A DNA stretch of 64,000 bases from Rhizobium sp. N324. Lineage in GTDB: Bacteria > Pseudomonadota > Alphaproteobacteria > Rhizobiales > Rhizobiaceae. Below, piece by piece: positions 1-64,000 of this stretch (the stretch's first letter is position 1; every line of letters starts with the position of its first letter). The stretch is taken from NCBI RefSeq assembly GCF_001664485.1, contig NZ_CP013630.1, positions 1,243,001 through 1,307,000 on the forward strand, written 5' to 3'. The notes under the pieces are model-generated. The model was not told where the DNA came from, ran no database searches, and worked only from the letters and a program-made list of their open reading frames with translations. Both the position numbers and the translations under genes were made by a program.

Positions 1-75
1 ACGGGCATCACCATCACCGCGACGGGCGTGCTCGAAGCGACGCTGATGCGGCCGTTTTTGTCGAAGGTGAACTGA
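1..75 (+). CDS. 3' end of a phage structural gene (probable coat protein)
   Basis: An open frame enters from the left edge and stops with TGA at 73-75, giving 24 visible residues ending in LSKVN. The piece is too short to identify by itself. Its place directly upstream of head-completion and tail genes is where short-tailed phages usually carry the major capsid gene, so a coat protein is an inference from order only. The start lies outside the window. Confidence 0.5.
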   Translation, partial: TGITITATGVLEATLMRPFLSKVN

Positions 76-107
76 ACCTAAGCGCCGACCTTTCTATGTT
101 TGGTGTG

Positions 108-244
108 CCCCTCATCCGCCTGCCGGCACCTTCTCCCCGCTCGCGGGGCGAAGGGGGCAAGCGGCGAGCTCTCCGTTCCCACAGACCTCTCGCGGGGCAC
201 GTCCCCTCTCCCCGTTTTTACGGGGAGAGGGTTAGGGTGAGGGG
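108..244. repeat. RIME-like rhizobial intergenic repeat, copy 1
   Basis: The segment opens with CCCCTCATCCGCCTGCCGG and closes with the matching AGGGTGAGGGG, with two internal hairpins (around CTCCCCGCTCGCGGGG and CTCCCCGTTTTTACGGGGAG). Related copies lie at 907-1023 and 51057-51338. The organisation matches the mosaic intergenic palindromes (RIME type) common in Rhizobium genomes. It separates two phage structural genes, which is unusual because phage late genes are normally tightly packed. Confidence 0.75.
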
Positions 245-322
245 CAGCCACCGGCACTGACATCACAGCAGGCGCTTCCCGCGCCCATCCCATCTCCCCG
301 CCATCAACAGCGAGACCAGCAC

Positions 323-886
323 ATGCCCGACAACACCGGAATCTATGCCTCCTTCAGCCTCGAACCGGTCGAACAGACCTTTCTGACCGAGAAGGAAGGC
401 CGGCCGATTTTTGCCGACAAGGAATTCGTCCGCATCTTCATATCGGGCGACAAACACACCGAGGTCTACCGCGAGGTGACCGACAACGACAAACAGCGTT
501 TTGCCGACGCCTATAAGCGGTTCAAGGAAGGGGCAGCGGCCCGCGAGCAGCTGACCGGCACGCCGCTTTCGCAATGGCCCTATCTCAAGCCCAGCCAGAT
601 CAAAGAGATGGAGGCGGTCAATATTTATACCGTCGAGCAGCTGGCAGCGCTTTCCGACACCGCCAAGCAGAAGATCGGCATGGGCGCCAACGAGCTGACC
701 GCCGCCGCTCGCGCCTATCTCGCCACCGCCGAAAGCTCCAGCGCGGCGTCCGCCTTTGCCGCCGAGAACGAGCGGCTGAAGGATGAGGTGACCCGTCTGC
801 AGGAGCAGATGAAGGAGATGGCCACTCGCTTCGAGGCGCTGGAAAACGAAAGCGGCAGCAAGTCTCGCGGTCGGCAAGCAGCCTGA
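323..886 (+). CDS. Phage structural protein of unknown function with C-terminal coiled coil
   Basis: A 187-residue soluble protein with no signal peptide or membrane segment. Residues about 140-178 are rich in E, K, L and A with heptad-like spacing and should form a coiled coil; a basic tail (SKSRGRQAA) follows. It lies between the probable coat gene and the head-tail adaptor gene, flanked on both sides by RIME-like repeats. The ATG at 323 follows GAGACCAGCAC, a weak ribosome-binding site. Position suggests a head accessory or head-completion role, but I do not recognise the family. Confidence 0.7.
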   Translation: MPDNTGIYASFSLEPVEQTFLTEKEGRPIFADKEFVRIFISGDKHTEVYREVTDNDKQRFADAYKRFKEGAAAREQLTGTPLSQWPYLKPSQIKEMEAVNIYTVEQLAALSDTAKQKIGMGANELTAAARAYLATAESSSAASAFAAENERLKDEVTRLQEQMKEMATRFEALENESGSKSRGRQAA

Positions 887-906
887 AGAATCGCTGACAC
901 AAGCGG

Positions 907-1023
907 CCCCCTCATCCGCCCTACGGGCACCTTCTCCCCGATGGGGAGAAGAGGGAATCGACACCTCGCGGCATAACCCCTTCGCCCCAGCGGGGAGAAG
1001 GTGCCGGCAGGCGGATGAGGGGG
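907..1023. repeat. RIME-like rhizobial intergenic repeat, copy 2
   Basis: This copy starts CCCCTCATCCGCCCTACGGG and ends GGCAGGCGGATGAGGGG, so its ends are inverted repeats of each other; two internal GGGGAGAAGG-type hairpin arms are visible. It is closely related to 108-244 and lies between two phage structural genes. Confidence 0.75.
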
Positions 1024-1089
1024 CTACACGGCACACCTTCCCCCGCCACGCCCACGCCCACGCCAACGCGCTCAACCGGAGACCCCCGC

Positions 1090-1797
1090 ATGTCGCTCCT
1101 GACCATCATTCAGAACGTCTGCGCGGAAATCGACCTCGATCCGCCGACGGCCGTCATGTCCTCGGCGGATCCGCAGATCATGCAGCTGCGCATCCTTTCC
1201 ACCCGCGCCGGCCGCGACCTGATGCGCGAGCATGACTGGTCGGCGCTGATGGTGCGGCGGCAATTCGCAGCGACCGGTGCAAATCCGGAGCCGGCCGAGC
1301 CGCCCGCCGACTGGAACCGCTTCGCCGCCAATGCCACGATCTGGAATGCCGCGCGCCTCTGGCAGCTGAACGGCCCTGTTGAGCCGCAGACCTGGCAGCG
1401 CCAGACGATCCTCAATTCCAACCCGGTGCCGCAGATCTGGCGCATGGCCGGCGGCAAGCTCGACATCTACCCGAACGTCGCGGGCGAGACGATGGAATAT
1501 GCCTATATTTCCGGCTTCTGGGTGGCGGTGAATGGCGGCGCGGCCACGGCGGGCAATTGGGCCGATGACAGCGATACCGCCCGTCTTCCCGAAGATCTCC
1601 TCGAACTCTCGCTGATCTGGCGCTGGAAGCGGGCCAAGGGCCTCGATTACGGCGAGGAGCTTGCCGGTTTCGAGCGATCCAAGGAAGCGGCGATCGGCGC
1701 CGACCGCGCCGCCAGCCCCGTCGACCTCTCGCTGCCGGTGAGGAGCGGGGCGCCCGAGACTTATTGGCCCGGCACGATCACGGGGGCAAATCCATGA
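1090..1797 (+). CDS. Phage head-tail adaptor (gp4 / tail tubular protein A-like)
   Basis: A 235-residue protein starting MSLLTIIQNVCAEIDL. An N-terminal helical segment, the phrase LMREHDWSAL, and a beta-rich middle ending near a second helical stretch (LPEDLLELSLIWRWKRAKG) are what one sees in the ring-forming adaptor proteins of short-tailed phages, which sit between the portal and the tail. I chose the ATG at 1090 after GGAGACCCCCGC; the frame is open further upstream only through repeat DNA. Its stop overlaps the start of the next gene (ATGA), as expected for a morphogenesis operon. The family call rests on general resemblance and gene order. Confidence 0.6.
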   Translation: MSLLTIIQNVCAEIDLDPPTAVMSSADPQIMQLRILSTRAGRDLMREHDWSALMVRRQFAATGANPEPAEPPADWNRFAANATIWNAARLWQLNGPVEPQTWQRQTILNSNPVPQIWRMAGGKLDIYPNVAGETMEYAYISGFWVAVNGGAATAGNWADDSDTARLPEDLLELSLIWRWKRAKGLDYGEELAGFERSKEAAIGADRAASPVDLSLPVRSGAPETYWPGTITGANP

Positions 1798-3617
1798 CCC
1801 GCAGACCTGTCCCTCCGAATGGGCGCACCGGCCGCGTTTCGCCGAGCAAGGACTGGATCGCGCCGATCGGCGGCTGGCGAACCGATGTCGAGATGGCGGA
1901 TATGCCCGCGGATGCCGCATTTCAGCTCGACAACTTCTTTCCCGAGGCCAACCGTGTGCGCGCCCGCTATGGTTTTCTCGCCTTTTCCACCGGCCTCGGC
2001 GGCGACGTGCAGACGGTCATTCCCTATTCCGGCGTCAGCAACAGGCTGTTTGCCGCCGCCGGCGACAAGATCTTCGACGTCACAGTTGGGGGTGCGGTCG
2101 GCGCGCCCGTCGTCTCCGGCATGGCGAGCGCCCATTGGTCGGTGCAGCAATACACCAACCCGGCCGGCCAGGAATTCCTGCGCCTCGTCAATGGCCTGGA
2201 CACGCCGCTGATCTTCAACGGCACGTCCTGGACGAATAATTTTCTGGTGGGCACGGCAGCGCTCGCCACCCAGAACGTCGCCGTCCGCAACACGGCCTAT
2301 ACGCTGAGCTTCTTCGGCACCGGCGCGGTCACGCTCTCCGGCGCCTTCTCCGGCACGCTGAACGGCACCGGCGTCAACAACCGCGTCTCGCTTGCCTTCA
2401 CGCCGGCGGCCGGCACGCTTGTCGTCACCGTGACGGGAACGGTCACCAATGCGCAGCTGGAAAAGGGCGCAGCCGCCACCCCTTACGTCGCCTCGACGAT
2501 GATATCAGGCATATCGGACTCGTCGCTGCTGATCGCAGTCACCGCCTATCGTTCACGCCTGTGGTTCATCGAGAAGAATTCGACCAATGTCTGGTATCTC
2601 GCCACCGACGCCGTCAGCGGCGCGGCAACGGTCCTGCCGGTCGGCGGCAACATGAAATATGGCGGCACGCTGGTGGCGATCAACGTCTGGACGATCCCGG
2701 TTTCCACCGGCCTGCAGCAATGCCTGGTGCTGATCTCCTCGGAAGGCGAGGTGATCGTCTTTCAGGGCTCCGATCCCTCGAGCGTTTCGAACTGGGGCCT
2801 GATCGGCACCTTCAAACTCGGCCGGCCGCTCGGCAGCGACCGCTGCCTGCTCTCGGTCGGCGCCGATCTGGCGATCATGACCACCGATGGCATCGTGCCG
2901 ATCACCAAGGCGGTGCAGCTCGACCGCGGCGCCACCAGCCTGGGAGCGATTACTTCAAGGATCGGCCCGACATGGCGCGAGACGGTGGCGGCGACCGGCA
3001 CGACCTCGCAGGAATGGCAGCTTTCGAGCTTCCCGGCCAGGCAAATGGCGATCGTCAACCTGCCGTCCTCCTTCGGCCCCTATCAATATGTGATGAACAC
3101 CGAAACCGGCGCCTGGTGCCGCTTCGTCGGCATGCCCGCCTCCTGCTGGGCGAGCTGGCAGGACCGGCTGTTCTTCGGCGCCGGCGACGGCACGGTCTAC
3201 GAGGCCGAGGTCGGCGCCAACGACAATGGCGTGGCGATCGACGCGCTGATGGTCGGCGCCTGGAGCCGCTATGGCGACGGGCTCTCGACCAAGCTCTCGA
3301 AGCTGATCGGGGTGACGGCGCAGATCGGCGTTTCCTCGCTGATGTATGGCGGGATCTCGGTGGATTACCAGACCAAGATTCCGACAGCGCTGCTGTCGTC
3401 GGTCGAAAACAACGCGGCGGCGAAATGGGGAACGGCGGTCTGGGGCGTGCCGAAATTCCCCGGCGTTTCGCTGGTGCGCAAATTCGCCTCCGCCGGCGGC
3501 GCCGGTTCGGCCTTGGCGCCAACGATCCGCGCGCTGATCTCCGGCTCCTCCGGCTCCGTCTCGGAAGCCGCCGTCGTCGGCGGTTCGGTGCTTTACGAGA
3601 GAGGCACGCCGATTTGA
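1794..3617 (+). CDS. Phage tail hub / stabilisation protein (P22 gp10 / tail tubular B-like)
   Basis: A 607-residue protein with a beta-rich, propeller-like composition and many short G/N/T loops, following the adaptor gene with a 4-base ATGA overlap at 1794. The opening region has DWIAPIGGWRTDVEMADMPA and then QLDNFFPEANRVRARYGF, a phrase typical of large tail proteins that close the portal-adaptor channel in podoviruses. A Gly/Thr/Val-rich insertion at roughly residues 160-235 may be a decoration domain. The next gene overlaps it by TTGA. Function is inferred from these features and from the adaptor-hub gene order. Confidence 0.6.
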   Translation: MTRRPVPPNGRTGRVSPSKDWIAPIGGWRTDVEMADMPADAAFQLDNFFPEANRVRARYGFLAFSTGLGGDVQTVIPYSGVSNRLFAAAGDKIFDVTVGGAVGAPVVSGMASAHWSVQQYTNPAGQEFLRLVNGLDTPLIFNGTSWTNNFLVGTAALATQNVAVRNTAYTLSFFGTGAVTLSGAFSGTLNGTGVNNRVSLAFTPAAGTLVVTVTGTVTNAQLEKGAAATPYVASTMISGISDSSLLIAVTAYRSRLWFIEKNSTNVWYLATDAVSGAATVLPVGGNMKYGGTLVAINVWTIPVSTGLQQCLVLISSEGEVIVFQGSDPSSVSNWGLIGTFKLGRPLGSDRCLLSVGADLAIMTTDGIVPITKAVQLDRGATSLGAITSRIGPTWRETVAATGTTSQEWQLSSFPARQMAIVNLPSSFGPYQYVMNTETGAWCRFVGMPASCWASWQDRLFFGAGDGTVYEAEVGANDNGVAIDALMVGAWSRYGDGLSTKLSKLIGVTAQIGVSSLMYGGISVDYQTKIPTALLSSVENNAAAKWGTAVWGVPKFPGVSLVRKFASAGGAGSALAPTIRALISGSSGSVSEAAVVGGSVLYERGTPI

Positions 3618-4030
3618 TCGTCTCCGAACCGCGCGCGGAAATCGCCGCCTGGGTCGGCGACCGGATCGGCGTTTCCTTCCACCCGCCTTACACCACGCTT
3701 GCCCATGTCGACCACGGCCGGATTATTGCCGGCTTCGTCTTCAACGTCTGGACCGCCCATGACGTCGAGGTCTCGCTTGCCGCCGACCGGCTGACGCGGA
3801 CGCTGATGCGATCGGTCTATCACTATGTCGTGCATCAGCTCGGCTGCCGGCGCGCAACCGCCAGGACACGGGCCGACAATATCGACGCCCAGACGATGCT
3901 CGCCAGGCTCGGCGCCCGGCTGGAAGGCCGCCAGCAGGCCTATTTCGGCGACTGCGACGGCCTGCTTTACGCAATCATGAAGGAGGATTTCCCCTATGGT
4001 CTCCACGCCGAAGGCCCCGAAGGCGCCTGA
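3614..4030 (+). CDS. Phage-encoded GNAT-like acetyltransferase
   Basis: A 138-residue protein using a TTG start at 3614 that overlaps the preceding stop codon (TTGA). No ATG lies in a suitable place, so translational coupling decides the start. The C-terminal half has the GNAT pattern: the helix LMRSVYHYVVHQLGCRRATA, then RADNIDAQTMLARLGARLEG, corresponding to the conserved N...L..LG..EG region near the acyl-CoA site. Proteins of this kind occur among virion genes in several proteobacterial phages; their substrate is not known. The ribosome-binding site of the next gene lies inside its 3' end. Confidence 0.7.
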   Translation: MIVSEPRAEIAAWVGDRIGVSFHPPYTTLAHVDHGRIIAGFVFNVWTAHDVEVSLAADRLTRTLMRSVYHYVVHQLGCRRATARTRADNIDAQTMLARLGARLEGRQQAYFGDCDGLLYAIMKEDFPYGLHAEGPEGA

Positions 4031-5000
4031 TCCGACACAGACCGCGGCGGCCCAGACGGCCACCAACGTCGACACCGCCATCGCCAATGCGGGCCTCAGC
4101 CACACCAACCAGTACACGCCGGATGGTTCGCTGGAATACAAGGTCAGCGGCTACCAGACGATGAAGGACCAGACCGGCAAGACTTACCAGCTGCCGACCT
4201 ATTCGGCCTATCAGACCTATTCGCCTCAGAACCAGGCGATCTACGACCAGACGCAGCAGACCCAGCTCGGCCTTGCCAGGCTCGCCAACGACCAGACCGG
4301 CAAGATCTCCGGCATTCTCGGCACCAACGTCGATTTGAGCGCCGGCAATGTCGACAAATATGTCAACAATCACTGGCAGTCCGGCTTCAACAACCAGTGG
4401 GATCGCGACCAGGCGAGCCTTGATCAGAGCCTGGCCGACAAGGGCATCTCGATGGGCTCGGCGGCTTACGACAACGCCATGCGCGATTTTTCCACCCGCA
4501 AGCAGGCCGCCTCCGACCAATATCTCGGCGACATGTATTCGAATGCGCAAAACGCCATCCTGACCGAGCGCAACCAGCCACTGAACGAAATTTCGGCGCT
4601 GATGTCGGGATCGCAGGTCCACCAGCCGAGCTATGTCAACACGCCGACGACGCAACTGCCGAACGTCGACCAGGCCGGGCTGATCAATGAGAACTTCAAC
4701 CAGAAAATGGGCCTCTACGACCGCCAGGTCGCCCAATCCAACGCCGCGATGGGCGGCCTTTTCGGGCTCGGCGGAACACTCCTTGGCGGCTGGGCGAAGT
4801 CCGACCGGCGGCTGAAGGAGGACATCAAACGCGTCGGCACGCTGGATAACGGCCTGCCTGTTTACGCCTACCGCTACAAGGACGGCGGCCCGACCCAGAT
4901 CGGTTTGATGTCCGACGATGTGCGCGAGACCCATCCGGACGCCGTGTTCGAACACGCCGACGGTTTTGACCGCGTCTTCCACGAAAGGGCAGTGGCATGA
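3996..5000 (+). CDS. Virion protein with C-terminal S74-type intramolecular chaperone domain
   Basis: A 334-residue protein with a strong ribosome-binding site (AAGGAGG at 3979-3985) before the ATG at 3996. Most of it is Gln/Asn/Thr/Ala-rich and helical. After a Gly-rich hydrophobic stretch (GGLFGLGGTLLGG) come SDRRLKEDIKRVGTLDNGLP and the phrase IGLMSDDVRETHPDAV. These are hallmarks of the S74 chaperone domain that helps trimeric fibres fold and is often autocleaved at the conserved SDxRxK serine. The domain usually follows a fibre shaft, but here the preceding part looks like an internal or connector protein. The next gene overlaps by ATGA. Confidence 0.75.
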   Translation: MVSTPKAPKAPDPTQTAAAQTATNVDTAIANAGLSHTNQYTPDGSLEYKVSGYQTMKDQTGKTYQLPTYSAYQTYSPQNQAIYDQTQQTQLGLARLANDQTGKISGILGTNVDLSAGNVDKYVNNHWQSGFNNQWDRDQASLDQSLADKGISMGSAAYDNAMRDFSTRKQAASDQYLGDMYSNAQNAILTERNQPLNEISALMSGSQVHQPSYVNTPTTQLPNVDQAGLINENFNQKMGLYDRQVAQSNAAMGGLFGLGGTLLGGWAKSDRRLKEDIKRVGTLDNGLPVYAYRYKDGGPTQIGLMSDDVRETHPDAVFEHADGFDRVFHERAVA

Positions 5001-5302
5001 TCCCAACCATCTTCGCCGGCAATACCGGCAGAACCCAGGGCGACATCGACGACAAGCGCAAGCAGCTGGCCTACGCCATGCTGGACCAGGGCATGGATGC
5101 GAGCCCGGTGCAATCCCCCTGGCAAGGAGCGGCGCGGCTGGCGCAGGCCCTGATGGGCGGGCTGGCGATCAGGCAGCAGGATCAGGAGCGGCAGGCTGCT
5201 GCGGCCAAGGATCCCGTGGCGCCGCCGGGCGTGCCTGCCACTCCGCCGGCGAAGCCCCCCGGCTTCCTGTCGTCGTGGTTCGGCGGCCAGCGCAGCGAAT
5301 AG
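4997..5302 (+). CDS. Small phage protein, unknown
   Basis: A 101-residue protein translationally coupled to the preceding gene through an ATGA overlap at 4997. Its N-terminal two thirds are helical (KRKQLAYAMLDQGMDASP, then ARLAQALMGGLAIRQQDQER); the C-terminus is a Pro-rich linker ending in FLSSWFGGQRSE. No membrane segment or known motif is evident. Co-translation with the S74-domain protein suggests a virion or assembly role. The unit ends here, and about 150 non-coding bases follow before the ejection-protein gene. Confidence 0.6.
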   Translation: MIPTIFAGNTGRTQGDIDDKRKQLAYAMLDQGMDASPVQSPWQGAARLAQALMGGLAIRQQDQERQAAAAKDPVAPPGVPATPPAKPPGFLSSWFGGQRSE

Positions 5303-5457
5303 CACTTGGGCTTTGGCTGTCTACAATTGAGCCAGCACTCTCAGTTCGGCCTCCTTGGTCACTTCCGCTCAATCGGCCCGTCCGCAGTTAAGATAGTCGT
5401 CAACAAGCGGTCGCCCGGAAACCTTCATATCGATTCCGAAATCTACAGGAGCCCTTG

Positions 5458-7380
5458 ATGTCAAATTTTAAAGAAGCCCCGGCATTGAAAAAAATGCCTC
5501 GCCTTGTGGTCGACCCCAATGTGGGGCAGTCCGGCGGCCTCTCGATCGACGATGTCATTCGCGCTATCGGCCGCGGTGGTATCCTTACCGACCTCTATCC
5601 GGATGAGATGGAGTCTGGGACGGGTGCAGCGGCGGCGTCGTTGGATTCGAATCCGGAGGTAGTTCAGCAGCCGTCGACCTCAATAGACATGTTGAGGTCG
5701 ACCGGCGCGCAGGCAGGACAGAAGCGCGAGCATACTCCGTTCGAAAAGGTGGTCACCGGAGAGCCGCAGTCTCCTCAAGCACCTTCGGTCGCGGGTGATA
5801 TGGCCAAGAGCTTCGGCAGTGGCCTTGTCCGCGGCGCCACGGAACTAGTCATGCTCCCAGTGACCGCAAAACGGCTCATGGAGCAAGGTTCGGAATACGT
5901 CTACAACCAAGGTATAGATCTCGGTCGATCCGCCCTCGGTATGCCGCCGGTGAGTGACGAATGGAAAGCCAAAGTCCAGCAAGCCAAGGAGGCCATGAAC
6001 CGGTTCAATTTTGATAACGCCATCTACAGCGGCCAGGACGCCGTTCGTGGCGTGATGGACGACAATCTGTATGCGCCAAAAACGACGCCGGGCAAGTATG
6101 CCCAAACTGCGGGGGAGTTCGTTCCAGGCGTTCTTGTCGGCGGCGGTGGCAATCTGCTGACGAACGCCGTCAAATATGGCGTCGTCCCAGGGGTTGCCAG
6201 CGAGGCCGCCGGCCAAGCAACGGAAGGCACGAAACTGGAGCCATACGCTCGCCTCGTCGGCGCGCTTCTCGGTGGCGGTATTATCCCGGCTGGAGAACGT
6301 TTGATTACACCGCTGCCAGTTTCCGCCGAACGGCAGATGCTGAATCAGACGCTCAAGGACGAAGGGATTGATGTGTCGGGGGGGCAGGCGTCTGGCAGTG
6401 TCACCTTACGCAATGCTGAAGGCGACCTTGGCGGCGGAGCGGCGCAAGAATTCAACGGACGGCAGGGCGACCAATTCACCCGCGCAGCACTTGCTCGTGC
6501 AGGCATCAACGCGGACCGCGCCACGCGTGACGTTATGGTTGAGGCAGGGACGCGCATCGGCGATGGTCTGGATATGCTGGCGGCCAATCACAGCCTGATC
6601 CCTGATCAGCAGCTCGTCGACGACATCACGACTGCCATGGGCAGCTACAATAGTGTTACGGGGGAAGGCGCGCGTGCGCCGCTCCTCAAGAATTCGGTAG
6701 TTGATATTGCACGTCTGGCGAACGGTGAAACCTACAAGGCGGTCCGCTCTCGACTTGAAGATGCGCAAGCGCGTAGCTGGAACGATCCGAAGCTTTTGGA
6801 AGCGTTGTCGGGGATCCGCAACGCAATGGATGATGCCATGGAGCGATCGATTGCGGCGCAGAACCCGAACAGCTTGAGCGGGTGGCAGGAGGCAAAGCGT
6901 CAGTACCGCAACTTTCTGGATCTGGAAAAGGCCGTCGCCGCTGCGGGCGGGGACGCTTCGAAAGGCATCATCTCTCCATCGCAACTGCAGAGCGCCACGA
7001 GACCGCAGAGCCCTCGCGCGCTCGCCCAAGAGGATGGGGATTTCACCGCCCTGGTAAAGGCAGGGGAAGAGGTCCTCAAACCGCTTTCCAGTTCCGGTGG
7101 CTCACCGGTGCGCAGTGTTATCCAAAAAGGCATTCCCGCTCTTGTTAGCGCCGTCGCTGGCCATAAGTTGGCTGGCGGTCATGGAGCAATGCTCGGCGCC
7201 ATAGCCGGCGGCGCTGTCCCCTATGCGGCCGGAAGAATTCTTTTGTCTTCCCCGGTTCGCGCCTACCTCCAGAACCAACTGATCCAGCCCACGCGTCTAA
7301 CTAACCCGCGGGTCGCTGCGCTTGCTCAAGCCCTTCTTTCGCAGCAAGCCGCTCAAGGGCAGCAACAACCAACTCGGTAG
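5458..7380 (+). CDS. Probable phage internal virion / DNA ejection protein
   Basis: A 640-residue protein. The ATG at 5458 has AGGAG 6 bases upstream; a TTG just before it is less likely. Features include a Pro/Ser/Gln-rich N-terminus, an Ala/Gly-rich amphipathic region around residues 95-290 (FVPGVLVGGGGNLLTNAVKY, LVGALLGGGIIPAG), long helical stretches, and a Gly/Ala-rich hydrophobic segment near the C-terminus (GAMLGAIAGGAVPYAAGRIL). This fits large podovirus proteins ejected with DNA. Base composition looks less GC-rich than the flanking phage genes. Its last 116 bases recur in diverged form at 12929-13043, beyond the glycan cassette. Confidence 0.6.
   Translation: MSNFKEAPALKKMPRLVVDPNVGQSGGLSIDDVIRAIGRGGILTDLYPDEMESGTGAAAASLDSNPEVVQQPSTSIDMLRSTGAQAGQKREHTPFEKVVTGEPQSPQAPSVAGDMAKSFGSGLVRGATELVMLPVTAKRLMEQGSEYVYNQGIDLGRSALGMPPVSDEWKAKVQQAKEAMNRFNFDNAIYSGQDAVRGVMDDNLYAPKTTPGKYAQTAGEFVPGVLVGGGGNLLTNAVKYGVVPGVASEAAGQATEGTKLEPYARLVGALLGGGIIPAGERLITPLPVSAERQMLNQTLKDEGIDVSGGQASGSVTLRNAEGDLGGGAAQEFNGRQGDQFTRAALARAGINADRATRDVMVEAGTRIGDGLDMLAANHSLIPDQQLVDDITTAMGSYNSVTGEGARAPLLKNSVVDIARLANGETYKAVRSRLEDAQARSWNDPKLLEALSGIRNAMDDAMERSIAAQNPNSLSGWQEAKRQYRNFLDLEKAVAAAGGDASKGIISPSQLQSATRPQSPRALAQEDGDFTALVKAGEEVLKPLSSSGGSPVRSVIQKGIPALVSAVAGHKLAGGHGAMLGAIAGGAVPYAAGRILLSSPVRAYLQNQLIQPTRLTNPRVAALAQALLSQQAAQGQQQPTR
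7265..7380 (+). repeat. Direct repeat R1, left copy (3' end of ejection gene)
   Basis: This is the intact end of the ejection-protein gene, encoding QNQLIQPTRLTNPRVAALAQ and a short tail. It pairs with 12929-13043, where the same stretch is clearly recognisable at DNA level, including shared runs such as CAGCCCACGCGTCTAACT. Together with the pair 7419-7540 / 13237-13359 it brackets the glycan cassette. Confidence 0.85.
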
Positions 7381-7418
7381 CGTACCACACCAGCAGTCGT
7401 TTCGCCCGGAGAAGGCCA

Positions 7419-7540
7419 ATGCCCAGAAACCCATCAACCGGCGTCTATTCCAAACTCGTCGGAACGACCCCTTCCGTGGCCAGGTCATAGATCCGGCGCC
7501 ATGGAACGCGCTGACGACCGATCTCGGTAACGAAATCAAC
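7419..7540 (+). pseudogene. Truncated, frameshifted 5' end of a second tail fibre gene
   Basis: The stretch begins ATGCCCAGAAACCCATCAAC and follows the start of the intact fibre gene at 13237-13359 for about 120 bases, with scattered silent-type changes. One base is missing in the region encoding TTPSVGQV relative to the intact copy, so the frame runs into TAG after 23 codons. Similarity ends near 7540. It is preceded by CGGAGAAGGCCA, the remains of a ribosome-binding region. It lies just after the ejection gene, the position a fibre gene would normally occupy. Confidence 0.85.
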
Positions 7541-7587
7541 GCCGAGCCGGATTTGCCTCTACGCAAAACGGGGTCAGCTTTAGCCGG

Positions 7588-7881
7588 CTATAGCTTACTT
7601 GATACTGCCTGTTGATTTGACGTCGTCAACTTCATCGCGATAGCGGCGGTATCAAGAAAGGCAAAGGCCGCAATCAAAGGTATATTTTTCACAGCGAAAA
7701 GCTTCGTTAAGGAAGTTTTCCAGCCGAAGCGCGCCTGCACAGCTCCTTGAAGGGAGTAAACCCAGATCAAAGGCGCCGGAAGACTGCGTTGGGATTCAAC
7801 AGCCAATCCCACCCTGTTCAGGAGTTCGGCCAAACGCTCAAAATTGTAGAGATTCAAGTGGCGCGGGAAATAGTATCCGCC
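7588..7881 (-). pseudogene. C-terminal remnant of a class I SAM methyltransferase
   Basis: The minus-strand frame encodes GGYYFPRHLNLYNFERLAEL, then LLNRVGLAVESQRSLPAP and two hydrophobic stretches before a stop at 7588. The phrase 'GGY..PRH.NL....L..L....G' is typical of the C-terminal part of polysaccharide-cluster methyltransferases. The SAM-binding half (the E.G.G.G loop) is absent: upstream of about 7881 the frame runs only through linker DNA and the end of the neighbouring FkbM gene. It therefore looks like a truncated gene at the distal edge of the cassette. Confidence 0.65.
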
Positions 7882-7906
7882 CCAGGCGCAACGCGCTCGA
7901 ACTGAG

Positions 7907-8770
7907 TTATCTCGCTTCCTTTGAGCTCTTGCTTCTAACCAGCACATTCATACCGCCACCTTCCGCTATCATCGCGCGTACCTTGTCGGCGTCTTCTGGC
8001 AGCTTCCTGCCGGAAGCCATTTCACCGATCTCGTAGCCGCCCTCCCAGAGAAGCTTCAACAAGCTGTCGAAGTCTCCGGGATTCTCGGCGTAAACATACG
8101 GGGCCAATTCAAGCATTATCCGCGGCTGGAACTTTTTAAGAGTCACCGTCGCCCCAAGTAGAACCGCCAGCTCATTGCCGTCGACGTCAAGTTTTATGAA
8201 ATCGACCTTGCCGACCCCTAGATCCCGCAGTGTTTCGTCCACTGTGCCGAGCCGCGCGCCCTGTGTCGACATGAGACGACCGTGGTGTTCGCTATGCAAA
8301 TCTTCAGCAACTTCGAGCGGCCAGCTTGAATAGACCGCTTCGGGCATCGCTTCGGACGCACTTGCCATCAGCATCATCTGGTGGGCGTCGATTCGCTGGG
8401 CGAGCGTCGGGTTGAGCGCAATATTGGCTTTCTGTTTCGCGAATGCATGAGCCGTCGGCTCGAAGGAGATTACCCTGCCGGCTCCGCCCACCAATTGCGC
8501 CAGAGGCAGCGTATGAGAACCCACATTGGCGCCGATATCGAGGACGATGTCTCCATCCCCGATCAGCTCTCTATACCTATCGAGCGTTCTGACCTCGAAC
8601 CCACCCAATAGGTAAATCGCGAAATCAACGCCGTCTCTCAGGTCCAGCGACCAATTTATTCCCCGGCGTTTCGCGATCACGGTGGCGGGTAGGCCAACGC
8701 AACCCCGGACGAACAACACCGCTTTAGATAGAGAGCGAGCGATCAGGATTTTGTTGCTGGTGGATAACAT
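7907..8770 (-). CDS. FkbM-family methyltransferase (second in cassette)
   Basis: A 287-residue SAM-dependent methyltransferase. Visible motifs are the SAM loop VLDIGANVGSHTLPLA, the acidic loop VISFEPTAHAF, and FIKLDVDGNELAVLLGA, together diagnostic of the FkbM fold, whose members often O-methylate sugars or surface glycans. I chose the ATG at 8770, 16 bases after the stop of the upstream gene; an in-frame ATG at 8824 would overlap that gene by 38 bases. The gene belongs to a tightly packed minus-strand operon with a glycosyltransferase and a flippase-like protein, pointing to glycan modification. The acceptor cannot be deduced. Confidence 0.88.
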   Translation of the reverse strand: MLSTSNKILIARSLSKAVLFVRGCVGLPATVIAKRRGINWSLDLRDGVDFAIYLLGGFEVRTLDRYRELIGDGDIVLDIGANVGSHTLPLAQLVGGAGRVISFEPTAHAFAKQKANIALNPTLAQRIDAHQMMLMASASEAMPEAVYSSWPLEVAEDLHSEHHGRLMSTQGARLGTVDETLRDLGVGKVDFIKLDVDGNELAVLLGATVTLKKFQPRIMLELAPYVYAENPGDFDSLLKLLWEGGYEIGEMASGRKLPEDADKVRAMIAEGGGMNVLVRSKSSKEAR

Positions 8771-8786
8771 TGTCCGCACGTCGCCT

Positions 8787-9536
8787 TTAAGTGATATTGG
8801 GATGGGCAGGCGCTCTTCTTGCAACGATCAGATTGCAATATTGGCCCGCGTTTTCTGGATCGAGGCTCTCGTCATTGAAAGCAGTGCCAGGTGGATCCGC
8901 AATGTTATGGAACTCGAAATTCAGCATCTTTAGGAATTGGGTGAGCTCGGACGGCTTCACTGACGCTTTCGACAAACCGTAAGGCCAGAACTCCATGAAG
9001 ACCCGAATGTCGCGGTTCTCTCGCAGCACCCGCTCGGCACCCTGCAGAACGCTCAACTCGTATCCCTGAACATCGATTTTGATAAAATCGACCCGTTGCC
9101 CTGGCGAAAAGTAATCGTCCAGCTTCACCAATGGGACGTCGATGCTCACTCGCCCGTCGCCGCTATCGAATGTTCGGTGATCGACATTCAGCTCGGCCGA
9201 AACATACAGCCTTGTGGTGCCGCTGGCCGCTCCGACCGCGGCGTGCCGCAGCGATACATTCGACAAGCCGGTTGCCGTCGCTTCAAGCTTTTCGAAATTC
9301 GCCGGCGCCGGCTCGAAGGCATGCACATGGCCGGTCGCTCCCGTCAGAGCGGAGAACATACGGGTATATATTCCGATATTTGCACCGATATCTGCGACGA
9401 TCATGCCCGGCGAAAGCATCTCGCGCATCAGTGCGCGCTCACGTCGTTCTGAAACTGCCTTCCATACGGAATAGAGAGGGTAATAAAGGGGATAACAGTG
9501 TCGATAGAGCCAATCGGCGAGACGCAGCAAAGCCAT
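8787..9536 (-). CDS. FkbM-family methyltransferase (first in cassette)
   Basis: A 249-residue SAM-dependent methyltransferase with the SAM loop MIVADIGANIGIYTRMFSA, acidic loop HVHAFEPAPANFEKL, and FIKIDVQGYELSVLQGAERV, the standard FkbM set. It shares the fold and motif order of the next gene (7907-8770) but the two are well diverged, so they are not a recent tandem duplication. It starts 2 bases after the preceding methyltransferase stop, implying translational coupling. A role in methylating a surface sugar is inferred from the glycosyltransferase and membrane protein encoded upstream in the same operon. Confidence 0.9.
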   Translation of the reverse strand: MALLRLADWLYRHCYPLYYPLYSVWKAVSERRERALMREMLSPGMIVADIGANIGIYTRMFSALTGATGHVHAFEPAPANFEKLEATATGLSNVSLRHAAVGAASGTTRLYVSAELNVDHRTFDSGDGRVSIDVPLVKLDDYFSPGQRVDFIKIDVQGYELSVLQGAERVLRENRDIRVFMEFWPYGLSKASVKPSELTQFLKMLNFEFHNIADPPGTAFNDESLDPENAGQYCNLIVARRAPAHPNIT

Positions 9537-9538
9537 CC

Positions 9539-10321
9539 CTACACCTCTTCTTTTGACGTGAGGCGGGCCGTGAAGAATGAGGCGAACACCTTGGGCAGCG
9601 CGGCGCCTATTGCTTTGTCGAGCTTGAAGTAAGGCTTATAAGCCCAACCAGGCACAGGAAACTTCCTCGATATCCCGCCGGTCACCATATAGGAGAGCGA
9701 GGTGAAATAGCTGATCCTCGTCTTCTCGAGGCTATAGCAATCCGTAAGCTCAGCGAGCCAGTCCGGCCGCTGAAAGAAGATCATATGTGGCATAGCCTGA
9801 TTTGAGGTCGAAAGAGGACCCTGAACGGTATCCAGAACCGGGCGGCGGATACTGAAATCCACCGGCTCATGATGGAGAAGTTTATACATCGGGTAGGATA
9901 GCCAGGACAAATAGGGTTCCGTCACATACACCCTGCCGCCCTTTGTGAGCTTTCGCGTTGCTCCGCGGAGGAACGCAAGGGGATCCTTCAGGTGATGCAG
10001 AACATTGGTCATCGTAATCACATCGACGCTATGATCCGGAATGTCAGGCAAGCTCGCGATCTCGTGGCAATCGAAGACAAAGTCCAAATAGTCTAACTTC
10101 AGCACATCGGAGGTGATGACATTCGGTAAGAAGCGCTTAAGCGGCGACGTTCCGCTCCCGATTTCCAGAACGGTATTCGTGGCAATATCCGGTTCCTGCC
10201 GAAACATCTCCTGGTAGAGCTCACCATACCAGTGCATCAGGTTCGGATTTGCGCTTAGCCGCGTGCGATTTGCCAGCGTCTGAGCAAGATCGGCCTCATA
10301 GAGAGCGCTTTCAGATTTCAT
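9539..10321 (-). CDS. Class I SAM-dependent methyltransferase
   Basis: A 260-residue protein starting MKSESALYEADLAQTLANR; this ATG lies 2 bases after the glycosyltransferase stop, so I prefer it to an upstream ATG at 10390. It carries the SAM loop TVLEIGSGTSPLKRFLPNV, an acidic motif (DFVFDCHEIASLP), and the downstream VDVITMTNVLHHLKDPLAFL typical of Methyltransf_11-type enzymes. The C-terminal third is aromatic-rich, including RKFPVPGWAYKPYFKLDK, and may contact a lipid or membrane. Neighbours suggest that a sugar or lipid-linked intermediate is the substrate. Confidence 0.85.
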   Translation of the reverse strand: MKSESALYEADLAQTLANRTRLSANPNLMHWYGELYQEMFRQEPDIATNTVLEIGSGTSPLKRFLPNVITSDVLKLDYLDFVFDCHEIASLPDIPDHSVDVITMTNVLHHLKDPLAFLRGATRKLTKGGRVYVTEPYLSWLSYPMYKLLHHEPVDFSIRRPVLDTVQGPLSTSNQAMPHMIFFQRPDWLAELTDCYSLEKTRISYFTSLSYMVTGGISRKFPVPGWAYKPYFKLDKAIGAALPKVFASFFTARLTSKEEV

Positions 10322-10323
10322 CG

Positions 10324-11655
10324 TCAGAGAAACTTTATACGTCTTGCCGCAAAAACCAGCATGGCCAACAGGATGGCACCGTGGCGCCAACGCGAGATGT
10401 TCGTTTCACCGTAGAGTCTTTCACGATAGCTGATCGGAACCTCGACGATCTTAAGGCCCATCCGCGCGGCACCGAAGATCAGGTCGAAATCGCCAAAGGG
10501 ATCGAAATCACCGAAGTAGGATCGGTTTGCCTGAAGCTTCAGATAGTTGGAGCGGCTGATCACCTTGGTTCCGCATAGGGTGTCCTTGTATCTCTGGCCA
10601 AGAACGAAGGAGAAAGCCAATGCGAAAAACTTGTTGCCCAGGAGGTTGAAGAAACGCATGGCCTCCTTTTCCATGGGATAGACCAAGCGAGTGCCATTGA
10701 TGAACTCGCCTTTCCCGTCCTTGATGGCATTGTAGAATTTCGGCAAATCCTCGGGCGGGACCGTCATGTCCGCGTCGAGAATCATCAAGACTTCCTTTGT
10801 GGCTAGCGAAAAACCCTTCCTGACGGCATCGCCTTTACCCTTGCCGTCTTGCTGGGCAATCAGGATGGTGCGTTCGCCGCCATAACGCTGTTGCGCTTCC
10901 TGGATCGCCTTCCACGTCGCGTCGGTTGAATTGCCTTCGACAAAAATGAGTTCATCATCCGGCCCCATAACCGGCAACCGTTTGACAATATCCTCGATAT
11001 TTCCTGCCTCGTTTCTCGCTGGAACTACAATTGACACCGACGGCTCCGCCTTCGACGCGGCATCGCCGATCGGCCTCGCAATCGCGATGTTGAGAAGGCA
11101 GAGAGTTCGAAGAAGCGGAAGAGGAGCAAGGCAGCGGTTAACAAAGCCACTGATAAGCGGGATGTAAACCGGGATCAGGATCTTCTGGTCCAGTCGTATC
11201 AATTCGAAGTCTTCGAGCGTCAAAAGATTCTCGATGTCTTCATGGGCAAGCCAATTCGATTCAGGAACCCGCCGGCGCAGACCGAGCTTGGATGCGAGAG
11301 TTGCAAGCGGCCGCCACAAGCTACTGTAATAGGTAAGGACAAGCCGTGTCTCTTGCGAACACAATGCACGTGCCTGAGCGAACATGCTCTGTATGTCTCG
11401 TTCGTAATGGATGAGGCCGCTGATGACCAGGTAATCAGGTTTGGTGTCAGCGACGTCTTCGATCTTGACGACCTTGTGCTCGTCAAACTCATTTACAGGC
11501 TCTGCAGCTTGTGTTCTCGAGCGAAACGCCACCTTGCCCTGAGGAAATTTGCCAACCAGAAGCGGCGTCGTCGGATCGATCTCGACCACGGAATTCTGGC
11601 CTAAGACGAACAGCCCAATGTATTTTCTCAAGAGAGAATAGAAATAATTCTTCAT
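10324..11655 (-). CDS. Glycosyltransferase family 2 with N-terminal methyltransferase-like domain
   Basis: A 443-residue two-part protein. Residues about 205-443 are a GT2 domain of the polyprenyl-phosphate type: SVSIVVPARNEAGNIEDIVK, the nucleotide-binding VEGNSTDAT, GKGKGDAVRKGF, the metal-binding DAD in MILDADMTVPPEDL, and a late FGDFDPFGDFDLIF / YRERLYGETNISRW acceptor region. Residues 1-200 resemble the degenerate methyltransferase-like domain fused to such transferases in polysaccharide loci (DYLVISGLIHYERDIQSMFA), without a clear SAM glycine loop. A short hydrophobic C-terminus (ILLAMLVFAARRIKFL) may anchor it. It probably loads a sugar onto a lipid carrier at the inner membrane. Confidence 0.85.
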   Translation of the reverse strand: MKNYFYSLLRKYIGLFVLGQNSVVEIDPTTPLLVGKFPQGKVAFRSRTQAAEPVNEFDEHKVVKIEDVADTKPDYLVISGLIHYERDIQSMFAQARALCSQETRLVLTYYSSLWRPLATLASKLGLRRRVPESNWLAHEDIENLLTLEDFELIRLDQKILIPVYIPLISGFVNRCLAPLPLLRTLCLLNIAIARPIGDAASKAEPSVSIVVPARNEAGNIEDIVKRLPVMGPDDELIFVEGNSTDATWKAIQEAQQRYGGERTILIAQQDGKGKGDAVRKGFSLATKEVLMILDADMTVPPEDLPKFYNAIKDGKGEFINGTRLVYPMEKEAMRFFNLLGNKFFALAFSFVLGQRYKDTLCGTKVISRSNYLKLQANRSYFGDFDPFGDFDLIFGAARMGLKIVEVPISYRERLYGETNISRWRHGAILLAMLVFAARRIKFL

Positions 11656-11659
11656 AGAG

Positions 11660-12646
11660 TTACCTCGGCGCCAAGCGGTTCAAGCGCCAATGTCCCAGGA
11701 TGAGGGCTGCAGGCACGACATAGACGACAAAAAAGAGAAAATGAACGGCCGTTGCCAGGAGCAGCCCCTCCGACGGCGAACGCCCTAGCAATACGAATGC
11801 CGAAACGACGGATGCATGGAAGGTGCCGACTCCGGATGGCGCAGCTGGGATCATCAGGCCCAACCCGCCGGCAAACAACATGAACAACGATTCTTGATAA
11901 CTCAGCGCGATGCCGACAAAACGGGCGACGAAGATATACGCAAGGGCGTATGCCGAAAGCCACAAAGCGAGTGTGAGAAAGGCCGGAACGATAGTCACGG
12001 ACAGAGTTAAGCTTCGTGCGGAATTTCGGATAAAAGCAATAACGTGACGGTCAAAGAAATCCTGACGTCGCAGGAGACCGAAGACAGGTCGCAATATCGG
12101 GACAAGCCGATCGCCGAAATTCCTTATCAGAACTGCCGATAGAAATATCCCAACCAATGCACTAAGCATGATGACCAAAAGAACATTTCGGTATTCGGAA
12201 TTCAATGTATGACTCAGTAAAACCAAAGAAAATATGCCGACCGAAATGATCGTCACCAGGTCAACCATCTTTTCGACCAGAAGCCTGCCAAGAGCTTCTC
12301 CGTAGGGGACAGTCGCGACAACTCGGCTGTAATGTACACGCAAGAGGTCTCCGCCTCTCGCAGGAAGGAACATGTTGGCGCCCAGGCCGAGTAGGGAGGC
12401 CATGAGGGAGGTTCCGTAACCGATCTTGCCATCCAGCAACAGGCGCCATCGCACCGCATAAGCTGCAGCGATACCGAAGGTAACAAGCATAAACCACAGG
12501 AGCGATGTGACGGATATTCCGCTACGAAAAATGCGGATGGCTTCTTCCCAATCCACCGCCCTTAGCAGGAATATCAGGAGGACAAGGCTTATTGCGGAAG
12601 CTATAAGCATCTGCAGGCGTTGATGATTGAAGAGGCCAGTTGTCAC
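11660..12646 (-). CDS. UPF0104 / LPG-synthase-TM-like multispanning membrane protein (possible glycolipid flippase)
   Basis: A protein of about 328 residues with seven or eight hydrophobic helices. Family signatures are RWRLLLDGK, the loop GLGANMFLPARGGDLLRVHY, and AAPSGVGTFHASVVSAFVLL, all typical of the AglD2/UPF0104 (lysylphosphatidylglycerol synthase TM) family, proposed to flip or transfer lipid-linked substrates. The frame is open to 12763, but a GTG at 12646 places the first helix shortly after the start as in relatives; this choice is uncertain. It is the first gene of the cassette operon and is followed after 4 bases by the glycosyltransferase. Confidence 0.78.
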   Translation of the reverse strand: MTTGLFNHQRLQMLIASAISLVLLIFLLRAVDWEEAIRIFRSGISVTSLLWFMLVTFGIAAAYAVRWRLLLDGKIGYGTSLMASLLGLGANMFLPARGGDLLRVHYSRVVATVPYGEALGRLLVEKMVDLVTIISVGIFSLVLLSHTLNSEYRNVLLVIMLSALVGIFLSAVLIRNFGDRLVPILRPVFGLLRRQDFFDRHVIAFIRNSARSLTLSVTIVPAFLTLALWLSAYALAYIFVARFVGIALSYQESLFMLFAGGLGLMIPAAPSGVGTFHASVVSAFVLLGRSPSEGLLLATAVHFLFFVVYVVPAALILGHWRLNRLAPR

Positions 12647-13236
12647 GTTTTCTGATGTTCTCTTTCGAAGCCGCGCCGACTTTAAACCGCAAGTGTCTAC
12701 TCGGATCGCTGCCCCTAACATATCACAACAATCAGGGGCAACCCCGAGACCTCTTCCTTTCACAGGAGTTGCAGTATGGCGACAGAGCTGCTCTCGGTCC
12801 GTGGCCTGCTGCCTTTTGATTCAGGGGCAATTGGGCCAGCCGCGCCTTTGCGAAGCGGTTTTCTAAATCAATCACTGTCGTCAGCAAGAGCAAAAATCCC
12901 GCCGCTCTATGCTTGGTATTTATCTCCCACCTCGCGAACCAACTGGTTCAGCCCACGCGTCTAACTGACCCACGGATGGCCGCGCTTGCTGAAGCTCTTC
13001 TTTCGCAAACGCCGCTCAGGTCAGGCAACAACCAAATCAGTAGGCAGCATGCCAGCAGGCCACCGATAAAAGGAACGGCGGTTCCTTTGACGTCCGAGGA
13101 GAGCTGCGGTCAGCAGCCCGAAAAGGTGGGCCTCTCACAGAGTGTCTCCATCCGCCAGTGGAGAAGAAACAGAGTGCAACTCATTTTATTCGAGTGCATT
13201 GCGGCAACAATCAACCCCTTCTTTCGGAGCAGGTAA
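12647..13236. other. Non-coding junction between glycan cassette and tail fibre gene
   Basis: Apart from the repeat remnant at 12929-13043, I see no convincing gene here. The cassette promoter, reading to the left, must lie in about 12647-12900. Bases 13044-13236 lead to the fibre gene and have no counterpart in the left junction, where only 38 bases separate the equivalent two gene ends. Between 13075 and 13100 there is an imperfect hairpin (GGAACGGCGGTTCC). Confidence 0.6.
12929..13043 (+). pseudogene. Remnant 3' end of a second ejection-protein gene (direct repeat R1, right copy)
   Basis: About 115 bases that reproduce the end of the ejection gene (7265-7380) with numerous substitutions. 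In frame it encodes NQLVQPTRLTDPRMAALAEA followed by LLSQ, against NQLIQPTRLTNPRVAALAQA in the intact gene, and a TAG falls at the equivalent place after a small indel. The rest of the gene is missing; the DNA upstream (12764-12928) is unrelated. It lies just upstream of the intact fibre gene, so it should be the end of this phage's original ejection gene. Confidence 0.85.
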
Positions 13237-14574
13237 ATGCCCAGAAACCCATCAACCGGCGTCTATTCCAAACCCGCCGGCACGACACCCTCTGTCGGCC
13301 AGGTCATCGACCCGGCGCCGTGGAACGCGCTGACCACCGACCTCGGCAACGAGATCACCAATTCGCTGCCGCGCGACGGCTCGGCGCCGATGATCGCGCC
13401 GCTCAAGGCGGCCGGCGGAACCGTGTCCGCGCCGGGTGTCGGCTTCGCCTCGAACCCGCAGACCGGCGTCTATCTGAAGGGCGGCGGCCTGCTCGGCTTT
13501 GCCCAGAACGGCGTCGATGTCGCGTTCGATCAGGATCTGGTCTATGCGGCCAAGTCTGGCGATTACACCGCGCTCGCATCCGACGATAATGCTATCCATC
13601 GCTTTACCGCGGCGGCCACGCTCACGCTCACCGCCGCGGCCACGCTCGGCGCAAACTGGCACATCAAGGTGATCGCCGACGGCGGAGACGTGACGGTTGA
13701 TGCGAACAGCTCGGAGACGATCGACGGAGCCGCAACGCTCATCATTCCAAACGGCTATAGCGCTCTCATCATCTGCGACGGATCGGCGTTCTATACCGAC
13801 AAAATCATATCGCTCTTCCAGGCGATCACCTTCGGGCAATGCCGGCTTTCTCTTTCCGGCGGGAATCTGCTGCTCTCGCGGTTCAATGGTTATTTCCTGA
13901 CCATCAACGGGAAGCACTATTCCATCCCGTCCGCCGGCGTGACCCTCGCACCATCCGGCCTGACTCCAGCCACCCTCTATTACATCTACGCCTACATGAA
14001 CTCGGGCACGATGACGCTGGAAGCCTCTGCAACGGCCTCTGCGGTAGACAGCACGACCGGCATCCGCATCAAGAACGGTGATGCGACGAGAACCCTTGTC
14101 GGCATGGCGCGCCCCGTAACGGGTCCTGCATGGTCTGACACGTTGGCGCAGCGCTTCGTGCGGTCATGGTACAACGAGCCTACCCTCGTCATGTTCAACA
14201 ACTTCACGGCCAATCGGACGACGACAAACACATCTCTCACGGAACTCAATACCGAGATTCGCAACGAATTTTTGCTCTGGACTGGTGAGTACGTCGAAGC
14301 CACTGGAGCCGGTTCGTCGATCAATGGCACGTCGAACGGAGGAACAAAATCCTCAATCGCTTTCGACGGCGCCCCCCCTGAGCCGTCTGGGTTCGTTGCA
14401 ATTATGGCCAATTCAGACGCAACAGCCTTTAGCACCCAGGCCGTCAAAAGCGGCCTTTCGGAAGGATACCACTATCTCACGCTTGTCTGCGCTGTGCAGG
14501 GTTCTGGCACTGGCATCTGGTATGGCGATTTCGACGGTCGGCGCACATCTATTAAATCAAGGATTTCACGATGA
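13237..14574 (+). CDS. Phage tail fibre / receptor-binding protein
   Basis: A 445-residue beta-rich protein starting MPRNPSTGVYSKPAGTTPSV after GGAGCAGGTAA. The N-terminus has the short attachment-type repeats seen in rhizobial phage fibres (APGVGFASNPQTGVYLKGGG then LLGFAQNGVD), followed by a stretch of small residues (HRFTAAATLTLTAAATLGAN) and a DGSAFYTD motif. The C-terminal half is diverse and probably binds the receptor. Its stop overlaps an ATG (ATGA at 14571), coupling it to a now broken hydrolase gene. A diverged partial copy of its first 120 bases lies at 7419-7540. Confidence 0.78.
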   Translation: MPRNPSTGVYSKPAGTTPSVGQVIDPAPWNALTTDLGNEITNSLPRDGSAPMIAPLKAAGGTVSAPGVGFASNPQTGVYLKGGGLLGFAQNGVDVAFDQDLVYAAKSGDYTALASDDNAIHRFTAAATLTLTAAATLGANWHIKVIADGGDVTVDANSSETIDGAATLIIPNGYSALIICDGSAFYTDKIISLFQAITFGQCRLSLSGGNLLLSRFNGYFLTINGKHYSIPSAGVTLAPSGLTPATLYYIYAYMNSGTMTLEASATASAVDSTTGIRIKNGDATRTLVGMARPVTGPAWSDTLAQRFVRSWYNEPTLVMFNNFTANRTTTNTSLTELNTEIRNEFLLWTGEYVEATGAGSSINGTSNGGTKSSIAFDGAPPEPSGFVAIMANSDATAFSTQAVKSGLSEGYHYLTLVCAVQGSGTGIWYGDFDGRRTSIKSRISR

Positions 14575-15060
14575 CGTTAAAAGTTACTCCCGGCACCGGC
14601 ATTCGCGTGTTCGGAAACAGTTTCGCGTGCCCAGGTACGGCTGCATTTGGAATGACCTATGCAGACCGGCTAGGGATTTTGTCGGCGGTGGCACGGAAAA
14701 CCGCGCAATAGCTGGTGAAGGGACGAGAGCAACCACCCAGCAAGGCTATTCCTTTAACCCCTATAGTTCGCGCGCGAAGCCGGTCACATGGGATTGCATG
14801 CTCAACGATATCTGCCGTTATGGCGTCGATGCATTCCCTGCCGTAGGCCCATCACTCGATGTTTTCTTGTCGTCGGCATTTGCCGGCATGGCGCGTCCAG
14901 CCTCATATCCTCAGGTGATCAAACAGGGGCATGGTCTCCGCTCGGGAATACTTACGGCGGGAAAGCGTCGTTTTCAGTGGCGCATCAGCCATGTACACAA
15001 ACCGATGTCAACGCCAGCTATCGCTAACCTTCACGGCTGATCAGATCGCTGTCTGCGCAA
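14571..15060 (+). pseudogene. Frameshifted SGNH/GDSL hydrolase gene after the tail fibre
   Basis: A frame starting with the ATG coupled to the fibre stop encodes GIRVFGNSFACPGTAAFGMT then YADRLGIL and stops at 14709-14711. The reading then continues sensibly in another frame with GGGTENRAIAGEGTRATTQQ and VTWDCMLNDICRYGVDAF, and near the end in a third frame (TYGGKASFSVAHQPCTQTDV). The VFGNS block, the N.A..G and DxxLNDI patterns look like an SGNH hydrolase that needs at least two frameshifts to read through. I interpret it as an inactivated esterase accessory to the fibre; alternative start sites do not restore an intact frame. Confidence 0.6.
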
Positions 15061-15213
15061 GTCGGCGTGCTCCATGGGATGAACAACAAGCGCGTTGCAA
15101 TAACAGCGATTGCTGCAGCCACCAGGACATTGTGTGAGCGCATGATCGTTCCCCTTTGCCATCCCCTCCCGCAGCGAAAGCGGGACTGACCTCTTCCACA
15201 AACTGGAGCCCCC

Positions 15214-15426
15214 ATGCGCCTTGTAAAGCACAAGCGCCGCGTACTCGCGCGGTCGCTATCGATGTGGTGCGTCTATGCCGCCGGCTTTCTGGAGGTCGTG
15301 CCGTACATCGTCCCGTATCTGGACGACTGGATACCGAAATGGCTGTCCATCCTCTTCCTGGCGGCATCTCCGATCGCTCGCCTTATTCACCAGCCGGCCC
15401 TCAAGGAAAACGACAATGACAGGTAG
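15214..15426 (+). CDS. Holin-like small phage membrane protein
   Basis: A 70-residue protein starting MRLVKHKRRVLARSLSMWCV. A basic N-terminus is followed by two hydrophobic stretches (about 15-33, WCVYAAGFLEVVPYIVPYL, and 42-58, WLSILFLAASPIARLI) separated by DDWIPK. The gene overlaps the endolysin start by 11 bases and is followed by spanins, the standard lysis-module order, so holin is the best interpretation. Similar small proteins occur in many rhizobial prophages. Experimental function is unknown. Confidence 0.7.
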   Translation: MRLVKHKRRVLARSLSMWCVYAAGFLEVVPYIVPYLDDWIPKWLSILFLAASPIARLIHQPALKENDNDR

Positions 15427-15880
15427 GATGAAAAAGGGCAGCGCGGTTGCCGCGGCTGCTGTGGCGCTTGTCGGCAGCTTCGAAGGGCTTCGCCAGAATG
15501 CCTATCCCGATCCTGCCACAAAGGGACAGCCGTGGACGATCTGTTACGGCAGCACCAATGGCGTGAAGCCTGGCGACCATAAGACGGTGGAGCAGTGCAA
15601 GGCGCTGCTGGCGCTGGAGCTGAAGACCTATGCGCGCGGCGTCGAAAGCTGCGTGCGCGTGCCGTTGCCGGATGCGCGTTTCGTGGCGTTGACCTCGTTC
15701 GCCTATAATGTCGGCGTCACGGCGGCCTGCGGCTCGAGCGCGGTCAGGCTGATCAACCAGGGCAGGACGGCCGAGGGCTGCGAGGCGCTGTTGAAGTGGA
15801 ACCGCGCGGCCGGCATCACCTTTCCGGGCCTCACCCGGCGCCGGCAGAAAGAGCGCGCCTTCTGCCTCGAGGGCATCTGA
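15416..15880 (+). CDS. Phage lysozyme (GH24 endolysin)
   Basis: A 154-residue endolysin cleaving the MurNAc-GlcNAc bond of peptidoglycan. The GH24 active-site region is visible: SFEGLRQNAYPDP with Glu23 and Asp32, then PWTICYGST with Thr41, and later RFVALTSFAYNVG. The Ala/Val-rich stretch at residues 9-20 may act as a signal-arrest-release segment that exports the enzyme without a cleavable signal peptide. The ATG at 15416 has AAGGAA 8 bases upstream; an internal ATG at 15428 is an alternative. It overlaps the holin-like gene upstream and the i-spanin gene downstream (TGATG). Confidence 0.92.
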   Translation: MTGRMKKGSAVAAAAVALVGSFEGLRQNAYPDPATKGQPWTICYGSTNGVKPGDHKTVEQCKALLALELKTYARGVESCVRVPLPDARFVALTSFAYNVGVTAACGSSAVRLINQGRTAEGCEALLKWNRAAGITFPGLTRRRQKERAFCLEGI

Positions 15881-16242
15881 TGTTCTCCCTGCTCGACACG
15901 CTCAAGATGGGCGCCGGCATCGCCGCCGGCCTGGTGCTCTATCACCTCTATGCCGTTTCGATCGGCTATCCCTCGGCCGCCCGGCAGGCGCGGACCGGCT
16001 ATGTCATATTGGCCGAAAAGAGCGCAGCCGATGCGCGAGCCGCCGAGATGGAGCGCCAGCGCAATGCGGCGTCCCAAGCCACCGAAGAGCACCGCAAGCG
16101 CCTGGCAGCCGCCGAAGCCTCAGAGCAGGCGGCCAGAGACACCCTGGAAACCGAGATCCAATCCTATGAGCTTCAGCTTTCCGAGAAGAACCGCGCTTGC
16201 GCTGTCACTGCTGCTGATCGTCAGTGGCTGCTCCGCCACTGA
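15880..16242 (+). CDS. Rz-like inner-membrane spanin subunit
   Basis: A 120-residue protein with a single N-terminal membrane segment (about residues 8-28, KMGAGIAAGLVLYHLYAVSI) followed by a long Ala/Glu/Arg-rich helix (ADARAAEMERQRNAASQATE and beyond), the layout of i-spanins. These span the periplasm with an outer-membrane partner and fuse the membranes at the last step of lysis. Its start overlaps the endolysin stop by 1 base (TGATG). The partner gene begins inside this one in another frame, the classical Rz/Rz1 arrangement, which strongly supports the assignment. Confidence 0.8.
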   Translation: MFSLLDTLKMGAGIAAGLVLYHLYAVSIGYPSAARQARTGYVILAEKSAADARAAEMERQRNAASQATEEHRKRLAAAEASEQAARDTLETEIQSYELQLSEKNRACAVTAADRQWLLRH

Positions 16243-16474
16243 GCGGCTGAACAGGGCGGCAGTGACGAAGGGGCAGGCGGCGGCCGGCATGGTGCTGCCG
16301 CCCTTGCCCGATGATCTCCGCCGGCAGGAAGCGCATGCGCCTGTCGTAGAAGGCGAGTCCGTCACCGCCGTCCTCGCCCGCGAGCGCCAGGCGCTCGACC
16401 GCGCCAATGCCCGCCAGGGGCGCACCATCCGCTTCTACGACGACCTCATCACCAGATATGGAGCCCGCCGATGA
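16166..16474 (+). CDS. Rz1-like outer-membrane spanin lipoprotein
   Basis: A 102-residue lipoprotein that begins within the i-spanin gene in the +2 frame and continues past its end. MSFSFPRRTALALSLLLIVS is a signal peptide ending in the lipobox IVSGC with Cys22 as the lipidation site. The mature part carries a short Pro-containing stretch (MVLPPLPDDLRRQ), as Rz1 proteins often do, then a helical tail. The 77-base overlap with the i-spanin is typical of two-component spanins. Its stop overlaps the next start (ATGATGA). Confidence 0.82.
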   Translation: MSFSFPRRTALALSLLLIVSGCSATERLNRAAVTKGQAAAGMVLPPLPDDLRRQEAHAPVVEGESVTAVLARERQALDRANARQGRTIRFYDDLITRYGARR

Positions 16475-18096
16475 TGAACGCCATTTCGCTTGCCCTGACA
16501 AATCCGAGGGGTGGAGCTGTTCTGGCGCCACCGCCTTGGGTGCCGGATCCTGATCGCTACATGCCGGCGGCGACGCGCACGCGCTGGCCGACCGGCGCGA
16601 CCGCCACGCCATGGACGTTCCCGGCCGGGCTGAATTACCAATGCTCCAAGCTGTTCTTCGGCGCGCCCGACTATCCGACGAACGACTTCCTTATCCCGTT
16701 CGTCGGCTTCGCGCTGACCGAAGGCGGCAATGCGCCGCAAGAAACGCAGTCGCCGAACGCCGACACCGTGATCGACGAGGCGTTCTTCGTGATGCCCAAC
16801 GGCACGGAATACCCGATCTTGTTTGGCGGTCTGGTGCCGGCGACGGTCACCGCCGCAACCGGCATTGTTTACGGGCAGGTCATACTGCCAGTTGCTCTGC
16901 CGGCATGGTCGATCTTTGGCGTCCGGACGGTCTATCACGGCGCAGAGGGTGCGCAGCGCTGCGGCTCCTATCGCATCCAGCGCCATCGCGGCGAAAAGTA
17001 TTGGGGCGCGGCCGACTTGGCGTCTGTACAGGCGCTGGCGGCCGCCAACGGGGCGTCGACGGCGGCGCTCGATCCTGACAGCCTTTACAACACGATCGGC
17101 AACGCGACCAATTCGCAGATCCAGGCTTACGGGCCCGCGCTTGTCCTGGCGAAAGGATGGGACGGCCGGCCGGTTCCACTCGTCGTCGGTGACAGCCTGA
17201 TCGAGCGGCAGGAGATCGCCGCGTCGGCCGACGAGCGCGGCAACATGGGCATGATACGGCGATGGCTCGACCAGCGCGACCAGGTTTGGGGGAGCACTGT
17301 CCCGCTCGTCATGGGCGTGCCTGGTGAGCATAACGAATTCGAGCTTGCCACCAACGCTACCAAGCGATGGGTGATGATCGACGCCATCAAGACGACGTTC
17401 AACGGCGGCAAAGACATTTGGACTTTCTGCCTCGACCAGGGCGGCCGCAACGACAACAACACGACGCTTTCGCTCTGGCAGTCGCGCAAGTTCGGGCTCG
17501 ATGATCGGATCATCGCCCGGTATCCCGGCGCGCATATGGTGGGCATGACCATTCTGCCGACCATGGCGGGATCGTCGGATAGCGGCCGCACGGTCGCCGG
17601 CTACAGCGCGACGTCGGCGCTGTGGAACCCGGTCACGGGGACGCTCGCCAGCATGAACGCGTCACTCATCGCGTCGTCGCGGTTCGCCAAGACGATTGAT
17701 ATCGTGCCGGCCTTCATGTCGGACAGTGATCCGACGAAGGGATCGGCGGCCGAATTGACGCCGCTCGGCAACGTCATCGGCCATCCCGGCAACCAAGATG
17801 GCGTGACGACATGGGACACGATGCGCCTGCCAAGCACGACGAAGCTCGGTGCGCGCGTCATGTTCGAATATCAGCCTGGACTCTGGACCAGCCGGACGCT
17901 CGTAGACCGAACGGATTTGGGAGACGGCACGGCGAACTACCGCGTCGCCGAAGTGCTGGCGACCAACGTGCAGGATAACGCCGCCCTGCTCGGCCACGCC
18001 TATACGGCTGCCGATTTCGTTCACCCGGCTCTCTACGGCGTCCTGCGTTTCGTCAGCCGCCTGCCTCAAACGCACAAGGCAAAGTTCTATCCATGA
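16471..18096 (+). CDS. Phage SGNH/GDSL-type hydrolase-like protein
   Basis: A 541-residue protein. Residues 1-230 are a beta-rich region of unknown fold. A GDSL motif follows a beta strand at residues 240-243 (VPLVVGDSLIERQEIAA), and AADFVHPALYG near residues 513-522 supplies the Asp-x-x-His pair expected for the catalytic triad of SGNH esterases. Such domains on phage virions often deacetylate surface polysaccharide. The gene is coupled to the spanin operon by an ATGATGA overlap (start 16471, with an equally possible ATG at 16474) and to the next gene by ATGA. It may take over from the broken SGNH gene at 14571, but this is conjecture. Confidence 0.65.
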   Translation: MMNAISLALTNPRGGAVLAPPPWVPDPDRYMPAATRTRWPTGATATPWTFPAGLNYQCSKLFFGAPDYPTNDFLIPFVGFALTEGGNAPQETQSPNADTVIDEAFFVMPNGTEYPILFGGLVPATVTAATGIVYGQVILPVALPAWSIFGVRTVYHGAEGAQRCGSYRIQRHRGEKYWGAADLASVQALAAANGASTAALDPDSLYNTIGNATNSQIQAYGPALVLAKGWDGRPVPLVVGDSLIERQEIAASADERGNMGMIRRWLDQRDQVWGSTVPLVMGVPGEHNEFELATNATKRWVMIDAIKTTFNGGKDIWTFCLDQGGRNDNNTTLSLWQSRKFGLDDRIIARYPGAHMVGMTILPTMAGSSDSGRTVAGYSATSALWNPVTGTLASMNASLIASSRFAKTIDIVPAFMSDSDPTKGSAAELTPLGNVIGHPGNQDGVTTWDTMRLPSTTKLGARVMFEYQPGLWTSRTLVDRTDLGDGTANYRVAEVLATNVQDNAALLGHAYTAADFVHPALYGVLRFVSRLPQTHKAKFYP

Positions 18097-18521
18097 CCTC
18101 CAACGACGATATTCTCCGCGCTCTCGGGCGCGTCGAGGGAAGGCTGACAGGCATCGAGGAAAACGTGGCGCTGCTGCGCAACGAGGTCAGCGACGAAAAG
18201 GCCAACGCGCACGACAGCCGAGCCGTGATCCACACCCGGCTCGACGAACAGGCAAGGCAGATCGCAAATCTCGATACCAGGGCAGCAATCAGCGGCGGCG
18301 CCGACGCCCAGATCCGCGCGGAGATCAGGAGCCTCAAGGAGACCGTCGAAAAGAACCAGGAGGCGGTGGGGCCGGCGCTGGAAGAGTGGAAACGGATGAA
18401 ATCGATCGGCTACGGCATATCGGGATTGATTGCCTTTGCCGGGCTGACGATCGGCGGGATGATTGCCTATGCCAGCGATGGCGCGGTGGCGGCGCTCAGG
18501 CATTGGTTGAAGATCAGTTGA
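18093..18521 (+). CDS. DUF1515-like phage protein
   Basis: A 142-residue protein, coupled by ATGA to the preceding gene. It has an N-terminal coiled coil (ILRALGRVEGRLTGIEENVA and onwards), a second helical stretch (IRAEIRSLKETVEKNQEAVG), and one membrane segment near residues 107-126 (GYGISGLIAFAGLTIGGMIA) with a short basic tail. This pattern matches DUF1515 proteins, found mainly in rhizobial prophages after the tail and lysis genes. The topology recalls holin-associated or superinfection proteins, but no function is established. Confidence 0.72.
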   Translation: MTSNDDILRALGRVEGRLTGIEENVALLRNEVSDEKANAHDSRAVIHTRLDEQARQIANLDTRAAISGGADAQIRAEIRSLKETVEKNQEAVGPALEEWKRMKSIGYGISGLIAFAGLTIGGMIAYASDGAVAALRHWLKIS

Positions 18522-18675
18522 GCAAACAAGTTACTCCGCCGCTTCCGCCTCGATGTTCCGGAAAATTCTCCCGCAGCGTCTTCTTGCCGACAGGAGAATA
18601 AGCAGAACCAAAAATTAGACTCTGCTAACGAACAAATCCGTGCCGGGCTGGTTTTCCTCTCAGGAGGAAACAGTC

Positions 18676-18861
18676 ATGAAGAGCATGAACAATCGCCAAG
18701 TTCGCATTCCGGGTCCGCGGGAGCATGATGTCGCGGAACATTGCCGCAAGTTTGGGATCAGCCCGGCCGAGGAGAGGAAGCTGAAGAAACTGCTCGGGTC
18801 CCGGGCGCCGCTGCATGAAATTCAGGCCAATGCGCCGCCGCGGCAGCCGCGGTGGCGCTAG
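18676..18861 (+). CDS. Small hypothetical protein at the prophage right end
   Basis: A 61-residue basic protein starting MKSMNNRQVRIPGPREHDVA, with AGGAGG 8 bases before the ATG at 18676. It contains REHDVAEHCRKFGISPAEER, a helix-turn-helix-like stretch resembling short rhizobial proteins that follow an 'L-G-I-S...E-L' pattern, and ends in a Pro/Arg-rich tail (PPRQPRWR). It is separated by 150 bases from the phage operon and could be either phage- or host-derived. Function is unknown. Confidence 0.6.
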   Translation: MKSMNNRQVRIPGPREHDVAEHCRKFGISPAEERKLKKLLGSRAPLHEIQANAPPRQPRWR

Positions 18862-19353
18862 ACTTGTTTCACGCTCCGTTACGGCCTTGATTCAAAGATT
18901 GAGCGAAGCGGGAAAGGCGAGGGGAGACGATCCTGTTTTCGGGTCTCGGAGGCTGATCCTGTTAGTCAGGTGGGGCCGATTGTGACGGTTACTCCACGAA
19001 AACCAGCTGAAAGCCCCGCTCCGCCGGGGTTTTTTGTTGGAGTGGTGATGCGCTCTTGATTTTCGCCGCCGTCGAAGCATACCAGCCTAACGATTGAAGC
19101 GGAGTGAAGCAATTTTCGCTTGTCCAGCCGGCCGATATTGTGAGCGCAAGGGCTTATCCGCAGCGCCGATATTGGCGGAACTTCCGGCAAATAGCGACGT
19201 TGGGGCGAAACGGACCGCGTAGCAGGTCTCGTCTCCTGTACCAACTGCTACCCCTGCAGTCGCTGCGCGGTCCACTGACCCATCCAGGATGGAGCAAACG
19301 ATCCTTTGGCCGTGCCGGCTCGTGCAGCCCCAGACGCGAGGCCCCAAATCCGA
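18862..19353. other. Gene-free stretch at the probable prophage-host boundary
   Basis: No convincing gene is visible in about 490 bases; the open frames on both strands have no ribosome-binding sites and unnatural composition. It holds a rho-independent terminator (19013-19035). No tRNA gene or recognisable att repeat is present, so the boundary is inferred from the change from phage to host gene content. Confidence 0.5.
19013..19035 (+). terminator. Rho-independent terminator at the end of the phage late region
   Basis: The hairpin CCCCG-CTCCGC-CGGGG is followed by six T residues (GGGGTTTTTTG). It lies downstream of the last plus-strand phage-side gene and would end late-region transcription before the host genes. 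Confidence 0.75.
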
Positions 19354-19554
19354 TCAATGCGTCAGCTGGCGCGACAGCATGAGGATGTAGTCGTCGGCGA
19401 TATCGGCGACCACCATGGCGGCTTCCGCCGGCGGATAGCCTTTGCCGATGGCCTCGCCGAGGATTTTCATGACGAGAGGTTCGAGCGCTTCCCGGCAGTC
19501 TGCCAAGCTTTCGGCATGCGGGCATTTGGGACGAAACTGCAAGACGTTGTTCAT
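19354..19554 (-). CDS. Small conserved hypothetical protein
   Basis: A 66-residue protein starting MNNVLQFRPKCPHAESLADC, with GGAGGG about 9 bases upstream of the ATG at 19554. The remainder is helical (ALEPLVMKILGEAIGKGYPP, then AEAAMVVADIADDYILMLSR). Short proteins with this 'NNVLQFRP' opening occur in rhizobial genomes, but I know no function. No membrane segment is seen. It stands alone between the prophage end and the degP-like gene. Confidence 0.6.
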   Translation of the reverse strand: MNNVLQFRPKCPHAESLADCREALEPLVMKILGEAIGKGYPPAEAAMVVADIADDYILMLSRQLTH

Positions 19555-19988
19555 GGCATACCCTCCATCTGATCGAGCTCGGCCCTTCTGCATGGAAGCC
19601 GGTCTCGTCAAGGAGGCGGGCCACGGTTCCGGCGAGCTTTCCCGGAGCCAAATTAGTGATCGTGAAAATACGATGGCACAGGGCTCGGCGTAATCAAGGT
19701 GAGGCTGATATTAAGGTAAGCCAGTAGGGTTAATTCGTCCACCGAGGGTTGATCGATCCTCAACCGGTATGTCAGGCTATGGCGCAACCCTTTGTTTGCG
19801 TGTCGCTTTCCGGGACGAAAAAGGCGGCGTTTTTTCAATTTTACGGGAAATGCCGATATTCGCCGCGCGCTGCGGCAGCGCTGACGTGCAAAGCGCCGGC
19901 ATCTGTATCGGGACCGCACACCGAAAGGGAAAAGCCCGCTTTCACGGGCTTCTCCTTGTAAAGGCAAGTTTCGACATGCACGACGGTT
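19555..19988. other. Intergenic region with degP-side terminator
   Basis: I see no gene here. The one long minus-strand frame (19653-19967) has an Arg-rich, unnatural composition and no ribosome-binding site. The stretch contains a hairpin terminator at 19924-19951. Confidence 0.5.
19924..19951 (-). terminator. Rho-independent terminator of the degP-like gene
   Basis: On the minus strand the sequence reads AAGCCCG-TGAAAG-CGGGCTT followed by TTCCCTTT. It lies 38 bases beyond the stop of the protease gene and fits an intrinsic terminator for it. Confidence 0.7.
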
Positions 19989-21494
19989 TCAGGCCGCGGC
20001 AAAGGGCACGGCGACGAAGGTCTTGTTGCCGTCGCGTTCGATCAGCAACAGCACCGATTTGCGGCCGGCCTTGCCGGCCTCGGCGATCGCCGCTTTGGCA
20101 TCGCGGGTGTTGTGAACCGGTCTGTCGTTGACCGAGACGATGACATCGCCCGACTGGATGCCGGCGGCAGCGGCCGATTTGTCCGGGTTGACGCTGGCGA
20201 CCACCGCGCCGCTGACGGCGCGCGGCAGGTCGAGTTGCTGGCGCAGGTCGGGCGTCAGGTCGGCAAGGCCGATGCCGAGGCTCGGCTGGCCGCTGGCCTC
20301 ACCCTTGCTGTCGGGGCTTCCGGCGGCGGCCTGTTTCTGGCCGTCCTCATTGGCGCCGACGGTGACGTTGAGATCAAGCTTGTCGCCGTCGCGCCAGATG
20401 CCGAGGGATTTCTTGGCGCCGGGCGAAAGGTCGGCCACCAGCCGCGACAGATCCTTCGGCGTCTTGACGGGCTCGCCGCCGACAGACGTGATGATATCGC
20501 CGGGCTTCACCCCGGCATGGGCTGCCGGCGTATCGGCGGTGACGGCGGCAACCAGCGCCCCGCCTGTCTTATCGAGGCCGACGGCATCGGCGACGTCCTT
20601 GGTCACTGGCTGGATCTGCACGCCGAGATAGCCGTGATCGATCGAGCCGTTTTTCTGCAGCTTGGCGACGATCGCTTTCGCCTCATCGGACGGAATGGCG
20701 AAGCCGACGCCGACACTGCCGCCGTTCGGCGAATAGATCGCCGTGTTGATGCCGACGACATTGCCGCTGCGGTCGACGAGCGGGCCGCCTGAGTTGCCGT
20801 GGTTGATCGGCGCGTCGATCTGGATGAAATCGTCATAGGGCCCGCTGTGCAGGTCGCGGCCGCGCGCCGAGACGATGCCGGCCGTCACCGTGGTGCCGAT
20901 GCCGAAGGGGTTGCCGATCGCCAGGATCTGGTCGCCGAGCTTCAGCCGGTCGGAATCGCCCCAGGCAATGGTCGCCAGCGGCTTTCCCGCCTCTATCTTG
21001 ATGACGGCGACATCGGATTTGGCGTCGGTGCCGATCAGCTTGGCCGGCAGTTCCGTGCCGTCGTCGAGCGTCACCTTGATGTCGACGGCATTGTCGATGA
21101 CATGGTTGTTGGTGACAACAACGCCGTCCGGACTGATGATGAAGCCAGAGCCGAGCGCCAGCGCCTGCTGCGACGGCCGGTTTTTCGGCGCCTGGCGCGG
21201 CAGCGGAATGCCCTGATCCTCGAAGAACTGGCGGAACTGCTCGTCCATCGGCGAATCCTGCTGGCCGGCGCTGACATCGGTCGCCTTCACTGCGGTGGTG
21301 ATGGTGACGACGGCAGGCTTGTCGGCATCGACGATGGAGGCAAAGGAGCCGCTCGCGGCGAGTATGCCGCCGGAATCCGCAGGCGCGGCAATGGCGTTCG
21401 GGGCGTTGATGGCGAAGGGCAGGCAGGCCGCACCGGCGATGACGGCAGCCCCGAAAAGGGCAGCAGTGCGATGTTTGCGGAGGATGTGTGACAT
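19989..21494 (-). CDS. degP: DegP/Do-family periplasmic serine protease
   Basis: A 501-residue HtrA-type protease/chaperone that degrades or refolds damaged envelope proteins. The start at 21494 gives a signal peptide (MSHILRKHRTAALFGAAVIA to about residue 37, cleaved near AIAAPAD). The catalytic triad is complete: His131 in NNHVID, Asp161 in KSDVAVIK and Ser235 in NHGNSGGPLV. Two PDZ domains follow, at about 285-375 (GYLGVQIQPV) and 405-500 (LGIGLADLTP). An in-frame ATG at 21560 would disrupt the signal peptide. Rhizobia carry several paralogues, so the exact gene name is uncertain. It is transcribed alone. Confidence 0.93.
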   Translation of the reverse strand: MSHILRKHRTAALFGAAVIAGAACLPFAINAPNAIAAPADSGGILAASGSFASIVDADKPAVVTITTAVKATDVSAGQQDSPMDEQFRQFFEDQGIPLPRQAPKNRPSQQALALGSGFIISPDGVVVTNNHVIDNAVDIKVTLDDGTELPAKLIGTDAKSDVAVIKIEAGKPLATIAWGDSDRLKLGDQILAIGNPFGIGTTVTAGIVSARGRDLHSGPYDDFIQIDAPINHGNSGGPLVDRSGNVVGINTAIYSPNGGSVGVGFAIPSDEAKAIVAKLQKNGSIDHGYLGVQIQPVTKDVADAVGLDKTGGALVAAVTADTPAAHAGVKPGDIITSVGGEPVKTPKDLSRLVADLSPGAKKSLGIWRDGDKLDLNVTVGANEDGQKQAAAGSPDSKGEASGQPSLGIGLADLTPDLRQQLDLPRAVSGAVVASVNPDKSAAAAGIQSGDVIVSVNDRPVHNTRDAKAAIAEAGKAGRKSVLLLIERDGNKTFVAVPFAAA

Positions 21495-22054
21495 GGGGAT
21501 GGTCCCTTGCGAGAGCGTTGGCTTCAGATGGCGTCGCGGTTCCATGGCGTCGTGGTTCATGTCTTGGGACCTGGCGTCGGATGGCGTTTGGCGCCAATGC
21601 CTCTCATCGCAGCGCAGTCGTTGGGGGTCGACCGGGCGAATGAAAGAATTCGCGCTCGGGATTCATATGATCGCGGCCAGCGGATTTACAAATTAAATAT
21701 TGATCATGTTTATATTGCCGATTTGTAAGATATGACGGGAATTTAATCTTGGCGTCGATGGATTTTCGGTCATCTGCCGCGGGCCGGAAAAATTGGCCGG
21801 CCTTTGCGTTTTGCCGCGCCTTCCCCGCATCCATTTCCTCCGAAAATAAATGGACTTATTCCCGCCGGCGGTGATCCGGCCGCCGCATGCGCCCGTAGTT
21901 TTGCCGACGGACGATCGCGCCGCTGCTTCCGGAAATTCCATTCCGAAATCTGTTGCGAATATAAAATGTTAGTAGACTCTAAATTATTTATTCTTCAGAA
22001 AGTGAAGACCGCGAATCGGGGGCGGGCGAGTCTCGCGGTGGCATATGAGGGGCA
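21495..22054. promoter_or_regulatory. Divergent promoter region between degP-like and LacI-type genes
   Basis: About 560 bases separate two divergently read genes. A markedly AT-rich core at 21680-21745 (around TTAAATATTGATCATGTTTA) and another at 21958-22000 (TATAAAATGTTAGTAGACTC) are good candidates for the two promoters. No convincing protein is encoded here. Confidence 0.45.
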
Positions 22055-23092
22055 ATGAGCAAGGCATTGGAGCGGGGGCGCAACGGCAAGGGCGGCCCGC
22101 ATGTGACGTTGAGCGACGTGGCGAAGAAGGTGGGCGTCAGCCCGATCACCATCTCGCGTGCGCTTCGCAATCCGCAAATCGTCTCGGAGGATCTGCGCGA
22201 GGTGATCCTGCGCACGGTCGAGCAAATGGGCTATATCCCCAATCTTGCCGCCCGCGCTTTGGCCGGCCGCCACAACGGCGTCGTCGGCGTCATCACGCCG
22301 GCCTTGCACCAGTATGGCTTCACCGACCTGATGATTGGCATCGAGGATCGCTTCCGCAACACCGAGTTCACCGTGCAATATTCTAATACGCTGCGCCATG
22401 CCGAGGGCGAGGCCGGCCTGCTGCGATCTCTGCTGACGCAGAAGCCGGCCGGCGTCATCATCGCCGGCGCCGAATCCTATCGCGATCTTCTGCCGCTGAT
22501 CGACAGCGCTGCCTGTCCGATCGCCCATATCGCCGATCTCAGCCAGGAGCCGCAAGCGCTGGTCGTCGGCCTCGATCATTATACGGCCGGCGCCGGGCCC
22601 ACCCGCTTCCTGCTGTCGAGGGGTTATAAGCGGATCGCTTTCATGGGCCGCGGCGCGGATGTCCGCTCGCGCCGCCGCATAGAAGGCTATGAGGATGTGA
22701 TGCGGGAAGCCGGGCGTTTCGACCCCGATCTCATCATCGGCGGCGATGCGCCAAGCCGCACCGGCCTCGGCAGGGAGCTGTTCTCCCGCCTATTGCAGAG
22801 CGTGCCCGATGTCGATGCCATCTTTGCCCAGAGCGATGAAATGGCGCTCGGCGTCCTCATCGAATGCAAGGCGCGCGGCATCCGCGTGCCGGAGGATCTC
22901 GGCATCTGCGGCTTCAACGATCTGGAATTCTCGGCCTTCATCGAGCCGTCGCTGACGACGGTGCACATTCCGCGCTACGATATCGGCTACCGCGCCGCCG
23001 ACATGCTGCTGCGCGCCGTCCGCGACGAGCCCCCCAACGAAGACAAGAGCGACGTCGGCTTTACCATTATTCCGCGCGGGTCGACGCGGTAA
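22055..23092 (+). CDS. LacI-family transcriptional regulator
   Basis: A 345-residue regulator with an N-terminal LacI-type helix-turn-helix and hinge: VTLSDVAKKVGVSPITISRA, then LRNPQIVSEDLREVILRTVE and YIPNLAARALAGRHN. A periplasmic-binding-protein-like effector domain follows (VVGVITPALHQYGFTDLMIG; FLLSRGYKRIAFMGRGADVR; DAIFAQSDEMALGVLIECKA). Hinge and DNA-recognition helix place it in the GntR-type LacI group, which usually senses a sugar or sugar acid. No catabolic operon adjoins it, so the ligand is unknown. A possible autoregulatory site would lie in the AT-rich region upstream. Confidence 0.92.
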   Translation: MSKALERGRNGKGGPHVTLSDVAKKVGVSPITISRALRNPQIVSEDLREVILRTVEQMGYIPNLAARALAGRHNGVVGVITPALHQYGFTDLMIGIEDRFRNTEFTVQYSNTLRHAEGEAGLLRSLLTQKPAGVIIAGAESYRDLLPLIDSAACPIAHIADLSQEPQALVVGLDHYTAGAGPTRFLLSRGYKRIAFMGRGADVRSRRRIEGYEDVMREAGRFDPDLIIGGDAPSRTGLGRELFSRLLQSVPDVDAIFAQSDEMALGVLIECKARGIRVPEDLGICGFNDLEFSAFIEPSLTTVHIPRYDIGYRAADMLLRAVRDEPPNEDKSDVGFTIIPRGSTR

Positions 23093-23204
23093 TCGGCTAG
23101 GATACCGGGACAATAGAAGCGAAGCCGAGCGCCGCTGAAGCTGGCGCTAGCCACAGTCCGGATTATTCCGTATATGGGCGAAATGACGTTTACTGTGCTG
23201 AAAT

Positions 23205-24125
23205 ATGGATAAGGCGGCGCTGTTTTTTGACAGGATGCACACCTTTGTTCGCGTCGCCGAGCGCGGCAACCTGTCGATGGTCGCAAGGGAGCTGGGCATC
23301 GGCCAATCCACCGTGACGCGGCACCTCAACGAACTCGAGGAGGCTGTCGGCGTGGCCCTCCTCAGCCGCACCACGCGTCGGGTCGCCCTGACGGAAGAAG
23401 GCAGTCGCTATTATACCAACTGCCTTCAGATACTGCGCCTGGTCGAACAGGCTGCTGAGGAAGCCAGAGATGCACGTAAGGCGCCGGCTGGCGCGGTTCG
23501 CCTCTCCTGTACGGCAGCGCTTGGCGTCATGCATGTCACGCGAATGATCTTCGACTTCCAGGACAGGCATCCTGATATCCGCGTCGACCTTAACCTGACC
23601 GACGAGCGTATCGACCTGGTTCGCGAGGGCGTCGACGTGGCGCTGCGTCTTGGACCGCTCGCCGACAGCTCAATGAAACTTCATGCGGTCGGAGAGAGCC
23701 AGCGGCTGCTGGTCGGCGCTCCGGCCTATCTGTCCGCTCGGGGACGGCCGGAGCGTCCGGCCGATCTGTCACGCTACGAAACCATCGTGATGTCCAACGT
23801 CGCAGGCAGCAATCAGCTCCTTCTTTCCGCGCCCGATGGCACCAGCCTGACGGTCCCCGTCAGCGGTCGGCTGCGCGTCGACCACGGGCTTGCGGCCCGC
23901 GAAGCGCTTGCCGCCGGACGCGGCATTGGTCCTACCCATCTTTGGTTGGTTCACGATCTTCTGGACGATGGCCGGCTCGAGGTGGTGCTCGGCGACTATC
24001 GGCCTTCGCCGGTTCCGCTGAGCTTGCTGATCGTGCCGGAGCGTGCAGCCATTGCCCGCGTTCGCCTCCTCGTCGACTTTCTTGCCGCGGAGATCGCCAA
24101 GCTGCCCGGAATCCGGCCATCGTAA
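23205..24125 (+). CDS. LysR-family transcriptional regulator
   Basis: A 306-residue regulator. The N-terminal winged HTH is typical: MHTFVRVAERGNLSMVAREL, GIGQSTVTRHLNELEEAVGV, LLSRTTRRVALTEEGSRYY. The rest is the two-lobed inducer-binding domain (DLVREGVDVALRLGPLADSS; REALAAGRGIGPTHLWLVHD), of the CrgA-like type. It ends 4 bases before the end of the convergent NmrA-like gene. LysR proteins of this group often regulate nearby oxidoreductases, so control of the NmrA-like gene is plausible but unproven given the convergent arrangement. Confidence 0.9.
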   Translation: MDKAALFFDRMHTFVRVAERGNLSMVARELGIGQSTVTRHLNELEEAVGVALLSRTTRRVALTEEGSRYYTNCLQILRLVEQAAEEARDARKAPAGAVRLSCTAALGVMHVTRMIFDFQDRHPDIRVDLNLTDERIDLVREGVDVALRLGPLADSSMKLHAVGESQRLLVGAPAYLSARGRPERPADLSRYETIVMSNVAGSNQLLLSAPDGTSLTVPVSGRLRVDHGLAAREALAAGRGIGPTHLWLVHDLLDDGRLEVVLGDYRPSPVPLSLLIVPERAAIARVRLLVDFLAAEIAKLPGIRPS

Positions 24126-24129
24126 GCCT

Positions 24130-25083
24130 TTAACCTCCGAAAGAGCGCTTGTCGCCGCGCCACCCTGTCGTTCGCAGAAACTGCTCCCAATTGAGCGTCT
24201 CGGGGGCCAGGCGACGGCTCCATTCGAGATCGTGCTCCTTGCCGAAATAGCCGTACTCGACAGCATATTCGACCATGCCGAGAAGCTCTCGAACGAGAAA
24301 ATCGTTGGCGGCAAACTCCGGAAAATAGGCGAGCAAGCCGCCCCTCATGAAAGCATTCCGATACTCGGCCTTGAGGCCGGTCACGCGCTGAAAGGTTTCG
24401 ACCATCTCGCGTGGAGAAATGATATCGCCGACGATCGGCAGCGTTTTGCCGTTATAGCGCTCGGGATTTGAGAAGATCTCGAGGACAACAGGCCCGGTCG
24501 CCGTCAGCGGATCGACAAACGGTGCGGCGAAATCTTCCGGCAGATAAATCGGCAAGAGCAGAGTGTCGCCTTCCATGCGCGGCGCATAATATTCGAGGAG
24601 ATTGGTGTAGAAGAATGCCGGCATGATGAAGGAATGCGAGATCGGCAGGTCGCGAATGTGATCTGCAACGCGCGCTTTATCGGTGAAATGCGGCGCATAT
24701 TTCGTTCCACCGGTGATCTTGTCGACATTCTCGAGCGTGCTGAAGACAATGTGCCCGACGCCGGCCTCCACCGCCGCGTCCGCCAGCTGCCGCCCGAGAG
24801 GAGCCTCGCTTGTCTCCGGCGGGGCGATCGGCGGCGTCATCAGAAAGGCGCCATCCGCGCCCTTGAATGCAGCAACGAGCTCCCTCTGGCGGCCGAGTTC
24901 GAGAGGTAGGGGGACGATTTCAGCGCCGAGTTTCCCGAGACGTAACGCTTCCGGCGAATCCTTTCTGCGCGTGAAAGCACGGACGCGGAAGCGCTGGCTT
25001 TCAAGGAGTGTCGCAACGACGCTGCGCCCCTGTTTGCTCGTTGCACCTGTTACTGCGATCAACGGCTTGTTGTCTGTAGACAT
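24130..25083 (-). CDS. NmrA-like NAD(P)-binding protein
   Basis: A 317-residue Rossmann protein. The dinucleotide-binding site is near the N-terminus: LIAVTGATSKQGRSVVATLL, then RVRAFTRRKDSP. FKGADGAFLMTPPI and AVEAGVGHIVFSTLENVDKI follow the pattern of the atypical short-chain dehydrogenases (NmrA/HSCARG), many of which sense NADPH/NADP ratio rather than catalyse. The usual YxxxK catalytic pair is not evident. I prefer the ATG at 25083; another at 25092 adds three residues. It converges with the LysR gene. Confidence 0.85.
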   Translation of the reverse strand: MSTDNKPLIAVTGATSKQGRSVVATLLESQRFRVRAFTRRKDSPEALRLGKLGAEIVPLPLELGRQRELVAAFKGADGAFLMTPPIAPPETSEAPLGRQLADAAVEAGVGHIVFSTLENVDKITGGTKYAPHFTDKARVADHIRDLPISHSFIMPAFFYTNLLEYYAPRMEGDTLLLPIYLPEDFAAPFVDPLTATGPVVLEIFSNPERYNGKTLPIVGDIISPREMVETFQRVTGLKAEYRNAFMRGGLLAYFPEFAANDFLVRELLGMVEYAVEYGYFGKEHDLEWSRRLAPETLNWEQFLRTTGWRGDKRSFGG

Positions 25084-25276
25084 GGCTTTCATCCTTTCCC
25101 TGTCGCTCGCGCCGACCGGAACGGCGGGCGTCTTGGCAAGGAAGGGCCGATCGCCCTGCCTCCACGGCGGGCACTCTATCGAAACAGGGATTATCGCTGT
25201 AGATGGCTGAAATGCATAAGATAGTGCCCTTTTATGGATAAGTGGCGGCAGGCCGCCCCACGCCCGCCGGACTACA

Positions 25277-27571
25277 TCACTTTTCGCAAAGCCGTCGGCC
25301 GCCGGAATATGGCTGATAGGTACAATCGGACGGCCGGAAGGAGCGGTAACTGCGCGAGCAGGCGGTGATGTTGCAGGACTGCGGTGCGCCTTGACCATCA
25401 TCTGCTGTTTCGGCCGATCGCACGCCGTTCAGCGTTGCTTCGCTCGTCGCCTCGCGCATGAAGTCCCGCCAGATATGCGCCGGCAGGCCGCCGCCCGTCA
25501 CCCCCTTCATCGGCGCGTCATCATCATTGCCGACCCAGACGCCGACGACGAGGGCGTCGGTGAAGCCGACGAACCAGGCGTCACGATTGTCCTGGCTCGT
25601 GCCGGTCTTGCCGGCCGCAAACATGCCGGGATCCGCGCCGCGTCCGGTGCCGCGCTCGACCACCAGCTGCAGGAGGCCGAGGAGATCGGACTGATAGGGC
25701 GAAAGATCGACAGTCGGCTTTGACTGTGAGCCGACGCGAAACGTCTTGGGCTGCCCCGCCGCCTGGAAGTCGATGATGCCCCGGGGCTTGACGGGGGCCC
25801 TGCCGAGTTGGACGGAGGCATAGGCGCTGGTGAGATTAAGCAGATTGACTTCGGAGGTGCCGAGCGCCAGCGACGGCGTGTTGGCCAGTGGCGCATCGAT
25901 GCCGAGTTCGCGGGCTGCGGCAATCACATTGTCGAGACCCACCTCTTGGGCAAGCGCCACCGACGCGGCATTCAGCGATCGCGCGAACGCCTCGGCAAGC
26001 GTGACCCAGCCGCTATAATTGCCACCGGAATTTTCCGGCGACCAGCCGTTGATGTCGATCGGCGCATCCAGAACCCGGTCGGATAGAGTGAGCCCGGCCT
26101 TCAAGGCTGCGTAATAGACGAACAGCTTGAAGGTGGAACCCGGCTGGCGCATCGCGGTGACGGCGCGGTTGAACTGGCTGGCCTTATAGTCGCGCCCGCC
26201 AACCATCGCGACGACCGCGCCGTCCGGCGTCATCGCAACCAAGGCGGCTTGCGATGCGCCGACCGACTTTCCTTCACCGTCCAGAGCCTTTTTCACGATC
26301 CGTTCGGCGCTCTGCTGCAACTGCGGCACCAGCGTGGTGCGCACCGTGGTCGAACCCGGCGAGGAGCCGGCGATTTCGCTCGCTTGCGGCGAAATCCAGT
26401 CGGCAAACCAGCTTCCGGAGCGCGGCGTTGGTGTCGTCGGGTGCAGCCTGGCAAAGCTCGTCTTGGCCGCCGCCGCCTGTGGCGCGGTGATCTTGCCATT
26501 GGCCGCCATCGCGTCGAGAACGACCATGGTGCGCTGCCGCGCGCCTTCGAAATTGTCGATCGGATTCCATTGGCTCGGCGCCCGCAGCAATCCCGCCAGC
26601 ATCGCCGACTCCGGCAGGTCGAGAGCGTCGATGTCCTTGTTGAAATAGATGCGCGCGGCGGCAGGCATGCCGGTGGCGCCGGCGCCAAGATAGACGCTGT
26701 TGAGATAGCGCGTCAGGATTTCCGCCTTGCCGAGCTTCCACTCCAGCCAGAAGGCGATGACGACCTCCTGGATTTTTCGTTTTATGGTTCGGTCGCTGTC
26801 GAGATATTGCAGCTTGATCAGCTGCTGGGTGATGGTGCTGCCGCCTTCCACCACCGAGCCAGCTTCCAGGTTCCGCAGAAGCGCCCGCCCGATGCCCCTG
26901 GGGTCGATGCCGAAATGATCCATGAAGCGGCGATCCTCGATTGAGAGGACGGCATCGATCAGATGCGGCGGAAACTGCTCGTATCGGGCATAGGGTCCTT
27001 GATAAGGTCCTTGTCTCACCAGCGGCGCCCCGTCGGCGGTTTCCAGCACGACGACCGGCTTTAACGTTCCATCCCGTATTTCGCTCCAGGGCACGTCTTT
27101 CAGGGCCCACACCAGCACGCTTCCGACGACGAGGCAGACAAGAAAGACGAACCCCAAAGCGAATTTTCGCCATCCGGCGATGCGCCACGTGCTCTGTCGA
27201 TTTTCACGCGGGCTTGAACGCCGATCGCGAATACGCCGCGCCGCCCCTGCCAAAGCAGTCGTCATCCATGTCAGGGGAGCCGACGCCATTCCAGGCCGCG
27301 TCGATCTCTTGAGCTTCGCCCCCCAAAACAATGCGGCCGTCTTGATCTTTGCCAAGGCAGAACTTGCCTGCACATCCTGACGTATCGCCCGTAACAGCGT
27401 CCTTGCGGCCCGCCTGGTTTGGTCGAAGGATCCATGGGGCGGCTGCGGGTCGTCGACTGGGGTTCCCGGCGAATCCGAGGCGGCCGCCGGCGCTGCCGAC
27501 TCCAGGGTCTGATTGCGGCCCGAGCTCGAGCTGCTAACGTTTTCACCTGAGGATTCGGGAGAATTGGGCAT
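25277..27571 (-). CDS. Class A penicillin-binding protein (PBP1 family) with BA14K-like C-terminus
   Basis: A 764-residue bifunctional peptidoglycan synthase. A long Ser/Pro/Arg-rich cytoplasmic region precedes one membrane anchor (about 137-157, KFALGFVFLVCLVVGSVLVW). GT51 glycosyltransferase: IEDRRFMDHFGIDPRGIGRA with catalytic Glu212, and EGGSTITQQLIK. Transpeptidase: SxxK at Ser479-Lys482 (QPGSTFKLF), SLN at 532-534, and KTG at 655-657 (AGKTGTSQDNRDAWF). The last 32 residues have four cysteines and the phrase SYRSFRPSDCTYQPYSGGRR, recalling the BA14K repeat of rhizobial surface proteins. The gene is monocistronic. Confidence 0.93.
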   Translation of the reverse strand: MPNSPESSGENVSSSSSGRNQTLESAAPAAASDSPGTPVDDPQPPHGSFDQTRRAARTLLRAIRQDVQASSALAKIKTAALFWGAKLKRSTRPGMASAPLTWMTTALAGAARRIRDRRSSPRENRQSTWRIAGWRKFALGFVFLVCLVVGSVLVWALKDVPWSEIRDGTLKPVVVLETADGAPLVRQGPYQGPYARYEQFPPHLIDAVLSIEDRRFMDHFGIDPRGIGRALLRNLEAGSVVEGGSTITQQLIKLQYLDSDRTIKRKIQEVVIAFWLEWKLGKAEILTRYLNSVYLGAGATGMPAAARIYFNKDIDALDLPESAMLAGLLRAPSQWNPIDNFEGARQRTMVVLDAMAANGKITAPQAAAAKTSFARLHPTTPTPRSGSWFADWISPQASEIAGSSPGSTTVRTTLVPQLQQSAERIVKKALDGEGKSVGASQAALVAMTPDGAVVAMVGGRDYKASQFNRAVTAMRQPGSTFKLFVYYAALKAGLTLSDRVLDAPIDINGWSPENSGGNYSGWVTLAEAFARSLNAASVALAQEVGLDNVIAAARELGIDAPLANTPSLALGTSEVNLLNLTSAYASVQLGRAPVKPRGIIDFQAAGQPKTFRVGSQSKPTVDLSPYQSDLLGLLQLVVERGTGRGADPGMFAAGKTGTSQDNRDAWFVGFTDALVVGVWVGNDDDAPMKGVTGGGLPAHIWRDFMREATSEATLNGVRSAETADDGQGAPQSCNITACSRSYRSFRPSDCTYQPYSGGRRLCEK

Positions 27572-27682
27572 CGCTTACCGCAAAAAAAGAAACGCAGCAT
27601 GACCTTTATAGCGGGGTGATGCTGCGTGTTCCACCGTAAAAGGCTCACCCGCACGGTGGGTCGTCGGGCGGGTTTTTCGTTG

Positions 27683-28324
27683 TCAATGTGCGACTTGGGA
27701 AGCTGCCGACATCAATTCCTGGGAATTCGGTGCCGTGTAGGTCTGGAGCCCGGCCTCCAGAACTTCAGTGAAGCTCCAGCGCACGATGCCCTCCCGGTCG
27801 ATCAGGAACTGACCGACAAGCTGCCCGTGGTCGGCCGTCATCATCTGCTGATCGGCTTCGGTAATTTGATATCCTTCCTTCTCGTTGAGAAATTCGTCCA
27901 TTGCCATCACGCTCATAGGCTCGGGCAATTCGCCCGGAAGATCGATCCGTATCGCCATGGCCGTGTCGATCCCGACCTCGCGCAAGCCGAAGGCTTGGTG
28001 CGAAGCCCGCACGGGGTCGGAAGCAGCAAGGAGATCGGGTATCGGATGGTAACGGAAATAGAGCCGCGCGCGTTCGACCGGGGTGTTTACAACCGCCAGG
28101 GATTGGACGCCTTTCTCACGCAGCATCGGGTTGAGATATGCCATGGCCGCGACATGGCGCCGGCAGAACGGACAATGCAGGCCGCGAAACAAACCGATCA
28201 ACACCGGGCTGTGGCCACGAAAATCATCAAGCGCGATCTTCCCCTCGCGCGAGATCGCATCAAACACAACGTTTGGGACCCGGTCGCCCGGTTGTAGCGG
28301 ATGGTCGACAGAGCGTGTGGACAT
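27683..28324 (-). CDS. Peroxiredoxin-like (AhpC/TSA) protein
   Basis: A 213-residue thioredoxin-fold protein. The ATG at 28324 has a perfect AGGAGG 6 bases upstream. DFRGHSPVLIGLFRGLHCPF then CRRH gives a CxxC-type active site (LHCPFCRRH, about residues 50-58) instead of the usual PVCT motif, so it may be closer to thiol-disulfide reductase-like peroxiredoxins. The strands VQSLAVVNTPVERARLYFRY and the later GQFLIDREGIVRWSFTEV fit the family. It probably reduces peroxides in the cytoplasm, as no signal peptide is seen. Confidence 0.82.
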   Translation of the reverse strand: MSTRSVDHPLQPGDRVPNVVFDAISREGKIALDDFRGHSPVLIGLFRGLHCPFCRRHVAAMAYLNPMLREKGVQSLAVVNTPVERARLYFRYHPIPDLLAASDPVRASHQAFGLREVGIDTAMAIRIDLPGELPEPMSVMAMDEFLNEKEGYQITEADQQMMTADHGQLVGQFLIDREGIVRWSFTEVLEAGLQTYTAPNSQELMSAASQVAH

Positions 28325-28641
28325 GGACAACCTCCTCGCTCGGGGATCAGCCGAGAAAAGGCGCCACGTTAGGTCGAGGTCGAAATTGAGCGTTGCAAGG
28401 CATGACCTCTCGTCTTACCGCACCGCCAGGATCGGATCTAAAATGGTCTCACATTGGCGCACGGGCAAGCGCTAAACAGCGAATCGTGAATTGAAAAAGT
28501 CCGTTTTCTGCAAATTGGGATATTTTTTGGCGGCAGAGGCCGGCACAGAAAATTGAGCTGAGGGATAGGAATCCGCCAGCCCTGCAGCCCGCGGATTCGG
28601 CCTCGCATAAGAGGCCAGCCGTGCTGGCCCCTTATCTCCTG
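28325..28641. other. Intergenic region between peroxiredoxin and cysN
   Basis: About 315 bases with no convincing gene. It holds the promoter of the peroxiredoxin gene at its left end (an AT-rich patch lies further off at 28484-28530). On the right is a hairpin, GGCCAGC-ACG-GCTGGCC on the minus strand at about 28612-28629, followed by TCTTAT, which probably terminates cysN transcription. Confidence 0.5.
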
Positions 28642-30135
28642 TCAGATATCGCTTGCAGCGCTCGACCAGAGCTCTGCCGCTTCGGCCGCCGTCATGCGGC
28701 GCACCTCGGCCTCGTGGCTGCGGCTGGCGAAGAGTTCGCTGGCCATGATCTGCTCGGCAAGATCGGCAGGCAGCGAGAGGATGACGCGGCCTTCGCCATT
28801 GTGCAGGCCGCCGAGTTCGGTGCGTTTGCCCGTTACCATGCCGCCGGCGACCGTGTTGTTGGTCTCCGGGTCGATCAGGATGAAGGAGCCGGACAGCCGG
28901 TTCTGCTCATAGGGGTCGAAGATCGCCGCCTCGTCGAAGACAAGCCGGACTTTGCCGATGGCGTTCATGTAGAGCCGCTGGGCGGCAGTCCAGCTGCCGG
29001 TCTTCAGCTCGAGCTGGCTGAGCGGCTGCACCTGAACGCGCTGGCGGCGCGAACCGCTCTTCAGCCAGTAGCGTTTGCCGGGCTCGATGCCCTCGGGCTG
29101 CAGCGCGACGATCTGCGCGTCGAAGGCGAGGCCGACCTGCGGCTGGGCGTCGATCGAGACGATCATGTCGCCGCGTGCCACATCGACCTGGCGGTCGAGC
29201 ACCAGGGTAATCGCATCACCGGCGACCGCGGCATTGCGCACCAGATCGAAGGTGACGATCTTGGAGACATTGGCGACCATGCCCGACGGCAGGATCATGA
29301 CGCTGTCGCCCGGCTTGACCGAGCCGCCGGCAACCGTGCCCTGATAACCGCGGAAGCTTTCGCCGGGGCGCGAGACGCGCTGCACCGACAGGCGGAAGCC
29401 GACCGTCTGCGACGAGCGCACGGTCGCAAGCTCCAGCGTCTCCACCAGCGTCGGGCCGCTGTACCAGGGCATGGCGGCCTGGCCGGAATAGACGACGTTT
29501 TCGCCCTTCAGCGCCGACATCGGAATGGCGGTGATCTGCTTGACGCCGAGCGACAGCGCGAATTCCCGGAATTCATGGCTGATCTTGTCGAAGCCGGCGC
29601 GGTCGTAGCCCGTCAGGTCGATCTTGTTGACGGCGAGCACGAACTGCTTGATGCCGAGCAACGAGGCGATCGTCGCGTGACGGCGCGTCTGTTCCAGAAT
29701 GCCGAAGCGGGCATCGACAAGCAGGATGGCGAGATCGGCGGTCGAAGCACCGGTCGCCATGTTGCGGGTGTACTGCTCGTGGCCGGGCGTGTCGGCAACG
29801 ATGAAGGAGCGCTTGTCGGTCGAGAAATAGCGATAGGCGACATCGATGGTGATGCCCTGTTCGCGCTCGGCCTGCAGGCCGTCGAGCAGCAGCGCGAAGT
29901 CGGGCAGGCCGAGATCGTTCTGCTTGCCGGTGGAATCGCGCTGCAGGGTGGCGGCCTGGTCTTCCTTGACCGCCTTGGTGTCCCAGAGCAGGCGGCCGAT
30001 CAGGGTCGACTTGCCGTCATCGACGCTGCCGCAGGTAATCAGGCGCAGCGGGCGCGAGTCGCGCTGGGCCTTCTGCGGTTCGGCCGCGGGCAGGCTGACG
30101 GCGGTGGCCGAGACGGCGGTGTTGGCTGCGGTCAT
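28642..30135 (-). CDS. cysN: Sulfate adenylyltransferase subunit 1 (GTPase), CysN
   Basis: A 497-residue EF-Tu-like GTPase that drives ATP sulfurylase (CysD) to form APS from sulfate. GTPase motifs are the P-loop CGSVDDGKST (residues 35-44), the switch with EREQGITIDVAYRYFST, DTPGHEQYTRNMATGAS and NKIDL. The C-terminal beta barrels follow. The length shows there is no fused APS kinase (CysC/NodQ type). The ATG at 30135 follows the cysD stop by 1 base, so the pair is translationally coupled. This is the last gene of a cysH-cysD-cysN cluster. Confidence 0.96.
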   Translation of the reverse strand: MTAANTAVSATAVSLPAAEPQKAQRDSRPLRLITCGSVDDGKSTLIGRLLWDTKAVKEDQAATLQRDSTGKQNDLGLPDFALLLDGLQAEREQGITIDVAYRYFSTDKRSFIVADTPGHEQYTRNMATGASTADLAILLVDARFGILEQTRRHATIASLLGIKQFVLAVNKIDLTGYDRAGFDKISHEFREFALSLGVKQITAIPMSALKGENVVYSGQAAMPWYSGPTLVETLELATVRSSQTVGFRLSVQRVSRPGESFRGYQGTVAGGSVKPGDSVMILPSGMVANVSKIVTFDLVRNAAVAGDAITLVLDRQVDVARGDMIVSIDAQPQVGLAFDAQIVALQPEGIEPGKRYWLKSGSRRQRVQVQPLSQLELKTGSWTAAQRLYMNAIGKVRLVFDEAAIFDPYEQNRLSGSFILIDPETNNTVAGGMVTGKRTELGGLHNGEGRVILSLPADLAEQIMASELFASRSHEAEVRRMTAAEAAELWSSAASDI

Positions 30136-30136
30136 C

Positions 30137-31090
30137 TCAGAAATATCCTTCACGCTTCTTCTTTTCCATGGAGCCGGACTGGTCGCGGTCGATGGCGCGG
30201 CCCTGGCGTTCGGACACCGTTGCGATTTCGAGTTCGGCAATCACCTCTTCCAGCGTGGTCGCCTGGGAGCGGATGGCGCCGGTCAGCGGGAAGTCGCCGA
30301 GGGTGCGGAAGCGGATCATGCCTTCCTGGCGGACTTCGCCGGGCAGCAGTTCCAGGCGCGGATCCTCGGCCAGGATCATCATGCCGTCGCGCTCCACGAA
30401 GGGCCGCTTCTTGGCGTAATAGAGCGGCACCAGCGGAATGTCTTCGGCCTGGATGTAACGCCAGATATCCACCTCGGTCCAGTTCGACAGCGGGAAGGCG
30501 CGCACGCTCTCACCCTTGCGGATCATGCCGTTATAGACGTTCCACAGTTCCGGCCGCTGGTTGCGCGGGTCCCAGCGATGGTCGGGCGTGCGGAAGGAAT
30601 AGATGCGCTCCTTGGCGCGGCTGGCCTCCTCGTCGCGCCGCGCGCCGCCGAAAGCGGCGTCGAACTGGCCGGCATCGAGTGCCTGGCGCAGACCCTCGGT
30701 CTTCATGATGTCGGTGAAGGCGGCCGAACCATGGGTGAAGGGGGTGATGTTTTCGGCCGCACCGCGCGGATTGATGTGCTCGATCAGGTCGAGATCGTAC
30801 TTCCTGGCGGTCTCGTCGCGGAAGGCGATCATCTCGCGGAACTTCCAGCCGGTGTTCACATGCAGCAGCGGGAAGGGCACGCGGCCGGGATAGAAGGCCT
30901 TGCGCGCCAGGTGCAGCAGCACCGAGGAATCCTTGCCGATCGAATAGAGCATGACCGGACGCTCGAATTCGGCCGCAACCTCGCGGAAGATATGGATGGA
31001 TTCGTTTTCCAGCGCCTTCAGATGCGGGTCGAGCGGCGCCTTGGCGCTCTGCGGGTTGCTGAGTTCCGTATCCGGACGGCTATCGGGCAT
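30137..31090 (-). CDS. cysD: Sulfate adenylyltransferase subunit 2, CysD
   Basis: A 317-residue ATP sulfurylase small subunit. The PP-loop pyrophosphatase motif [12 protein letters not shown] is at residues 50-61. Other family blocks are [35 protein letters not shown] and the C-terminal [12 protein letters not shown], which is nearly invariant in CysD. Together with CysN it makes APS. It lies 102 bases after cysH and is coupled to cysN. No signal peptide is seen; the enzyme is cytoplasmic. Confidence 0.97.
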
Positions 31091-31192
31091 GTCTTACTCC
31101 AGACTGTCGATCTTTGCGGCTGCCCACAAAGCAATTCTTGAGGTGTCGGATTTCCGGGGCGGCGGTTGCCGCACCCTGGAGCCATGGATTGG

Positions 31193-31951
31193 TTATTGTG
31201 CGGCGATCACCGCGGCCTCTTCGGCGACATGCAGGCCGCATTCGCGCGTCTCGTCCTGCTCCCACCACCAGCGGCCGGCGCGTTCCGGCTCGCCGGGCTT
31301 GATCGCCCGCGTGCAGGGCTCGCAGCCGATCGAGGGATAGCCGCGGGCATGCAGCGGATTGACCGGCACGCCGTTGTCGGACACGAAGGCCTTGATCGCC
31401 TCCAGGTCCCAATCGGCGAGCGGATTGACCTTCAAGAGGTGCCGTTCTGCGTCATACTCGGCAAAGGGCGTCTCGGCACGGTTGGCCGACTGGCCGCGGC
31501 GCAGGCCGGTGATCCAGATCGTCGCCCCTTCGAGTGCGCGCGCAAGCGGCTTCAGCTTGCGCACGCCGCAACAGGCATGCCGTGCTTCGACGCTCTCGTA
31601 GAAGCCGTTGAGGCCGTATTTCGCTGCATAGGCGTCGAGATCGGCCTTCTCGGGCTCGTAGCGCTGGATATGGATGTCGTACTGGCTTTCCGTCTCTTCG
31701 ATCAGCGACAGCGTCTCGGCAAACAGCCGGCCGGTCTGCAGCGTCGCGACGTCGATCGGCAGGCGGTGCGTGCCGATTTCGGCGGTGATCACCTGGTCCT
31801 CGATGCCGAGCGAGGTGGTGAACACCACGCGGCCGCCAAGGCCGGAGACCAGCGACAGACGCCCGGCCAGGTCGAGACCCGCCAGCTTGTCGTTCAGCGC
31901 CCCGGCTTCCGCAATCGGCCCTTTTTCTGCAATCCTATTGATAACAGTCAT
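31193..31951 (-). CDS. cysH: Assimilatory APS reductase (4Fe-4S type), CysH
   Basis: A 252-residue reductase that converts APS to sulfite. The four cluster cysteines are present: Cys127-Cys128 in HACCGVRKLKPL and Cys210/Cys213 in GCEPCTR. The catalytic Cys238 lies in ETRECGLHVAEE. The double-cysteine pattern marks the 4Fe-4S APS-reducing class rather than the cluster-free PAPS reductases. This fits the absence of an APS kinase domain in CysN. The gene probably starts the cysHDN transcript, with its promoter in the 418-base region shared with a divergent Rrf2 regulator. Confidence 0.95.
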   Translation of the reverse strand: MTVINRIAEKGPIAEAGALNDKLAGLDLAGRLSLVSGLGGRVVFTTSLGIEDQVITAEIGTHRLPIDVATLQTGRLFAETLSLIEETESQYDIHIQRYEPEKADLDAYAAKYGLNGFYESVEARHACCGVRKLKPLARALEGATIWITGLRRGQSANRAETPFAEYDAERHLLKVNPLADWDLEAIKAFVSDNGVPVNPLHARGYPSIGCEPCTRAIKPGEPERAGRWWWEQDETRECGLHVAEEAAVIAAQ

Positions 31952-32369
31952 GAGAATCCTGTCCTTTGTTGACGGGAGTATCGCAGTTCAATCCTGGATC
32001 GGACAGAAAAAGGGATTTCGAAAGCTGCGGCCGGAGGAGCAAATATCTCTCCGAAGCTGCCGCAATGCAAAAAAACAGCCGCCCGAGGACAAAAGTCCCC
32101 GCGAACAGCTTGTATGTCTATAAAAATAGTAGAGTTACACGCGGCCTGTCAATCCGAAATCTGAAGTGATGCCGAAAAAGGTGCAGAGCAGGCGGTTTTG
32201 GCGTAGATTGCCGGCGCTTGGCCAAGAACAAAAAACAAGGCCAAAACGCTTGATCCTCAAGGCTTTCCACGGCGCGTTCAAATTCCGTTCATGCTGACTA
32301 TGCCATAGAGGCGAAAGTACTTCCGTAGCGGCGCGGAGATTCGCGCCGCCTGTGTGTCGATGGTCTGAG
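31952..32369. promoter_or_regulatory. Divergent control region between cysH and the Rrf2 regulator
   Basis: About 418 bases without a gene separate the divergent cysH and Rrf2-type genes. An AT-rich stretch at 32108-32133 (TGTCTATAAAAATAGTAGAG), with a CTAT/ATAG inverted repeat, is the best candidate for a promoter with an overlapping operator. A second candidate lies nearer the regulator (around 32285-32320). These choices are from inspection only. Confidence 0.5.
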
Positions 32370-32816
32370 ATGATTACGCAAAAGGCGAAATATGCGCTGC
32401 GGGCGCTGACGGTTCTGGCGGATGCCGACGCCGACGAACCGGTGATGATTTCCGACATCGCCGCCCAGCAGAAGATCCCGAAGAAGTTCCTCGAACAGAT
32501 CCTGCTCGACCTGAAGCATCACGGCATCGTCGTCAGCCGCCGCGGCAAGCAGGGAGGCTATCTCCTGCTGAAGCCCGCCCACACCATCACCTTCGGCGAG
32601 ATCCTGCGCATCATCGACGGCCCGATCGCGCCGTTGCCGTGCCTGTCGATCACCGCCTACCGCCGGTGCGACGATTGCGACGGCGAACAGAACTGCCAGA
32701 TCCGCCACGTCTTCGCCAAGGTCGCCGATGCCACCCGCAAGGTGCTGTTCTCGACGACCATCGCCGACGCCGTCGGCCCAAGACATGGCGCCGAAGTCAC
32801 CAGGCTGCTCGCCTGA
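32370..32816 (+). CDS. Rrf2-family regulator, probably controlling sulfur assimilation
   Basis: A 148-residue winged-HTH regulator starting MITQKAKYALRALTVLADAD. Family blocks are IAAQQKIPKKFLEQILLDLK, GIVVSRRGKQGGYLLLKPA and ITFGEILRIIDGPIAPLPC. The cluster-region cysteines are Cys91, Cys100, Cys103 and Cys109 (CLSITAYRRCDDCDGEQNC), so an Fe-S or thiol-sensing role is possible. It is not the iron regulator RirA, whose sequence differs. Divergent placement next to cysH suggests a CymR-like role in repressing the cys genes; this is inference from position. Confidence 0.85.
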   Translation: MITQKAKYALRALTVLADADADEPVMISDIAAQQKIPKKFLEQILLDLKHHGIVVSRRGKQGGYLLLKPAHTITFGEILRIIDGPIAPLPCLSITAYRRCDDCDGEQNCQIRHVFAKVADATRKVLFSTTIADAVGPRHGAEVTRLLA

Positions 32817-32834
32817 GCGGCCGCTTTCCTCAGA

Positions 32835-34169
32835 TCATCCCGCTTCGGCCCGCCGGGCTCTGATCGCCGCGGCGATGAAGACGCGCGAGAGGCCGTGATA
32901 CAGCGGCTCGCGCGACAGGAGCCGCGAGGTGATGTAACCGATCATCGACACCGCCATGATCGGGATGACGGCTTGGTGATCGCCGGTCATTTCCAGAATG
33001 ATGACGAAGGCCGTCATCGGCGCCTGCACCACGCCGGAGAAATAGCCGGCCATGCCGAGGATCGCCGCGAGCGCAATGCCGCTGCCCATCAACTGGCCGA
33101 CGGTGCTGCCGAAGCCGGCGCCGACGGCAAGCGAAGGCGCGAAGATGCCGCCCGGAATGCCTGAAATCATCGACAGGAAGCCGGCAACCAGCTTTTCCAG
33201 GAAGAAGACGAGGGGAAGGGGGGTGCCCTCGACGGCCCCTTTCGCCTGGTCGTAACCGGTGCCGAAGGTGGTGCCGCCCGAGAGCAGGCCGATGATGGCG
33301 ACGGCAAGGCCGCAGACGGCCGCCAGCAGCACCATCCGCCGCAGCGGCTGCGGCTGCGCGAAACGGCGGATATGCTGGCCGGCATGGAGCGCAAGGCCGC
33401 TGAATGCAGCGCCAAGGGCGCCGCCGCCGATGCCGCAGACGAGCACCAGTCCCCAGTCGCGCGGCGATGCCGGCGCAACCGATGTCGAGCCGAAATAATT
33501 ATAGCTGCCGGCAAGCCCGAGCGCGGCAAGGCCCGACAGGATGACGGCGGTCAGCACGAGGCCGTTGGCACGCGATTCATAGGTCCGGCTCATCTCCTCG
33601 ATGGCAAAGACGATGCCGGCGAGCGGCGTGTTGAAGGCGGCGGCGATGCCGGCCGCCGAACCGGCAAGGATCAGGCCGCGGGCTTGCGCCATGCCGCCGA
33701 AGCGGGCAACCGCCAGCATGATCGATGCGCCCACCTGCACCGTCGGCCCTTCGCGGCCGATCGATGCGCCGCTGAGGAGGCCGAGCACCGTCAGCACGAT
33801 CTTGCCGAAGACGAGCCGCAGCGACAGCAGGCGGGTGCGGTCTTCCGGGTCGCGCAGATGCCGGGCGGCGATCGCCTGGGGAATGCCGCTGCCCTGCGCG
33901 TTCGGGAAAAACCGCGCGGCGAGATAGGCCGACAGCATGAAGCCGAGCGGCGTGATGACGAGCGGCAGCAGGAAGCCCCATTCGCCCGATGTGGTCAGGC
34001 CGGCAAAGGCGCGCTGGGCGAGATCGGCAAGCCTGGCAAAGCCGACGCTGATGATGCCGATCGCAAAGGCGCCGAACCAGAAGATCAGCCGTGGGCGCCA
34101 GAGTGCGAGGGAACCCCAGAGAACACGGGAGCGGCGTAGAAGTCGGGATTTGCGATACAACACTGGCAT
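32835..34169 (-). CDS. ClC-family chloride channel / proton-chloride antiporter
   Basis: A 444-residue integral membrane protein with ClC signatures: GSGIPQAIA (93-101), GREGPTVQVG (138-147) and GIPGGIFAPSLAVGAGFG. Glu140 in GREGP is the gating glutamate needed for proton coupling, so an exchanger is favoured over a passive channel. About ten hydrophobic helices are visible, and there is no C-terminal CBS domain. It converges with the Rrf2 gene. Homologues aid acid resistance or anion balance; no neighbour clarifies the ion. Confidence 0.93.
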   Translation of the reverse strand: MPVLYRKSRLLRRSRVLWGSLALWRPRLIFWFGAFAIGIISVGFARLADLAQRAFAGLTTSGEWGFLLPLVITPLGFMLSAYLAARFFPNAQGSGIPQAIAARHLRDPEDRTRLLSLRLVFGKIVLTVLGLLSGASIGREGPTVQVGASIMLAVARFGGMAQARGLILAGSAAGIAAAFNTPLAGIVFAIEEMSRTYESRANGLVLTAVILSGLAALGLAGSYNYFGSTSVAPASPRDWGLVLVCGIGGGALGAAFSGLALHAGQHIRRFAQPQPLRRMVLLAAVCGLAVAIIGLLSGGTTFGTGYDQAKGAVEGTPLPLVFFLEKLVAGFLSMISGIPGGIFAPSLAVGAGFGSTVGQLMGSGIALAAILGMAGYFSGVVQAPMTAFVIILEMTGDHQAVIPIMAVSMIGYITSRLLSREPLYHGLSRVFIAAAIRARRAEAG

Positions 34170-34200
34170 GCCGAAACGGATGTTGGATAGACGCTCTTCC

Positions 34201-34473
34201 TAGAGCTTTTCCTGGTTAGATTGAAGCATTCTGCCGGAGCAGGTTTTCGTCAGGGCAGAGGCGATTGGCGATGGGCATACCCCTTGGTACGTCCGAGCCG
34301 ATCGCCTCTGATCCTGGCGGAAAGATGCCCGGCCCTTCGGGTTGGCTGAAACGGGCCGGCTGATCGACCGGCCGGCTTGGCCGTAGAGCTGGGCTACGAC
34401 GCGCGCCGGCCGGTCGACCATCCGACTCCGTTTGAGCCAACAGAATGCTTCAATCTAACCAGGAAAAGCTCTA
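34201..34473. mobile_element. MITE-like element with 33-bp perfect terminal inverted repeats
   Basis: The ends are exact reverse complements over 33 bases: TAGAGCTTTTCCTGGTTAGA... at 34201-34233 and ...TCTAACCAGGAAAAGCTCTA at 34441-34473. Total length is 273 bp and it holds no open frame of note. Both ends carry TA, consistent with a TA target duplication as made by IS630/Tc1-type transposases, so a non-autonomous derivative is likely. Inside are GC-rich palindromes (for example CGCCGGCCGGTCGACC near 34402). It lies between the ClC gene and a small envelope gene. Confidence 0.8.
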
Positions 34474-34582
34474 ACCCCGTTTGCCGGGAAAGGACCATCT
34501 CTTTCTTCAAAATTTGGTGAAATGGCTTTTCACGCCGCCGCAATGCTCCACCTGCCTGCCCATTCGGGTAGGGAGAAGATCC

Positions 34583-34969
34583 ATGTTTGCACTTTCGACA
34601 AAGCATGTGCTGGCTGCCGTCGGTCTGTCGGCCGCCCTGGCGACGAGCGCTGCCGCCCATCACGGCTGGTCGTGGGCGGAGGCCGATCAGATCGAGCTTC
34701 GCGGCACCATCGAGAAGATTTCCATGGGCGGGCCGCATCCGACCCTCGATGTCGCCACCACCGATGACGGCCTCTGGCGTGTCGAACTCGGCAATCCGCG
34801 CCAGACGGAGCGCTCCGGCTTCGTCGAGGGCGTCGCCAAACCAGGCGATCAGGTGATCGCCCTCGGAAACCGTTCGCAGGATCCGCAGGAGAAGCGGATG
34901 AAGGCGGTGCGCATCACCATCGGCGAGAAGCGCTACGATATCTATCCCGACCGCATCAAGACGAACTGA
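34583..34969 (+). CDS. Small periplasmic protein (DUF6152-like)
   Basis: A 128-residue protein with a signal peptide (MFALSTKHVLAAVGLSAALA, cleavage near TSAAAHH). The mature part begins HHGWSWAEADQIELRGTIEK and continues with GGPHPTLDVATTDDGLWRVE, an OB-like small beta domain seen in DUF6152 proteins. GGGAGAAG lies 6 bases before the ATG at 34583. It is followed after 18 bases by a membrane protein gene, and such pairs recur in rhizobia. The HHGW start of the mature chain could bind a metal, which is speculation. Confidence 0.75.
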   Translation: MFALSTKHVLAAVGLSAALATSAAAHHGWSWAEADQIELRGTIEKISMGGPHPTLDVATTDDGLWRVELGNPRQTERSGFVEGVAKPGDQVIALGNRSQDPQEKRMKAVRITIGEKRYDIYPDRIKTN

Positions 34970-34987
34970 GCCAGGGCGAACCGAGAA

Positions 34988-35461
34988 GTGATCGCCGTCC
35001 TCGAATGGCTGTCAGCCACCGCACCCGCGGTCGCGCTCCGGCGCTCCGCAACACTCTACATGTTCGTCAATACAGCCCATATCCTGGCGATCGGCCTGCT
35101 CGTCGGCGCCATCCTGCCGCTTGATCTCAGGCTTGCCGGCTTTTTCCGCAAGGTGCCGGTGGAGATCGTCGCGCCGTTTCTGTCGCGTTCGGCGGGCATC
35201 GGCCTTGCCGCGGCCATTCTCACCGGCGTCTGTCTCTTCAGCGTCCGGGCTGCCGAATATGCCGCCAATCCGGCGTTCCTTGCCAAGCTTTGCCTGATTG
35301 CCTTCGGATTGCTCAATGTACTGGCGGTGCACGCCGGACATGCCTGGCGAACGGCAACCACGGTCGGCATTCTGCGCCCGGCGATAAGAGTTTCGGCGGC
35401 TCTGTCGGCGACGATATGGATCGCTACCCTTGTGGCGGGTCGCTGGATCGGGTTTCTCTGA
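34988..35461 (+). CDS. Four-helix inner-membrane protein (DUF2214/DUF6644-like)
   Basis: A 157-residue protein using GTG at 34988 with GAGAA just upstream. Four hydrophobic helices are visible (VNTAHILAIGLLVGAILPLD; SAGIGLAAAILTGVCLFSVR; LAKLCLIAFGLLNVLAVHAG; AALSATIWIATLVAGRWIGF). A histidine at the start of helix 1 (NTAHI) and another in helix 3 (HAGH) recall heme-binding-type four-helix membrane proteins, but binding is not demonstrated. It probably works with the periplasmic protein encoded 18 bases upstream. Confidence 0.72.
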   Translation: MIAVLEWLSATAPAVALRRSATLYMFVNTAHILAIGLLVGAILPLDLRLAGFFRKVPVEIVAPFLSRSAGIGLAAAILTGVCLFSVRAAEYAANPAFLAKLCLIAFGLLNVLAVHAGHAWRTATTVGILRPAIRVSAALSATIWIATLVAGRWIGFL

Positions 35462-35577
35462 TGCGGTCGCTCCCTATTTCCAGCCGAGGCGCATCGGCTT
35501 GCGCCTGTGCAGGAGAGTTGAATAGACCGCCATGATCAGTCGCCGTCCGTCACCAGCGCGAAGAAGATTATCACTGA

Positions 35578-37230
35578 CTATCTGTCACTCACCGCCGCCC
35601 TTGGATTAACCCACGGCTCCTGGTTGGAGCGTGCCAGCGGCTGTTTGCCGAGGATGTGGTCGGCCGCTTTCTCGCCGGTCATGATCGACGGGCCGTTCAG
35701 GTTGCCGTAGGTGACGTGCGGGAAGATCGAGCTGTCGGCGACGCGTAGGCCATCGACGCCGATCACCCGGGTCTGCGGATCGACCACGGCCATCGGATCG
35801 TCCTTGGCGCCCATCTTGCATGTGCCGCAGGGGTGGTAGGCGCTTTCCAGATGCTCGCGCAGGAAGGCGTCGATCTCTTCGTCGCTCTGCACGCCCTCTC
35901 CGGGCTGGATCTCTGCCCCGCGATAGTCGTCGAAGGCCTTCTGGCCGAAGATCTCGCGGGTGAGGCGCACGCAGTGGCGGAATTTCTCCCAGTCCTCGGC
36001 ATGGCTCATATAGTTGAAGCGCAGCACCGGCTCGGCCTTCGGGTCGGGCGAACGCAGCGTCACGCTGCCGCGCGATTTCGACAGGTTGTAACCGACATGC
36101 ACCTGGAAACCATGGCTTTTGGCCGCCGCCTTGCCGTCATAGCTGATCGCCACCGGCAGAAAATGATACTGGATGTCGGGCTGCTTCAGCCCCGGTGCTG
36201 AGCGAAGGAAGGCGCAGGCCTCGAACTGGTTGGAGGCGCCGAGCCCGCCCTTCGACAGCAGCCATTGCGCGCCCGCCACCCCCTGCCAGAACCAGGGCAG
36301 CCAGGAATAGAGCGACACCGGTTTGGTGCTGATCTGCTGGAAATAGAATTCCATATGGTCCTGCAGATTGGCGCCGACACCCGGCCGGTCGGCCTTCACC
36401 TCGATGCCCATCTCCTTCAGATGCTCGGCCGGTCCGATGCCCGAGAGCATCAAAAGCTTCGGCGAATTGAACGAGGAGGCCGAGACGATCACCTCGCGGT
36501 TCGCCTTCACCACCTCGATCCTGCCGCCGCGGTCGATCTCGACGCCCGTCGCCCGGCCGTTCTCGATCATTACCTTGCGCGCGAAGCCGTAGACGATCTC
36601 GACATTCTTCCGCTTCAGCGCCGGTTTCAGATAGGCGTTGGCGGCAGACCAGCGGCGGCCGGAAAAGATGGTCTGCTCCATCAGCCCGAAGCCTTCCTGC
36701 TTGCTGCCGTTATAATCCTCCGTCGTTTCGAAACCCGCCTGTTTGCCGGCCTCGATGAAGGCGCGAAACAGCGGATTGGTGAAGCCGCCGCGCTGGACAT
36801 GCAGCGGCCCCTCGGTGCCGCGCCAGCCCTCCTCGCCGCCATGCGAATGTTCCATCCGCTTGAAATAGGGGAGCACGTCGGCATAGGCCCAGCCGCTGGC
36901 GCCAAGCTCCTCCCAGCGGTTGAAATCCTCGGCATGGCCGCGCACATAGACCATACCGTTGATCGAGGAGGAGCCGCCGATCACCTTGCCGCGCGGCGCG
37001 GTGATGCGCCGGTTGTTGAGGTTGGGCTCCGGCTCGGACAAATAGCCCCAATTGTAGCGCTTCATGCTCATCGGCCAGGCAAGGGCGGCCGGCATCTGGA
37101 TGAATGGCCCGAAATCGCTGCCGCCCGCCTCGATGACGAGAACCGAATTCTTGCCGTCTTCGGAGAGGCGATAGGCGAGGGCGGACCCCGCCGAGCCCGA
37201 GCCGATGATGACGAAATCTGCTTGTTGCAT
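35578..37230 (-). CDS. betA: Choline dehydrogenase, BetA
   Basis: A 550-residue GMC-family flavoprotein that oxidises choline to betaine aldehyde. The FAD-binding loop is at the N-terminus ([20 protein letters not shown]), followed by [20 protein letters not shown] (GMC signature 1) and [20 protein letters not shown] (signature 2). The C-terminal active-site block is [12 protein letters not shown] and [20 protein letters not shown], with the catalytic His in YHPCGT. It is separated from betB by 201 bases containing a palindromic repeat but is probably in the same transcript. Confidence 0.95.
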
Positions 37231-37264
37231 AACGTTCCCTTAGATTCTTTTGCAACGGGCTAAA

Positions 37265-37422
37265 GACCCCGCCCCAAACCCCTCCCCACAAGGGGGGAGG
37301 GGCTTAACTTGCGGCACCGCCTTGCTCCGAAATCAGCACCGCAAGCGGTGCGATCGAAGAAGAGTAAAATCGGTGCGGCATTCTCGCCCCTCCCCCTTGT
37401 GGGGAGGGGTTGGGGAGGGGTC
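37265..37422. repeat. Intergenic inverted repeat between betB and betA
   Basis: The left arm (GACCCCGCCCCAAACCCCTC...) and the right arm (...GAGGGGTTGGGGAGGGGTC) are imperfect inverted repeats bounding about 80 bases, each arm itself containing a CCCCTCCCC/GGGGAGGGG-type hairpin. The element sits inside an operon, so it would be transcribed and could form strong RNA structure between betB and betA. Confidence 0.65.
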
Positions 37423-37431
37423 TTTTCACTC

Positions 37432-38895
37432 TCAATACGGCGCCGCTACCGGCCCCATGCCGACATAAACGGTCTTCAGCTCGGAATAATGCTCCAGCGC
37501 CGCCAGCGAATTCTCGCGGCCGAAGCCGGATTGTTTCGAGCCGCCGAAGGGGATCTCCACCGGGCAGAGATTGTAGGTGTTGATCCACAGCGTGCCCGCC
37601 TCCAGCCGGTCGACGACGCGGTGGGCGCGGGTGAGGTCGGCGGTAAAGACGCCGCCGGAGAGGCCGAATTCGCTGGCATTGGCGCGTGTGATGACCTCGT
37701 CCTCATCGTCGAAATCGAGCACCGACATTACAGGCCCGAAGATCTCCTCGCGGGCGATGCTCATGTCGTCGGTGACGTCGGCAAACACCGTCGGCTGCAC
37801 ATAATAGCCTTCGCCGGAAACATTGTTGGGAATGCCGCCGCCGGCGACAAGCGTTGCGCCCTCGGCCTTGCCCTTTTCGATATAGGCGACCACCTTCTCG
37901 CGTTGCGCCCAGGAAACCATCGGGCCGATCTGCGTCGCCTCATCCATCGGGTCGCCGATCAGCATCGCCTCGGTGCGCGCTTTCAGTCGCTTCAGGAACT
38001 CGGCCTTAACAGCCTTCTGCACGAAGACACGGGTGCCGTTCGAGCAGACCTGGCCTGTGGAATAGAAATTGCCGAGCATGGCGCCGCCGACCGCCGAATC
38101 GAGATCGGCATCGTCGAAGACGATGAGCGGCGACTTGCCGCCGAGTTCCATCGTCACATGCTTGAGGCTGCCGGCGGCGGCGGCCGCCACCCGGCGCCCT
38201 GTCGGCACCGAGCCTGTCAGCGATACCTTGGCGACATCGGGATGGTTGACGAGCAGCGGCCCGGTGTCGCGGTCGCCCTGGATGACGTTGAAGAGCCCCT
38301 TCGGCAGCCCCGCCTCATGCAGGATCTCGGCGATCTTCAGGGCGCCGAGCGGGGTATTCTCAGACGGCTTGAACACCATGGCATTGCCGCAGATGAGTGC
38401 CGGGGCCGCCTTCCAGCAGGCGATCTGCTGCGGATAGTTCCAGGCGCCGATGCCGATGCAGACGCCGAGCGGCACCCGCTTGGTATAGGCGAAATCCTGG
38501 CCGAGCGGGATATGCGAACCATTCAGGCCGGCGGGTGCGACGCCGCCGAAGAATTCGAAGGCATCGGCGCCCGAGGTCGGATCGGCGACGATCGTCTCCT
38601 GGATCGGCTTGCCGGTATCGAGCGTTTCCAGTTCGGAAAGCGCCCGGTTTCTCTCGCGCATGATCTCGGCGGCGCGCTTGAGGATGCGCCCGCGCGCCAT
38701 CGGGCTCATCGCCGCCCATTCCGGCTGGGCGCGTCTGGCCGCCGCGATCGCCTTCTCGACGATCGCAGGCGTTGCCGCATGCAGCCGGGCGATCACCTCG
38801 CCGGTCGCGGGATAGAGGCTCTCGATGACGGTGCCGTCTGTGTCCTCGACATATTCCCCGTCGATGAAGTGCGAGGCTTTCGGCTGGGCTTTCAT
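37432..38895 (-). CDS. betB: Betaine aldehyde dehydrogenase, BetB
   Basis: A 487-residue NAD-dependent aldehyde dehydrogenase that makes glycine betaine. It has the substrate/cofactor block [20 protein letters not shown], the general-base Glu in [20 protein letters not shown], and the nucleophile Cys in [31 protein letters not shown] forms part of the Rossmann site. Its start overlaps the betI stop by ATGA (38892-38895). Function is supported by betI upstream and betA downstream. Confidence 0.95.
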
Positions 38896-39533
38896 GTCAT
38901 TTGTCCTTGGATGGTTTGAGGTGATCGTCCCCTGTGCTCGCGGGGAGAAGGGGAGACGGCGGCCAGAAGCGCGTTCAGATAATCCTCCGTCAGCGCGATC
39001 GAGGCTTCGATGCCGATCGGCGCCGATTTCAGACTTTGCCTGATGTAGAGCCCGTCGATCATCGCCGCAGCGCCCTCGGCGATGCGTTCTGCGGCGTCGG
39101 CCGGCAGCAGCGCCTTGAGATCGGCAAGCAGGTTGGAGCGCAGCCGGCCGGCATAGATCACCAGGAAGCGCCGGGTTTCCTCCGAGCGCTGCGCTTCGGC
39201 GTAAAAGGCAAGCCAGGCGGCAATCGTGTCGGGAGCGAACTGGTCGGCATGGAAGTTGACCCGGATGACGGCCGACAGCCGTTCACGCGGTGTGCACGCC
39301 GCCTTCAGCGCCGCCACCGTATCGCGGCGCAACTGCCGCAGCAGTGAGCGGATCGTCTCGATCAGCAATTGCTCCTTGCTGCCGAAATAATGATGCGCGA
39401 GAGCTGGCGACACGCCCGCCTGGCGGGCGATGTCGGACATGGTGACGGCAAGCGAGCCGTGATCGCCGATCACCCGCAGCGCCGCATCGACAAGCGCCTT
39501 GCGGCGCACTGGCTCCATTCCGACTTTCGGCAA
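38892..39533 (-). CDS. betI: TetR-family choline-responsive repressor, BetI
   Basis: A 213-residue repressor starting [20 protein letters not shown]. The HTH is [20 protein letters not shown] then [20 protein letters not shown], closely matching BetI. The C-terminal domain carries INDG-like helices for choline sensing ([14 protein letters not shown]). It is the first gene of betI-betB-betA and overlaps betB by 4 bases. A BetI-type palindrome at 39571-39590, 38 bases upstream of the start, supports autorepression. The choline sulfatase gene betC, which lies between betI and betB in some rhizobia, is absent here. Confidence 0.93.
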
Positions 39534-39570
39534 ACCGCCAACTCCTCACGCATTTTCGACAAGGATATTT

Positions 39571-39590
39571 TTGATTGACTGATCAATCAA
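39571..39590. promoter_or_regulatory. BetI operator
   Basis: TTGATTGACTGATCAATCAA is a near-perfect palindrome (TTGATTGA-CT/GA-TCAATCAA type) lying between betI and the divergent hdeD-like gene. It strongly resembles the BetI binding site upstream of bet genes, where choline binding releases the repressor. Confidence 0.8.
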
Positions 39591-39675
39591 CAAAAATTTT
39601 GGCCGAATTGATTTGGCGCAGATCTTTTCCGGAGAAGCGGGCGCAACATATTCGAAGTTGATCAGGAGGTGTGCC

Positions 39676-40224
39676 ATGACCAGCGTCTTCAACGAAATGC
39701 CCGGATCCCCGCTTCGGTCGAAATGGGTCTGGTTCCTCGGCCTCGGCGTGCTGCTTCTTATCTGTGGCCTCATCGCTCTCAGCAACCTGTTGATGGCGAC
39801 CGTCGCGTCGGTCTTTTACGTCGGCATGCTCATGCTGGCAGGCGGTGTCATCTATCTCGTCCACGCATTTCAGGTGCGCCGTTGGGATCAAGTGCTCTTC
39901 TGGGCCCTGAGCGGCGTGCTTTACGTGCTTGCCGGCATCTTCGCCTTCATCAATCCCATCTTCACCTCGGCGGCCCTGACGCTGTTTCTGGCGATTGCGC
40001 TGCTGGTGGCCGGCATTTTCCGCCTCTGGGTCGGGATGCGGATGCGGCCGCTGAAGGGCTGGCGCTGGATCGCGATCAGCGGCGTCATGACTGCGCTGGC
40101 CGGCTTCGTCATCGCGCTGGGCTGGCCGGTGAACAGCTTCTGGATCCTCGGTCTGTTCCTGGCCATTGATCTCATCATCCAGGGTTCGACCATGATCGCC
40201 TTCGGCCTCGGCATCCGCAGTTGA
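39676..40224 (+). CDS. HdeD-family inner-membrane protein
   Basis: A 182-residue protein with AGGAGG about 8 bases before the ATG at 39676. Six hydrophobic helices come in pairs (WVWFLGLGVLLLICGLIALS; VFYVGMLMLAGGVIYLVHAF; WALSGVLYVLAGIFAFINPI; LTLFLAIALLVAGIFRLWVG; IAISGVMTALAGFVIALGWP; ILGLFLAIDLIIQGSTMIAF). The internal duplication and GxxF/LxxG spacing are typical of HdeD (DUF308), linked to acid resistance in enterics. It is divergent from betI and the BetI operator lies between them, so co-regulation is possible. Confidence 0.87.
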   Translation: MTSVFNEMPGSPLRSKWVWFLGLGVLLLICGLIALSNLLMATVASVFYVGMLMLAGGVIYLVHAFQVRRWDQVLFWALSGVLYVLAGIFAFINPIFTSAALTLFLAIALLVAGIFRLWVGMRMRPLKGWRWIAISGVMTALAGFVIALGWPVNSFWILGLFLAIDLIIQGSTMIAFGLGIRS

Positions 40225-40387
40225 AGCCCTTTTTGATACGCCTATTTTGACAAGGAGATGACAGGGGATTAGACTTAAGGGGTATGGACCGATCGCCAAA
40301 AGCGGGTGGTCCTGTGCGCGATCGCCGCGAATGGTCATGCGTCCCCCAAAGGCAGGGTTCTGCCTGAATAAAAAAGGGAGGAAGTTC

Positions 40388-40630
40388 ATGCCGATGGTCA
40401 CCGTTTCCATCTCTCCGCAACAGGCAGCGGGCATCCGTGCCGCCGTCGACAATGGCGGTTACGCCTCGAGCAGCGAGGTCGTCCGCGAGGCGCTCCGCCT
40501 CTGGGATAGCGCCCGCAAGCTCGGTGAAATCAAGGCCGATCTCCTCGATGACGAGAGCGTTGCCTCCGGCGGCAGATGCGTCGCCGACATGTTCGCCGAT
40601 CACGAGGCGCAGCGCCGTCGCTCTGCCTGA
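40388..40630 (+). CDS. ParD-like type II antitoxin without adjacent toxin
   Basis: An 80-residue ribbon-helix-helix protein starting MPMVTVSISPQQAAGIRAAV, with GGGAGGAAG just upstream. NGGYASSSEVVREALRLWDS is the classic ParD/CopG DNA-binding signature, and the C-terminal tail (LGEIKADLLDDESVASGGRC) would wrap a ParE toxin. No ParE-like frame follows in the next 157 bases before the EAL-domain gene. It is therefore an orphan antitoxin or part of a decayed pair. The tail is shorter than in most paired ParD proteins. Confidence 0.82.
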   Translation: MPMVTVSISPQQAAGIRAAVDNGGYASSSEVVREALRLWDSARKLGEIKADLLDDESVASGGRCVADMFADHEAQRRRSA

Positions 40631-40787
40631 ACAAGCGCCTGATTGCATTGGAGATTTCAATAAACGCGGAGCGCGTGCCGATGGCCCGCGGCTTTCACAA
40701 AACTTTCACATTGGCGAAAGGGTTCATTGATCCTTCCCCGGCATCTTCCTGACTTAAAAGACAAGTCACAGTGGAGATCGGCCCGCG

Positions 40788-42605
40788 ATGAAGACCGGCA
40801 CATCCCTGGCTGCCGCCGTCGAGCCCGGCGTTCTGCGCCGCTACGCCAGCGATCAGCTCGTCACCCTTGCCAAACTCGTGGTCGAAAACGCCTTCCAGCC
40901 GATCGTCGAGGCCGGCACCGGCACGGTGTTCGGTTACGAGTCCCTGATGCGCGGCCAGGATCGCATCGGCTACCACACGCCGGCCGAGATCCTCGACGAG
41001 GCCCATCAGGCCGGCCAGCTGCTGCAGCTCGAACAGATGGTCGCCAGCCGCGCGCTCGCCAAGTTCGCCACGCTGTCGAATTTTTCCACCTCGACGCTGT
41101 TCCTTAATCTCGATGTCCGGCTGATCCCGGATGGCGAGCGGCTGGTCGAGACCCTGCTGCAGCATCTGAGGACCGGGAATATCCCGCCGTCTTCGATCTG
41201 TTTCGAATTTTCAGAACGCTTCGACAATACCAGCGTACCGGAATTCTCAGCCCTGGTGTCGAAGCTGCGCAAGGCCGGTTTCAAGCTGGCGATCGACGAT
41301 TTCGGCGTCGGTCACGGCGAAATGAAACTGCTGTGCGATCATGCCGTGGATTATCTGAAGATCGACCGCCATTTCGTTGCCGAGATCGACCGCAGTCCGC
41401 GCAAGCGTCATCTTTTGAAGAGCATCGTCAACATCGCCCATGTGCTCGGCACTCGCGTCATCGCCGAGGGCATCGAGACCGATGCCGAATTCATCGCCTG
41501 CCGCGAATATGGTGTCGACCTCGTCCAGGGCTGGTTCATCTCGCGGCCGACGACGCACATGTCGGAGCTGGCGCCGTCCTTCCCACATCTGCAGGAGCTC
41601 GGGAAAAGCAAGCGCGCCAGCCAGTCGCTCGACGAGATCCTCATCCGCAAGCAGATCGAGCTGCTGCCGGCGGTCTACGAAAACGACAGCATCGACAGCG
41701 TCTTCGAGCTTTTCCGCCGCAATCCGCGCCAGGCCTTTTTTCCCGTGCTCAACGCCAATAGCGAGCCGCGCGGTATCATCCACGAGCAGCACCTCAAGGA
41801 ATATATCTACCAGCCCTTCGGCCGCGATCTGCTGAAGAACAAGATGTATGAGCGCAGCATCTCGCATTTCGTCGAGATGGCGCCGATCGTCGGCCTCGAC
41901 AGCGATGCCGAACATCTGATGGCGATCTTCGCCAATATGGAAGGCAGCAACTGCCTGATCCTGACCGACAATATGCGCTATGCCGGCGTCGTCTCCGCCG
42001 CCTCGCTGATCAAGGTCATCAACGAGAAGCAGCTGAAAACAGCCCAGGACCAGAACCCGCTGACCGGCCTGCCGGGCAATCGCGCCATCCGCGATTTCAT
42101 GCGCCAGTCCGGCCGCGACGGCGATGAGGTCCGCCATTTCTGCTATTGCGACTTCGACAATTTCAAGCCGTTCAACGATGCCTACGGCTTCCATCTCGGC
42201 GACCACGCGATCTCGTTGTTTGCCGCGCTGATGCGCCGATATTTCTTCGCCGAACGGCATTTTCTCGGCCATGTCGGCGGCGATGATTTCTTCATCGGCG
42301 TCGTCGGCTGGACGCAGGAGGAGTTGACCGAGATTCTCGACCGGCTGATCAGCGATTTCCACGACGATGTGCTCGATCTTTATTCCGATGAGCACCGCGC
42401 CGCCGGCCGCATCCTCGGCCATGATCGCAGCGGCGCCGAAGCGCTGTTCCCGCTGATGCGCTGCTCGATCGGCGTCACCGAATTGCCGGAAGGTCTCGTC
42501 ATCGACGATATCAACCGCGTCAGCGCCGAGATCGCCGTCATCAAGTCGGCCGCCAAGGAGAGCGAGGAGGGTCTCGTCTTTCACTTGCTGGGCGAGGCGA
42601 ATTGA
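40788..42605 (+). CDS. EAL-CBS-GGDEF c-di-GMP signalling protein
   Basis: A 605-residue cytoplasmic protein. The EAL phosphodiesterase domain is N-terminal (about 20-260): GYESLMRG in place of EALx[41 protein letters not shown] and [12 protein letters not shown], so the metal ligands appear complete. A CBS pair spans about 280-410. The C-terminal GGDEF domain has [12 protein letters not shown] and [15 protein letters not shown] departs from the GGDEF consensus at the fourth position but keeps an acidic residue. Domain order EAL-CBS-GGDEF differs from the usual GGDEF-EAL. No membrane segment is seen. Confidence 0.9.
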
Positions 42606-42681
42606 CGCCCTTGCCACAACAAGCCTTCCCAAGCCCGCGGGGCTGACTTATTTCCTGGTTCCGATCAGGGAGGGTCGCGCC

Positions 42682-43677
42682 ATGTCACTGCCGCAGGAAA
42701 TGCGTTTCGTCGATCTCAAGTCCTTTGGCGCCCCGGAGGTGATGACGATCGGCAGACGCCCGCTGCCGTTGCCGGGTGAGGGGCAGGTTCTGGTGCGCGC
42801 CGAGGCGATCGGCGTCAACCGTCCCGACGTCGCCCAGCGCCAGGGCAGCTATCCCGCGCCCAAGGATGCGAGCCCTATCCTTGGCCTGGAGCTGTCAGGC
42901 GAAATCGTTGCGATTGGCCCTGGCGTCAGCGGCTACGGCGTCGGCGACAAGGTCTGCGGGCTGGCCAACGGGGGTGCCTATGCCGAATATTGCCTGCTGC
43001 CGGCAGGCCAGATCCTGCCCTTTCCCAAGGGTTATGACGCGGTGAAGACCGCGGCCCTTCCCGAAACCTTTTTCACTGTCTGGGCCAATCTTTTCCAGAT
43101 GGCCGGGCTGACCGAAGGCGAGACAGTGCTGATCCACGGCGGCACCAGCGGCATCGGCACGACGGCGATCCAACTCGCCCGCGCCTTCGGCGCCGAGGTC
43201 TATACGACGGCGGGCTCGAGCGAGAAATGCGAGGCCTGCGAAAGGCTCGGCGCCAAACGCGCGATCAATTACCGGAGCGAGGATTTCGCCGAGGTGATCA
43301 AGGCTGAAACCGGTCAGGGCGTCGATATCATCCTCGACATGATCGGTGCGGCCTATTTCGAGCGCAACCTCGCCTCGCTTGGAAAAGACGGTTGCCTGTC
43401 GATCATCGCCTTTCTCGGCGGTGCCGTTGCCGAAAAGGTCAATCTGTCGCCGATCATGGTCAAACGCCTGACGGTCACCGGCTCCACCATGCGCCCGCGC
43501 ACGGCAGAGGAAAAACGCGCCATTCGCGACGACCTGCTCTCCGAGGTCTGGCCGCTTCTGGAAGCCGGCACGGTCGCCCCGGTCATCCACAAGGTCTTTG
43601 CCTTCGAAGAGGTCGTCGCGGCGCACCGGCTGATGGAGGATGGCAGCCATATCGGCAAGATCATGCTCACCGTATGA
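42682..43677 (+). CDS. NAD(P)H:quinone oxidoreductase (zinc-free MDR, QorA/PIG3 type)
   Basis: A 331-residue medium-chain dehydrogenase/reductase. [20 protein letters not shown], then [20 protein letters not shown] is typical of the quinone reductase branch. The NADPH site is [20 protein letters not shown] followed by [20 protein letters not shown]. The zinc-binding cysteines of alcohol dehydrogenases are absent. It likely reduces quinones in the cytoplasm. The gene is separate from the EAL gene by 76 bases; GGGAGGG precedes its ATG. Confidence 0.9.
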
Positions 43678-43837
43678 GGTCAGCTTCGGACCAGCATTCG
43701 GGCGCAAGGTGAAGCTGATCCTGGACGCTTTTGAGTCTTCGGGTCGTTGAATAGTCATCTGAACGAAACCCGGCCCCGAAATTGCGCATATTGATGTGGC
43801 GTTGCCTGCGCGTTGTACGGTCCCTACGAGGAATACA

Positions 43838-44611
43838 ATGGCCCTATTCCACGCCTGCCCCATCTGCCGCAGCAGAATTCCGCATTTCGTACCGCTTCCG
43901 CGCTACTACATCGACAAGGCGGGCGAGCACGGCTTTCCCTACCAGGTCGATGAATTCGAGACGATCAACCATCAGGCCTATAGCTGCCCCAATTGTCATT
44001 CGACCGATCGCGACAGGCTCTTCGCGCTGTTCCTGACGCCGGTGTTCCAGCGCCTCGACCAGGCACAGGCCGTCCGCTTCCTGGACATTGCACCGGGCCG
44101 GGCCTTGACCTTCTGGCTCAAGACCCACCCACATGTCTTCTACCGCAGCTGCGACATGTATTTGCCCGAGGCAGACGACAAGGCTGATATCCACAACCTG
44201 CCCTACGCAGACGAGAGCTTCGACTTCGTGCTTTGCTCCCATGTGCTCGAACATGTCGAGGATCCGGTGCGTGCCACCGCCGAAATCCGGCGTGTTCTCA
44301 AGCAGGACAGCGTCGCCATCCTGATGGCGCCGATCTGCCTGTCGATCGAGGACACCCATGAAGATCCCAACGTGACGACGCCGGAAGGCCGCTGGGCGCA
44401 TTTCGGCCAGGACGACCATGTGCGTCTCTTCTCAAAGTCCGGGTTCATCGATGTGATCCAGCGCGCCGGTTTGGCGGTCCAGCAAATTCCAGTCACCGAT
44501 TTCCTGACGCCCGATGTCTGCGATACCTATGGCATCGGCCGCCGCTCCGTGCTCTATCTCGGCGTGAAGCAGCAGGCCGTCCGGCAGGAGCCCGAACGCA
44601 ACGTCGCCTGA
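43838..44611 (+). CDS. SAM-dependent methyltransferase with N-terminal zinc ribbon
   Basis: A 257-residue protein. The ATG at 43838 yields MALFHACPICRSRIPHFVPL; CPIC and the later CPNCHSTDRDR form a four-cysteine zinc ribbon at residues 7-61. A class I methyltransferase domain follows: VRFLDIAPGRALTFWLK (degenerate SAM loop), DMYLPEADDKADIHNLPYAD and SFDFVLCSHVLEHVEDPVRA. The C-terminal part includes the conserved RWAHFGQDDHVRLFSKSGF. This combination occurs in polysaccharide- or glycan-linked methyltransferases. The substrate is unknown. Confidence 0.82.
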   Translation: MALFHACPICRSRIPHFVPLPRYYIDKAGEHGFPYQVDEFETINHQAYSCPNCHSTDRDRLFALFLTPVFQRLDQAQAVRFLDIAPGRALTFWLKTHPHVFYRSCDMYLPEADDKADIHNLPYADESFDFVLCSHVLEHVEDPVRATAEIRRVLKQDSVAILMAPICLSIEDTHEDPNVTTPEGRWAHFGQDDHVRLFSKSGFIDVIQRAGLAVQQIPVTDFLTPDVCDTYGIGRRSVLYLGVKQQAVRQEPERNVA

Positions 44612-44641
44612 GGGCCGGGCTAGACTCTACGTTCAAGCGTG

Positions 44642-44670
44642 AAAGGCGCCCCGAACCGAGGCGCCTTTTC
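44642..44670. terminator. Bidirectional terminator between methyltransferase and MFS gene
   Basis: AAGGCGCC and GGCGCCTT flank a 9-base loop, with T residues on the plus side (TTTTCT) and on the minus side (CTTTCAC). It lies between two convergent genes and can stop both. Confidence 0.7.
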
Positions 44671-46097
44671 TAATTTCGGCTCTCTCTCAGCGTCAGCGAT
44701 ACGCCGACCGCGAGAAGGCCGGGCAGCGCCATTAGCAGATAGAGCCAGTGGGCCGCCGAGATGCTGCCGGCAGCGCCGCCCGGATCGACGAGGCCGGCGC
44801 CATTGGCGATGACGCCGGCAAAGGCCGCGCCGAAAGCGCCGCCGAGCGAGCTCATCGTCGGGATTGCCGCCGAAGCCTTGTCCTGTTCGTTGCCGGCGAC
44901 GAGTTTCAACACCATGGCGACGAGATGCGCCCAGCCGAGCCCGACGCCGAAGCCCATCATGAACATGCCGACTGCCGCCGGCACGATGAAGAGCATATGC
45001 GCCTGCGGATTGTCGCGCGCGAGAAAGATCGCCAGCGAAAGGGTGGCCGCCGCCTCGATCAGCGCACCGGCAACGATCGCCGCCTGCGCGCGGCGGCCGC
45101 TCAGCGAGCCGCTGAGGAAGGCCGAAAACGTCCAGCCGAGAGCGACGAGTGCCACCAGATAACCGGCGACAAGCGGCGCCACCCCATGCAGCACCTGCAG
45201 GAAATAGGGAATGAAGACGTCGCTGACGAGCACGACGGTCATCGCCAGCATTGTCAGGTAGACGCGCGCAATCGGCCGGGAAAGGCTGACCGCGCCGGAG
45301 GGCAGCAGCCGGTTCGGGCTTCGGCCCTCGATGACAAGCATGCCGCCGACCGCAGCGATCGAGGCCGCGATCAAAGCGATTTTCGCGGCGGTCGTCTCGG
45401 TCGTGCCGGCGGTGCTGACCATCAGCACGGCGCCGAGCAGCAGCCCGATCTGGGCTATCGGCGTTTTCGCCTGTTCGCGATCGTCTTCGACCTCGGGCAA
45501 GAACCGCGGCGCCAATACTGCCATCGCCAGGCCGAGCGGCACCAGCACGATGAAGGCGTAGCGCCAGTTGCTGCCGGCGGAGAAGAAGCCGCCAAGCGTC
45601 GGCCCGATGACGGTCGCCACACCCCAGATCGCCGCATAGAGCGTCGATGCCTTCGTCCATAGCGGCTCGGGATAAACGAAGCGGATGAAGGCATAACCAA
45701 GCGCGGCAAGCGCCCCGGTGCCGAGACCCTGCACCGCGCGTCCGACCAGCACGACCGGCATCGACGGCGCGGCTGCGGCAATCAGGCTGCCGACGCCGAA
45801 GACCAGCGCCGCGATCACATAGACGCCGCGAAGCCCGACACCCCGTGGCCGCATGGCGACGAAAATCGAGCCGAGCACGGCGGCGGCGACGAACAGGCTG
45901 GTGACCCAGGAAAACAGCGCGAGCCCGCCGATGTCGCGCACGATCGAAGGCGCGATCGTCGCCATGATGTAAGTCTCGACCGCATAAAGCGTCACGCCGC
46001 CGGCAAGGATCAATGTGGCCGGCAGATGCTCGGGCAGGAAGAGGCGGAGGAGGGAACTGGCGCTGGGAACGGTTGCAGTCTGGTCGATATCCGACAT
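44670..46097 (-). CDS. MFS drug-efflux-type transporter
   Basis: A 475-residue membrane protein with 12 to 14 hydrophobic helices. Family features include YIMATIAPSIVRDIGGLALF near the first helices, the loop MRPRGVGLRGVY, and VLVGRAVQGLGTGALAALGY (motif B/C region of drug exporters). It is divergent from a regulator gene whose probable operator (46132-46157) lies 35 bases upstream of this start, so it should be that regulator's target. The substrate is unknown. Confidence 0.87.
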   Translation of the reverse strand: MSDIDQTATVPSASSLLRLFLPEHLPATLILAGGVTLYAVETYIMATIAPSIVRDIGGLALFSWVTSLFVAAAVLGSIFVAMRPRGVGLRGVYVIAALVFGVGSLIAAAAPSMPVVLVGRAVQGLGTGALAALGYAFIRFVYPEPLWTKASTLYAAIWGVATVIGPTLGGFFSAGSNWRYAFIVLVPLGLAMAVLAPRFLPEVEDDREQAKTPIAQIGLLLGAVLMVSTAGTTETTAAKIALIAASIAAVGGMLVIEGRSPNRLLPSGAVSLSRPIARVYLTMLAMTVVLVSDVFIPYFLQVLHGVAPLVAGYLVALVALGWTFSAFLSGSLSGRRAQAAIVAGALIEAAATLSLAIFLARDNPQAHMLFIVPAAVGMFMMGFGVGLGWAHLVAMVLKLVAGNEQDKASAAIPTMSSLGGAFGAAFAGVIANGAGLVDPGGAAGSISAAHWLYLLMALPGLLAVGVSLTLRESRN

Positions 46098-46131
46098 GGG
46101 ACGATCTCGATGTTTTTGCTGGCGAAGGATT

Positions 46132-46157
46132 ATTTTCCAAGTTATAAATTGGAAAAT
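46132..46157. promoter_or_regulatory. Palindromic operator between MFS and regulator genes
   Basis: ATTTTCCAA and TTGGAAAAT are perfect 9-base inverted repeats around the AT-rich spacer GTTATAAA. The site lies between two divergent starts (46097 and 46161), where a repressor could block both promoters. It favours the ATG at 46161 over one at 46110 for the regulator. Confidence 0.75.
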
Positions 46158-46160
46158 TAC

Positions 46161-46823
46161 ATGCCGCTCTCATTAAAACAAGATATCGCTTGGAAAAATA
46201 TGCGCCAGTCGCCCGCCAACCGCATCCTGATCCTGATAAAGACCGACGGCCCGCAGCTCGGTTCGGCGATCGGCGATGCGCTCGGCATTTCGGGCGAGGC
46301 CGCCCGCCAGCAGCTCGCCAAGCTGGCGGAGCAGGGGCTGGTGGAGCCGGTCACCGTCGGGACCACGGGCAGGGGCCGGCCGCGTCAGCTCTGGCATCTC
46401 ACTGCCGCGGGCAATCGACAATTCCCGGACGGCCACGCCGAACTGACGGCAAACCTGCTCGTCACGCTCACCGAACAGCTCGGACCCGCAGCCCTTGATA
46501 CCGTCATCTCCGCCCGCGAGGCCGAGACGCTGCAGCGTTATCGGCAGGAACTGGAAAATGCCGGTGACCTTGCCGCGCGTGTCGAAAGCCTTGCCGCCAT
46601 CCGCACCCGCGAGGGCTATATGGCCGATCACTGGCGCGAACTGGACGGATCGTTCATGCTGGTCGAAAACCACTGCCCGATCTGCGCAGCCGCTTCTGCC
46701 TGCGCCGGCTTCTGCCGCTCCGAACTCGAAACCTTCCGCACCGCCCTCGGCGCCGAGGTCGAGCGCAGCGAACACATCCTCTTGGGCGCAAGGCGTTGCG
46801 CCTATCGCATCACGCCGCGTTGA
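46161..46823 (+). CDS. Winged-helix regulator with C-terminal cysteine cluster (SufR/DeoR-like)
   Basis: A 220-residue regulator. The N-terminal winged HTH reads ILILIKTDGPQLGSAIGDAL, then GISGEAARQQLAKLAEQGLV and TGRGRPRQLWHLTAAG, as in the COG2345 group that includes the Fe-S regulator SufR. The C-terminal part has four closely spaced cysteines (NHCPICAAASACAGFC), a possible metal or cluster site, and later a Cys in RRCAY. It is divergent from an MFS exporter with a palindrome between them. Sensing of redox state or a ligand is conjecture. Confidence 0.82.
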   Translation: MPLSLKQDIAWKNMRQSPANRILILIKTDGPQLGSAIGDALGISGEAARQQLAKLAEQGLVEPVTVGTTGRGRPRQLWHLTAAGNRQFPDGHAELTANLLVTLTEQLGPAALDTVISAREAETLQRYRQELENAGDLAARVESLAAIRTREGYMADHWRELDGSFMLVENHCPICAAASACAGFCRSELETFRTALGAEVERSEHILLGARRCAYRITPR

Positions 46824-46851
46824 GGCCGAGCACACGCAGGCAACTCGCGCT

Positions 46852-48063
46852 TCAGGCCGGCTGCCGCGCCTGCCGTCTGCTGCTTTCGAGATAGAGCAGG
46901 ACTCCGATCGACACCAAGCCAGCAGCGGCGCCGACGAAGGCGGTGCCGGAATAGTCGCTGATCGATGTGCCGAAGGCGAAAAGCCCGGCGGCGATGCCGG
47001 TGCCGATGAAGGTGTTGAGCGAGATCAGCGAGGTTCCGAGCCCCGGCCGGTCTGCGATCAGGTCCTGCAGATAGGTGATCGGCACGCTGAGGATCGCCGC
47101 CGCCCCGCAGGCGTTGAGGAGGAGCAGCGCATAGATGTGCCAGGGTGCCGAGGCAAATCCGAGCAGCAGCAGATAGCCGCAATAGATCAGCGCGCCGAAG
47201 GCCAGCACATGCACGGTGCGGAACCGCCGCTGCGCCATGCCCCACATCACCATGAACGGCATTTCGAGAAAGGCCGTCAGCCCGGCGATGAAGCCGACAT
47301 CGACCACGCTTCCATCGGCCGCATGGGTGATGATCAGCGGCAGGAGCATGCTGTTCAACCGCTGCAGCCCGAACAGCAGCGCCATGACGATGACACGGAC
47401 CAAGACATACGGCATGAAGATGCGCTTCAGCGACGCCAGGAACCCGGGCTGATCGGGGGAGGGACCGGCCGTGCCGTTTCCGGGCGCGAAGAAGAAATAC
47501 AGGCAGAAACAGGTGCAGCTTGCCAGGGCCGCAATCCCGTAGGCCGGCGTCATCGACGGCGAATTGACGAGGTAGAGGCCGATCATCCCCGGCGCCAGCG
47601 CCCAGGAGCCGGAAAACAGCGCCCGCACCGTTGCGGTGATCCCCGCCGCCTGGCCGCGATCCATCTGGTTGGTCCTGGCGCGCAGGCTGGCAAACAGCAG
47701 CGAGTAGGTGGAGTTGCTCATCGGCACCAGCAACAGCGTCGAGACGATGAAGACGGCAGGGCTGTGAAAGATCGCGATCGACCCGAAGCCGAGCATGCCG
47801 GCGACCGAAAGCCCCAGCACCAGCGGCCGCCGCTCTTTCAGCCTGTCGGACCAGATGCCGAGCGTCAGGCTGGTGGTGACGTTGACGATCGCCGAGAAGA
47901 AGATCAGCGCCGAATAGGTGCCGTTGCTCAAGCCCAGTTCGTTGATCCCGATGATCGACTGATAGGGCGCGGTCGAGGCATAGGTAAAGGCGAGCGCGAC
48001 GAGCGTCACGGCCGGAATGCGGATCCGCTTATCGCGCAGGATCAAGGAAAAGGTGGATGACAT
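46852..48063 (-). CDS. MFS sugar-efflux-type transporter (SetB-like)
   Basis: A 403-residue protein with 12 hydrophobic helices, including TLVALAFTYASTAPYQSIIG, SLTLGIWSDRLKERRPLVLG (the D-R-x-x-R/P loop of MFS proteins) and ITATVRALFSGSWALAPGMI. The arrangement resembles the SetA/SetB sugar efflux group. It is convergent with the regulator at 46161-46823 and lacks an obvious partner. The substrate is inferred only at family level. Confidence 0.82.
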   Translation of the reverse strand: MSSTFSLILRDKRIRIPAVTLVALAFTYASTAPYQSIIGINELGLSNGTYSALIFFSAIVNVTTSLTLGIWSDRLKERRPLVLGLSVAGMLGFGSIAIFHSPAVFIVSTLLLVPMSNSTYSLLFASLRARTNQMDRGQAAGITATVRALFSGSWALAPGMIGLYLVNSPSMTPAYGIAALASCTCFCLYFFFAPGNGTAGPSPDQPGFLASLKRIFMPYVLVRVIVMALLFGLQRLNSMLLPLIITHAADGSVVDVGFIAGLTAFLEMPFMVMWGMAQRRFRTVHVLAFGALIYCGYLLLLGFASAPWHIYALLLLNACGAAAILSVPITYLQDLIADRPGLGTSLISLNTFIGTGIAAGLFAFGTSISDYSGTAFVGAAAGLVSIGVLLYLESSRRQARQPA

Positions 48064-48161
48064 GGGGCGGTTCCTGATGCACCACCTGTAGTCGCATCTG
48101 ACACATCAGAGAAACAATAGTTTTCGATCGATTCGGTCAATTCCTGTGATGGATGTTTGCT

Positions 48162-48461
48162 TCAGATTTGCGCTGTCAAACTGGAGAGCCAGAAGTCGAT
48201 TTGCCCGAAGGGAAGAACGTTTCCCAGGAAACCGACCAGAACTGAGGCAATTGACATCAAGGCCAACCCCAGAAGTGCTCCAAGGATGATTCCAACGCTT
48301 GTCCTTTTGGGCCAGCGCGCCAACCAGCACGCCAGGCTGAGAGAGGCGACCGTGAAAAATACCCACAATATGAACTCTGAAATGGATAGGCCTGATTGCA
48401 AAACGATTCCTGCGAATGCGAACTGGGTTGCAGGATATCGTCTGAAGGCATCCAACTTCAA
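48162..48461 (-). CDS. Possible small membrane protein
   Basis: The minus-strand frame encodes about 99 residues with three hydrophobic stretches ([53 protein letters not shown]). A TTG at 48461 or 48455 would start it; there is no ATG and no clear ribosome-binding site. A palindromic repeat element lies just upstream (48546-48634), so the 5' end may have been lost. It could be a remnant. Confidence 0.4.
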
Positions 48462-48545
48462 GGCCGGTCTGATCGCGGCAGGGGACGCAACTAATCTCCC
48501 ATTACGCCATCTGTCGCGGTACTTGCTCCAGAAGCCCACCCCACC

Positions 48546-48634
48546 CTCCGTCCTCCTCGGGCTTGACCCGAGGATCCACGCCGTCTCCATCAACTGCGAC
48601 CATGGTCCCAGGCTCAAGGCCTGGGATGACGGAG
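48546..48634. repeat. Palindromic intergenic repeat
   Basis: The outer ends CTCCGTC and GACGGAG are inverted repeats. Inside are two hairpins, CCTCGGGCTTGACCCGAGG and CCCAGGCTCAAGGCCTGGG. This double-hairpin arrangement is common in alphaproteobacterial intergenic repeats. No gene is encoded in it. Confidence 0.7.
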
Positions 48635-48769
48635 ACTGGCGGTGTGTTTCCGCCAAACCCGCCGTCCGCGCATGCCGTTGCGACACTCCGGCAAAGCCTA
48701 AACCCCGTTGGCTTTCGCGCCCTGACACGCTATGCCTGCCGCATCCCGCCAGCACCAGGATGAGAGCCC

Positions 48770-49777
48770 ATGACCAATCCCGTCACCGTTGAAGTTACCC
48801 GTGGCCTGCTCGTCGAAAGCCGCCATCGTGGCGCGGTGGCGGTCGTCGACGGCGACGGCAAGCTCGGTTTCTCGCTCGGCGACATCGATGCCGCCGTTTT
48901 CCCGCGTTCGGCCTGCAAGGCGATGCAGACGCTGCCGCTGATCGAAAGCGGTGCGGCCGACGCCTATGCTTTCGGCGATAAGGAGCTGGCGCTCGCCTGC
49001 GCTTCGCACAATGGCGAGGACGAGCATGTGGCGCTTGCGGCCTCCATGCTGGCGCGGGCCGGCCGCAATGGCGAAGCGCTGGAATGCGGCGCCCATTGGT
49101 CGATGAACCAGAAAGTCCTGATCCACCAGGCCCGCACGCTCGATGCGCCGACCGCGCTGCACAACAATTGCTCGGGAAAACATGCCGGCTTCATCTGCGC
49201 CTGCTGCCACCAGGATATCGATCCGAAAGGCTATGTCGGCTATCAGCACCCGCTGCAGGTCGAGATCCGCGCAACGATGGAAAGCCAGACCGGCGCCGTG
49301 CTCGGCGCCGAGAGCTGTGGCACCGACGGCTGCTCGATCCCTACCTATGCCGTGCCGCTCAGGAGCCTTGCCCACGGTTTTGCCAAAATGGCGACCGGCG
49401 TCGGTCTGGAGCCCTTGCGCGCCAAGGCATCCCGCCGGCTGATCGAGGCCTGCATGGCCGAACCCTTCTATGTCGCCGGCTCCGGCCGCGCCTGCACGAA
49501 ACTGATGCAGATCGCTCCCGGCCGCATCTTCGTCAAAACCGGCGCCGAGGGCGTCTTCTGCGCCGCGATCCCGGAAAAGGGCATCGCCATCGCGCTGAAA
49601 TGCGAGGATGGCGCCACCCGCGCCGCCGAAGTCATGGTCGCCGCCACACTCGCCCGCTTCTTCGAGACCGAAGACGAGGTGCATGCCGCCCTGATGGCTT
49701 TTGCCGCAACCTCCATGCGCAATTGGAACGGCATCCATGTCGGCGATGTCAGGGTCACCTCGGCTTTGAGTGAGTGA
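48770..49777 (+). CDS. L-asparaginase II (rhizobial-type, class 3)
   Basis: A 335-residue amidohydrolase that releases ammonia from asparagine. It belongs to the Rhizobium etli-type asparaginases, unrelated to the E. coli enzymes. RSACKAMQ supplies the Ser47-x-x-Lys50 pair and CASHNGE the Ser79; NNCSGKHAG (Cys134, Lys137) and ESCGTDGC (Cys188) correspond to the zinc-site residues described for that family. There is no signal peptide, so it is cytoplasmic. It lies immediately convergent with a DeoR-type gene (stops abut at 49777/49778). Confidence 0.9.
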
Positions 49778-50533
49778 TCACGCCGCGGCGATCGCGACGT
49801 TGAGATCACGATAGGGTTTCAGCCGTTCTGCCGGCATCTCCGCCGGCACGATCATCCCGGCGACTTCGGAAATCGCCAGTACCGGGCAGGGCGAGACGAG
49901 ATCGAACTTCTCCTGCGTCAGCAGCACATGCGTTTCGGCCGAACAGCGGGCGATATGCCGCTTGATCGCCGCCTCCTCGAAATCGCCGGTGGAAAGCCCA
50001 TGCACCGGATGGGCGGCGGTGACGCCGAGGAAAAACAGGTCGGGGCGCAACTGCGAGATCGCCGCTGCCGCCGCTGCCCCCGTCGCCACCATCGAATGTT
50101 TGTAGAGCCGCCCGCCGGTCAGGATCACCTCGGCCGTTGGGTGGTGCTCAAGTTCGGCGGCGATCGTCGGGCTGTGGGTCGCAACCGTCAGGGGCATGTC
50201 GCGCGGCAGGTGCCGGGCGATCTCCGCCGTCGTCGTGCCGCCGTCGAGAAAGATCATCTGTCCCGGCTTGATCATCGCGGCCGCAGCAGCCCCCAGCCGT
50301 GCCTTGATCTCTGAGGAGACGCTGCGACGTGCGGTGAAATCGGGCAGATCGGGAGAAAGCGGCATCGCGCCGCCATGCACGCGTTTCAACAGCCCCTCCG
50401 CCGCCATCTCCCGCAAGTCGCGGCGGATCGTGTCTTCCGAAAGGGAAAAATTCTCGGCGACGCGCTTGGCGATCACCTGGCCATCACGGCGCAATATGTC
50501 GAGGATAAGGGTTTTGCGTTGGGACGTCAGCAT
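49778..50533 (-). CDS. DeoR/GlpR-family transcriptional regulator
   Basis: A 251-residue regulator. The N-terminal HTH is ILDILRRDGQVIAKRVAENF, then SLSEDTIRRDLREMAAEGLL and KRVHGGAMPL, the standard DeoR signature. The C-terminal DeoRC sensor domain (FLDGGTTTAEIARHLPRDMP; FFLGVTAAHPVHGLSTGDFE) normally binds a phosphorylated sugar. Inverted repeats with the core TGCACGATAT lie upstream of its start. It is convergent with the asparaginase gene, so regulation of that gene is not implied by position alone. Confidence 0.9.
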   Translation of the reverse strand: MLTSQRKTLILDILRRDGQVIAKRVAENFSLSEDTIRRDLREMAAEGLLKRVHGGAMPLSPDLPDFTARRSVSSEIKARLGAAAAAMIKPGQMIFLDGGTTTAEIARHLPRDMPLTVATHSPTIAAELEHHPTAEVILTGGRLYKHSMVATGAAAAAAISQLRPDLFFLGVTAAHPVHGLSTGDFEEAAIKRHIARCSAETHVLLTQEKFDLVSPCPVLAISEVAGMIVPAEMPAERLKPYRDLNVAIAAA

Positions 50534-50635
50534 GGGCTCTCTGCACGATATTAGACGTAATGGCCCGATATTGCACGAATTGACTCGACATTCAAGAAAT
50601 ATCGTGCATTTTCACGAAATCCCGTGCATGAAGCC
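50534..50635. promoter_or_regulatory. Regulator-binding region upstream of the DeoR-type gene
   Basis: TGCACGATAT at 50542-50551 and its exact reverse complement ATATCGTGCA at 50599-50608 face each other across 47 bases. Additional related half-sites are ATTGCACGAA (about 50569-50578) and TTTCACGAAATCCCGTGCA (about 50610-50628). Four or more copies in 100 bases suggest cooperative binding by the DeoR protein and autoregulation. Confidence 0.6.
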
Positions 50636-50673
50636 GGGAGTGCTCCCGTAGAAGCGGAGCGAAGGAGTGGATC

Positions 50674-51030
50674 ATGTTGATATTGATTGCCGGCCCTTAC
50701 AGGTCGGGAACCGGCGACGACCCGGAAAAGATGGCCGCCAACCTGAAGCGGCTGGAACAGCCCTCGCACGCGCTGTTTGCGGCCGGCCACGTGCCGATGA
50801 TCGGCGAATGGGTGGCCCTGCCGATCTGGCACGCCGCCGGCGGCAAATCGGTGGGCGATGCGCTTTACGAAGAGATTTTCCACCCGGTCGCCGGCCGGCT
50901 GCTGCAGCTCTGCGAGGGCGTGCTGCGCTTGGCCGGCGATTCCAAGGGCGCCGACAATGACGTGCGCATCGCCAGGGAGCGCGGCATTCCGGTCTGGCAC
51001 CGGCTGGAGGATGTGCCGGGCTGCGGTTGA
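50674..51030 (+). CDS. DUF4406-like nucleotide-processing-fold protein
   Basis: A 118-residue protein starting MLILIAGPYRSGTGDDPEKM. The IAGPYRSG opening, then HVPMIGEWVALPIW and GADNDVRIARERGIPVWHRL resemble DUF4406 and nucleoside 2-deoxyribosyltransferase-like folds. A conserved catalytic Glu of true deoxyribosyltransferases is not obvious. GGAG lies just before the ATG. It stands alone next to repeat DNA, divergent from the DeoR gene. Confidence 0.72.
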   Translation: MLILIAGPYRSGTGDDPEKMAANLKRLEQPSHALFAAGHVPMIGEWVALPIWHAAGGKSVGDALYEEIFHPVAGRLLQLCEGVLRLAGDSKGADNDVRIARERGIPVWHRLEDVPGCG

Positions 51031-51056
51031 AGGGCGAGTTCGTGCCAGAAGGCAGC

Positions 51057-51338
51057 CCCTCACTCTAACCCTCTCCCCGTAAAACGGGGAGAGGGGACGT
51101 GCCTAGAGCATGATGCCGAAAAGTGTGAGCGGTTTTCGGACGACATCATGCTCTAACTCTTTATTTTAGAACAGGATTCAGATTTTAGGCCAACCGGGCC
51201 TAAAATCATCCTGTTCTAGCGAGAGGTCGGCGAAGGACGGAGAGGTTGCGGCATATCCCTTCGCCCCGTTTACGGGGGTCCGAAGGACGGGTCGAGACCC
51301 GTGGCGACCCCGGTCGGTGGCGGCAGCCGGATGAGGGG
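51057..51338. repeat. RIME-like repeat, copy 3, interrupted by another element
   Basis: The left part (CCCTCACTCTAACCCTCTCC...GGGGACGTGCC) and the right part (CGAGAGGTCGGCG...CCGGATGAGGGG) together correspond to the reverse complement of the copy at 108-244. The join in the uninterrupted copy (GACGTGCCCCGCGAGAGGTC) is split here by 51104-51219. The right part also carries some local changes. Confidence 0.75.
51104..51219. mobile_element. Short palindromic element inserted in a RIME copy
   Basis: It begins TAGAGCATGATGCCGAAAAG and ends ATCATCCTGTTCTAG. Internal hairpins are GCATGATG...CATCATGC and AGAACAGGAT...ATCCTGTTCT, the second with TTTTAGGC/GCCTAAAA near its loop. TA at both ends suggests insertion at a TA site. 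It splits the RIME-like repeat at 51057-51338. Confidence 0.65.
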
Positions 51339-51460
51339 CGGCCGCACGGCACCGATCATTGCTCCTCGTCCGCGCCCGACGCAGAGACTAAACCCAATCT
51401 CCCCAGTTCCGGCGCACCCGTCCCTGCGCTATACCAGCGGCCGAAAGGGAGTGGACCACC

Positions 51461-52081
51461 ATGCTGACATTGTACTACGCGCCGGGAACCTGCGCGCTCG
51501 CAAGCCTTATTGCTCTTGAGGAATCAGGCCTGCCCTTCGAAACGAGAAAGCTCAGCTTCGCCAATGGCGAACAGCGCTCGCCGGATTATTTGAAAATCAA
51601 CCCGAAGGGCCGCGTGCCCGCACTGGTCACCGATCGCGGCGTGCTGACGGAAACGCCGGCGATCCTCGGTTTTATCGCGGAAAGCGCGCCGGCCGCCAAA
51701 CTGGCGCCGCTCGGCGATGCCTTCGAAATGGCGCGGCTGCAGTCCTTCAGCAGCTATCTCTGCTCGACCGTGCATGTGAACCATGCCCATCGCCCGCGCG
51801 GCTCCCGCTGGTCCGACGATCCGGCGGTGATCGAGGCGATGAAGGCCAAGGTGCCGCAAAACATGGCGGATTGCTTCACCCTGATCGAAGAGACGATGTT
51901 CAAGGGGCCTTGGGTGATGGGCGAGGCCTATTCGCTCGCCGATCCCTATCTCTTCGTCATGACCGACTGGCTGCCCTCCGACGGCGTCGATCCCGCCCGC
52001 TTCGTAGAGGTGAGCGACCACCATGCCCGCATGCTGCAGCGCCCCGCCGTCCAGCGGGCGCTGGCCTATGATCGGGGCTGA
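51461..52081 (+). CDS. Glutathione S-transferase-like protein
   Basis: A 206-residue protein with an N-terminal thioredoxin-like domain (MLTLYYAPGTCALASLIALE; YLKINPKGRVPALVTDRGVL; TETPAILGFIAE) and an all-helical C-terminal domain (CFTLIEETMFKGPWVMGEAY, SLADPYLFVM). The PGTCAL motif with Cys11 resembles beta-class bacterial GSTs. It probably conjugates or binds glutathione in the cytoplasm. It is monocistronic, following repeat DNA. Confidence 0.88.
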   Translation: MLTLYYAPGTCALASLIALEESGLPFETRKLSFANGEQRSPDYLKINPKGRVPALVTDRGVLTETPAILGFIAESAPAAKLAPLGDAFEMARLQSFSSYLCSTVHVNHAHRPRGSRWSDDPAVIEAMKAKVPQNMADCFTLIEETMFKGPWVMGEAYSLADPYLFVMTDWLPSDGVDPARFVEVSDHHARMLQRPAVQRALAYDRG

Positions 52082-52126
52082 TAGGCGGGCATACCCGGTG
52101 CGGTTTGGGCGTAGGGGCTGCGGAGT

Positions 52127-52534
52127 TCATGCCGGTATCTCCCAAGGATCGATCACCGATGCGCCGGTGTCGTTGAAATCGCCGACATTGCGGGTGACGA
52201 CGATCAGATCATGGACGATCGCGGTCGCTGCGATCAGCCCGTCGATATCGCCGCGTGGCCGGATCGCGGCGATGCGGCCCCATTCCACGGCGATCTGATC
52301 GGTCACCGGCAGGATGCGGGCGCCATGGTCGTGGCGCAGCTTGCGTAGCCACTCGGCGAGGTGGGCGGCGGCCTTCGGGTCCGACCTCTGTTTGAGAGCA
52401 ATGCCGCGCATGATCTCGCCAAGGGTCAAGGCGCTCAGATGAATGCTCAGCGGATCGACGGAGCGCAACCACGAAACCGCCTGCGGCGTGCCGCGTCGCG
52501 CCTCCGAAACGATATTGGTATCGACCAGATACAT
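52127..52534 (-). CDS. PIN-domain toxin (VapC/FitB type)
   Basis: A 135-residue ribonuclease-type toxin. Acidic catalytic residues are visible: Asp5 in MYLVDTNIVSE, Glu40 in ALTLGEIMRG, Asp98 in RGDIDGLIAATA, and Asp119 in VVTRNVGDF. The VDTN opening and the EIxxGI pattern are typical of FitB/VapC. Its ATG overlaps the stop of the upstream antitoxin gene by 1 base. The pair is a type II toxin-antitoxin module that probably cleaves tRNA or rRNA when the antitoxin is lost. Confidence 0.9.
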   Translation of the reverse strand: MYLVDTNIVSEARRGTPQAVSWLRSVDPLSIHLSALTLGEIMRGIALKQRSDPKAAAHLAEWLRKLRHDHGARILPVTDQIAVEWGRIAAIRPRGDIDGLIAATAIVHDLIVVTRNVGDFNDTGASVIDPWEIPA

Positions 52535-52788
52535 CAGAAGGTCACGTTGCGGCTTGGCGTCGCAACGCGCGCTTCGACCGCATCGGCAAGCTCGTCGTCC
52601 CAGGTGGGGCCGCCGAGCAGGTCGTCGACCAGCGATGGCCGGCCGGCGCGCAGGGCGTCATAGTCGCGGGCGGACAGCACGACAGCCGTCCGCTCGCCGC
52701 GGAGCGTCACCACCTGCGGTCCTTCATCTCGCGCCTTCTGCACGACTTTCGAAAACTTGTTCTTGGCCTCCTGCAGCTGCCATTCCAT
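52534..52788 (-). CDS. Phd/YefM-family antitoxin
   Basis: An 84-residue antitoxin starting MEWQLQEAKNKFSKVVQKAR, with the Phd fold block GPQVVTLRGERTAVVLSARD followed by the toxin-binding tail (LVDDLLGGPTWDDELADAVE). It precedes and overlaps the PIN toxin gene, as in standard antitoxin-first modules, and is probably the autoregulating DNA-binding member. Confidence 0.9.
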   Translation of the reverse strand: MEWQLQEAKNKFSKVVQKARDEGPQVVTLRGERTAVVLSARDYDALRAGRPSLVDDLLGGPTWDDELADAVEARVATPSRNVTF

Positions 52789-52871
52789 CTTTCGCTCCTA
52801 GCTAGACTGTCTAGATATGTAGGTGGAGAAGCGGGATGGGTCAATGGGACCATGCTCGCAACAAACCTTTG

Positions 52872-53522
52872 TCAGCCGGCCGACGCGGCGGTGAACACCG
52901 CCAGCTGCGCGGCGAAGGCACGTTTGTAGGCCGGCCGCGCCTCGCCGCGGGCGACATAGGCGGCAAGGTTCGGATATTCCTCCAACAGTCCCGATGCTTG
53001 CGCCCTGAGCAGCACCGTTACCATCAGCAAGTCGCCAGCGCTGAACGCGCCATCGAGCCAGTCGGCATCGCCAAGGCGAGCGGAAAGGCTGTCCAGCCGT
53101 TTGCGAATGCTGTCTTCAAGGGCACGCAGGCGCTGCTCGTACCAGGGTTCGTCGCGCTCGAGGATGGTGGCGAGGCTGCGCTCGAAGATCGGCGGCTCCA
53201 CCGTGTTCAGCGCCGCAAACATCCACGTGACAGCGCGCGCCCGGGCATTCGCATCCGCAGGCAGCAGGCCCGCATGGCGCTCGGCGATATGAAACACGAT
53301 CGCGCCGGACTCGAACAGAGTAAGATCGCCGTCTTCATAGGTCGGAATCTGCCCGAAAGGATGAAGGGTGAGATGCGCGGGTTCCTTCATCGCCTTGAAC
53401 GAAACGAGACGAACCTCATAAGGCTGACCCACTTCCTCGAGCGCCCAGCGAACACGCATGTCGCGCGCCAGACCCCGGCCGCGATCGGGCGAGCGTGCAA
53501 AGGCGGTAATGGTAATCGTCAT
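52872..53522 (-). CDS. Glutathione S-transferase-like protein
   Basis: A 216-residue GST family member; the ATG at 53522 has GGAGG 5 bases upstream, better than one at 53534. The N-terminal domain carries RVRWALEEVGQPYEVRLVSF, HPFGQIPTYEDGDLTLFESG and AIVFHIAERHAGLLP; the helical domain has WLDGAFSAGDLLMVTVLLRA. The catalytic N-terminal Ser/Cys is not clear. It shares no operon with its neighbours. Confidence 0.88.
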   Translation of the reverse strand: MTITITAFARSPDRGRGLARDMRVRWALEEVGQPYEVRLVSFKAMKEPAHLTLHPFGQIPTYEDGDLTLFESGAIVFHIAERHAGLLPADANARARAVTWMFAALNTVEPPIFERSLATILERDEPWYEQRLRALEDSIRKRLDSLSARLGDADWLDGAFSAGDLLMVTVLLRAQASGLLEEYPNLAAYVARGEARPAYKRAFAAQLAVFTAASAG

Positions 53523-53684
53523 CGCTTCCTCCATCTCATTTTATCCTTGGATCGATGCCGATCCAGGGAGTTATGCCATGGCTTGAAGACGGCTGGCGAA
53601 ACGCGATTCCGACATCGATGCTTGCGATAATATGCAGCGCGGCAAGCCACGCGACTTCGTTTCCGCGGATGTCACGAGGCCCAC

Positions 53685-54662
53685 TCACTTCCGCTCGACC
53701 GTCAGCACCATCGGCATGGCCCAGTTGGCCTCGGAAATAGGCCAGCGGAGCAGGTTGACACTGTCGTCGTCCACCTGGGCCTCCCATCTTGCATAGAATT
53801 TTTGCTGATAGCCATTCAGCCGAACACTCCGGCAGGCGATAGGACCGCCGTCGAGGTTGAGCGCGACCTTGAGATCGAGCGGCGAGGTCTTCAGAAACTC
53901 TGCCAGCCGGTCGAGCGAAAAGAATGCTTCCTTTGTCGTGCCGATGACGATACGCCCCAGCGCGTCCTTGGCGACAAAGGTACGGTTGGCGAGCCAGCGG
54001 CTTTTCACGTTCACATGGGTTTGCCCGTCATCGCCGATGAGCAGGGGATAGGAGACCATGGCGTTCGACGCGCCGGCAAAGGCGGCCTGCCAGTCTTGAC
54101 GCGTGAGATCACGGATGTCGGCAGCGTCTTGATCGGCAACGAAGGCGCCGGCCCTGGCATCATATTGCTGGGGACCCATCACAACGCCCTCGCTGATGAA
54201 TGGCGTGTCGGGCCTGCCGTGCATGTCGTAATAGCTGCCGTTGACGATGAGCACCGCCTTGGGCAAAGCCTTTTCCCATTCGTCGATGCCGGTATCGCCC
54301 GCAGCGGCATTGCGGGTGACGAAGCGAAAGCGGGCCGGGTCGATTCTGCTGAGAAAAATGCGGTCGACTTCGCGGCCATCGGCAAGAACCGGCAGTTCCG
54401 CCACCTCGAAACCCGCCTCCGGCTCCTGCCAGGTCAGCGGCCCGGGCTGAACCGCTGGGATCACCGTGTTCAACGCCAATCGCATGGAGGCGGAAAGGCG
54501 CTCGTCATCAGGTTTCATAGTGGCCCAATAGGTCCCGCCGCGCCGCAAGACAGTGTTGAAACCGTAAGCACCCGCGACCTGCCAGAGCCAGCCGGCACCG
54601 ACGACAATCGCGACCGTTAAAATTGCGATGAGTCCGAATAGAATCTTTCGAATTGCCGACAC
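53685..54662 (-). CDS. Phosphodiester glycosidase-like (NAGPA domain) membrane-anchored protein
   Basis: A 325-residue protein. I chose the GTG at 54662 (preceded by AAAGAGATTTCA), which puts a membrane anchor at residues 8-28 (LFGLIAILTVAIVVGAGWLW). The external part has the NAGPA-type pattern: VLIVNGSYYDMHGRPDTPFI then SEG, SYPLLIGDDG, RIVIGTTKEAFFSLDRLAEF and LNLDGG. The family includes the human uncovering enzyme and bacterial SpoIIP-unrelated exopolysaccharide phosphodiester glycosidases. Its substrate here is unknown. Confidence 0.78.
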   Translation of the reverse strand: MSAIRKILFGLIAILTVAIVVGAGWLWQVAGAYGFNTVLRRGGTYWATMKPDDERLSASMRLALNTVIPAVQPGPLTWQEPEAGFEVAELPVLADGREVDRIFLSRIDPARFRFVTRNAAAGDTGIDEWEKALPKAVLIVNGSYYDMHGRPDTPFISEGVVMGPQQYDARAGAFVADQDAADIRDLTRQDWQAAFAGASNAMVSYPLLIGDDGQTHVNVKSRWLANRTFVAKDALGRIVIGTTKEAFFSLDRLAEFLKTSPLDLKVALNLDGGPIACRSVRLNGYQQKFYARWEAQVDDDSVNLLRWPISEANWAMPMVLTVERK

Positions 54663-54811
54663 TGAAATCTCTTTGCTCAAATGGGTCGATTTGCGACGCC
54701 GGGTTGACGTGACATTGCGCGAATGCAAGTGCCAAGTGCGGTTTTTCTACGGCCGACCCGCAAACACCTTCATTCGCCAAAGCCGACACATATCGAACCC
54801 CCGAGAAAAAC

Positions 54812-55282
54812 ATGATCGTCGAACTGACTGCTGATGATTTTGCCATCTTGCTGAAAGGCTTCGCCCCCCGAAATCTGCGGCTAGTTCCCGATAGCGCCAT
54901 CGCGCCGCCTGAGGTTCTGGAGATGCTGGCGGGGATCGCCGCACAGATCGGCGCGGAATTTACCCCCTCCGCCTGGATGATTGTCGAGGAGGACGAGATC
55001 GTCGGACTATGCTCCATCATCCGCGCGCCTGAGGACGGCGAAATCCACATCGGCTATGGGATTGCACCGAGCCGCGAGCGGCGTGGATACGTCACCCGCG
55101 CAATCGCGGAACTGCTCGAATGGGCGCGGAAGGATCCGCGCGTGTCACGCATTTCGGCCGATACCGGCGTGGAAAACATCGCCTCTCAGCGTGTCCTTGC
55201 GCGCAACGGCTTCATCCGAACAGGAGAGCGCATCGATCCGGAAGACGGTTCGGTGATTTGCTGGCAGGCATCGATCGACTGA
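54812..55282 (+). CDS. GNAT-family N-acetyltransferase (RimJ/RimL type)
   Basis: A 156-residue acetyltransferase. The acetyl-CoA site is APSRERRGYVTRAIAELLEW, preceded by EIHIGYGI, and followed by SADTGVENIASQRVLARNGF, the conserved motif B. The substrate could be a ribosomal protein, antibiotic or small amine. It reads away from the glycosidase-like gene. No partner gene is apparent. Confidence 0.87.
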   Translation: MIVELTADDFAILLKGFAPRNLRLVPDSAIAPPEVLEMLAGIAAQIGAEFTPSAWMIVEEDEIVGLCSIIRAPEDGEIHIGYGIAPSRERRGYVTRAIAELLEWARKDPRVSRISADTGVENIASQRVLARNGFIRTGERIDPEDGSVICWQASID

Positions 55283-55359
55283 GACAAGTCGCCCAGAGAA
55301 CGCGTCGCGTCAACGAGTGATGCGACGCGCTTTAAGGCCGGCTGAAACGGCGGGTACCG

Positions 55360-55554
55360 TCACGCGCATTTCGCCAGCGGCGGTTTGGCCTTGGTGGGAA
55401 GGCCGGTGTCGGTTCCGAGCGGCAGATCGGCAATTTCCCGCATCGACATGCGCTCGACTTCGGGATGCCGCAGCGGATCGTCCTTCCAGGTCGGGGCGGT
55501 GTCGGCGTCGCTCATGGCAAGGGTAGGCTTCAAGAAAAACTTCAGCAACGACAT
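55360..55554 (-). CDS. Small hypothetical protein
   Basis: A 64-residue protein starting MSLLKFFLKPTLAMSDADTA, with a second possible start at 55515 (MSDADTAPTW). The rest is polar and Pro-rich (DPLRHPEVERMSMREIADLP; LGTDTGLPTKAKPPLAKCA). It may be a small cytoplasmic rhizobial protein of unknown function. It is divergent from the LysR gene at 55667. Confidence 0.5.
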   Translation of the reverse strand: MSLLKFFLKPTLAMSDADTAPTWKDDPLRHPEVERMSMREIADLPLGTDTGLPTKAKPPLAKCA

Positions 55555-55666
55555 GGCATGTCTCGCTTTCTCCAGCGGTGCGGGTTCGTCACCGCAGGCT
55601 GTAATGTCTGCTCTGCCAAGCGAATTTTCAATTGAGATTAACAGGGCGCTGCTATAGAAAAACTAT

Positions 55667-56563
55667 ATGAGGAACCTGAACACGATCCATCTCAACGGCC
55701 TCAGGGCGCTCGACGCCGTCGGCCGCCTCGGCTCGCTGCAGGCCGCCGCCGACGAACTCGGCGTTTCGGTCGGCGCCGTCAGCCAGCAGGTGATCAAGGC
55801 CGAAGCGCAGCTGGGGCAGGTGATCTTCGAGCGCACTGCCCGCGGCATGATCGCCACCGAAGCCGGCCGGCCGGTGCTTCATGCGCTCGACGAGGGTTTC
55901 GCCCGACTTTCGGCGGCCGTGTCGATCGCCAGCCGCAAGGACGATACGATCCTGACCATCTCGGTGGCGCCGGTTTTTGCCGCCCGCTGGCTCGTCTGCC
56001 GGCTCGACCGTTTCGCCGAGCGCCATCCCGAGATCAAGCTGCGGCTCGATGCGACGACCAATCTCGTCAGCCCGGCGCTCTGTGACGTCGATATCGGCAT
56101 CCGCGTCGGCACCGGCAAATGGCCTGACGTGAAGGCCGAACTGCTCTTGGAGCAGGAGGTCTTCCCGGTCTGCTCGCCCGAGATGGCGGCGCAATTGAAG
56201 GAACCCGCCGATATCCTGGCGCTGCCCGCCGTCGTCGACGGCCGCGCCATGTTCGGCTGGGAGGTCTGGATGCGCGAGGCGGGGCTGTCAGGTACGATAC
56301 CTACGACCCGCCACGTCTTCAACGACGCCTCGCTTTGCCTCGATGCGGCGATCGCCGGGCAGGGCGTGATGCTCGCCTGGCAGACGCTTGCCGCTTTTGC
56401 GCTTGCCGAAGGCCGGCTCGTCGCCCCCTTCGGCATTCGCGCGCCGACCGGCTTCGGCCATTATTTCATCACCGCCGAGGGGGCGCGCGAGCCGAAGAAG
56501 GTCAAGGATTTCAAAATGTGGATCCGCGAGGAAATGGACGGCACGCTCGCCTTGTTCCGCTAA
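55667..56563 (+). CDS. LysR-family regulator (GcvA-like)
   Basis: A 298-residue regulator with the GcvA-type opening LNTIHLNGLRALDAVGRLGS, then LQAAADELGVSVGAVSQQVI and IFERTARGMIATEAGRPVLH. The inducer domain includes DVDIGIRVGTGKWPDVKAEL and LDAAIAGQGVMLAWQTLAAF. It is followed by palindromic repeat DNA and then by a convergent GST gene. Target genes are unknown; the divergent small gene at 55360 is a candidate. Confidence 0.9.
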   Translation: MRNLNTIHLNGLRALDAVGRLGSLQAAADELGVSVGAVSQQVIKAEAQLGQVIFERTARGMIATEAGRPVLHALDEGFARLSAAVSIASRKDDTILTISVAPVFAARWLVCRLDRFAERHPEIKLRLDATTNLVSPALCDVDIGIRVGTGKWPDVKAELLLEQEVFPVCSPEMAAQLKEPADILALPAVVDGRAMFGWEVWMREAGLSGTIPTTRHVFNDASLCLDAAIAGQGVMLAWQTLAAFALAEGRLVAPFGIRAPTGFGHYFITAEGAREPKKVKDFKMWIREEMDGTLALFR

Positions 56564-56665
56564 AGCATGTCGCGCAAAAGTGTGCAGCGGTTTTGCGAGG
56601 CAAAGCGCGAAGCGCTTTTGCCGCAACGACATGCAAAAACAAAAGCTAAAGCGCGGCGTGCTCTA
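56561..56665. repeat. Palindromic intergenic repeat after the LysR gene
   Basis: The region contains GCATGTCG (from 56565) and CGACATGC (to 56635) as inverted arms around hairpins of the type GCAAAAGTGTGCAGCGGTTTTGC and AAAGCGCGAAGCGCTTT. It begins at the LysR stop codon and resembles the family at 51104. It may also act as a terminator between the convergent genes. Confidence 0.65.
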
Positions 56666-56667
56666 GA

Positions 56668-57333
56668 TCAGACCTCGATCGGCTCTTTGCCGCGTGTCTC
56701 CTGCATTCTCTTGTAGGCGGCGCGGGACTGGCAGCGCTCGATCCAGGCCTTGACGTTGGGATGGGCATCGAACAGCGCATCCTCGCTCTGGGCGTAGCGC
56801 AGCACCTCGGCGATGTTGATGTCGGCGACGGTGAAGCGGTCGCCGACGATCCACTGCCGGCCGGCAAGCTGGCTTTCAAGAGCGGCCAGCGGCCGGCGCA
56901 GCGCTTGGCAGGCGGCGGCGATCGTCTGCTTGCCCTCTTCGCTGTTTTCGAGGCCGTTGTCATAGGTCAGCACGATCCTGACCGAATGCGGCTCGACCTG
57001 CGAGGCGGCCCAGACAGTCCACATCGTCAGCAATCCGTCTTCTTCGACGGTTTGTCCGGCAACCGGCCCACCATGTTTGCGGGCGAGGTAGAGATTGATC
57101 GCCAGCGATTCGTGCATGACGAGCTCGCCGTCCCGGATGCTGGGGATTTGCGCCATCGGGTTGACGGCCGTGAAATCGGGCGATTGCGTGTTGAGCGGCG
57201 CGCTCCCGGACAAAGGTTCCGCCAGCCGCCTGGCCTGCAGCACCGGCACCGACTGGAACTCGAGCCCGAGCTCCTCCGCCATCCAATAGACGCGTGACGC
57301 CCGCGATCGATAGACTCCGTAGATTGTCAGCAT
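56668..57333 (-). CDS. Glutathione S-transferase-like protein
   Basis: A 221-residue GST family member. The N-terminal domain has [40 protein letters not shown] and [17 protein letters not shown]; the C-terminal domain has [20 protein letters not shown] then EVLRYAQ. YRSRASR suggests a Ser-type active site as in zeta/maleylacetoacetate isomerase-like GSTs. It is the third GST-like gene within 6 kb. Confidence 0.9.
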
Positions 57334-57433
57334 GATGATCTCCCCTCGGTATGTCGAGGTGAGACACTAGATGCGTGAGCACTCCCGGAAAAGTCTATGC
57401 CGCTGATGGGACGATGAAAGCTTTTGATGCTCT

Positions 57434-58819
57434 TCAGGAGCTGCGGTTTCGCTCGACTGTCAGCTGCTTGTAGGACGCGCCGCCGCCGGCCATCTCGGCC
57501 GACGCTTTCTTTTCCCATTGGAAGCCGAGAACCGCCCCTTCCGCGGTTTCCTGAAAGACGTTGTCGGTGATGACGGCAGTGCCGGCGCCATCGGCGACCG
57601 AGACGGCGCATCCGACAGGCGCCTTGCGCACCACATTGGCTGTCACAATCACGTTGCGGAGATAAGGGCCCCAGCCGATCTGCATGCCCCAGCGCGGCGC
57701 GCCCTCAATCACATTGCCCGAGATCAGCGTATCGGCCTCTGCCGCAATGCCGATGCCGAAGCCGACCTCGTGCTTGTATGGGCCCTTCAGCGTCAAGTTG
57801 CGCACGACGTTGCCGGTGACGCTCGCCAGCCTGCCGCCCTCATCGAAATTGGCGATCGAGATGCCGTTTGCCGCCCCGTCGATCATATTGGCGGAAACGA
57901 CCGCCCCTTCGAAGGCGAATTCGACATAGATCGCCGTCTCGCCGGATTGCCGGCACTGGTTGCTGCTGATCTGGATGTCCGAGGCCGAATTGGCGCGGAT
58001 CGCGGTAAAGGCGCAGTCGGAGATGTGGTTGTTCACCACCATCACGCCATCGGCGCGGAAAATGTTGATGCCGTTGCCGTTCTGGCCGGTGCCGCCGTCA
58101 TTGGCGTGGATGTTGGAGATGCGGTTGCCTGAGACAACCGTGCCGTCCTCGGCCTTCTTCCAGCGATGCACCAGGATGCCGCCATTGCCGCAATCGGCGA
58201 TCGTATTGCCGGTGACCGAAAGATTGGCGGAATCGACCGCATAGAGCCCGGCCTCGGCCGCGCCCGAAATGCGGCTGCGCTCGATCCGCCCGCCGCAGCG
58301 TTCCAGATGCAGTCCGTGTTTGCGGCTGCCGCCGATCTCGCAATTGTCGATCAGCACCTCGTCGACGCCGGTAAATTGGACGAGCCCGCCGGCATAATCG
58401 CCGAGCCAGCGATTGCCGCCGTCGATGACGAGGTTGGAAAGCTCGATGCGCCGCACATTTGCCGCCGCCAGCAGGTGGCCTTCGCCGGTATAGACGAGCC
58501 GCGAGGCGCCCGGAACGCCTGTTATGCGGGTATTGTCTGGCAGGTTGAGATTGGAGATCCGGTAGGTGCCGGGCGGCAGGAAGACCGGCACGTTCTCGCG
58601 CGCCGCCTGTTCGATCATCTGCTGCAGGTTGCGGGTCTTACGGTCCCCGCTTTCGGGAATGGCGCGATATTCCACCGCGTCGATTGCGCCGCGCAGATCC
58701 GGCTGCCCGGCAGCCGCAAGCGGTGCGGCAAGCGCGCGCGCTGAGCCTCCCGCAACCGCCGCGGCGGCGAGTAGGAAAAGCATGTCGCGGCGTGAAGGCA
58801 TTCCGGATTCACAACTCAT
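57434..58819 (-). CDS. Tat-exported parallel beta-helix protein (TIGR03808-like)
   Basis: A 461-residue protein. The start at 58819 gives MSCESGMPSRRDMLFLLAAA, with a twin-arginine motif (SRRDMLFLL) and hydrophobic core; an ATG at 58801 is nearly equivalent. The mature part has many right-handed beta-helix repeats with N/G/I ladder spacing (GNTIADCGNGGILVHRWKKA; NHISDCAFTAIRANSASDIQ; ISSNQCRQSGETAIYVEF). The architecture matches the TIGR03808 family of Tat-translocated repetitive proteins in rhizobia. It may bind or modify a polysaccharide. Confidence 0.88.
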   Translation of the reverse strand: MSCESGMPSRRDMLFLLAAAAVAGGSARALAAPLAAAGQPDLRGAIDAVEYRAIPESGDRKTRNLQQMIEQAARENVPVFLPPGTYRISNLNLPDNTRITGVPGASRLVYTGEGHLLAAANVRRIELSNLVIDGGNRWLGDYAGGLVQFTGVDEVLIDNCEIGGSRKHGLHLERCGGRIERSRISGAAEAGLYAVDSANLSVTGNTIADCGNGGILVHRWKKAEDGTVVSGNRISNIHANDGGTGQNGNGINIFRADGVMVVNNHISDCAFTAIRANSASDIQISSNQCRQSGETAIYVEFAFEGAVVSANMIDGAANGISIANFDEGGRLASVTGNVVRNLTLKGPYKHEVGFGIGIAAEADTLISGNVIEGAPRWGMQIGWGPYLRNVIVTANVVRKAPVGCAVSVADGAGTAVITDNVFQETAEGAVLGFQWEKKASAEMAGGGASYKQLTVERNRSS

Positions 58820-59045
58820 AACGCGCCTGTAGCACGAAACATGCCAGACGGGCCTGTCCCTTTCTGGCACAGGCGGCCGGAATTGCGGTTGTGCCCCCGG
58901 CCAAGGGCAGGATATCGCCGCCGATTTTGTCGTCTTGTTCACTCTTTCATTTAAGCAAGCCGAAGGGAATGAGGACTACTTTTAAGGGAAATTTACGGGG
59001 TGATTATGCGGGATGAGGCCTTCGGCCTCCGGGGAGAATGGCGGC

Positions 59046-61343
59046 ATGCAGGAACCGAGTGCCAGGCGATGGGAATCGACCGATGCCCTGTCGGCCGAAA
59101 CGCGGCGCATCGTCGCCGCGACGGAAGCGATGATGGCCTCGACCGCCCATCATCTTTCCGACGGCATCGAGAACCTGCGCCTGAAGGCGATCGTCCACGA
59201 GCTTCCGGATTTCCTCTACGTCAAGGATCGCGACAGCCGCTTCGTCTTCGCCAACGCCGTCACCGCCAGCAGCCTCGGCCTGGAGAGCGCTGACCTGATC
59301 ACCGGCAAGCGTGATTTCGACCTGTTCGATTTCGAGACGGCTCGCCGCCATTTCGATATCGAGCAGCAGATCATGGCAACGGGGCAAGCCTGCATCGACA
59401 TGGAGGAAAGCTACGTCCTGCCCGGCGGCAAAAGGCCGATATGCCGGCTGACCTCGAAGATCCCGCTGCGCAACGATCGCGGCGAGATCGTCGGCCTGAT
59501 CGGCGTTTCCCGCGATATCACCGAACGCAAGCGCCAGGAGGATCTCCATCGCGAGCAGGCGAACCTGCTCGAAATGATCGCCCGCAACGAGCCGCTGCCG
59601 ATGATCCTCGAGGCGCTAGTGCTGATGATCGAGGCGCAACTGACCGGCATCGACGGATCGGTGCTGTTGCTGAACGGCGAGGGCACCAGGCTCTATCACG
59701 GTGCCGCTCCCAATCTGCCCGGCGGTTACAGCCGGCTGATCGACGGCGTCACCATCGGTCCCAAGGTCGGCTCCTGCGGCACCGCCGCCTGGCGCGGCCA
59801 GGCTGTCATCGTCGAGGACGTGATGAGCGACCCGCTGTGGGAGGATTTCCGCGCGCTGGTCGCCCCGTTCGGCTTCCGCTCCTGCTGGTCGACGCCGATC
59901 GCCACCTCGCAGAACAATGTGCTCGGCACCTTCGCCCTCTATTCCAGGGAAGTCCGCCGTCCCACCGAGCACGAGATGAAGCTGGTGGCGCTCGCCACGC
60001 ACATCGCCGGCATCGCCATCGAGCGTAAGCGTGTCGACGACCGCATCCACTTCATGGCCCATCACGACGATCTCACCGGCCTGCCGAACCGCGCCTTCCT
60101 GAAGGAGCGGCTGGCCAATATCCTCGACCAGGCCCGGCGCCACACCCGCAAGGTCACCGTCGCCTATATCGATCTCGATAATTTCAAGGACATCAACGAC
60201 GGCCGCGGCCACGCCGCCGGCGACGAGGTGTTGAAGGAAACCGCCGCCCGCATGGCCAACAGCGTCCGGGCTTCGGATATGGTGGTGCGTCTCGGCGGCG
60301 ACGAATTCCTCGTGGTGCTCGTTCACCAGTCGAGCCACGACGCCGGCATCACGCGCCGCCTGCGCGAGCTGCAGAAGGCGATCAACCGACCGATCCCGAG
60401 CGATGGCGGCGAGATCACCGTCACGTCGAGCATCGGTGTTGCCGCCTTTCCCTTCGACGGCGCGACCTCGGAAGAGCTTCTCGCCAATGCCGACCGCGCC
60501 ATGTACCGCGCCAAGGAACTCGGCCGCAACACGCTGCAGCATCACGATGGCGGCGGCACGCCTGTGGGAATGCCGCTCGGCGAGCAGGAGGAGCTGCACC
60601 AGGCGATCACCGGCGACCAGCTGTTCCTGCAATATCAACCGCAGGTCGATGTCGCCACCGGCCGCATCACCGGCATCGAGGCGCTGGTGCGCTGGAACCA
60701 TCCGGCCAAGGGCAGGGTGCCGCCGGTCAATTTCATTCCGCTCGCAGAAGAAACTGGCCTCATCGTTCCCCTCGGTCTCTGGGTGCTGAACGAGGCCTGC
60801 CGCCAGGCGCGCCACTGGCAGGACATGGGCTTGGCGCCGCTGACCATCGCCGTCAACGTCTCGGCCAAGCAGTTCGCCGATCCGGATTTCGCCAGCCACG
60901 TCGCCGAGGCGCTGGAGCGCCACCGCCTGCAGTCGCGCTGGCTGGAGCTTGAGGTCACCGAAAGCGTGGTGATGCAGGATGCCGATCGGGCGCTTGCCAT
61001 GATGGAATCGCTGCGCGCGCTCGGTGTGCGCCTGTCGATCGACGATTTCGGCTCCGGCTATTCCAGTCTCGCGGCGCTGAAGACCTTCCCCTTCGACCGG
61101 CTGAAGATGGACCGTTCGCTGGTCGAGGCCCTGCCGGGCGACAAAACCGCCGTCGCCATCGCCTCAGCGGTGATTTCGCTGGCGCAGACGCTGAAGCTTT
61201 CGGTGCTCGCCGAAGGCGTGGAAACCGACGCCCAGATGGATTTCCTGCGTCACGCGCACTGCGAGGAGGCGCAGGGCTACCGCTTCTCCAAGCCGGTCTT
61301 CCCCGAGGAGATCCCGGCATTGCTGCGGGCGCGGGATCTCTGA
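59046..61343 (+). CDS. PAS-GAF-GGDEF-EAL c-di-GMP signalling protein
   Basis: A 765-residue cytoplasmic protein. GGGGAGAA lies before the ATG at 59046; an upstream ATG at 59013 is less well placed. A PAS domain (about 45-165: DFLYVKDRDSRFVFANAVTA; GLIGVSRDITERKRQE) is followed by GAF (about 170-325: VGSCGTAAWRGQAVIVEDVM), GGDEF (GGDEF at 417-421, with DLTGLPNRA and YIDLDNFKDIND) and EAL (EALVRW from 545; IDDFGSGYSSLAALK; LAEGVETDAQ). Both catalytic motifs look intact. It reads toward a LuxR gene in the opposite direction. Confidence 0.95.
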   Translation: MQEPSARRWESTDALSAETRRIVAATEAMMASTAHHLSDGIENLRLKAIVHELPDFLYVKDRDSRFVFANAVTASSLGLESADLITGKRDFDLFDFETARRHFDIEQQIMATGQACIDMEESYVLPGGKRPICRLTSKIPLRNDRGEIVGLIGVSRDITERKRQEDLHREQANLLEMIARNEPLPMILEALVLMIEAQLTGIDGSVLLLNGEGTRLYHGAAPNLPGGYSRLIDGVTIGPKVGSCGTAAWRGQAVIVEDVMSDPLWEDFRALVAPFGFRSCWSTPIATSQNNVLGTFALYSREVRRPTEHEMKLVALATHIAGIAIERKRVDDRIHFMAHHDDLTGLPNRAFLKERLANILDQARRHTRKVTVAYIDLDNFKDINDGRGHAAGDEVLKETAARMANSVRASDMVVRLGGDEFLVVLVHQSSHDAGITRRLRELQKAINRPIPSDGGEITVTSSIGVAAFPFDGATSEELLANADRAMYRAKELGRNTLQHHDGGGTPVGMPLGEQEELHQAITGDQLFLQYQPQVDVATGRITGIEALVRWNHPAKGRVPPVNFIPLAEETGLIVPLGLWVLNEACRQARHWQDMGLAPLTIAVNVSAKQFADPDFASHVAEALERHRLQSRWLELEVTESVVMQDADRALAMMESLRALGVRLSIDDFGSGYSSLAALKTFPFDRLKMDRSLVEALPGDKTAVAIASAVISLAQTLKLSVLAEGVETDAQMDFLRHAHCEEAQGYRFSKPVFPEEIPALLRARDL

Positions 61344-61378
61344 ACGTCATTTCACATGCTTGCCGATCGCCGCGCTCT

Positions 61379-62101
61379 CTAGACTCGAATGATATTGAGC
61401 CGTAGAGCGCTGACGACCGCCTGCGTTCTTGTCGTGCATCCGAGCTTCCTGATCGCGCTGCCGATGTGGTTGTTGACCGCATTTTCCGTGAGATCGAGAA
61501 GCTGTGCAATTTCGGCGCCCTTCCTGCCGCCGGCGCTCAGCCTGAGGCAGTCGAGTTCGCTCCGCGTAAACTCGATGGGCTTGTGCTTCTCGTTCAATGT
61601 CAGCTGCGAGAGCCGGTCGTAGATGAGCGTGGCGATGAACAGCAGCTTTGCCATTTCGATCATGCTGAAGTTGCGTGGTCCCGAAATCGACATGGCGCCG
61701 CGCCCGCCTGCCGCGTCGTGAACGGGAAAATAGGCGCCTTTTTCCATGCCATACCGGTGAAACAGCTCGATGACCGTGGATTTCTTGTCGCCTCCACGAT
61801 TGGTATTGATCGCTTCGACGTCGTAGTTGAACGGGCTGGTCGATCTCAGCATCCGGCGGATGACCGGACTGTCGATCATCAAATTATGGGCGTCATAATA
61901 ATCCACCATTTCCGCCGGCCAATTGGTGATGATCTTGGTGGCGCCGATTTCGACGCTGTCGACGGTCGGCAGGCTCATGAACAGGAAAGCGTTCATTGCC
62001 AGGTCCTGAGTAAGGCCCTTCATATATTTGAACACTTCGTAATGCGTGTTGAAACCTGCGGCGACTTCCTCAATCCGATTGAATTCGGCCTCGAGCTTCA
62101 T
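61379..62101 (-). CDS. LuxR-family regulator without adjacent LuxI (LuxR solo)
   Basis: A 240-residue regulator. GGAG precedes the ATG at 62101. The N-terminal autoinducer-type domain spans about 15-165 (TNWPAEMVDYYDAHNLMIDS; GAYFPVHDAAGGRGAMSISG), and the C-terminal LuxR HTH is FTRSELDCLRLSAGGRKGAE then IAQLLDLTENAVNNHIGSAI. By motif alignment the first conserved pocket Trp corresponds to Met65, Tyr69 and Asp77 are kept, and the second Trp is replaced in SPFNYD. No luxI-like gene is in the window. It lies between two c-di-GMP-type genes. Confidence 0.88.
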   Translation of the reverse strand: MKLEAEFNRIEEVAAGFNTHYEVFKYMKGLTQDLAMNAFLFMSLPTVDSVEIGATKIITNWPAEMVDYYDAHNLMIDSPVIRRMLRSTSPFNYDVEAINTNRGGDKKSTVIELFHRYGMEKGAYFPVHDAAGGRGAMSISGPRNFSMIEMAKLLFIATLIYDRLSQLTLNEKHKPIEFTRSELDCLRLSAGGRKGAEIAQLLDLTENAVNNHIGSAIRKLGCTTRTQAVVSALRLNIIRV

Positions 62102-62637
62102 GTCTTTCTCCGATCGGCGGTTCGCATCCGGGCGCTTGGCCGCCGCGGACAAAAATACAAGGCTTGCCCGTCACCGGGAAGGTAAGCTTATGAGACAACT
62201 GGGCCTTAACAAATCGTAAAGGCGCCTTTCGGCTCCGGGGCGCAAAAACGGCGAAAAGTCGCCAATCTCGTCTTTGAAAATCGGCCTTGGAAAGACTTGT
62301 AGCAAACCGAGGCGTTCGAAAGAGATACTTATATCAATCTGATTTTATTGACGCATTTCTCTTTCGCTCGATTGCTTCGAAGAGGCTGCATTGGTGCATG
62401 GCCGGGTTAATGGATACTTAAAGAATTTGCAGGATTTTATCTTCGGATTGCTCGGCCGGCGTAAGCTCCGGGTGGGATCGCGGCAGTCAGGCGCTGAAGG
62501 GGCGCAGAAAAGGAATAGCGTGCAGGTTGGTCTCCGATGCCAAGGCCATGATGGCCGCCAATCAGCATTGCTTCAGTCAATCGGATTTCATCGGCGCTTT
62601 TTTCATTAAGTAACTGTAAATATTAGAGGAATCTGTT
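62102..62637. promoter_or_regulatory. Long intergenic region upstream of LuxR and PAS genes
   Basis: About 535 bases separate the divergent LuxR gene and the PAS gene. AT-rich patches at 62195-62220 and 62325-62360 (TACTTATATCAATCTGATTT) are promoter candidates. The one plus-strand open frame of 72 codons (62391-62609) lacks a ribosome-binding site and natural composition. I see no gene. Confidence 0.5.
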
Positions 62638-64000
62638 GTGCCTTGGCAAGTCTTGATCGGAAATGTGGCTGCGGTAGCGCTCGTCATTTCGGTGTGGATG
62701 CACCTGCATTACAAGTTCTACCGCCTGTCGAGGGTCCAGGCAGAACTTGGCTTCGGCTTGATGATGGGCCTTGGGGCCGTCTTGTCGATGCTGCTGTCCG
62801 TCGAGGTCGATAGCGGCTATTATCTCGACCTCCGTTCGACCTTGCTGGCGGTTTCGGCCGTCTACGGTGGTCCGCTGGCGGTTCTGATGACCGCAGTCCT
62901 CACCTGCGTCCAGAGGATCTCCATGGGTGGCGCCGGTGTCGAACCGGCATTGATCTCGATCATGCTGGTGTCCGTGTTTGGACTGGCGCTCCACTTTCTG
63001 TTCCGCAGGGGCGCGACGGATGTCAGAAAGGCACTTGCCTGTGCGGTCATGGTGGCCACGGTAACCCTGGCGATGAGCATTTTCCATCGGGGCGGCTGGT
63101 CGCATATCACCACCGTCAGCCTTGCCGGAATAGGCGTGAAATTCGCCGCGACTTTGGCCGCGGCATGCGTCATCACCTATTTCCATGCCTTTACCCTTGA
63201 GCGCGATATCTTGAAGGCCGCACTGACCCAGGCGCCTGATTTCCACTATGTCAAAGACCGCAATAGCCGGTTCGTCGTCACCAACCTCAACGTCGCGCGA
63301 AACCATGACCGCACCAAATCTTCGGAGATGGTCGGCCTGACGGATTTCGATCTCTATCCCCGCGAGACGGCGCAAGCATTCTTCGATCGCGAGCAGGAGA
63401 TCATGGCGAGCGGGGAACCGCTGGTGGATTTCGAGGAGCCTCTTATTGAAGAAGACGGCCGGGAACGTTGGTTCCTGACGTCAAAGATCCCGCTGCGAAA
63501 CCGCCACGGCGATCTGGTCGGGCTTGCCGGCGTGACCCGCGATATCACCGAGAAAAAACGTCTGGTTCAGGAAGCCCTCGACAGCAAGAATGTGCTTTCC
63601 CAGGCGATGACCGAAATGTCCGATGGGCTTGCCATGTTCAATCCCGAGGGCCGGCTGGTGTTTTGCAACGATCAATATCGTGCCGCCTTTCCCCGTTCCG
63701 CCCATGCCAGACAACCCGGCGCCGGTATAACCGATATCCTGCAGGCGGTCGTGCGCAGTGGCGAGCGGGTCGATGTGAGCCCGGATGCCGGCGATGACTG
63801 GATCGAGATCTCCGCGGCGCAGCTTTTCCTGACCCAGGACAGCGAAATACCGATGTTCGATGGACGCTGGCTCCGGCAGCGCACACGTTTGGCGGCCGAT
63901 GGCTCCGCCCTGGTGGTGGTTTCGGATATCACCTCGATGAAGCATTCCGAAGAAAGGCTGACGCAACTCGCCCTGAAGATGAAAGGGCTGGCCGACACCG
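62638..64000 (+). CDS. Membrane-bound 5TM sensor with PAS domains (5' part; probable c-di-GMP enzyme)
   Basis: A gene starting at GTG 62638 (AGAGGA 8 bases upstream) and running off the window after 454 codons. Residues 5-190 form about five to six hydrophobic helices in the 5TMR-LYT pattern (ELGFGLMMGLGAVLSMLLSV; DLRSTLLAVSAVYGGPLAVL; VQRISMGGAGVEPALISIML). A PAS domain follows (FHYVKDRNSRFVVTNLNVAR; LAGVTRDITEKKRLVQEALD) and then a second PAS-like domain (GLAMFNPEGRLVFCNDQYRA). An output domain must lie to the right; GGDEF is expected by analogy but not seen. The first PAS is closely related to that of the gene at 59046. Confidence 0.85.
   Translation, partial: MPWQVLIGNVAAVALVISVWMHLHYKFYRLSRVQAELGFGLMMGLGAVLSMLLSVEVDSGYYLDLRSTLLAVSAVYGGPLAVLMTAVLTCVQRISMGGAGVEPALISIMLVSVFGLALHFLFRRGATDVRKALACAVMVATVTLAMSIFHRGGWSHITTVSLAGIGVKFAATLAAACVITYFHAFTLERDILKAALTQAPDFHYVKDRNSRFVVTNLNVARNHDRTKSSEMVGLTDFDLYPRETAQAFFDREQEIMASGEPLVDFEEPLIEEDGRERWFLTSKIPLRNRHGDLVGLAGVTRDITEKKRLVQEALDSKNVLSQAMTEMSDGLAMFNPEGRLVFCNDQYRAAFPRSAHARQPGAGITDILQAVVRSGERVDVSPDAGDDWIEISAAQLFLTQDSEIPMFDGRWLRQRTRLAADGSALVVVSDITSMKHSEERLTQLALKMKGLADT

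Follow-up and report, generated by a model that had tools for sequence, protein, structure and literature searches.

A probable glycan-modification cassette between doubled ends of an ejection-slot gene and a tail-fibre gene in a Rhizobium prophage: a probable case of layered moron history

In the window, as the whole stretch of 64,000 nucleotides analysed here is called, a prophage carries a probable glycan-modification cassette on the strand opposite to that of the flanking phage genes. The two genes on either side, one in the ejection slot and one for a tail fibre, each have one of their ends repeated on the far side of the cassette. The question raised by this locus is whether such paired remnants record the arrival of the cassette or have another origin. 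Coordinates are positions within the window, G-numbers stand for genus loci and L-numbers for IMG/VR loci. The phage features on the two sides are as follows.

5455..7380, plus strand: ejection-slot gene of type EJ41, 641 amino acids, intact (open reading frame; tblastn; relatives in G069, G035, L152 and L157)
7262..7396, plus strand: left copy of the repeat of the ejection-gene 3' end (81.6% to 12926-13058)
7407..7540, plus strand: 5' end of the fibre gene, truncated and frameshifted, ATG at 7419, about 121 bp of coding sequence (87% to 13225-13357)
12835..13058, plus strand: 3'-terminal remnant of an EJ41-type ejection gene (DNA repeat from 12926, protein match from about 12835)
13059..13224, no strand: spacer (confined, in a search of 108 loci, to the window with its copy L134 and to G017 and L135)
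13237..14574, plus strand: tail-fibre gene, 445 amino acids, intact (open reading frame; PHROG tail fiber, E 2e-4)
15275..15880, plus strand: phage lysozyme, 3' of the variable region (PF00959, E 1e-39)

When positions 1-20000 were compared with themselves by BLASTN, the fibre 5' end was found doubled (13225-13357 against 7407-7538, 87.2% over 133 bp, E 3e-40), as was the 3' end of the ejection gene (12926-13058 against 7262-7396, 81.6%, E 8e-28), both in direct orientation. Local alignment scores of 179 for the fibre repeat and 140 for the ejection repeat are far above the maxima of 26 and 27 reached in 200 shuffles per repeat pair with dinucleotides kept, and the doubling described in the original prediction is thus real. 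Its account of the two sides was also borne out: on the left the ejection frame is whole and the fibre start is broken, a 1-base gap relative to the right copy causing a frame shift and then a stop, and on the right the fibre frame is open and of an ejection gene there is just the terminal part. At the protein level this remnant extends further upstream, to about 12835, and matches residues 568-630 of EJ41 with 41% identity; its counterparts are 88% identical in G017 and 86% in L135. The ejection and fibre repeats are separated by 166 bp on the right and by 10 bp on the left. As the junction copies have diverged to 82% and 87%, they do not stem from a recent tandem duplication, in agreement with the original prediction. 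The EJ41 protein matches a phage record annotated 'DNA injection protein' by tblastn (32%, E 2e-23), its best match being a hypothetical protein (39%). The N-terminal 196 or so amino acids of the fibre are common to most of the prophage family, a relative of the window's fibre is encoded in 57 IMG/VR loci, and 13 matches to the fibre protein were obtained in phage records, none of them covering 80%.

The cassette has five main genes, coding for a GT2 protein, an LPG_synthase_TM protein, two FkbM proteins and one protein with a class-I methyltransferase domain, and the interval contains the following.

7541..7585, no strand: left cassette flank, type I (among 108 loci, clear matches only in L134, G056 and G107)
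7588..7947, minus strand: stump of the methyltransferase gene c12, the sixth gene of the cassette (316-378 amino acids in the reading frames of relatives)
7907..8824, minus strand: FkbM-family methyltransferase (PF05050, E 1e-19; TIGR01444)
8787..9536, minus strand: FkbM-family methyltransferase (PF05050, E 5e-22; TIGR01444)
9539..10390, minus strand: class-I SAM methyltransferase (PF13489, E 8e-10)
10324..11655, minus strand: GT2 glycosyltransferase (PF00535, E 9e-24)
11660..12763, minus strand: first cassette gene, for a flippase-like membrane protein (LPG_synthase_TM) (PF03706, E 3e-36; TIGR00374)
12799..12902, no strand: sequence found inverted on both sides of the membrane gene c13 in G104, G002 and G107 (on one side only in G028)

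The GT2 domain lies within residues 205-407, with about 200 more residues at the N-terminus, and the protein resembles the AglJ-like family TIGR04182 (E 1e-32, under the family cutoff) and, also below cutoff, dolichyl-phosphate hexose transferases. The remainder of c12 and the whole of a desaturase-like gene, c21, are gone at about 7890-7907, a scar common to the window and G017/L135; in the copies of G107 the domains PF13489 (c12) and PF00487 (c21) were found. The gene c13, which is found in some relatives and absent from the window, encodes 588 amino acids with nine hydrophobic stretches and no Pfam match. No promoter for the cassette stood out above chance. From its domains, the cassette most likely alters the surface polysaccharide of the lysogen by an added sugar and methyl groups, which would amount to lysogenic conversion beside the receptor-binding gene. 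Phage records gave no megablast match to positions 5000-14600, and for the GT2 protein 14 matches, all below 60% identity and none covering 80%.

Among the loci examined, the exact arrangement occurs only in the window and in L134, its 100% identical IMG/VR copy, and is not universal among relatives. Two kinds of prophage that the original prediction had proposed to look for exist: in the cassette-free relatives G069 and L157 the ejection gene adjoins the fibre gene directly with intact flanks, and in L135 the cassette is combined with a different fibre (72%). The nearest sister prophage, G017/L135, shares with the window the cassette (blocks between 7907 and 12763 are each 95-99% identical), the backbone on both sides (94-96%) and the right ejection remnant. 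Its ejection gene is a different one and a fibre remnant on the left is lacking; the cassette thus goes with the backbone. The junction of fibre remnant and flank is common to the window and G056, the right side of which differs. In the search of 108 loci flank type I matched G056 with E 8e-9 and G107 with E 1e-3, and G056 matched G107 with E 8e-7; a longer query against 33 loci gave E 2e-5 for G107, where the flank lies about 138 bp downstream of the reading frame of a methyltransferase related to TIGR04325.

Cassette ends occur in several combinations among these prophages. Left type I occurs with right end A in the window, B in G107 and C in G056, and left type II with A in G017 and L135 and with B in G104 and G002, so that two left and two right ends are found in all four combinations; this implies recombination, and the proposal that related prophages had recombined here stands. 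Sites separating G017 from G056 favour G056 by 27 to 10 in 7586-7878 and G017 by 266 to 84 in 7907-12600, in a mosaic that is not clean, as within 7913-8315 there are 19 G017-like and 13 G056-like sites. Left flank II is elsewhere the DNA downstream of EJ3, but G017 carries EJ23 there, so that the ejection slot of G017 has itself changed. The left end of the sister thus looks recombined itself, and the left half may have been lost there secondarily; the change may lie in the lineage of the window or in that of the sister.

A different moron, the methyltransferase related to TIGR04325 (the match was obtained with the G007 protein alone and scored 60, the cutoff being 80), is also found behind truncated fibre starts. 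Defined by a leader and methyltransferase with at least 78% DNA identity over at least 1,000 bp to L156, the unit of fibre remnant, leader and methyltransferase is present in seven distinct prophages, L156 among them, where it follows four different ejection genes: EJ23 in G007, EJ3 in L156 and G107, EJ41 in L152, and the G020p type in G018, G020p and L146. In L161 only the leader start and the methyltransferase end are left behind the fibre remnant. Two relatives free of the unit and with intact flanks, L147 and G010, form filled/empty pairs with L156 and G007. L156 is 92% identical to L147 up to position 10161 of the latter and again 94% from position 9957, a 205 bp fibre start being doubled around a 1,153-bp insert; in the pair G007/G010 the duplication is 208 bp. 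The edges of the insert are thus marked by an intact fibre start on one side and a truncated one on the other. A second fibre gene behind the remnants, 'fibre B', had been suggested by a 359-aa reading frame of G007 linked to the fibre cluster; it was ruled out by the sequence and the TIGR04325 match, the frame being that of the methyltransferase, which continues the open frame of the fibre start in G007. Phage records contained no protein that matched the methyltransferase of the tagged unit. The order in G107 is ejection gene, fibre remnant, methyltransferase, cassette, c13 and fibre gene. In G104, G002, G107 and G028 the first cassette gene starts in frame with the first codons of the methyltransferase moron, with the leader upstream. 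The order of methyltransferase and cassette is known from one genome, G107, to which the flank match is short.

The association of morons with remnants was counted with 'moron' restricted to the methyltransferase related to TIGR04325 or the GT2 of the cassette, and with remnants of at least 75% identity, on the plus strand and with E below 1e-9; this replaced a first count that had taken in weak upstream matches, mostly of 60-68% identity, and an inverted one. Moron and remnant occur together in seven of 37 genus loci, a moron only in six, a remnant only in two and neither in 22 (Fisher p 0.004), and the same classes hold 6, 2, 1 and 22 of 31 IMG/VR loci (p 0.0002). These tables are to be read as counts and not as probabilities, since the loci are related and L134, L163, L172 and L149 are among the IMG/VR copies of genus loci; locus numbers are lower bounds, with at most four candidates scored per genome, and G068a, L160 and L171, whose upstream sequence was short, were excluded. 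The fibre tag is not obligatory, as six of the 13 genus loci with a moron (G104, G002, G017, G028, G071 and G037) have no direct fibre remnant, that of G028 being inverted.

These findings are best explained, with a probability of about 0.65, by a layered moron history at an ejection-fibre hotspot of this Rhizobium prophage family, in which the conserved fibre start would be the common joint where its phages swap ejection genes, morons and fibre tips. In the oldest step a methyltransferase moron related to TIGR04325 would have entered just upstream of the fibre gene and doubled the fibre start, giving a truncated 5' copy to the left of the methyltransferase and an intact fibre gene to the right. 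The glycan-modification cassette, on the opposite strand, would then have been added downstream of the methyltransferase. A common ancestor of the window and G056 presumably lost the methyltransferase by deletion, the fibre-start tag being left against the cassette end. An ejection 3' piece, found in both the window and G017, would in their lineage have come to lie between cassette and fibre, and two cassette genes would have been lost there. The window and its sister would last have diverged by the whole left end, that is ejection gene, remnant or flank and cassette tip, with a breakpoint in the c12 stump. Since G056 has the same junction and the flank finds its match in G107 downstream of the methyltransferase, the left fibre remnant of the window is most simply taken as a leftover of the methyltransferase unit, an older insertion of a different moron.

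In the original prediction a donor segment of ejection gene, fibre start and cassette had recombined unequally into a resident prophage, leaving one broken gene per parent. Its diverged copies and its recombination are retained; the single event joining ejection gene, fibre start and cassette is not, as the sister unites cassette, right ejection remnant, fibre start and backbone yet lacks the left half, and the left remnant junction is common to G056 with its different right side. The geometry and the divergence (82% and 87%) do fit a donor, and since the ejection slot of G017 has changed, the missing left half may be secondary; the origin of flank II downstream of EJ3 weakens the layered history and slightly strengthens the single donor event. 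Doubling of a junction free of any cassette is also seen in G033 and G066, where fibre starts of 70 bp and 49 bp, respectively, come after the ejection gene and are followed by an intact fibre gene further on. The DNA between them is that found just upstream of the remnant in G018, G020p, L146 and L161; none of seven ejection proteins compared with this interval matched it, and the matches were to flanking DNA only. Taken together the donor event appears improbable.

Insertion of a mobile element, with a transposase or integrase moving the cassette or each moron and the repeats being target-site duplications, would agree with the near-equal duplications of 205 and 208 bp in the two filled/empty pairs. 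Both pairs carry one unit, however, so that the equal length may be due to descent. Usual target-site duplications are far shorter, the cassette ends vary among carriers, and no transposase or integrase domain was detected in the six minus-strand proteins with Pfam, five of which were also scanned with NCBIfam, which makes this reading very improbable. Rather doubtful is a selected repeat, in which copies of the fibre start would be kept as recombination arms for uptake, loss and exchange of morons and fibres. The methyltransferase unit behind four ejection genes and the remnants in seven of 13 genus moron carriers against two of 24 others speak for it, but descent of one unit among non-independent loci would yield such an association too, and several remnants (window, G056, L161, G033 and G066) are decaying. 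Tentatively, and against the odds, truncated fibre starts might be portable homology arms by which tagged morons are mobile without a mobility gene via the conserved fibre start of related phages, with receptor-masking genes and fibre exchanged as a block, or removed by clean looping-out so that an ordinary junction of ejection and fibre genes is restored. Active repeats would mean that a single crossover could alter receptor recognition by the phage and the surface of the lysogen together.

On the preferred layered history, related prophages show stages of stacking and shuffling of probable surface-modifying genes beside the receptor-binding gene, the fibre remaining unbroken, and a cassette flanked by paired junction remnants may have arrived in an event other than the one that left them. 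The region resembles known moron sites, its fibre-start remnants and gene content being a variation on them. Gene 16 of phage P22 is an ejection gene. By gene order the site in the window, between an ejection gene (weakly annotated) and a receptor-binding gene, corresponds to the 'ant moron' site of P22-like phages between gene 16 and the tailspike gene 9, of which ten types in sixteen genomes are described in a paper on phage epsilon34 (PMC2629481). Both are variable, moron-filled intervals directly 5' of the receptor-binding gene, and both contain damaged genes; in the accessible part of that source damaged moron genes are described, not truncated tailspike starts, and the morons are antirepressor and exclusion genes rather than probable surface-glycan enzymes as in the window (PMC2629481). 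With gtrABC cassettes, as far as partial accounts of these go, the window shares a prophage glycosyltransferase and a flippase-like membrane protein, a pairing from which a change of surface polysaccharide is expected; it differs in that the flippase-like protein belongs to PF03706/TIGR00374 and not to GtrA, that several methyltransferases are present, that the cassette adjoins the fibre gene and that no GtrC-like membrane glycosyltransferase was found among the cassette proteins.

Accessory genes beside the fibre are also found in cultured rhizobial temperate phages. In Rhizobium phage 16-3 immX, of which one ORF is annotated as acetyltransferase, directly follows two genes annotated as tail fiber (NC_011103), and for Sinorhizobium phage AP-16-3 the available part of the report lists an FkbM methyltransferase as ORF 21 and, in a table footnote, full-length and truncated sequences of the fibre gene h in S. 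meliloti ABS7 (PMC10460002). Unlike the window, these phages have genes annotated as of siphovirus type (tape measure, tail tube), and the likeness is drawn from annotation. No description of fibre-start-tagged morons in Rhizobium prophages was found among open-access titles and abstract beginnings, a search that may miss printed accounts. Apparently chromosomal copies of the cassette exist in Rhizobium (G020, G079 and G032, two of them named R. sp. R635 and R. leguminosarum Vaf-46), with no phage query gene within the 20 kb examined. They have the same gene order, c12, c21, MTa, MTb, c8, GT2 and c6, but an extra gene, c44, between c21 and MTa and, in G020, epimerase and GT2 genes alongside; their methyltransferase and glycosyltransferase genes share 80-91% DNA identity with those of the window.

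The original prediction that the junction of the ejection gene and the fibre gene is doubled in the window was confirmed, as both repeat pairs are direct and lie well above chance level.

7262-7396, 3' end of the ejection gene, left copy
7407-7538, 5' end of the fibre gene, left copy (the fibre remnant)
7588-12763, minus strand, cassette of methyltransferase, GT2 and flippase-like genes, including the c12 gene stump at 7588-7947
12926-13058, 3' end of the ejection gene, right copy (the right ejection remnant)
13225-13357, 5' end of the fibre gene, right copy

Genes for the large terminase subunit and the portal protein are located left of the window start, and the region is therefore a prophage structural region. 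A lysozyme gene lies right of the variable region, and an HtrA-like gene at 19989-21560 on the right side is probably a host gene. The same contig (G000:C1, 4.64 Mb) carries a second prophage of the family at G000:C1:2055884 (L035), whose ejection gene is EJ78 and whose fibre is 73% identical; it is a possible recombination partner within the same cell. A 121 bp inverted-repeat element at 906-1024, 79% self-complementary, has partial copies near it (108-180 and 953-1022) and similar copies at the matching place in several relatives.

Of 148 genomes of the genus, 35 were matched by window positions 7200-7600 as query, and a panel of query proteins was used in tblastn to map the genes of the fetched regions. 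An intact fibre start was present at 38 loci from the genus and 33 from IMG/VR, 37 and 31 of which had enough upstream sequence to be scored for fibre remnants and for morons, i.e., accessory genes between ejection slot and fibre, here either a TIGR04325-related methyltransferase or the GT2 gene of the cassette. The ejection slot itself varies between relatives: EJ41 (window, G069, G035, L152, and L157), EJ3, EJ23, EJ57, EJ78, and the G020p type were found there. Neither remnant nor moron was present in 22 of the 37 genus loci, and nine of the 37 contained a truncated fibre start 5' of the intact fibre, together with a moron in G007, G035, G056, G107, G020p, G018, and the window and with none in G033 and G066; the remnant of G028 is inverted.

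The gene that comes after the remnant encodes a methyltransferase of about 252 amino acids in G007, G035, G107, G020p, and G018 as well as in L146, L152, and L156. For the G007 protein, a relationship to TIGR04325 was found (E value 2e-16), with a match under the cutoff of the model. Leader and methyltransferase of G007, G018, G020p, L146, L152, and G107 are 78-84% identical to L156 over at least 1,000 bp, and in all seven the fibre gene is cut off between +163 and +165 in the remnant (at +146 in G035). Comparison of the filled locus L156 with the empty locus L147 yielded an insert of 1,153 bp with 205 bp of sequence duplicated around it; the duplicated stretch reaches from about 44 bp 5' of the start codon of the fibre gene to a point near +161 and begins with what is read as a putative terminator-like hairpin; for G007 versus G010 the duplication measures 208 bp. 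A preceding remnant is no fixed rule, since the methyltransferase occurs without one under the same filter in G071 and G037 (G037 has a stub) and 3' of the fibre in G008. In G007 (L039 9160-10239) the remnant frame is open into the methyltransferase, giving a single 359-amino acid reading frame which may encode a fusion protein or have arisen by chance. An approximately 81-bp fibre-start remnant precedes a different methyltransferase of 409 amino acids 3' of the intact fibre in G033 (L040 11805-13052), and in G039 (L111 9260-9392) a match limited to the first 115 bp or so of the fibre gene precedes c50, a gene of methyltransferase type, at a locus where an intact fibre start was not found.

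A moron-filled interval directly 5' of the receptor-binding gene is already known as a feature of P22-like phages (PMC2629481), and a footnote in the AP-16-3 paper mentions one Sinorhizobium prophage with full-length and truncated copies of a fibre gene (PMC10460002). A description of a recurrent truncated fibre start as a moron tag was not found in the open-access literature searched.

The fibre remnant of the window breaks off at about +121 and is followed by a 45-bp flank, a junction shared by G056. In G107, with the order ejection gene, fibre remnant, methyltransferase, cassette, membrane gene c13, and fibre, this flank lies about 138 bp 3' of the methyltransferase reading frame, and among 108 loci clear matches to it occur only in G056, G107, and the window's own copy (L134). 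The simplest reading of the left end would be that the gene order was once as in G107 and that the methyltransferase was then deleted. Such decay is shown by L161, where the leader start and the methyltransferase end persist between remnant and fibre.

Cassette matches of any length occur in 20 of the 148 genus genomes, and long ones adjoin the fibre in the window, G017 (R. ecuadorense), G056 (R. phaseoli), G068 (R. sophoriradicis, two contigs), G104, G002, G107, and G028. In a family sample of 394 genomes, matches outside G000 (the window's genome) and G017 did not exceed 360 bases. The first cassette gene opens in frame with the first codons of the TIGR04325-related methyltransferase in G104, G002, G107, and G028, and the methyltransferase leader precedes it in the three sequences inspected (G104, G107, and G028); the start of the methyltransferase unit has therefore also been captured as a cassette front end. 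Ahead of the leader in G028 are a fibre remnant and an ejection 3' end, all inverted. Another front end is kept in the window, G017, G056, and G068, resembling the copies of G020, G079, and G032 that appear to be chromosomal. The apparently chromosomal copies L083, L084, and L085 have an extra gene (c44) and epimerase and GT2 neighbours; no phage query genes were found in the 20 kb examined around them, and they are a likely source pool for the cassette. G027 has a divergent cassette (L090 2041-6694; 49-74% protein identity) that ends with c13; its neighbours are a c9 gene on one side and a lysozyme gene on the other, which puts it apparently 3' of the fibre.

The right ejection remnant is direct in the window, G017, and L135, whereas G028 has it in inverted orientation and G104, G002, and G107 contain a shorter piece, also inverted. 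Its likeliest origin is an unequal crossover where ejection gene and fibre meet, as suggested by G033 and G066. The nearest sister, G017 and the IMG/VR contig L135, shares this remnant (86-88%) and the spacer (82-83%) with the window and is 94% identical to it over 1074-5295 (L135 from 2031 on), 95-99% across the cassette blocks of 7907-12763, and 96% from 15449 onward; its ejection gene is EJ23, and it lacks the left fibre remnant. The c12 stump at 7586-7896 is 91% identical to G056 and 86% to G017, and sites discriminating the two favour G056 by 27:10 in 7586-7878 and G017 by 266:84 in 7907-12600. Yet the deletion scar at the right edge of the stump is common to window and G017, which places a breakpoint within the stump. 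The sister's left flank (type II, also in G104 and G002) is the DNA found 3' of EJ3 in L156, L148, L139, and G019; the sister's EJ23 is therefore also a replacement. The change may have taken place in the window lineage, the sister lineage or both. With left end I in the window, G056, and G107, left end II in G104, G002, G017, and L135, right end A in the window, G017, and L135, and right end B in G107, G104, and G002, all four combinations are present, and a single tree without recombination therefore fails unless one end arose twice.

The predicted GT2, flippase-like membrane protein and methyltransferases suggest that a sugar may be added to a surface polysaccharide and methylated there. 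The GT2 gene has relatives, at 70-76%, in Burkholderia, Nitratidesulfovibrio, Alcaligenaceae, and Legionellaceae, which suggests that cassettes of this type have been widely transferred. The related prophage G069 contains other sugar-type genes 3' of the fibre (DegT aminotransferase, WbqC, GT2, TylF-like), with similar blocks in G010, G014, G112, and G057, which fits a prophage family altering the host surface. In L036 (12825-18852) and the matching loci of several relatives, a further sugar-type cassette with genes for a DegT aminotransferase, a methyltransferase, WbqC, GT2, a TylF-like protein, and an FAD oxidoreductase lies 3' of the fibre.
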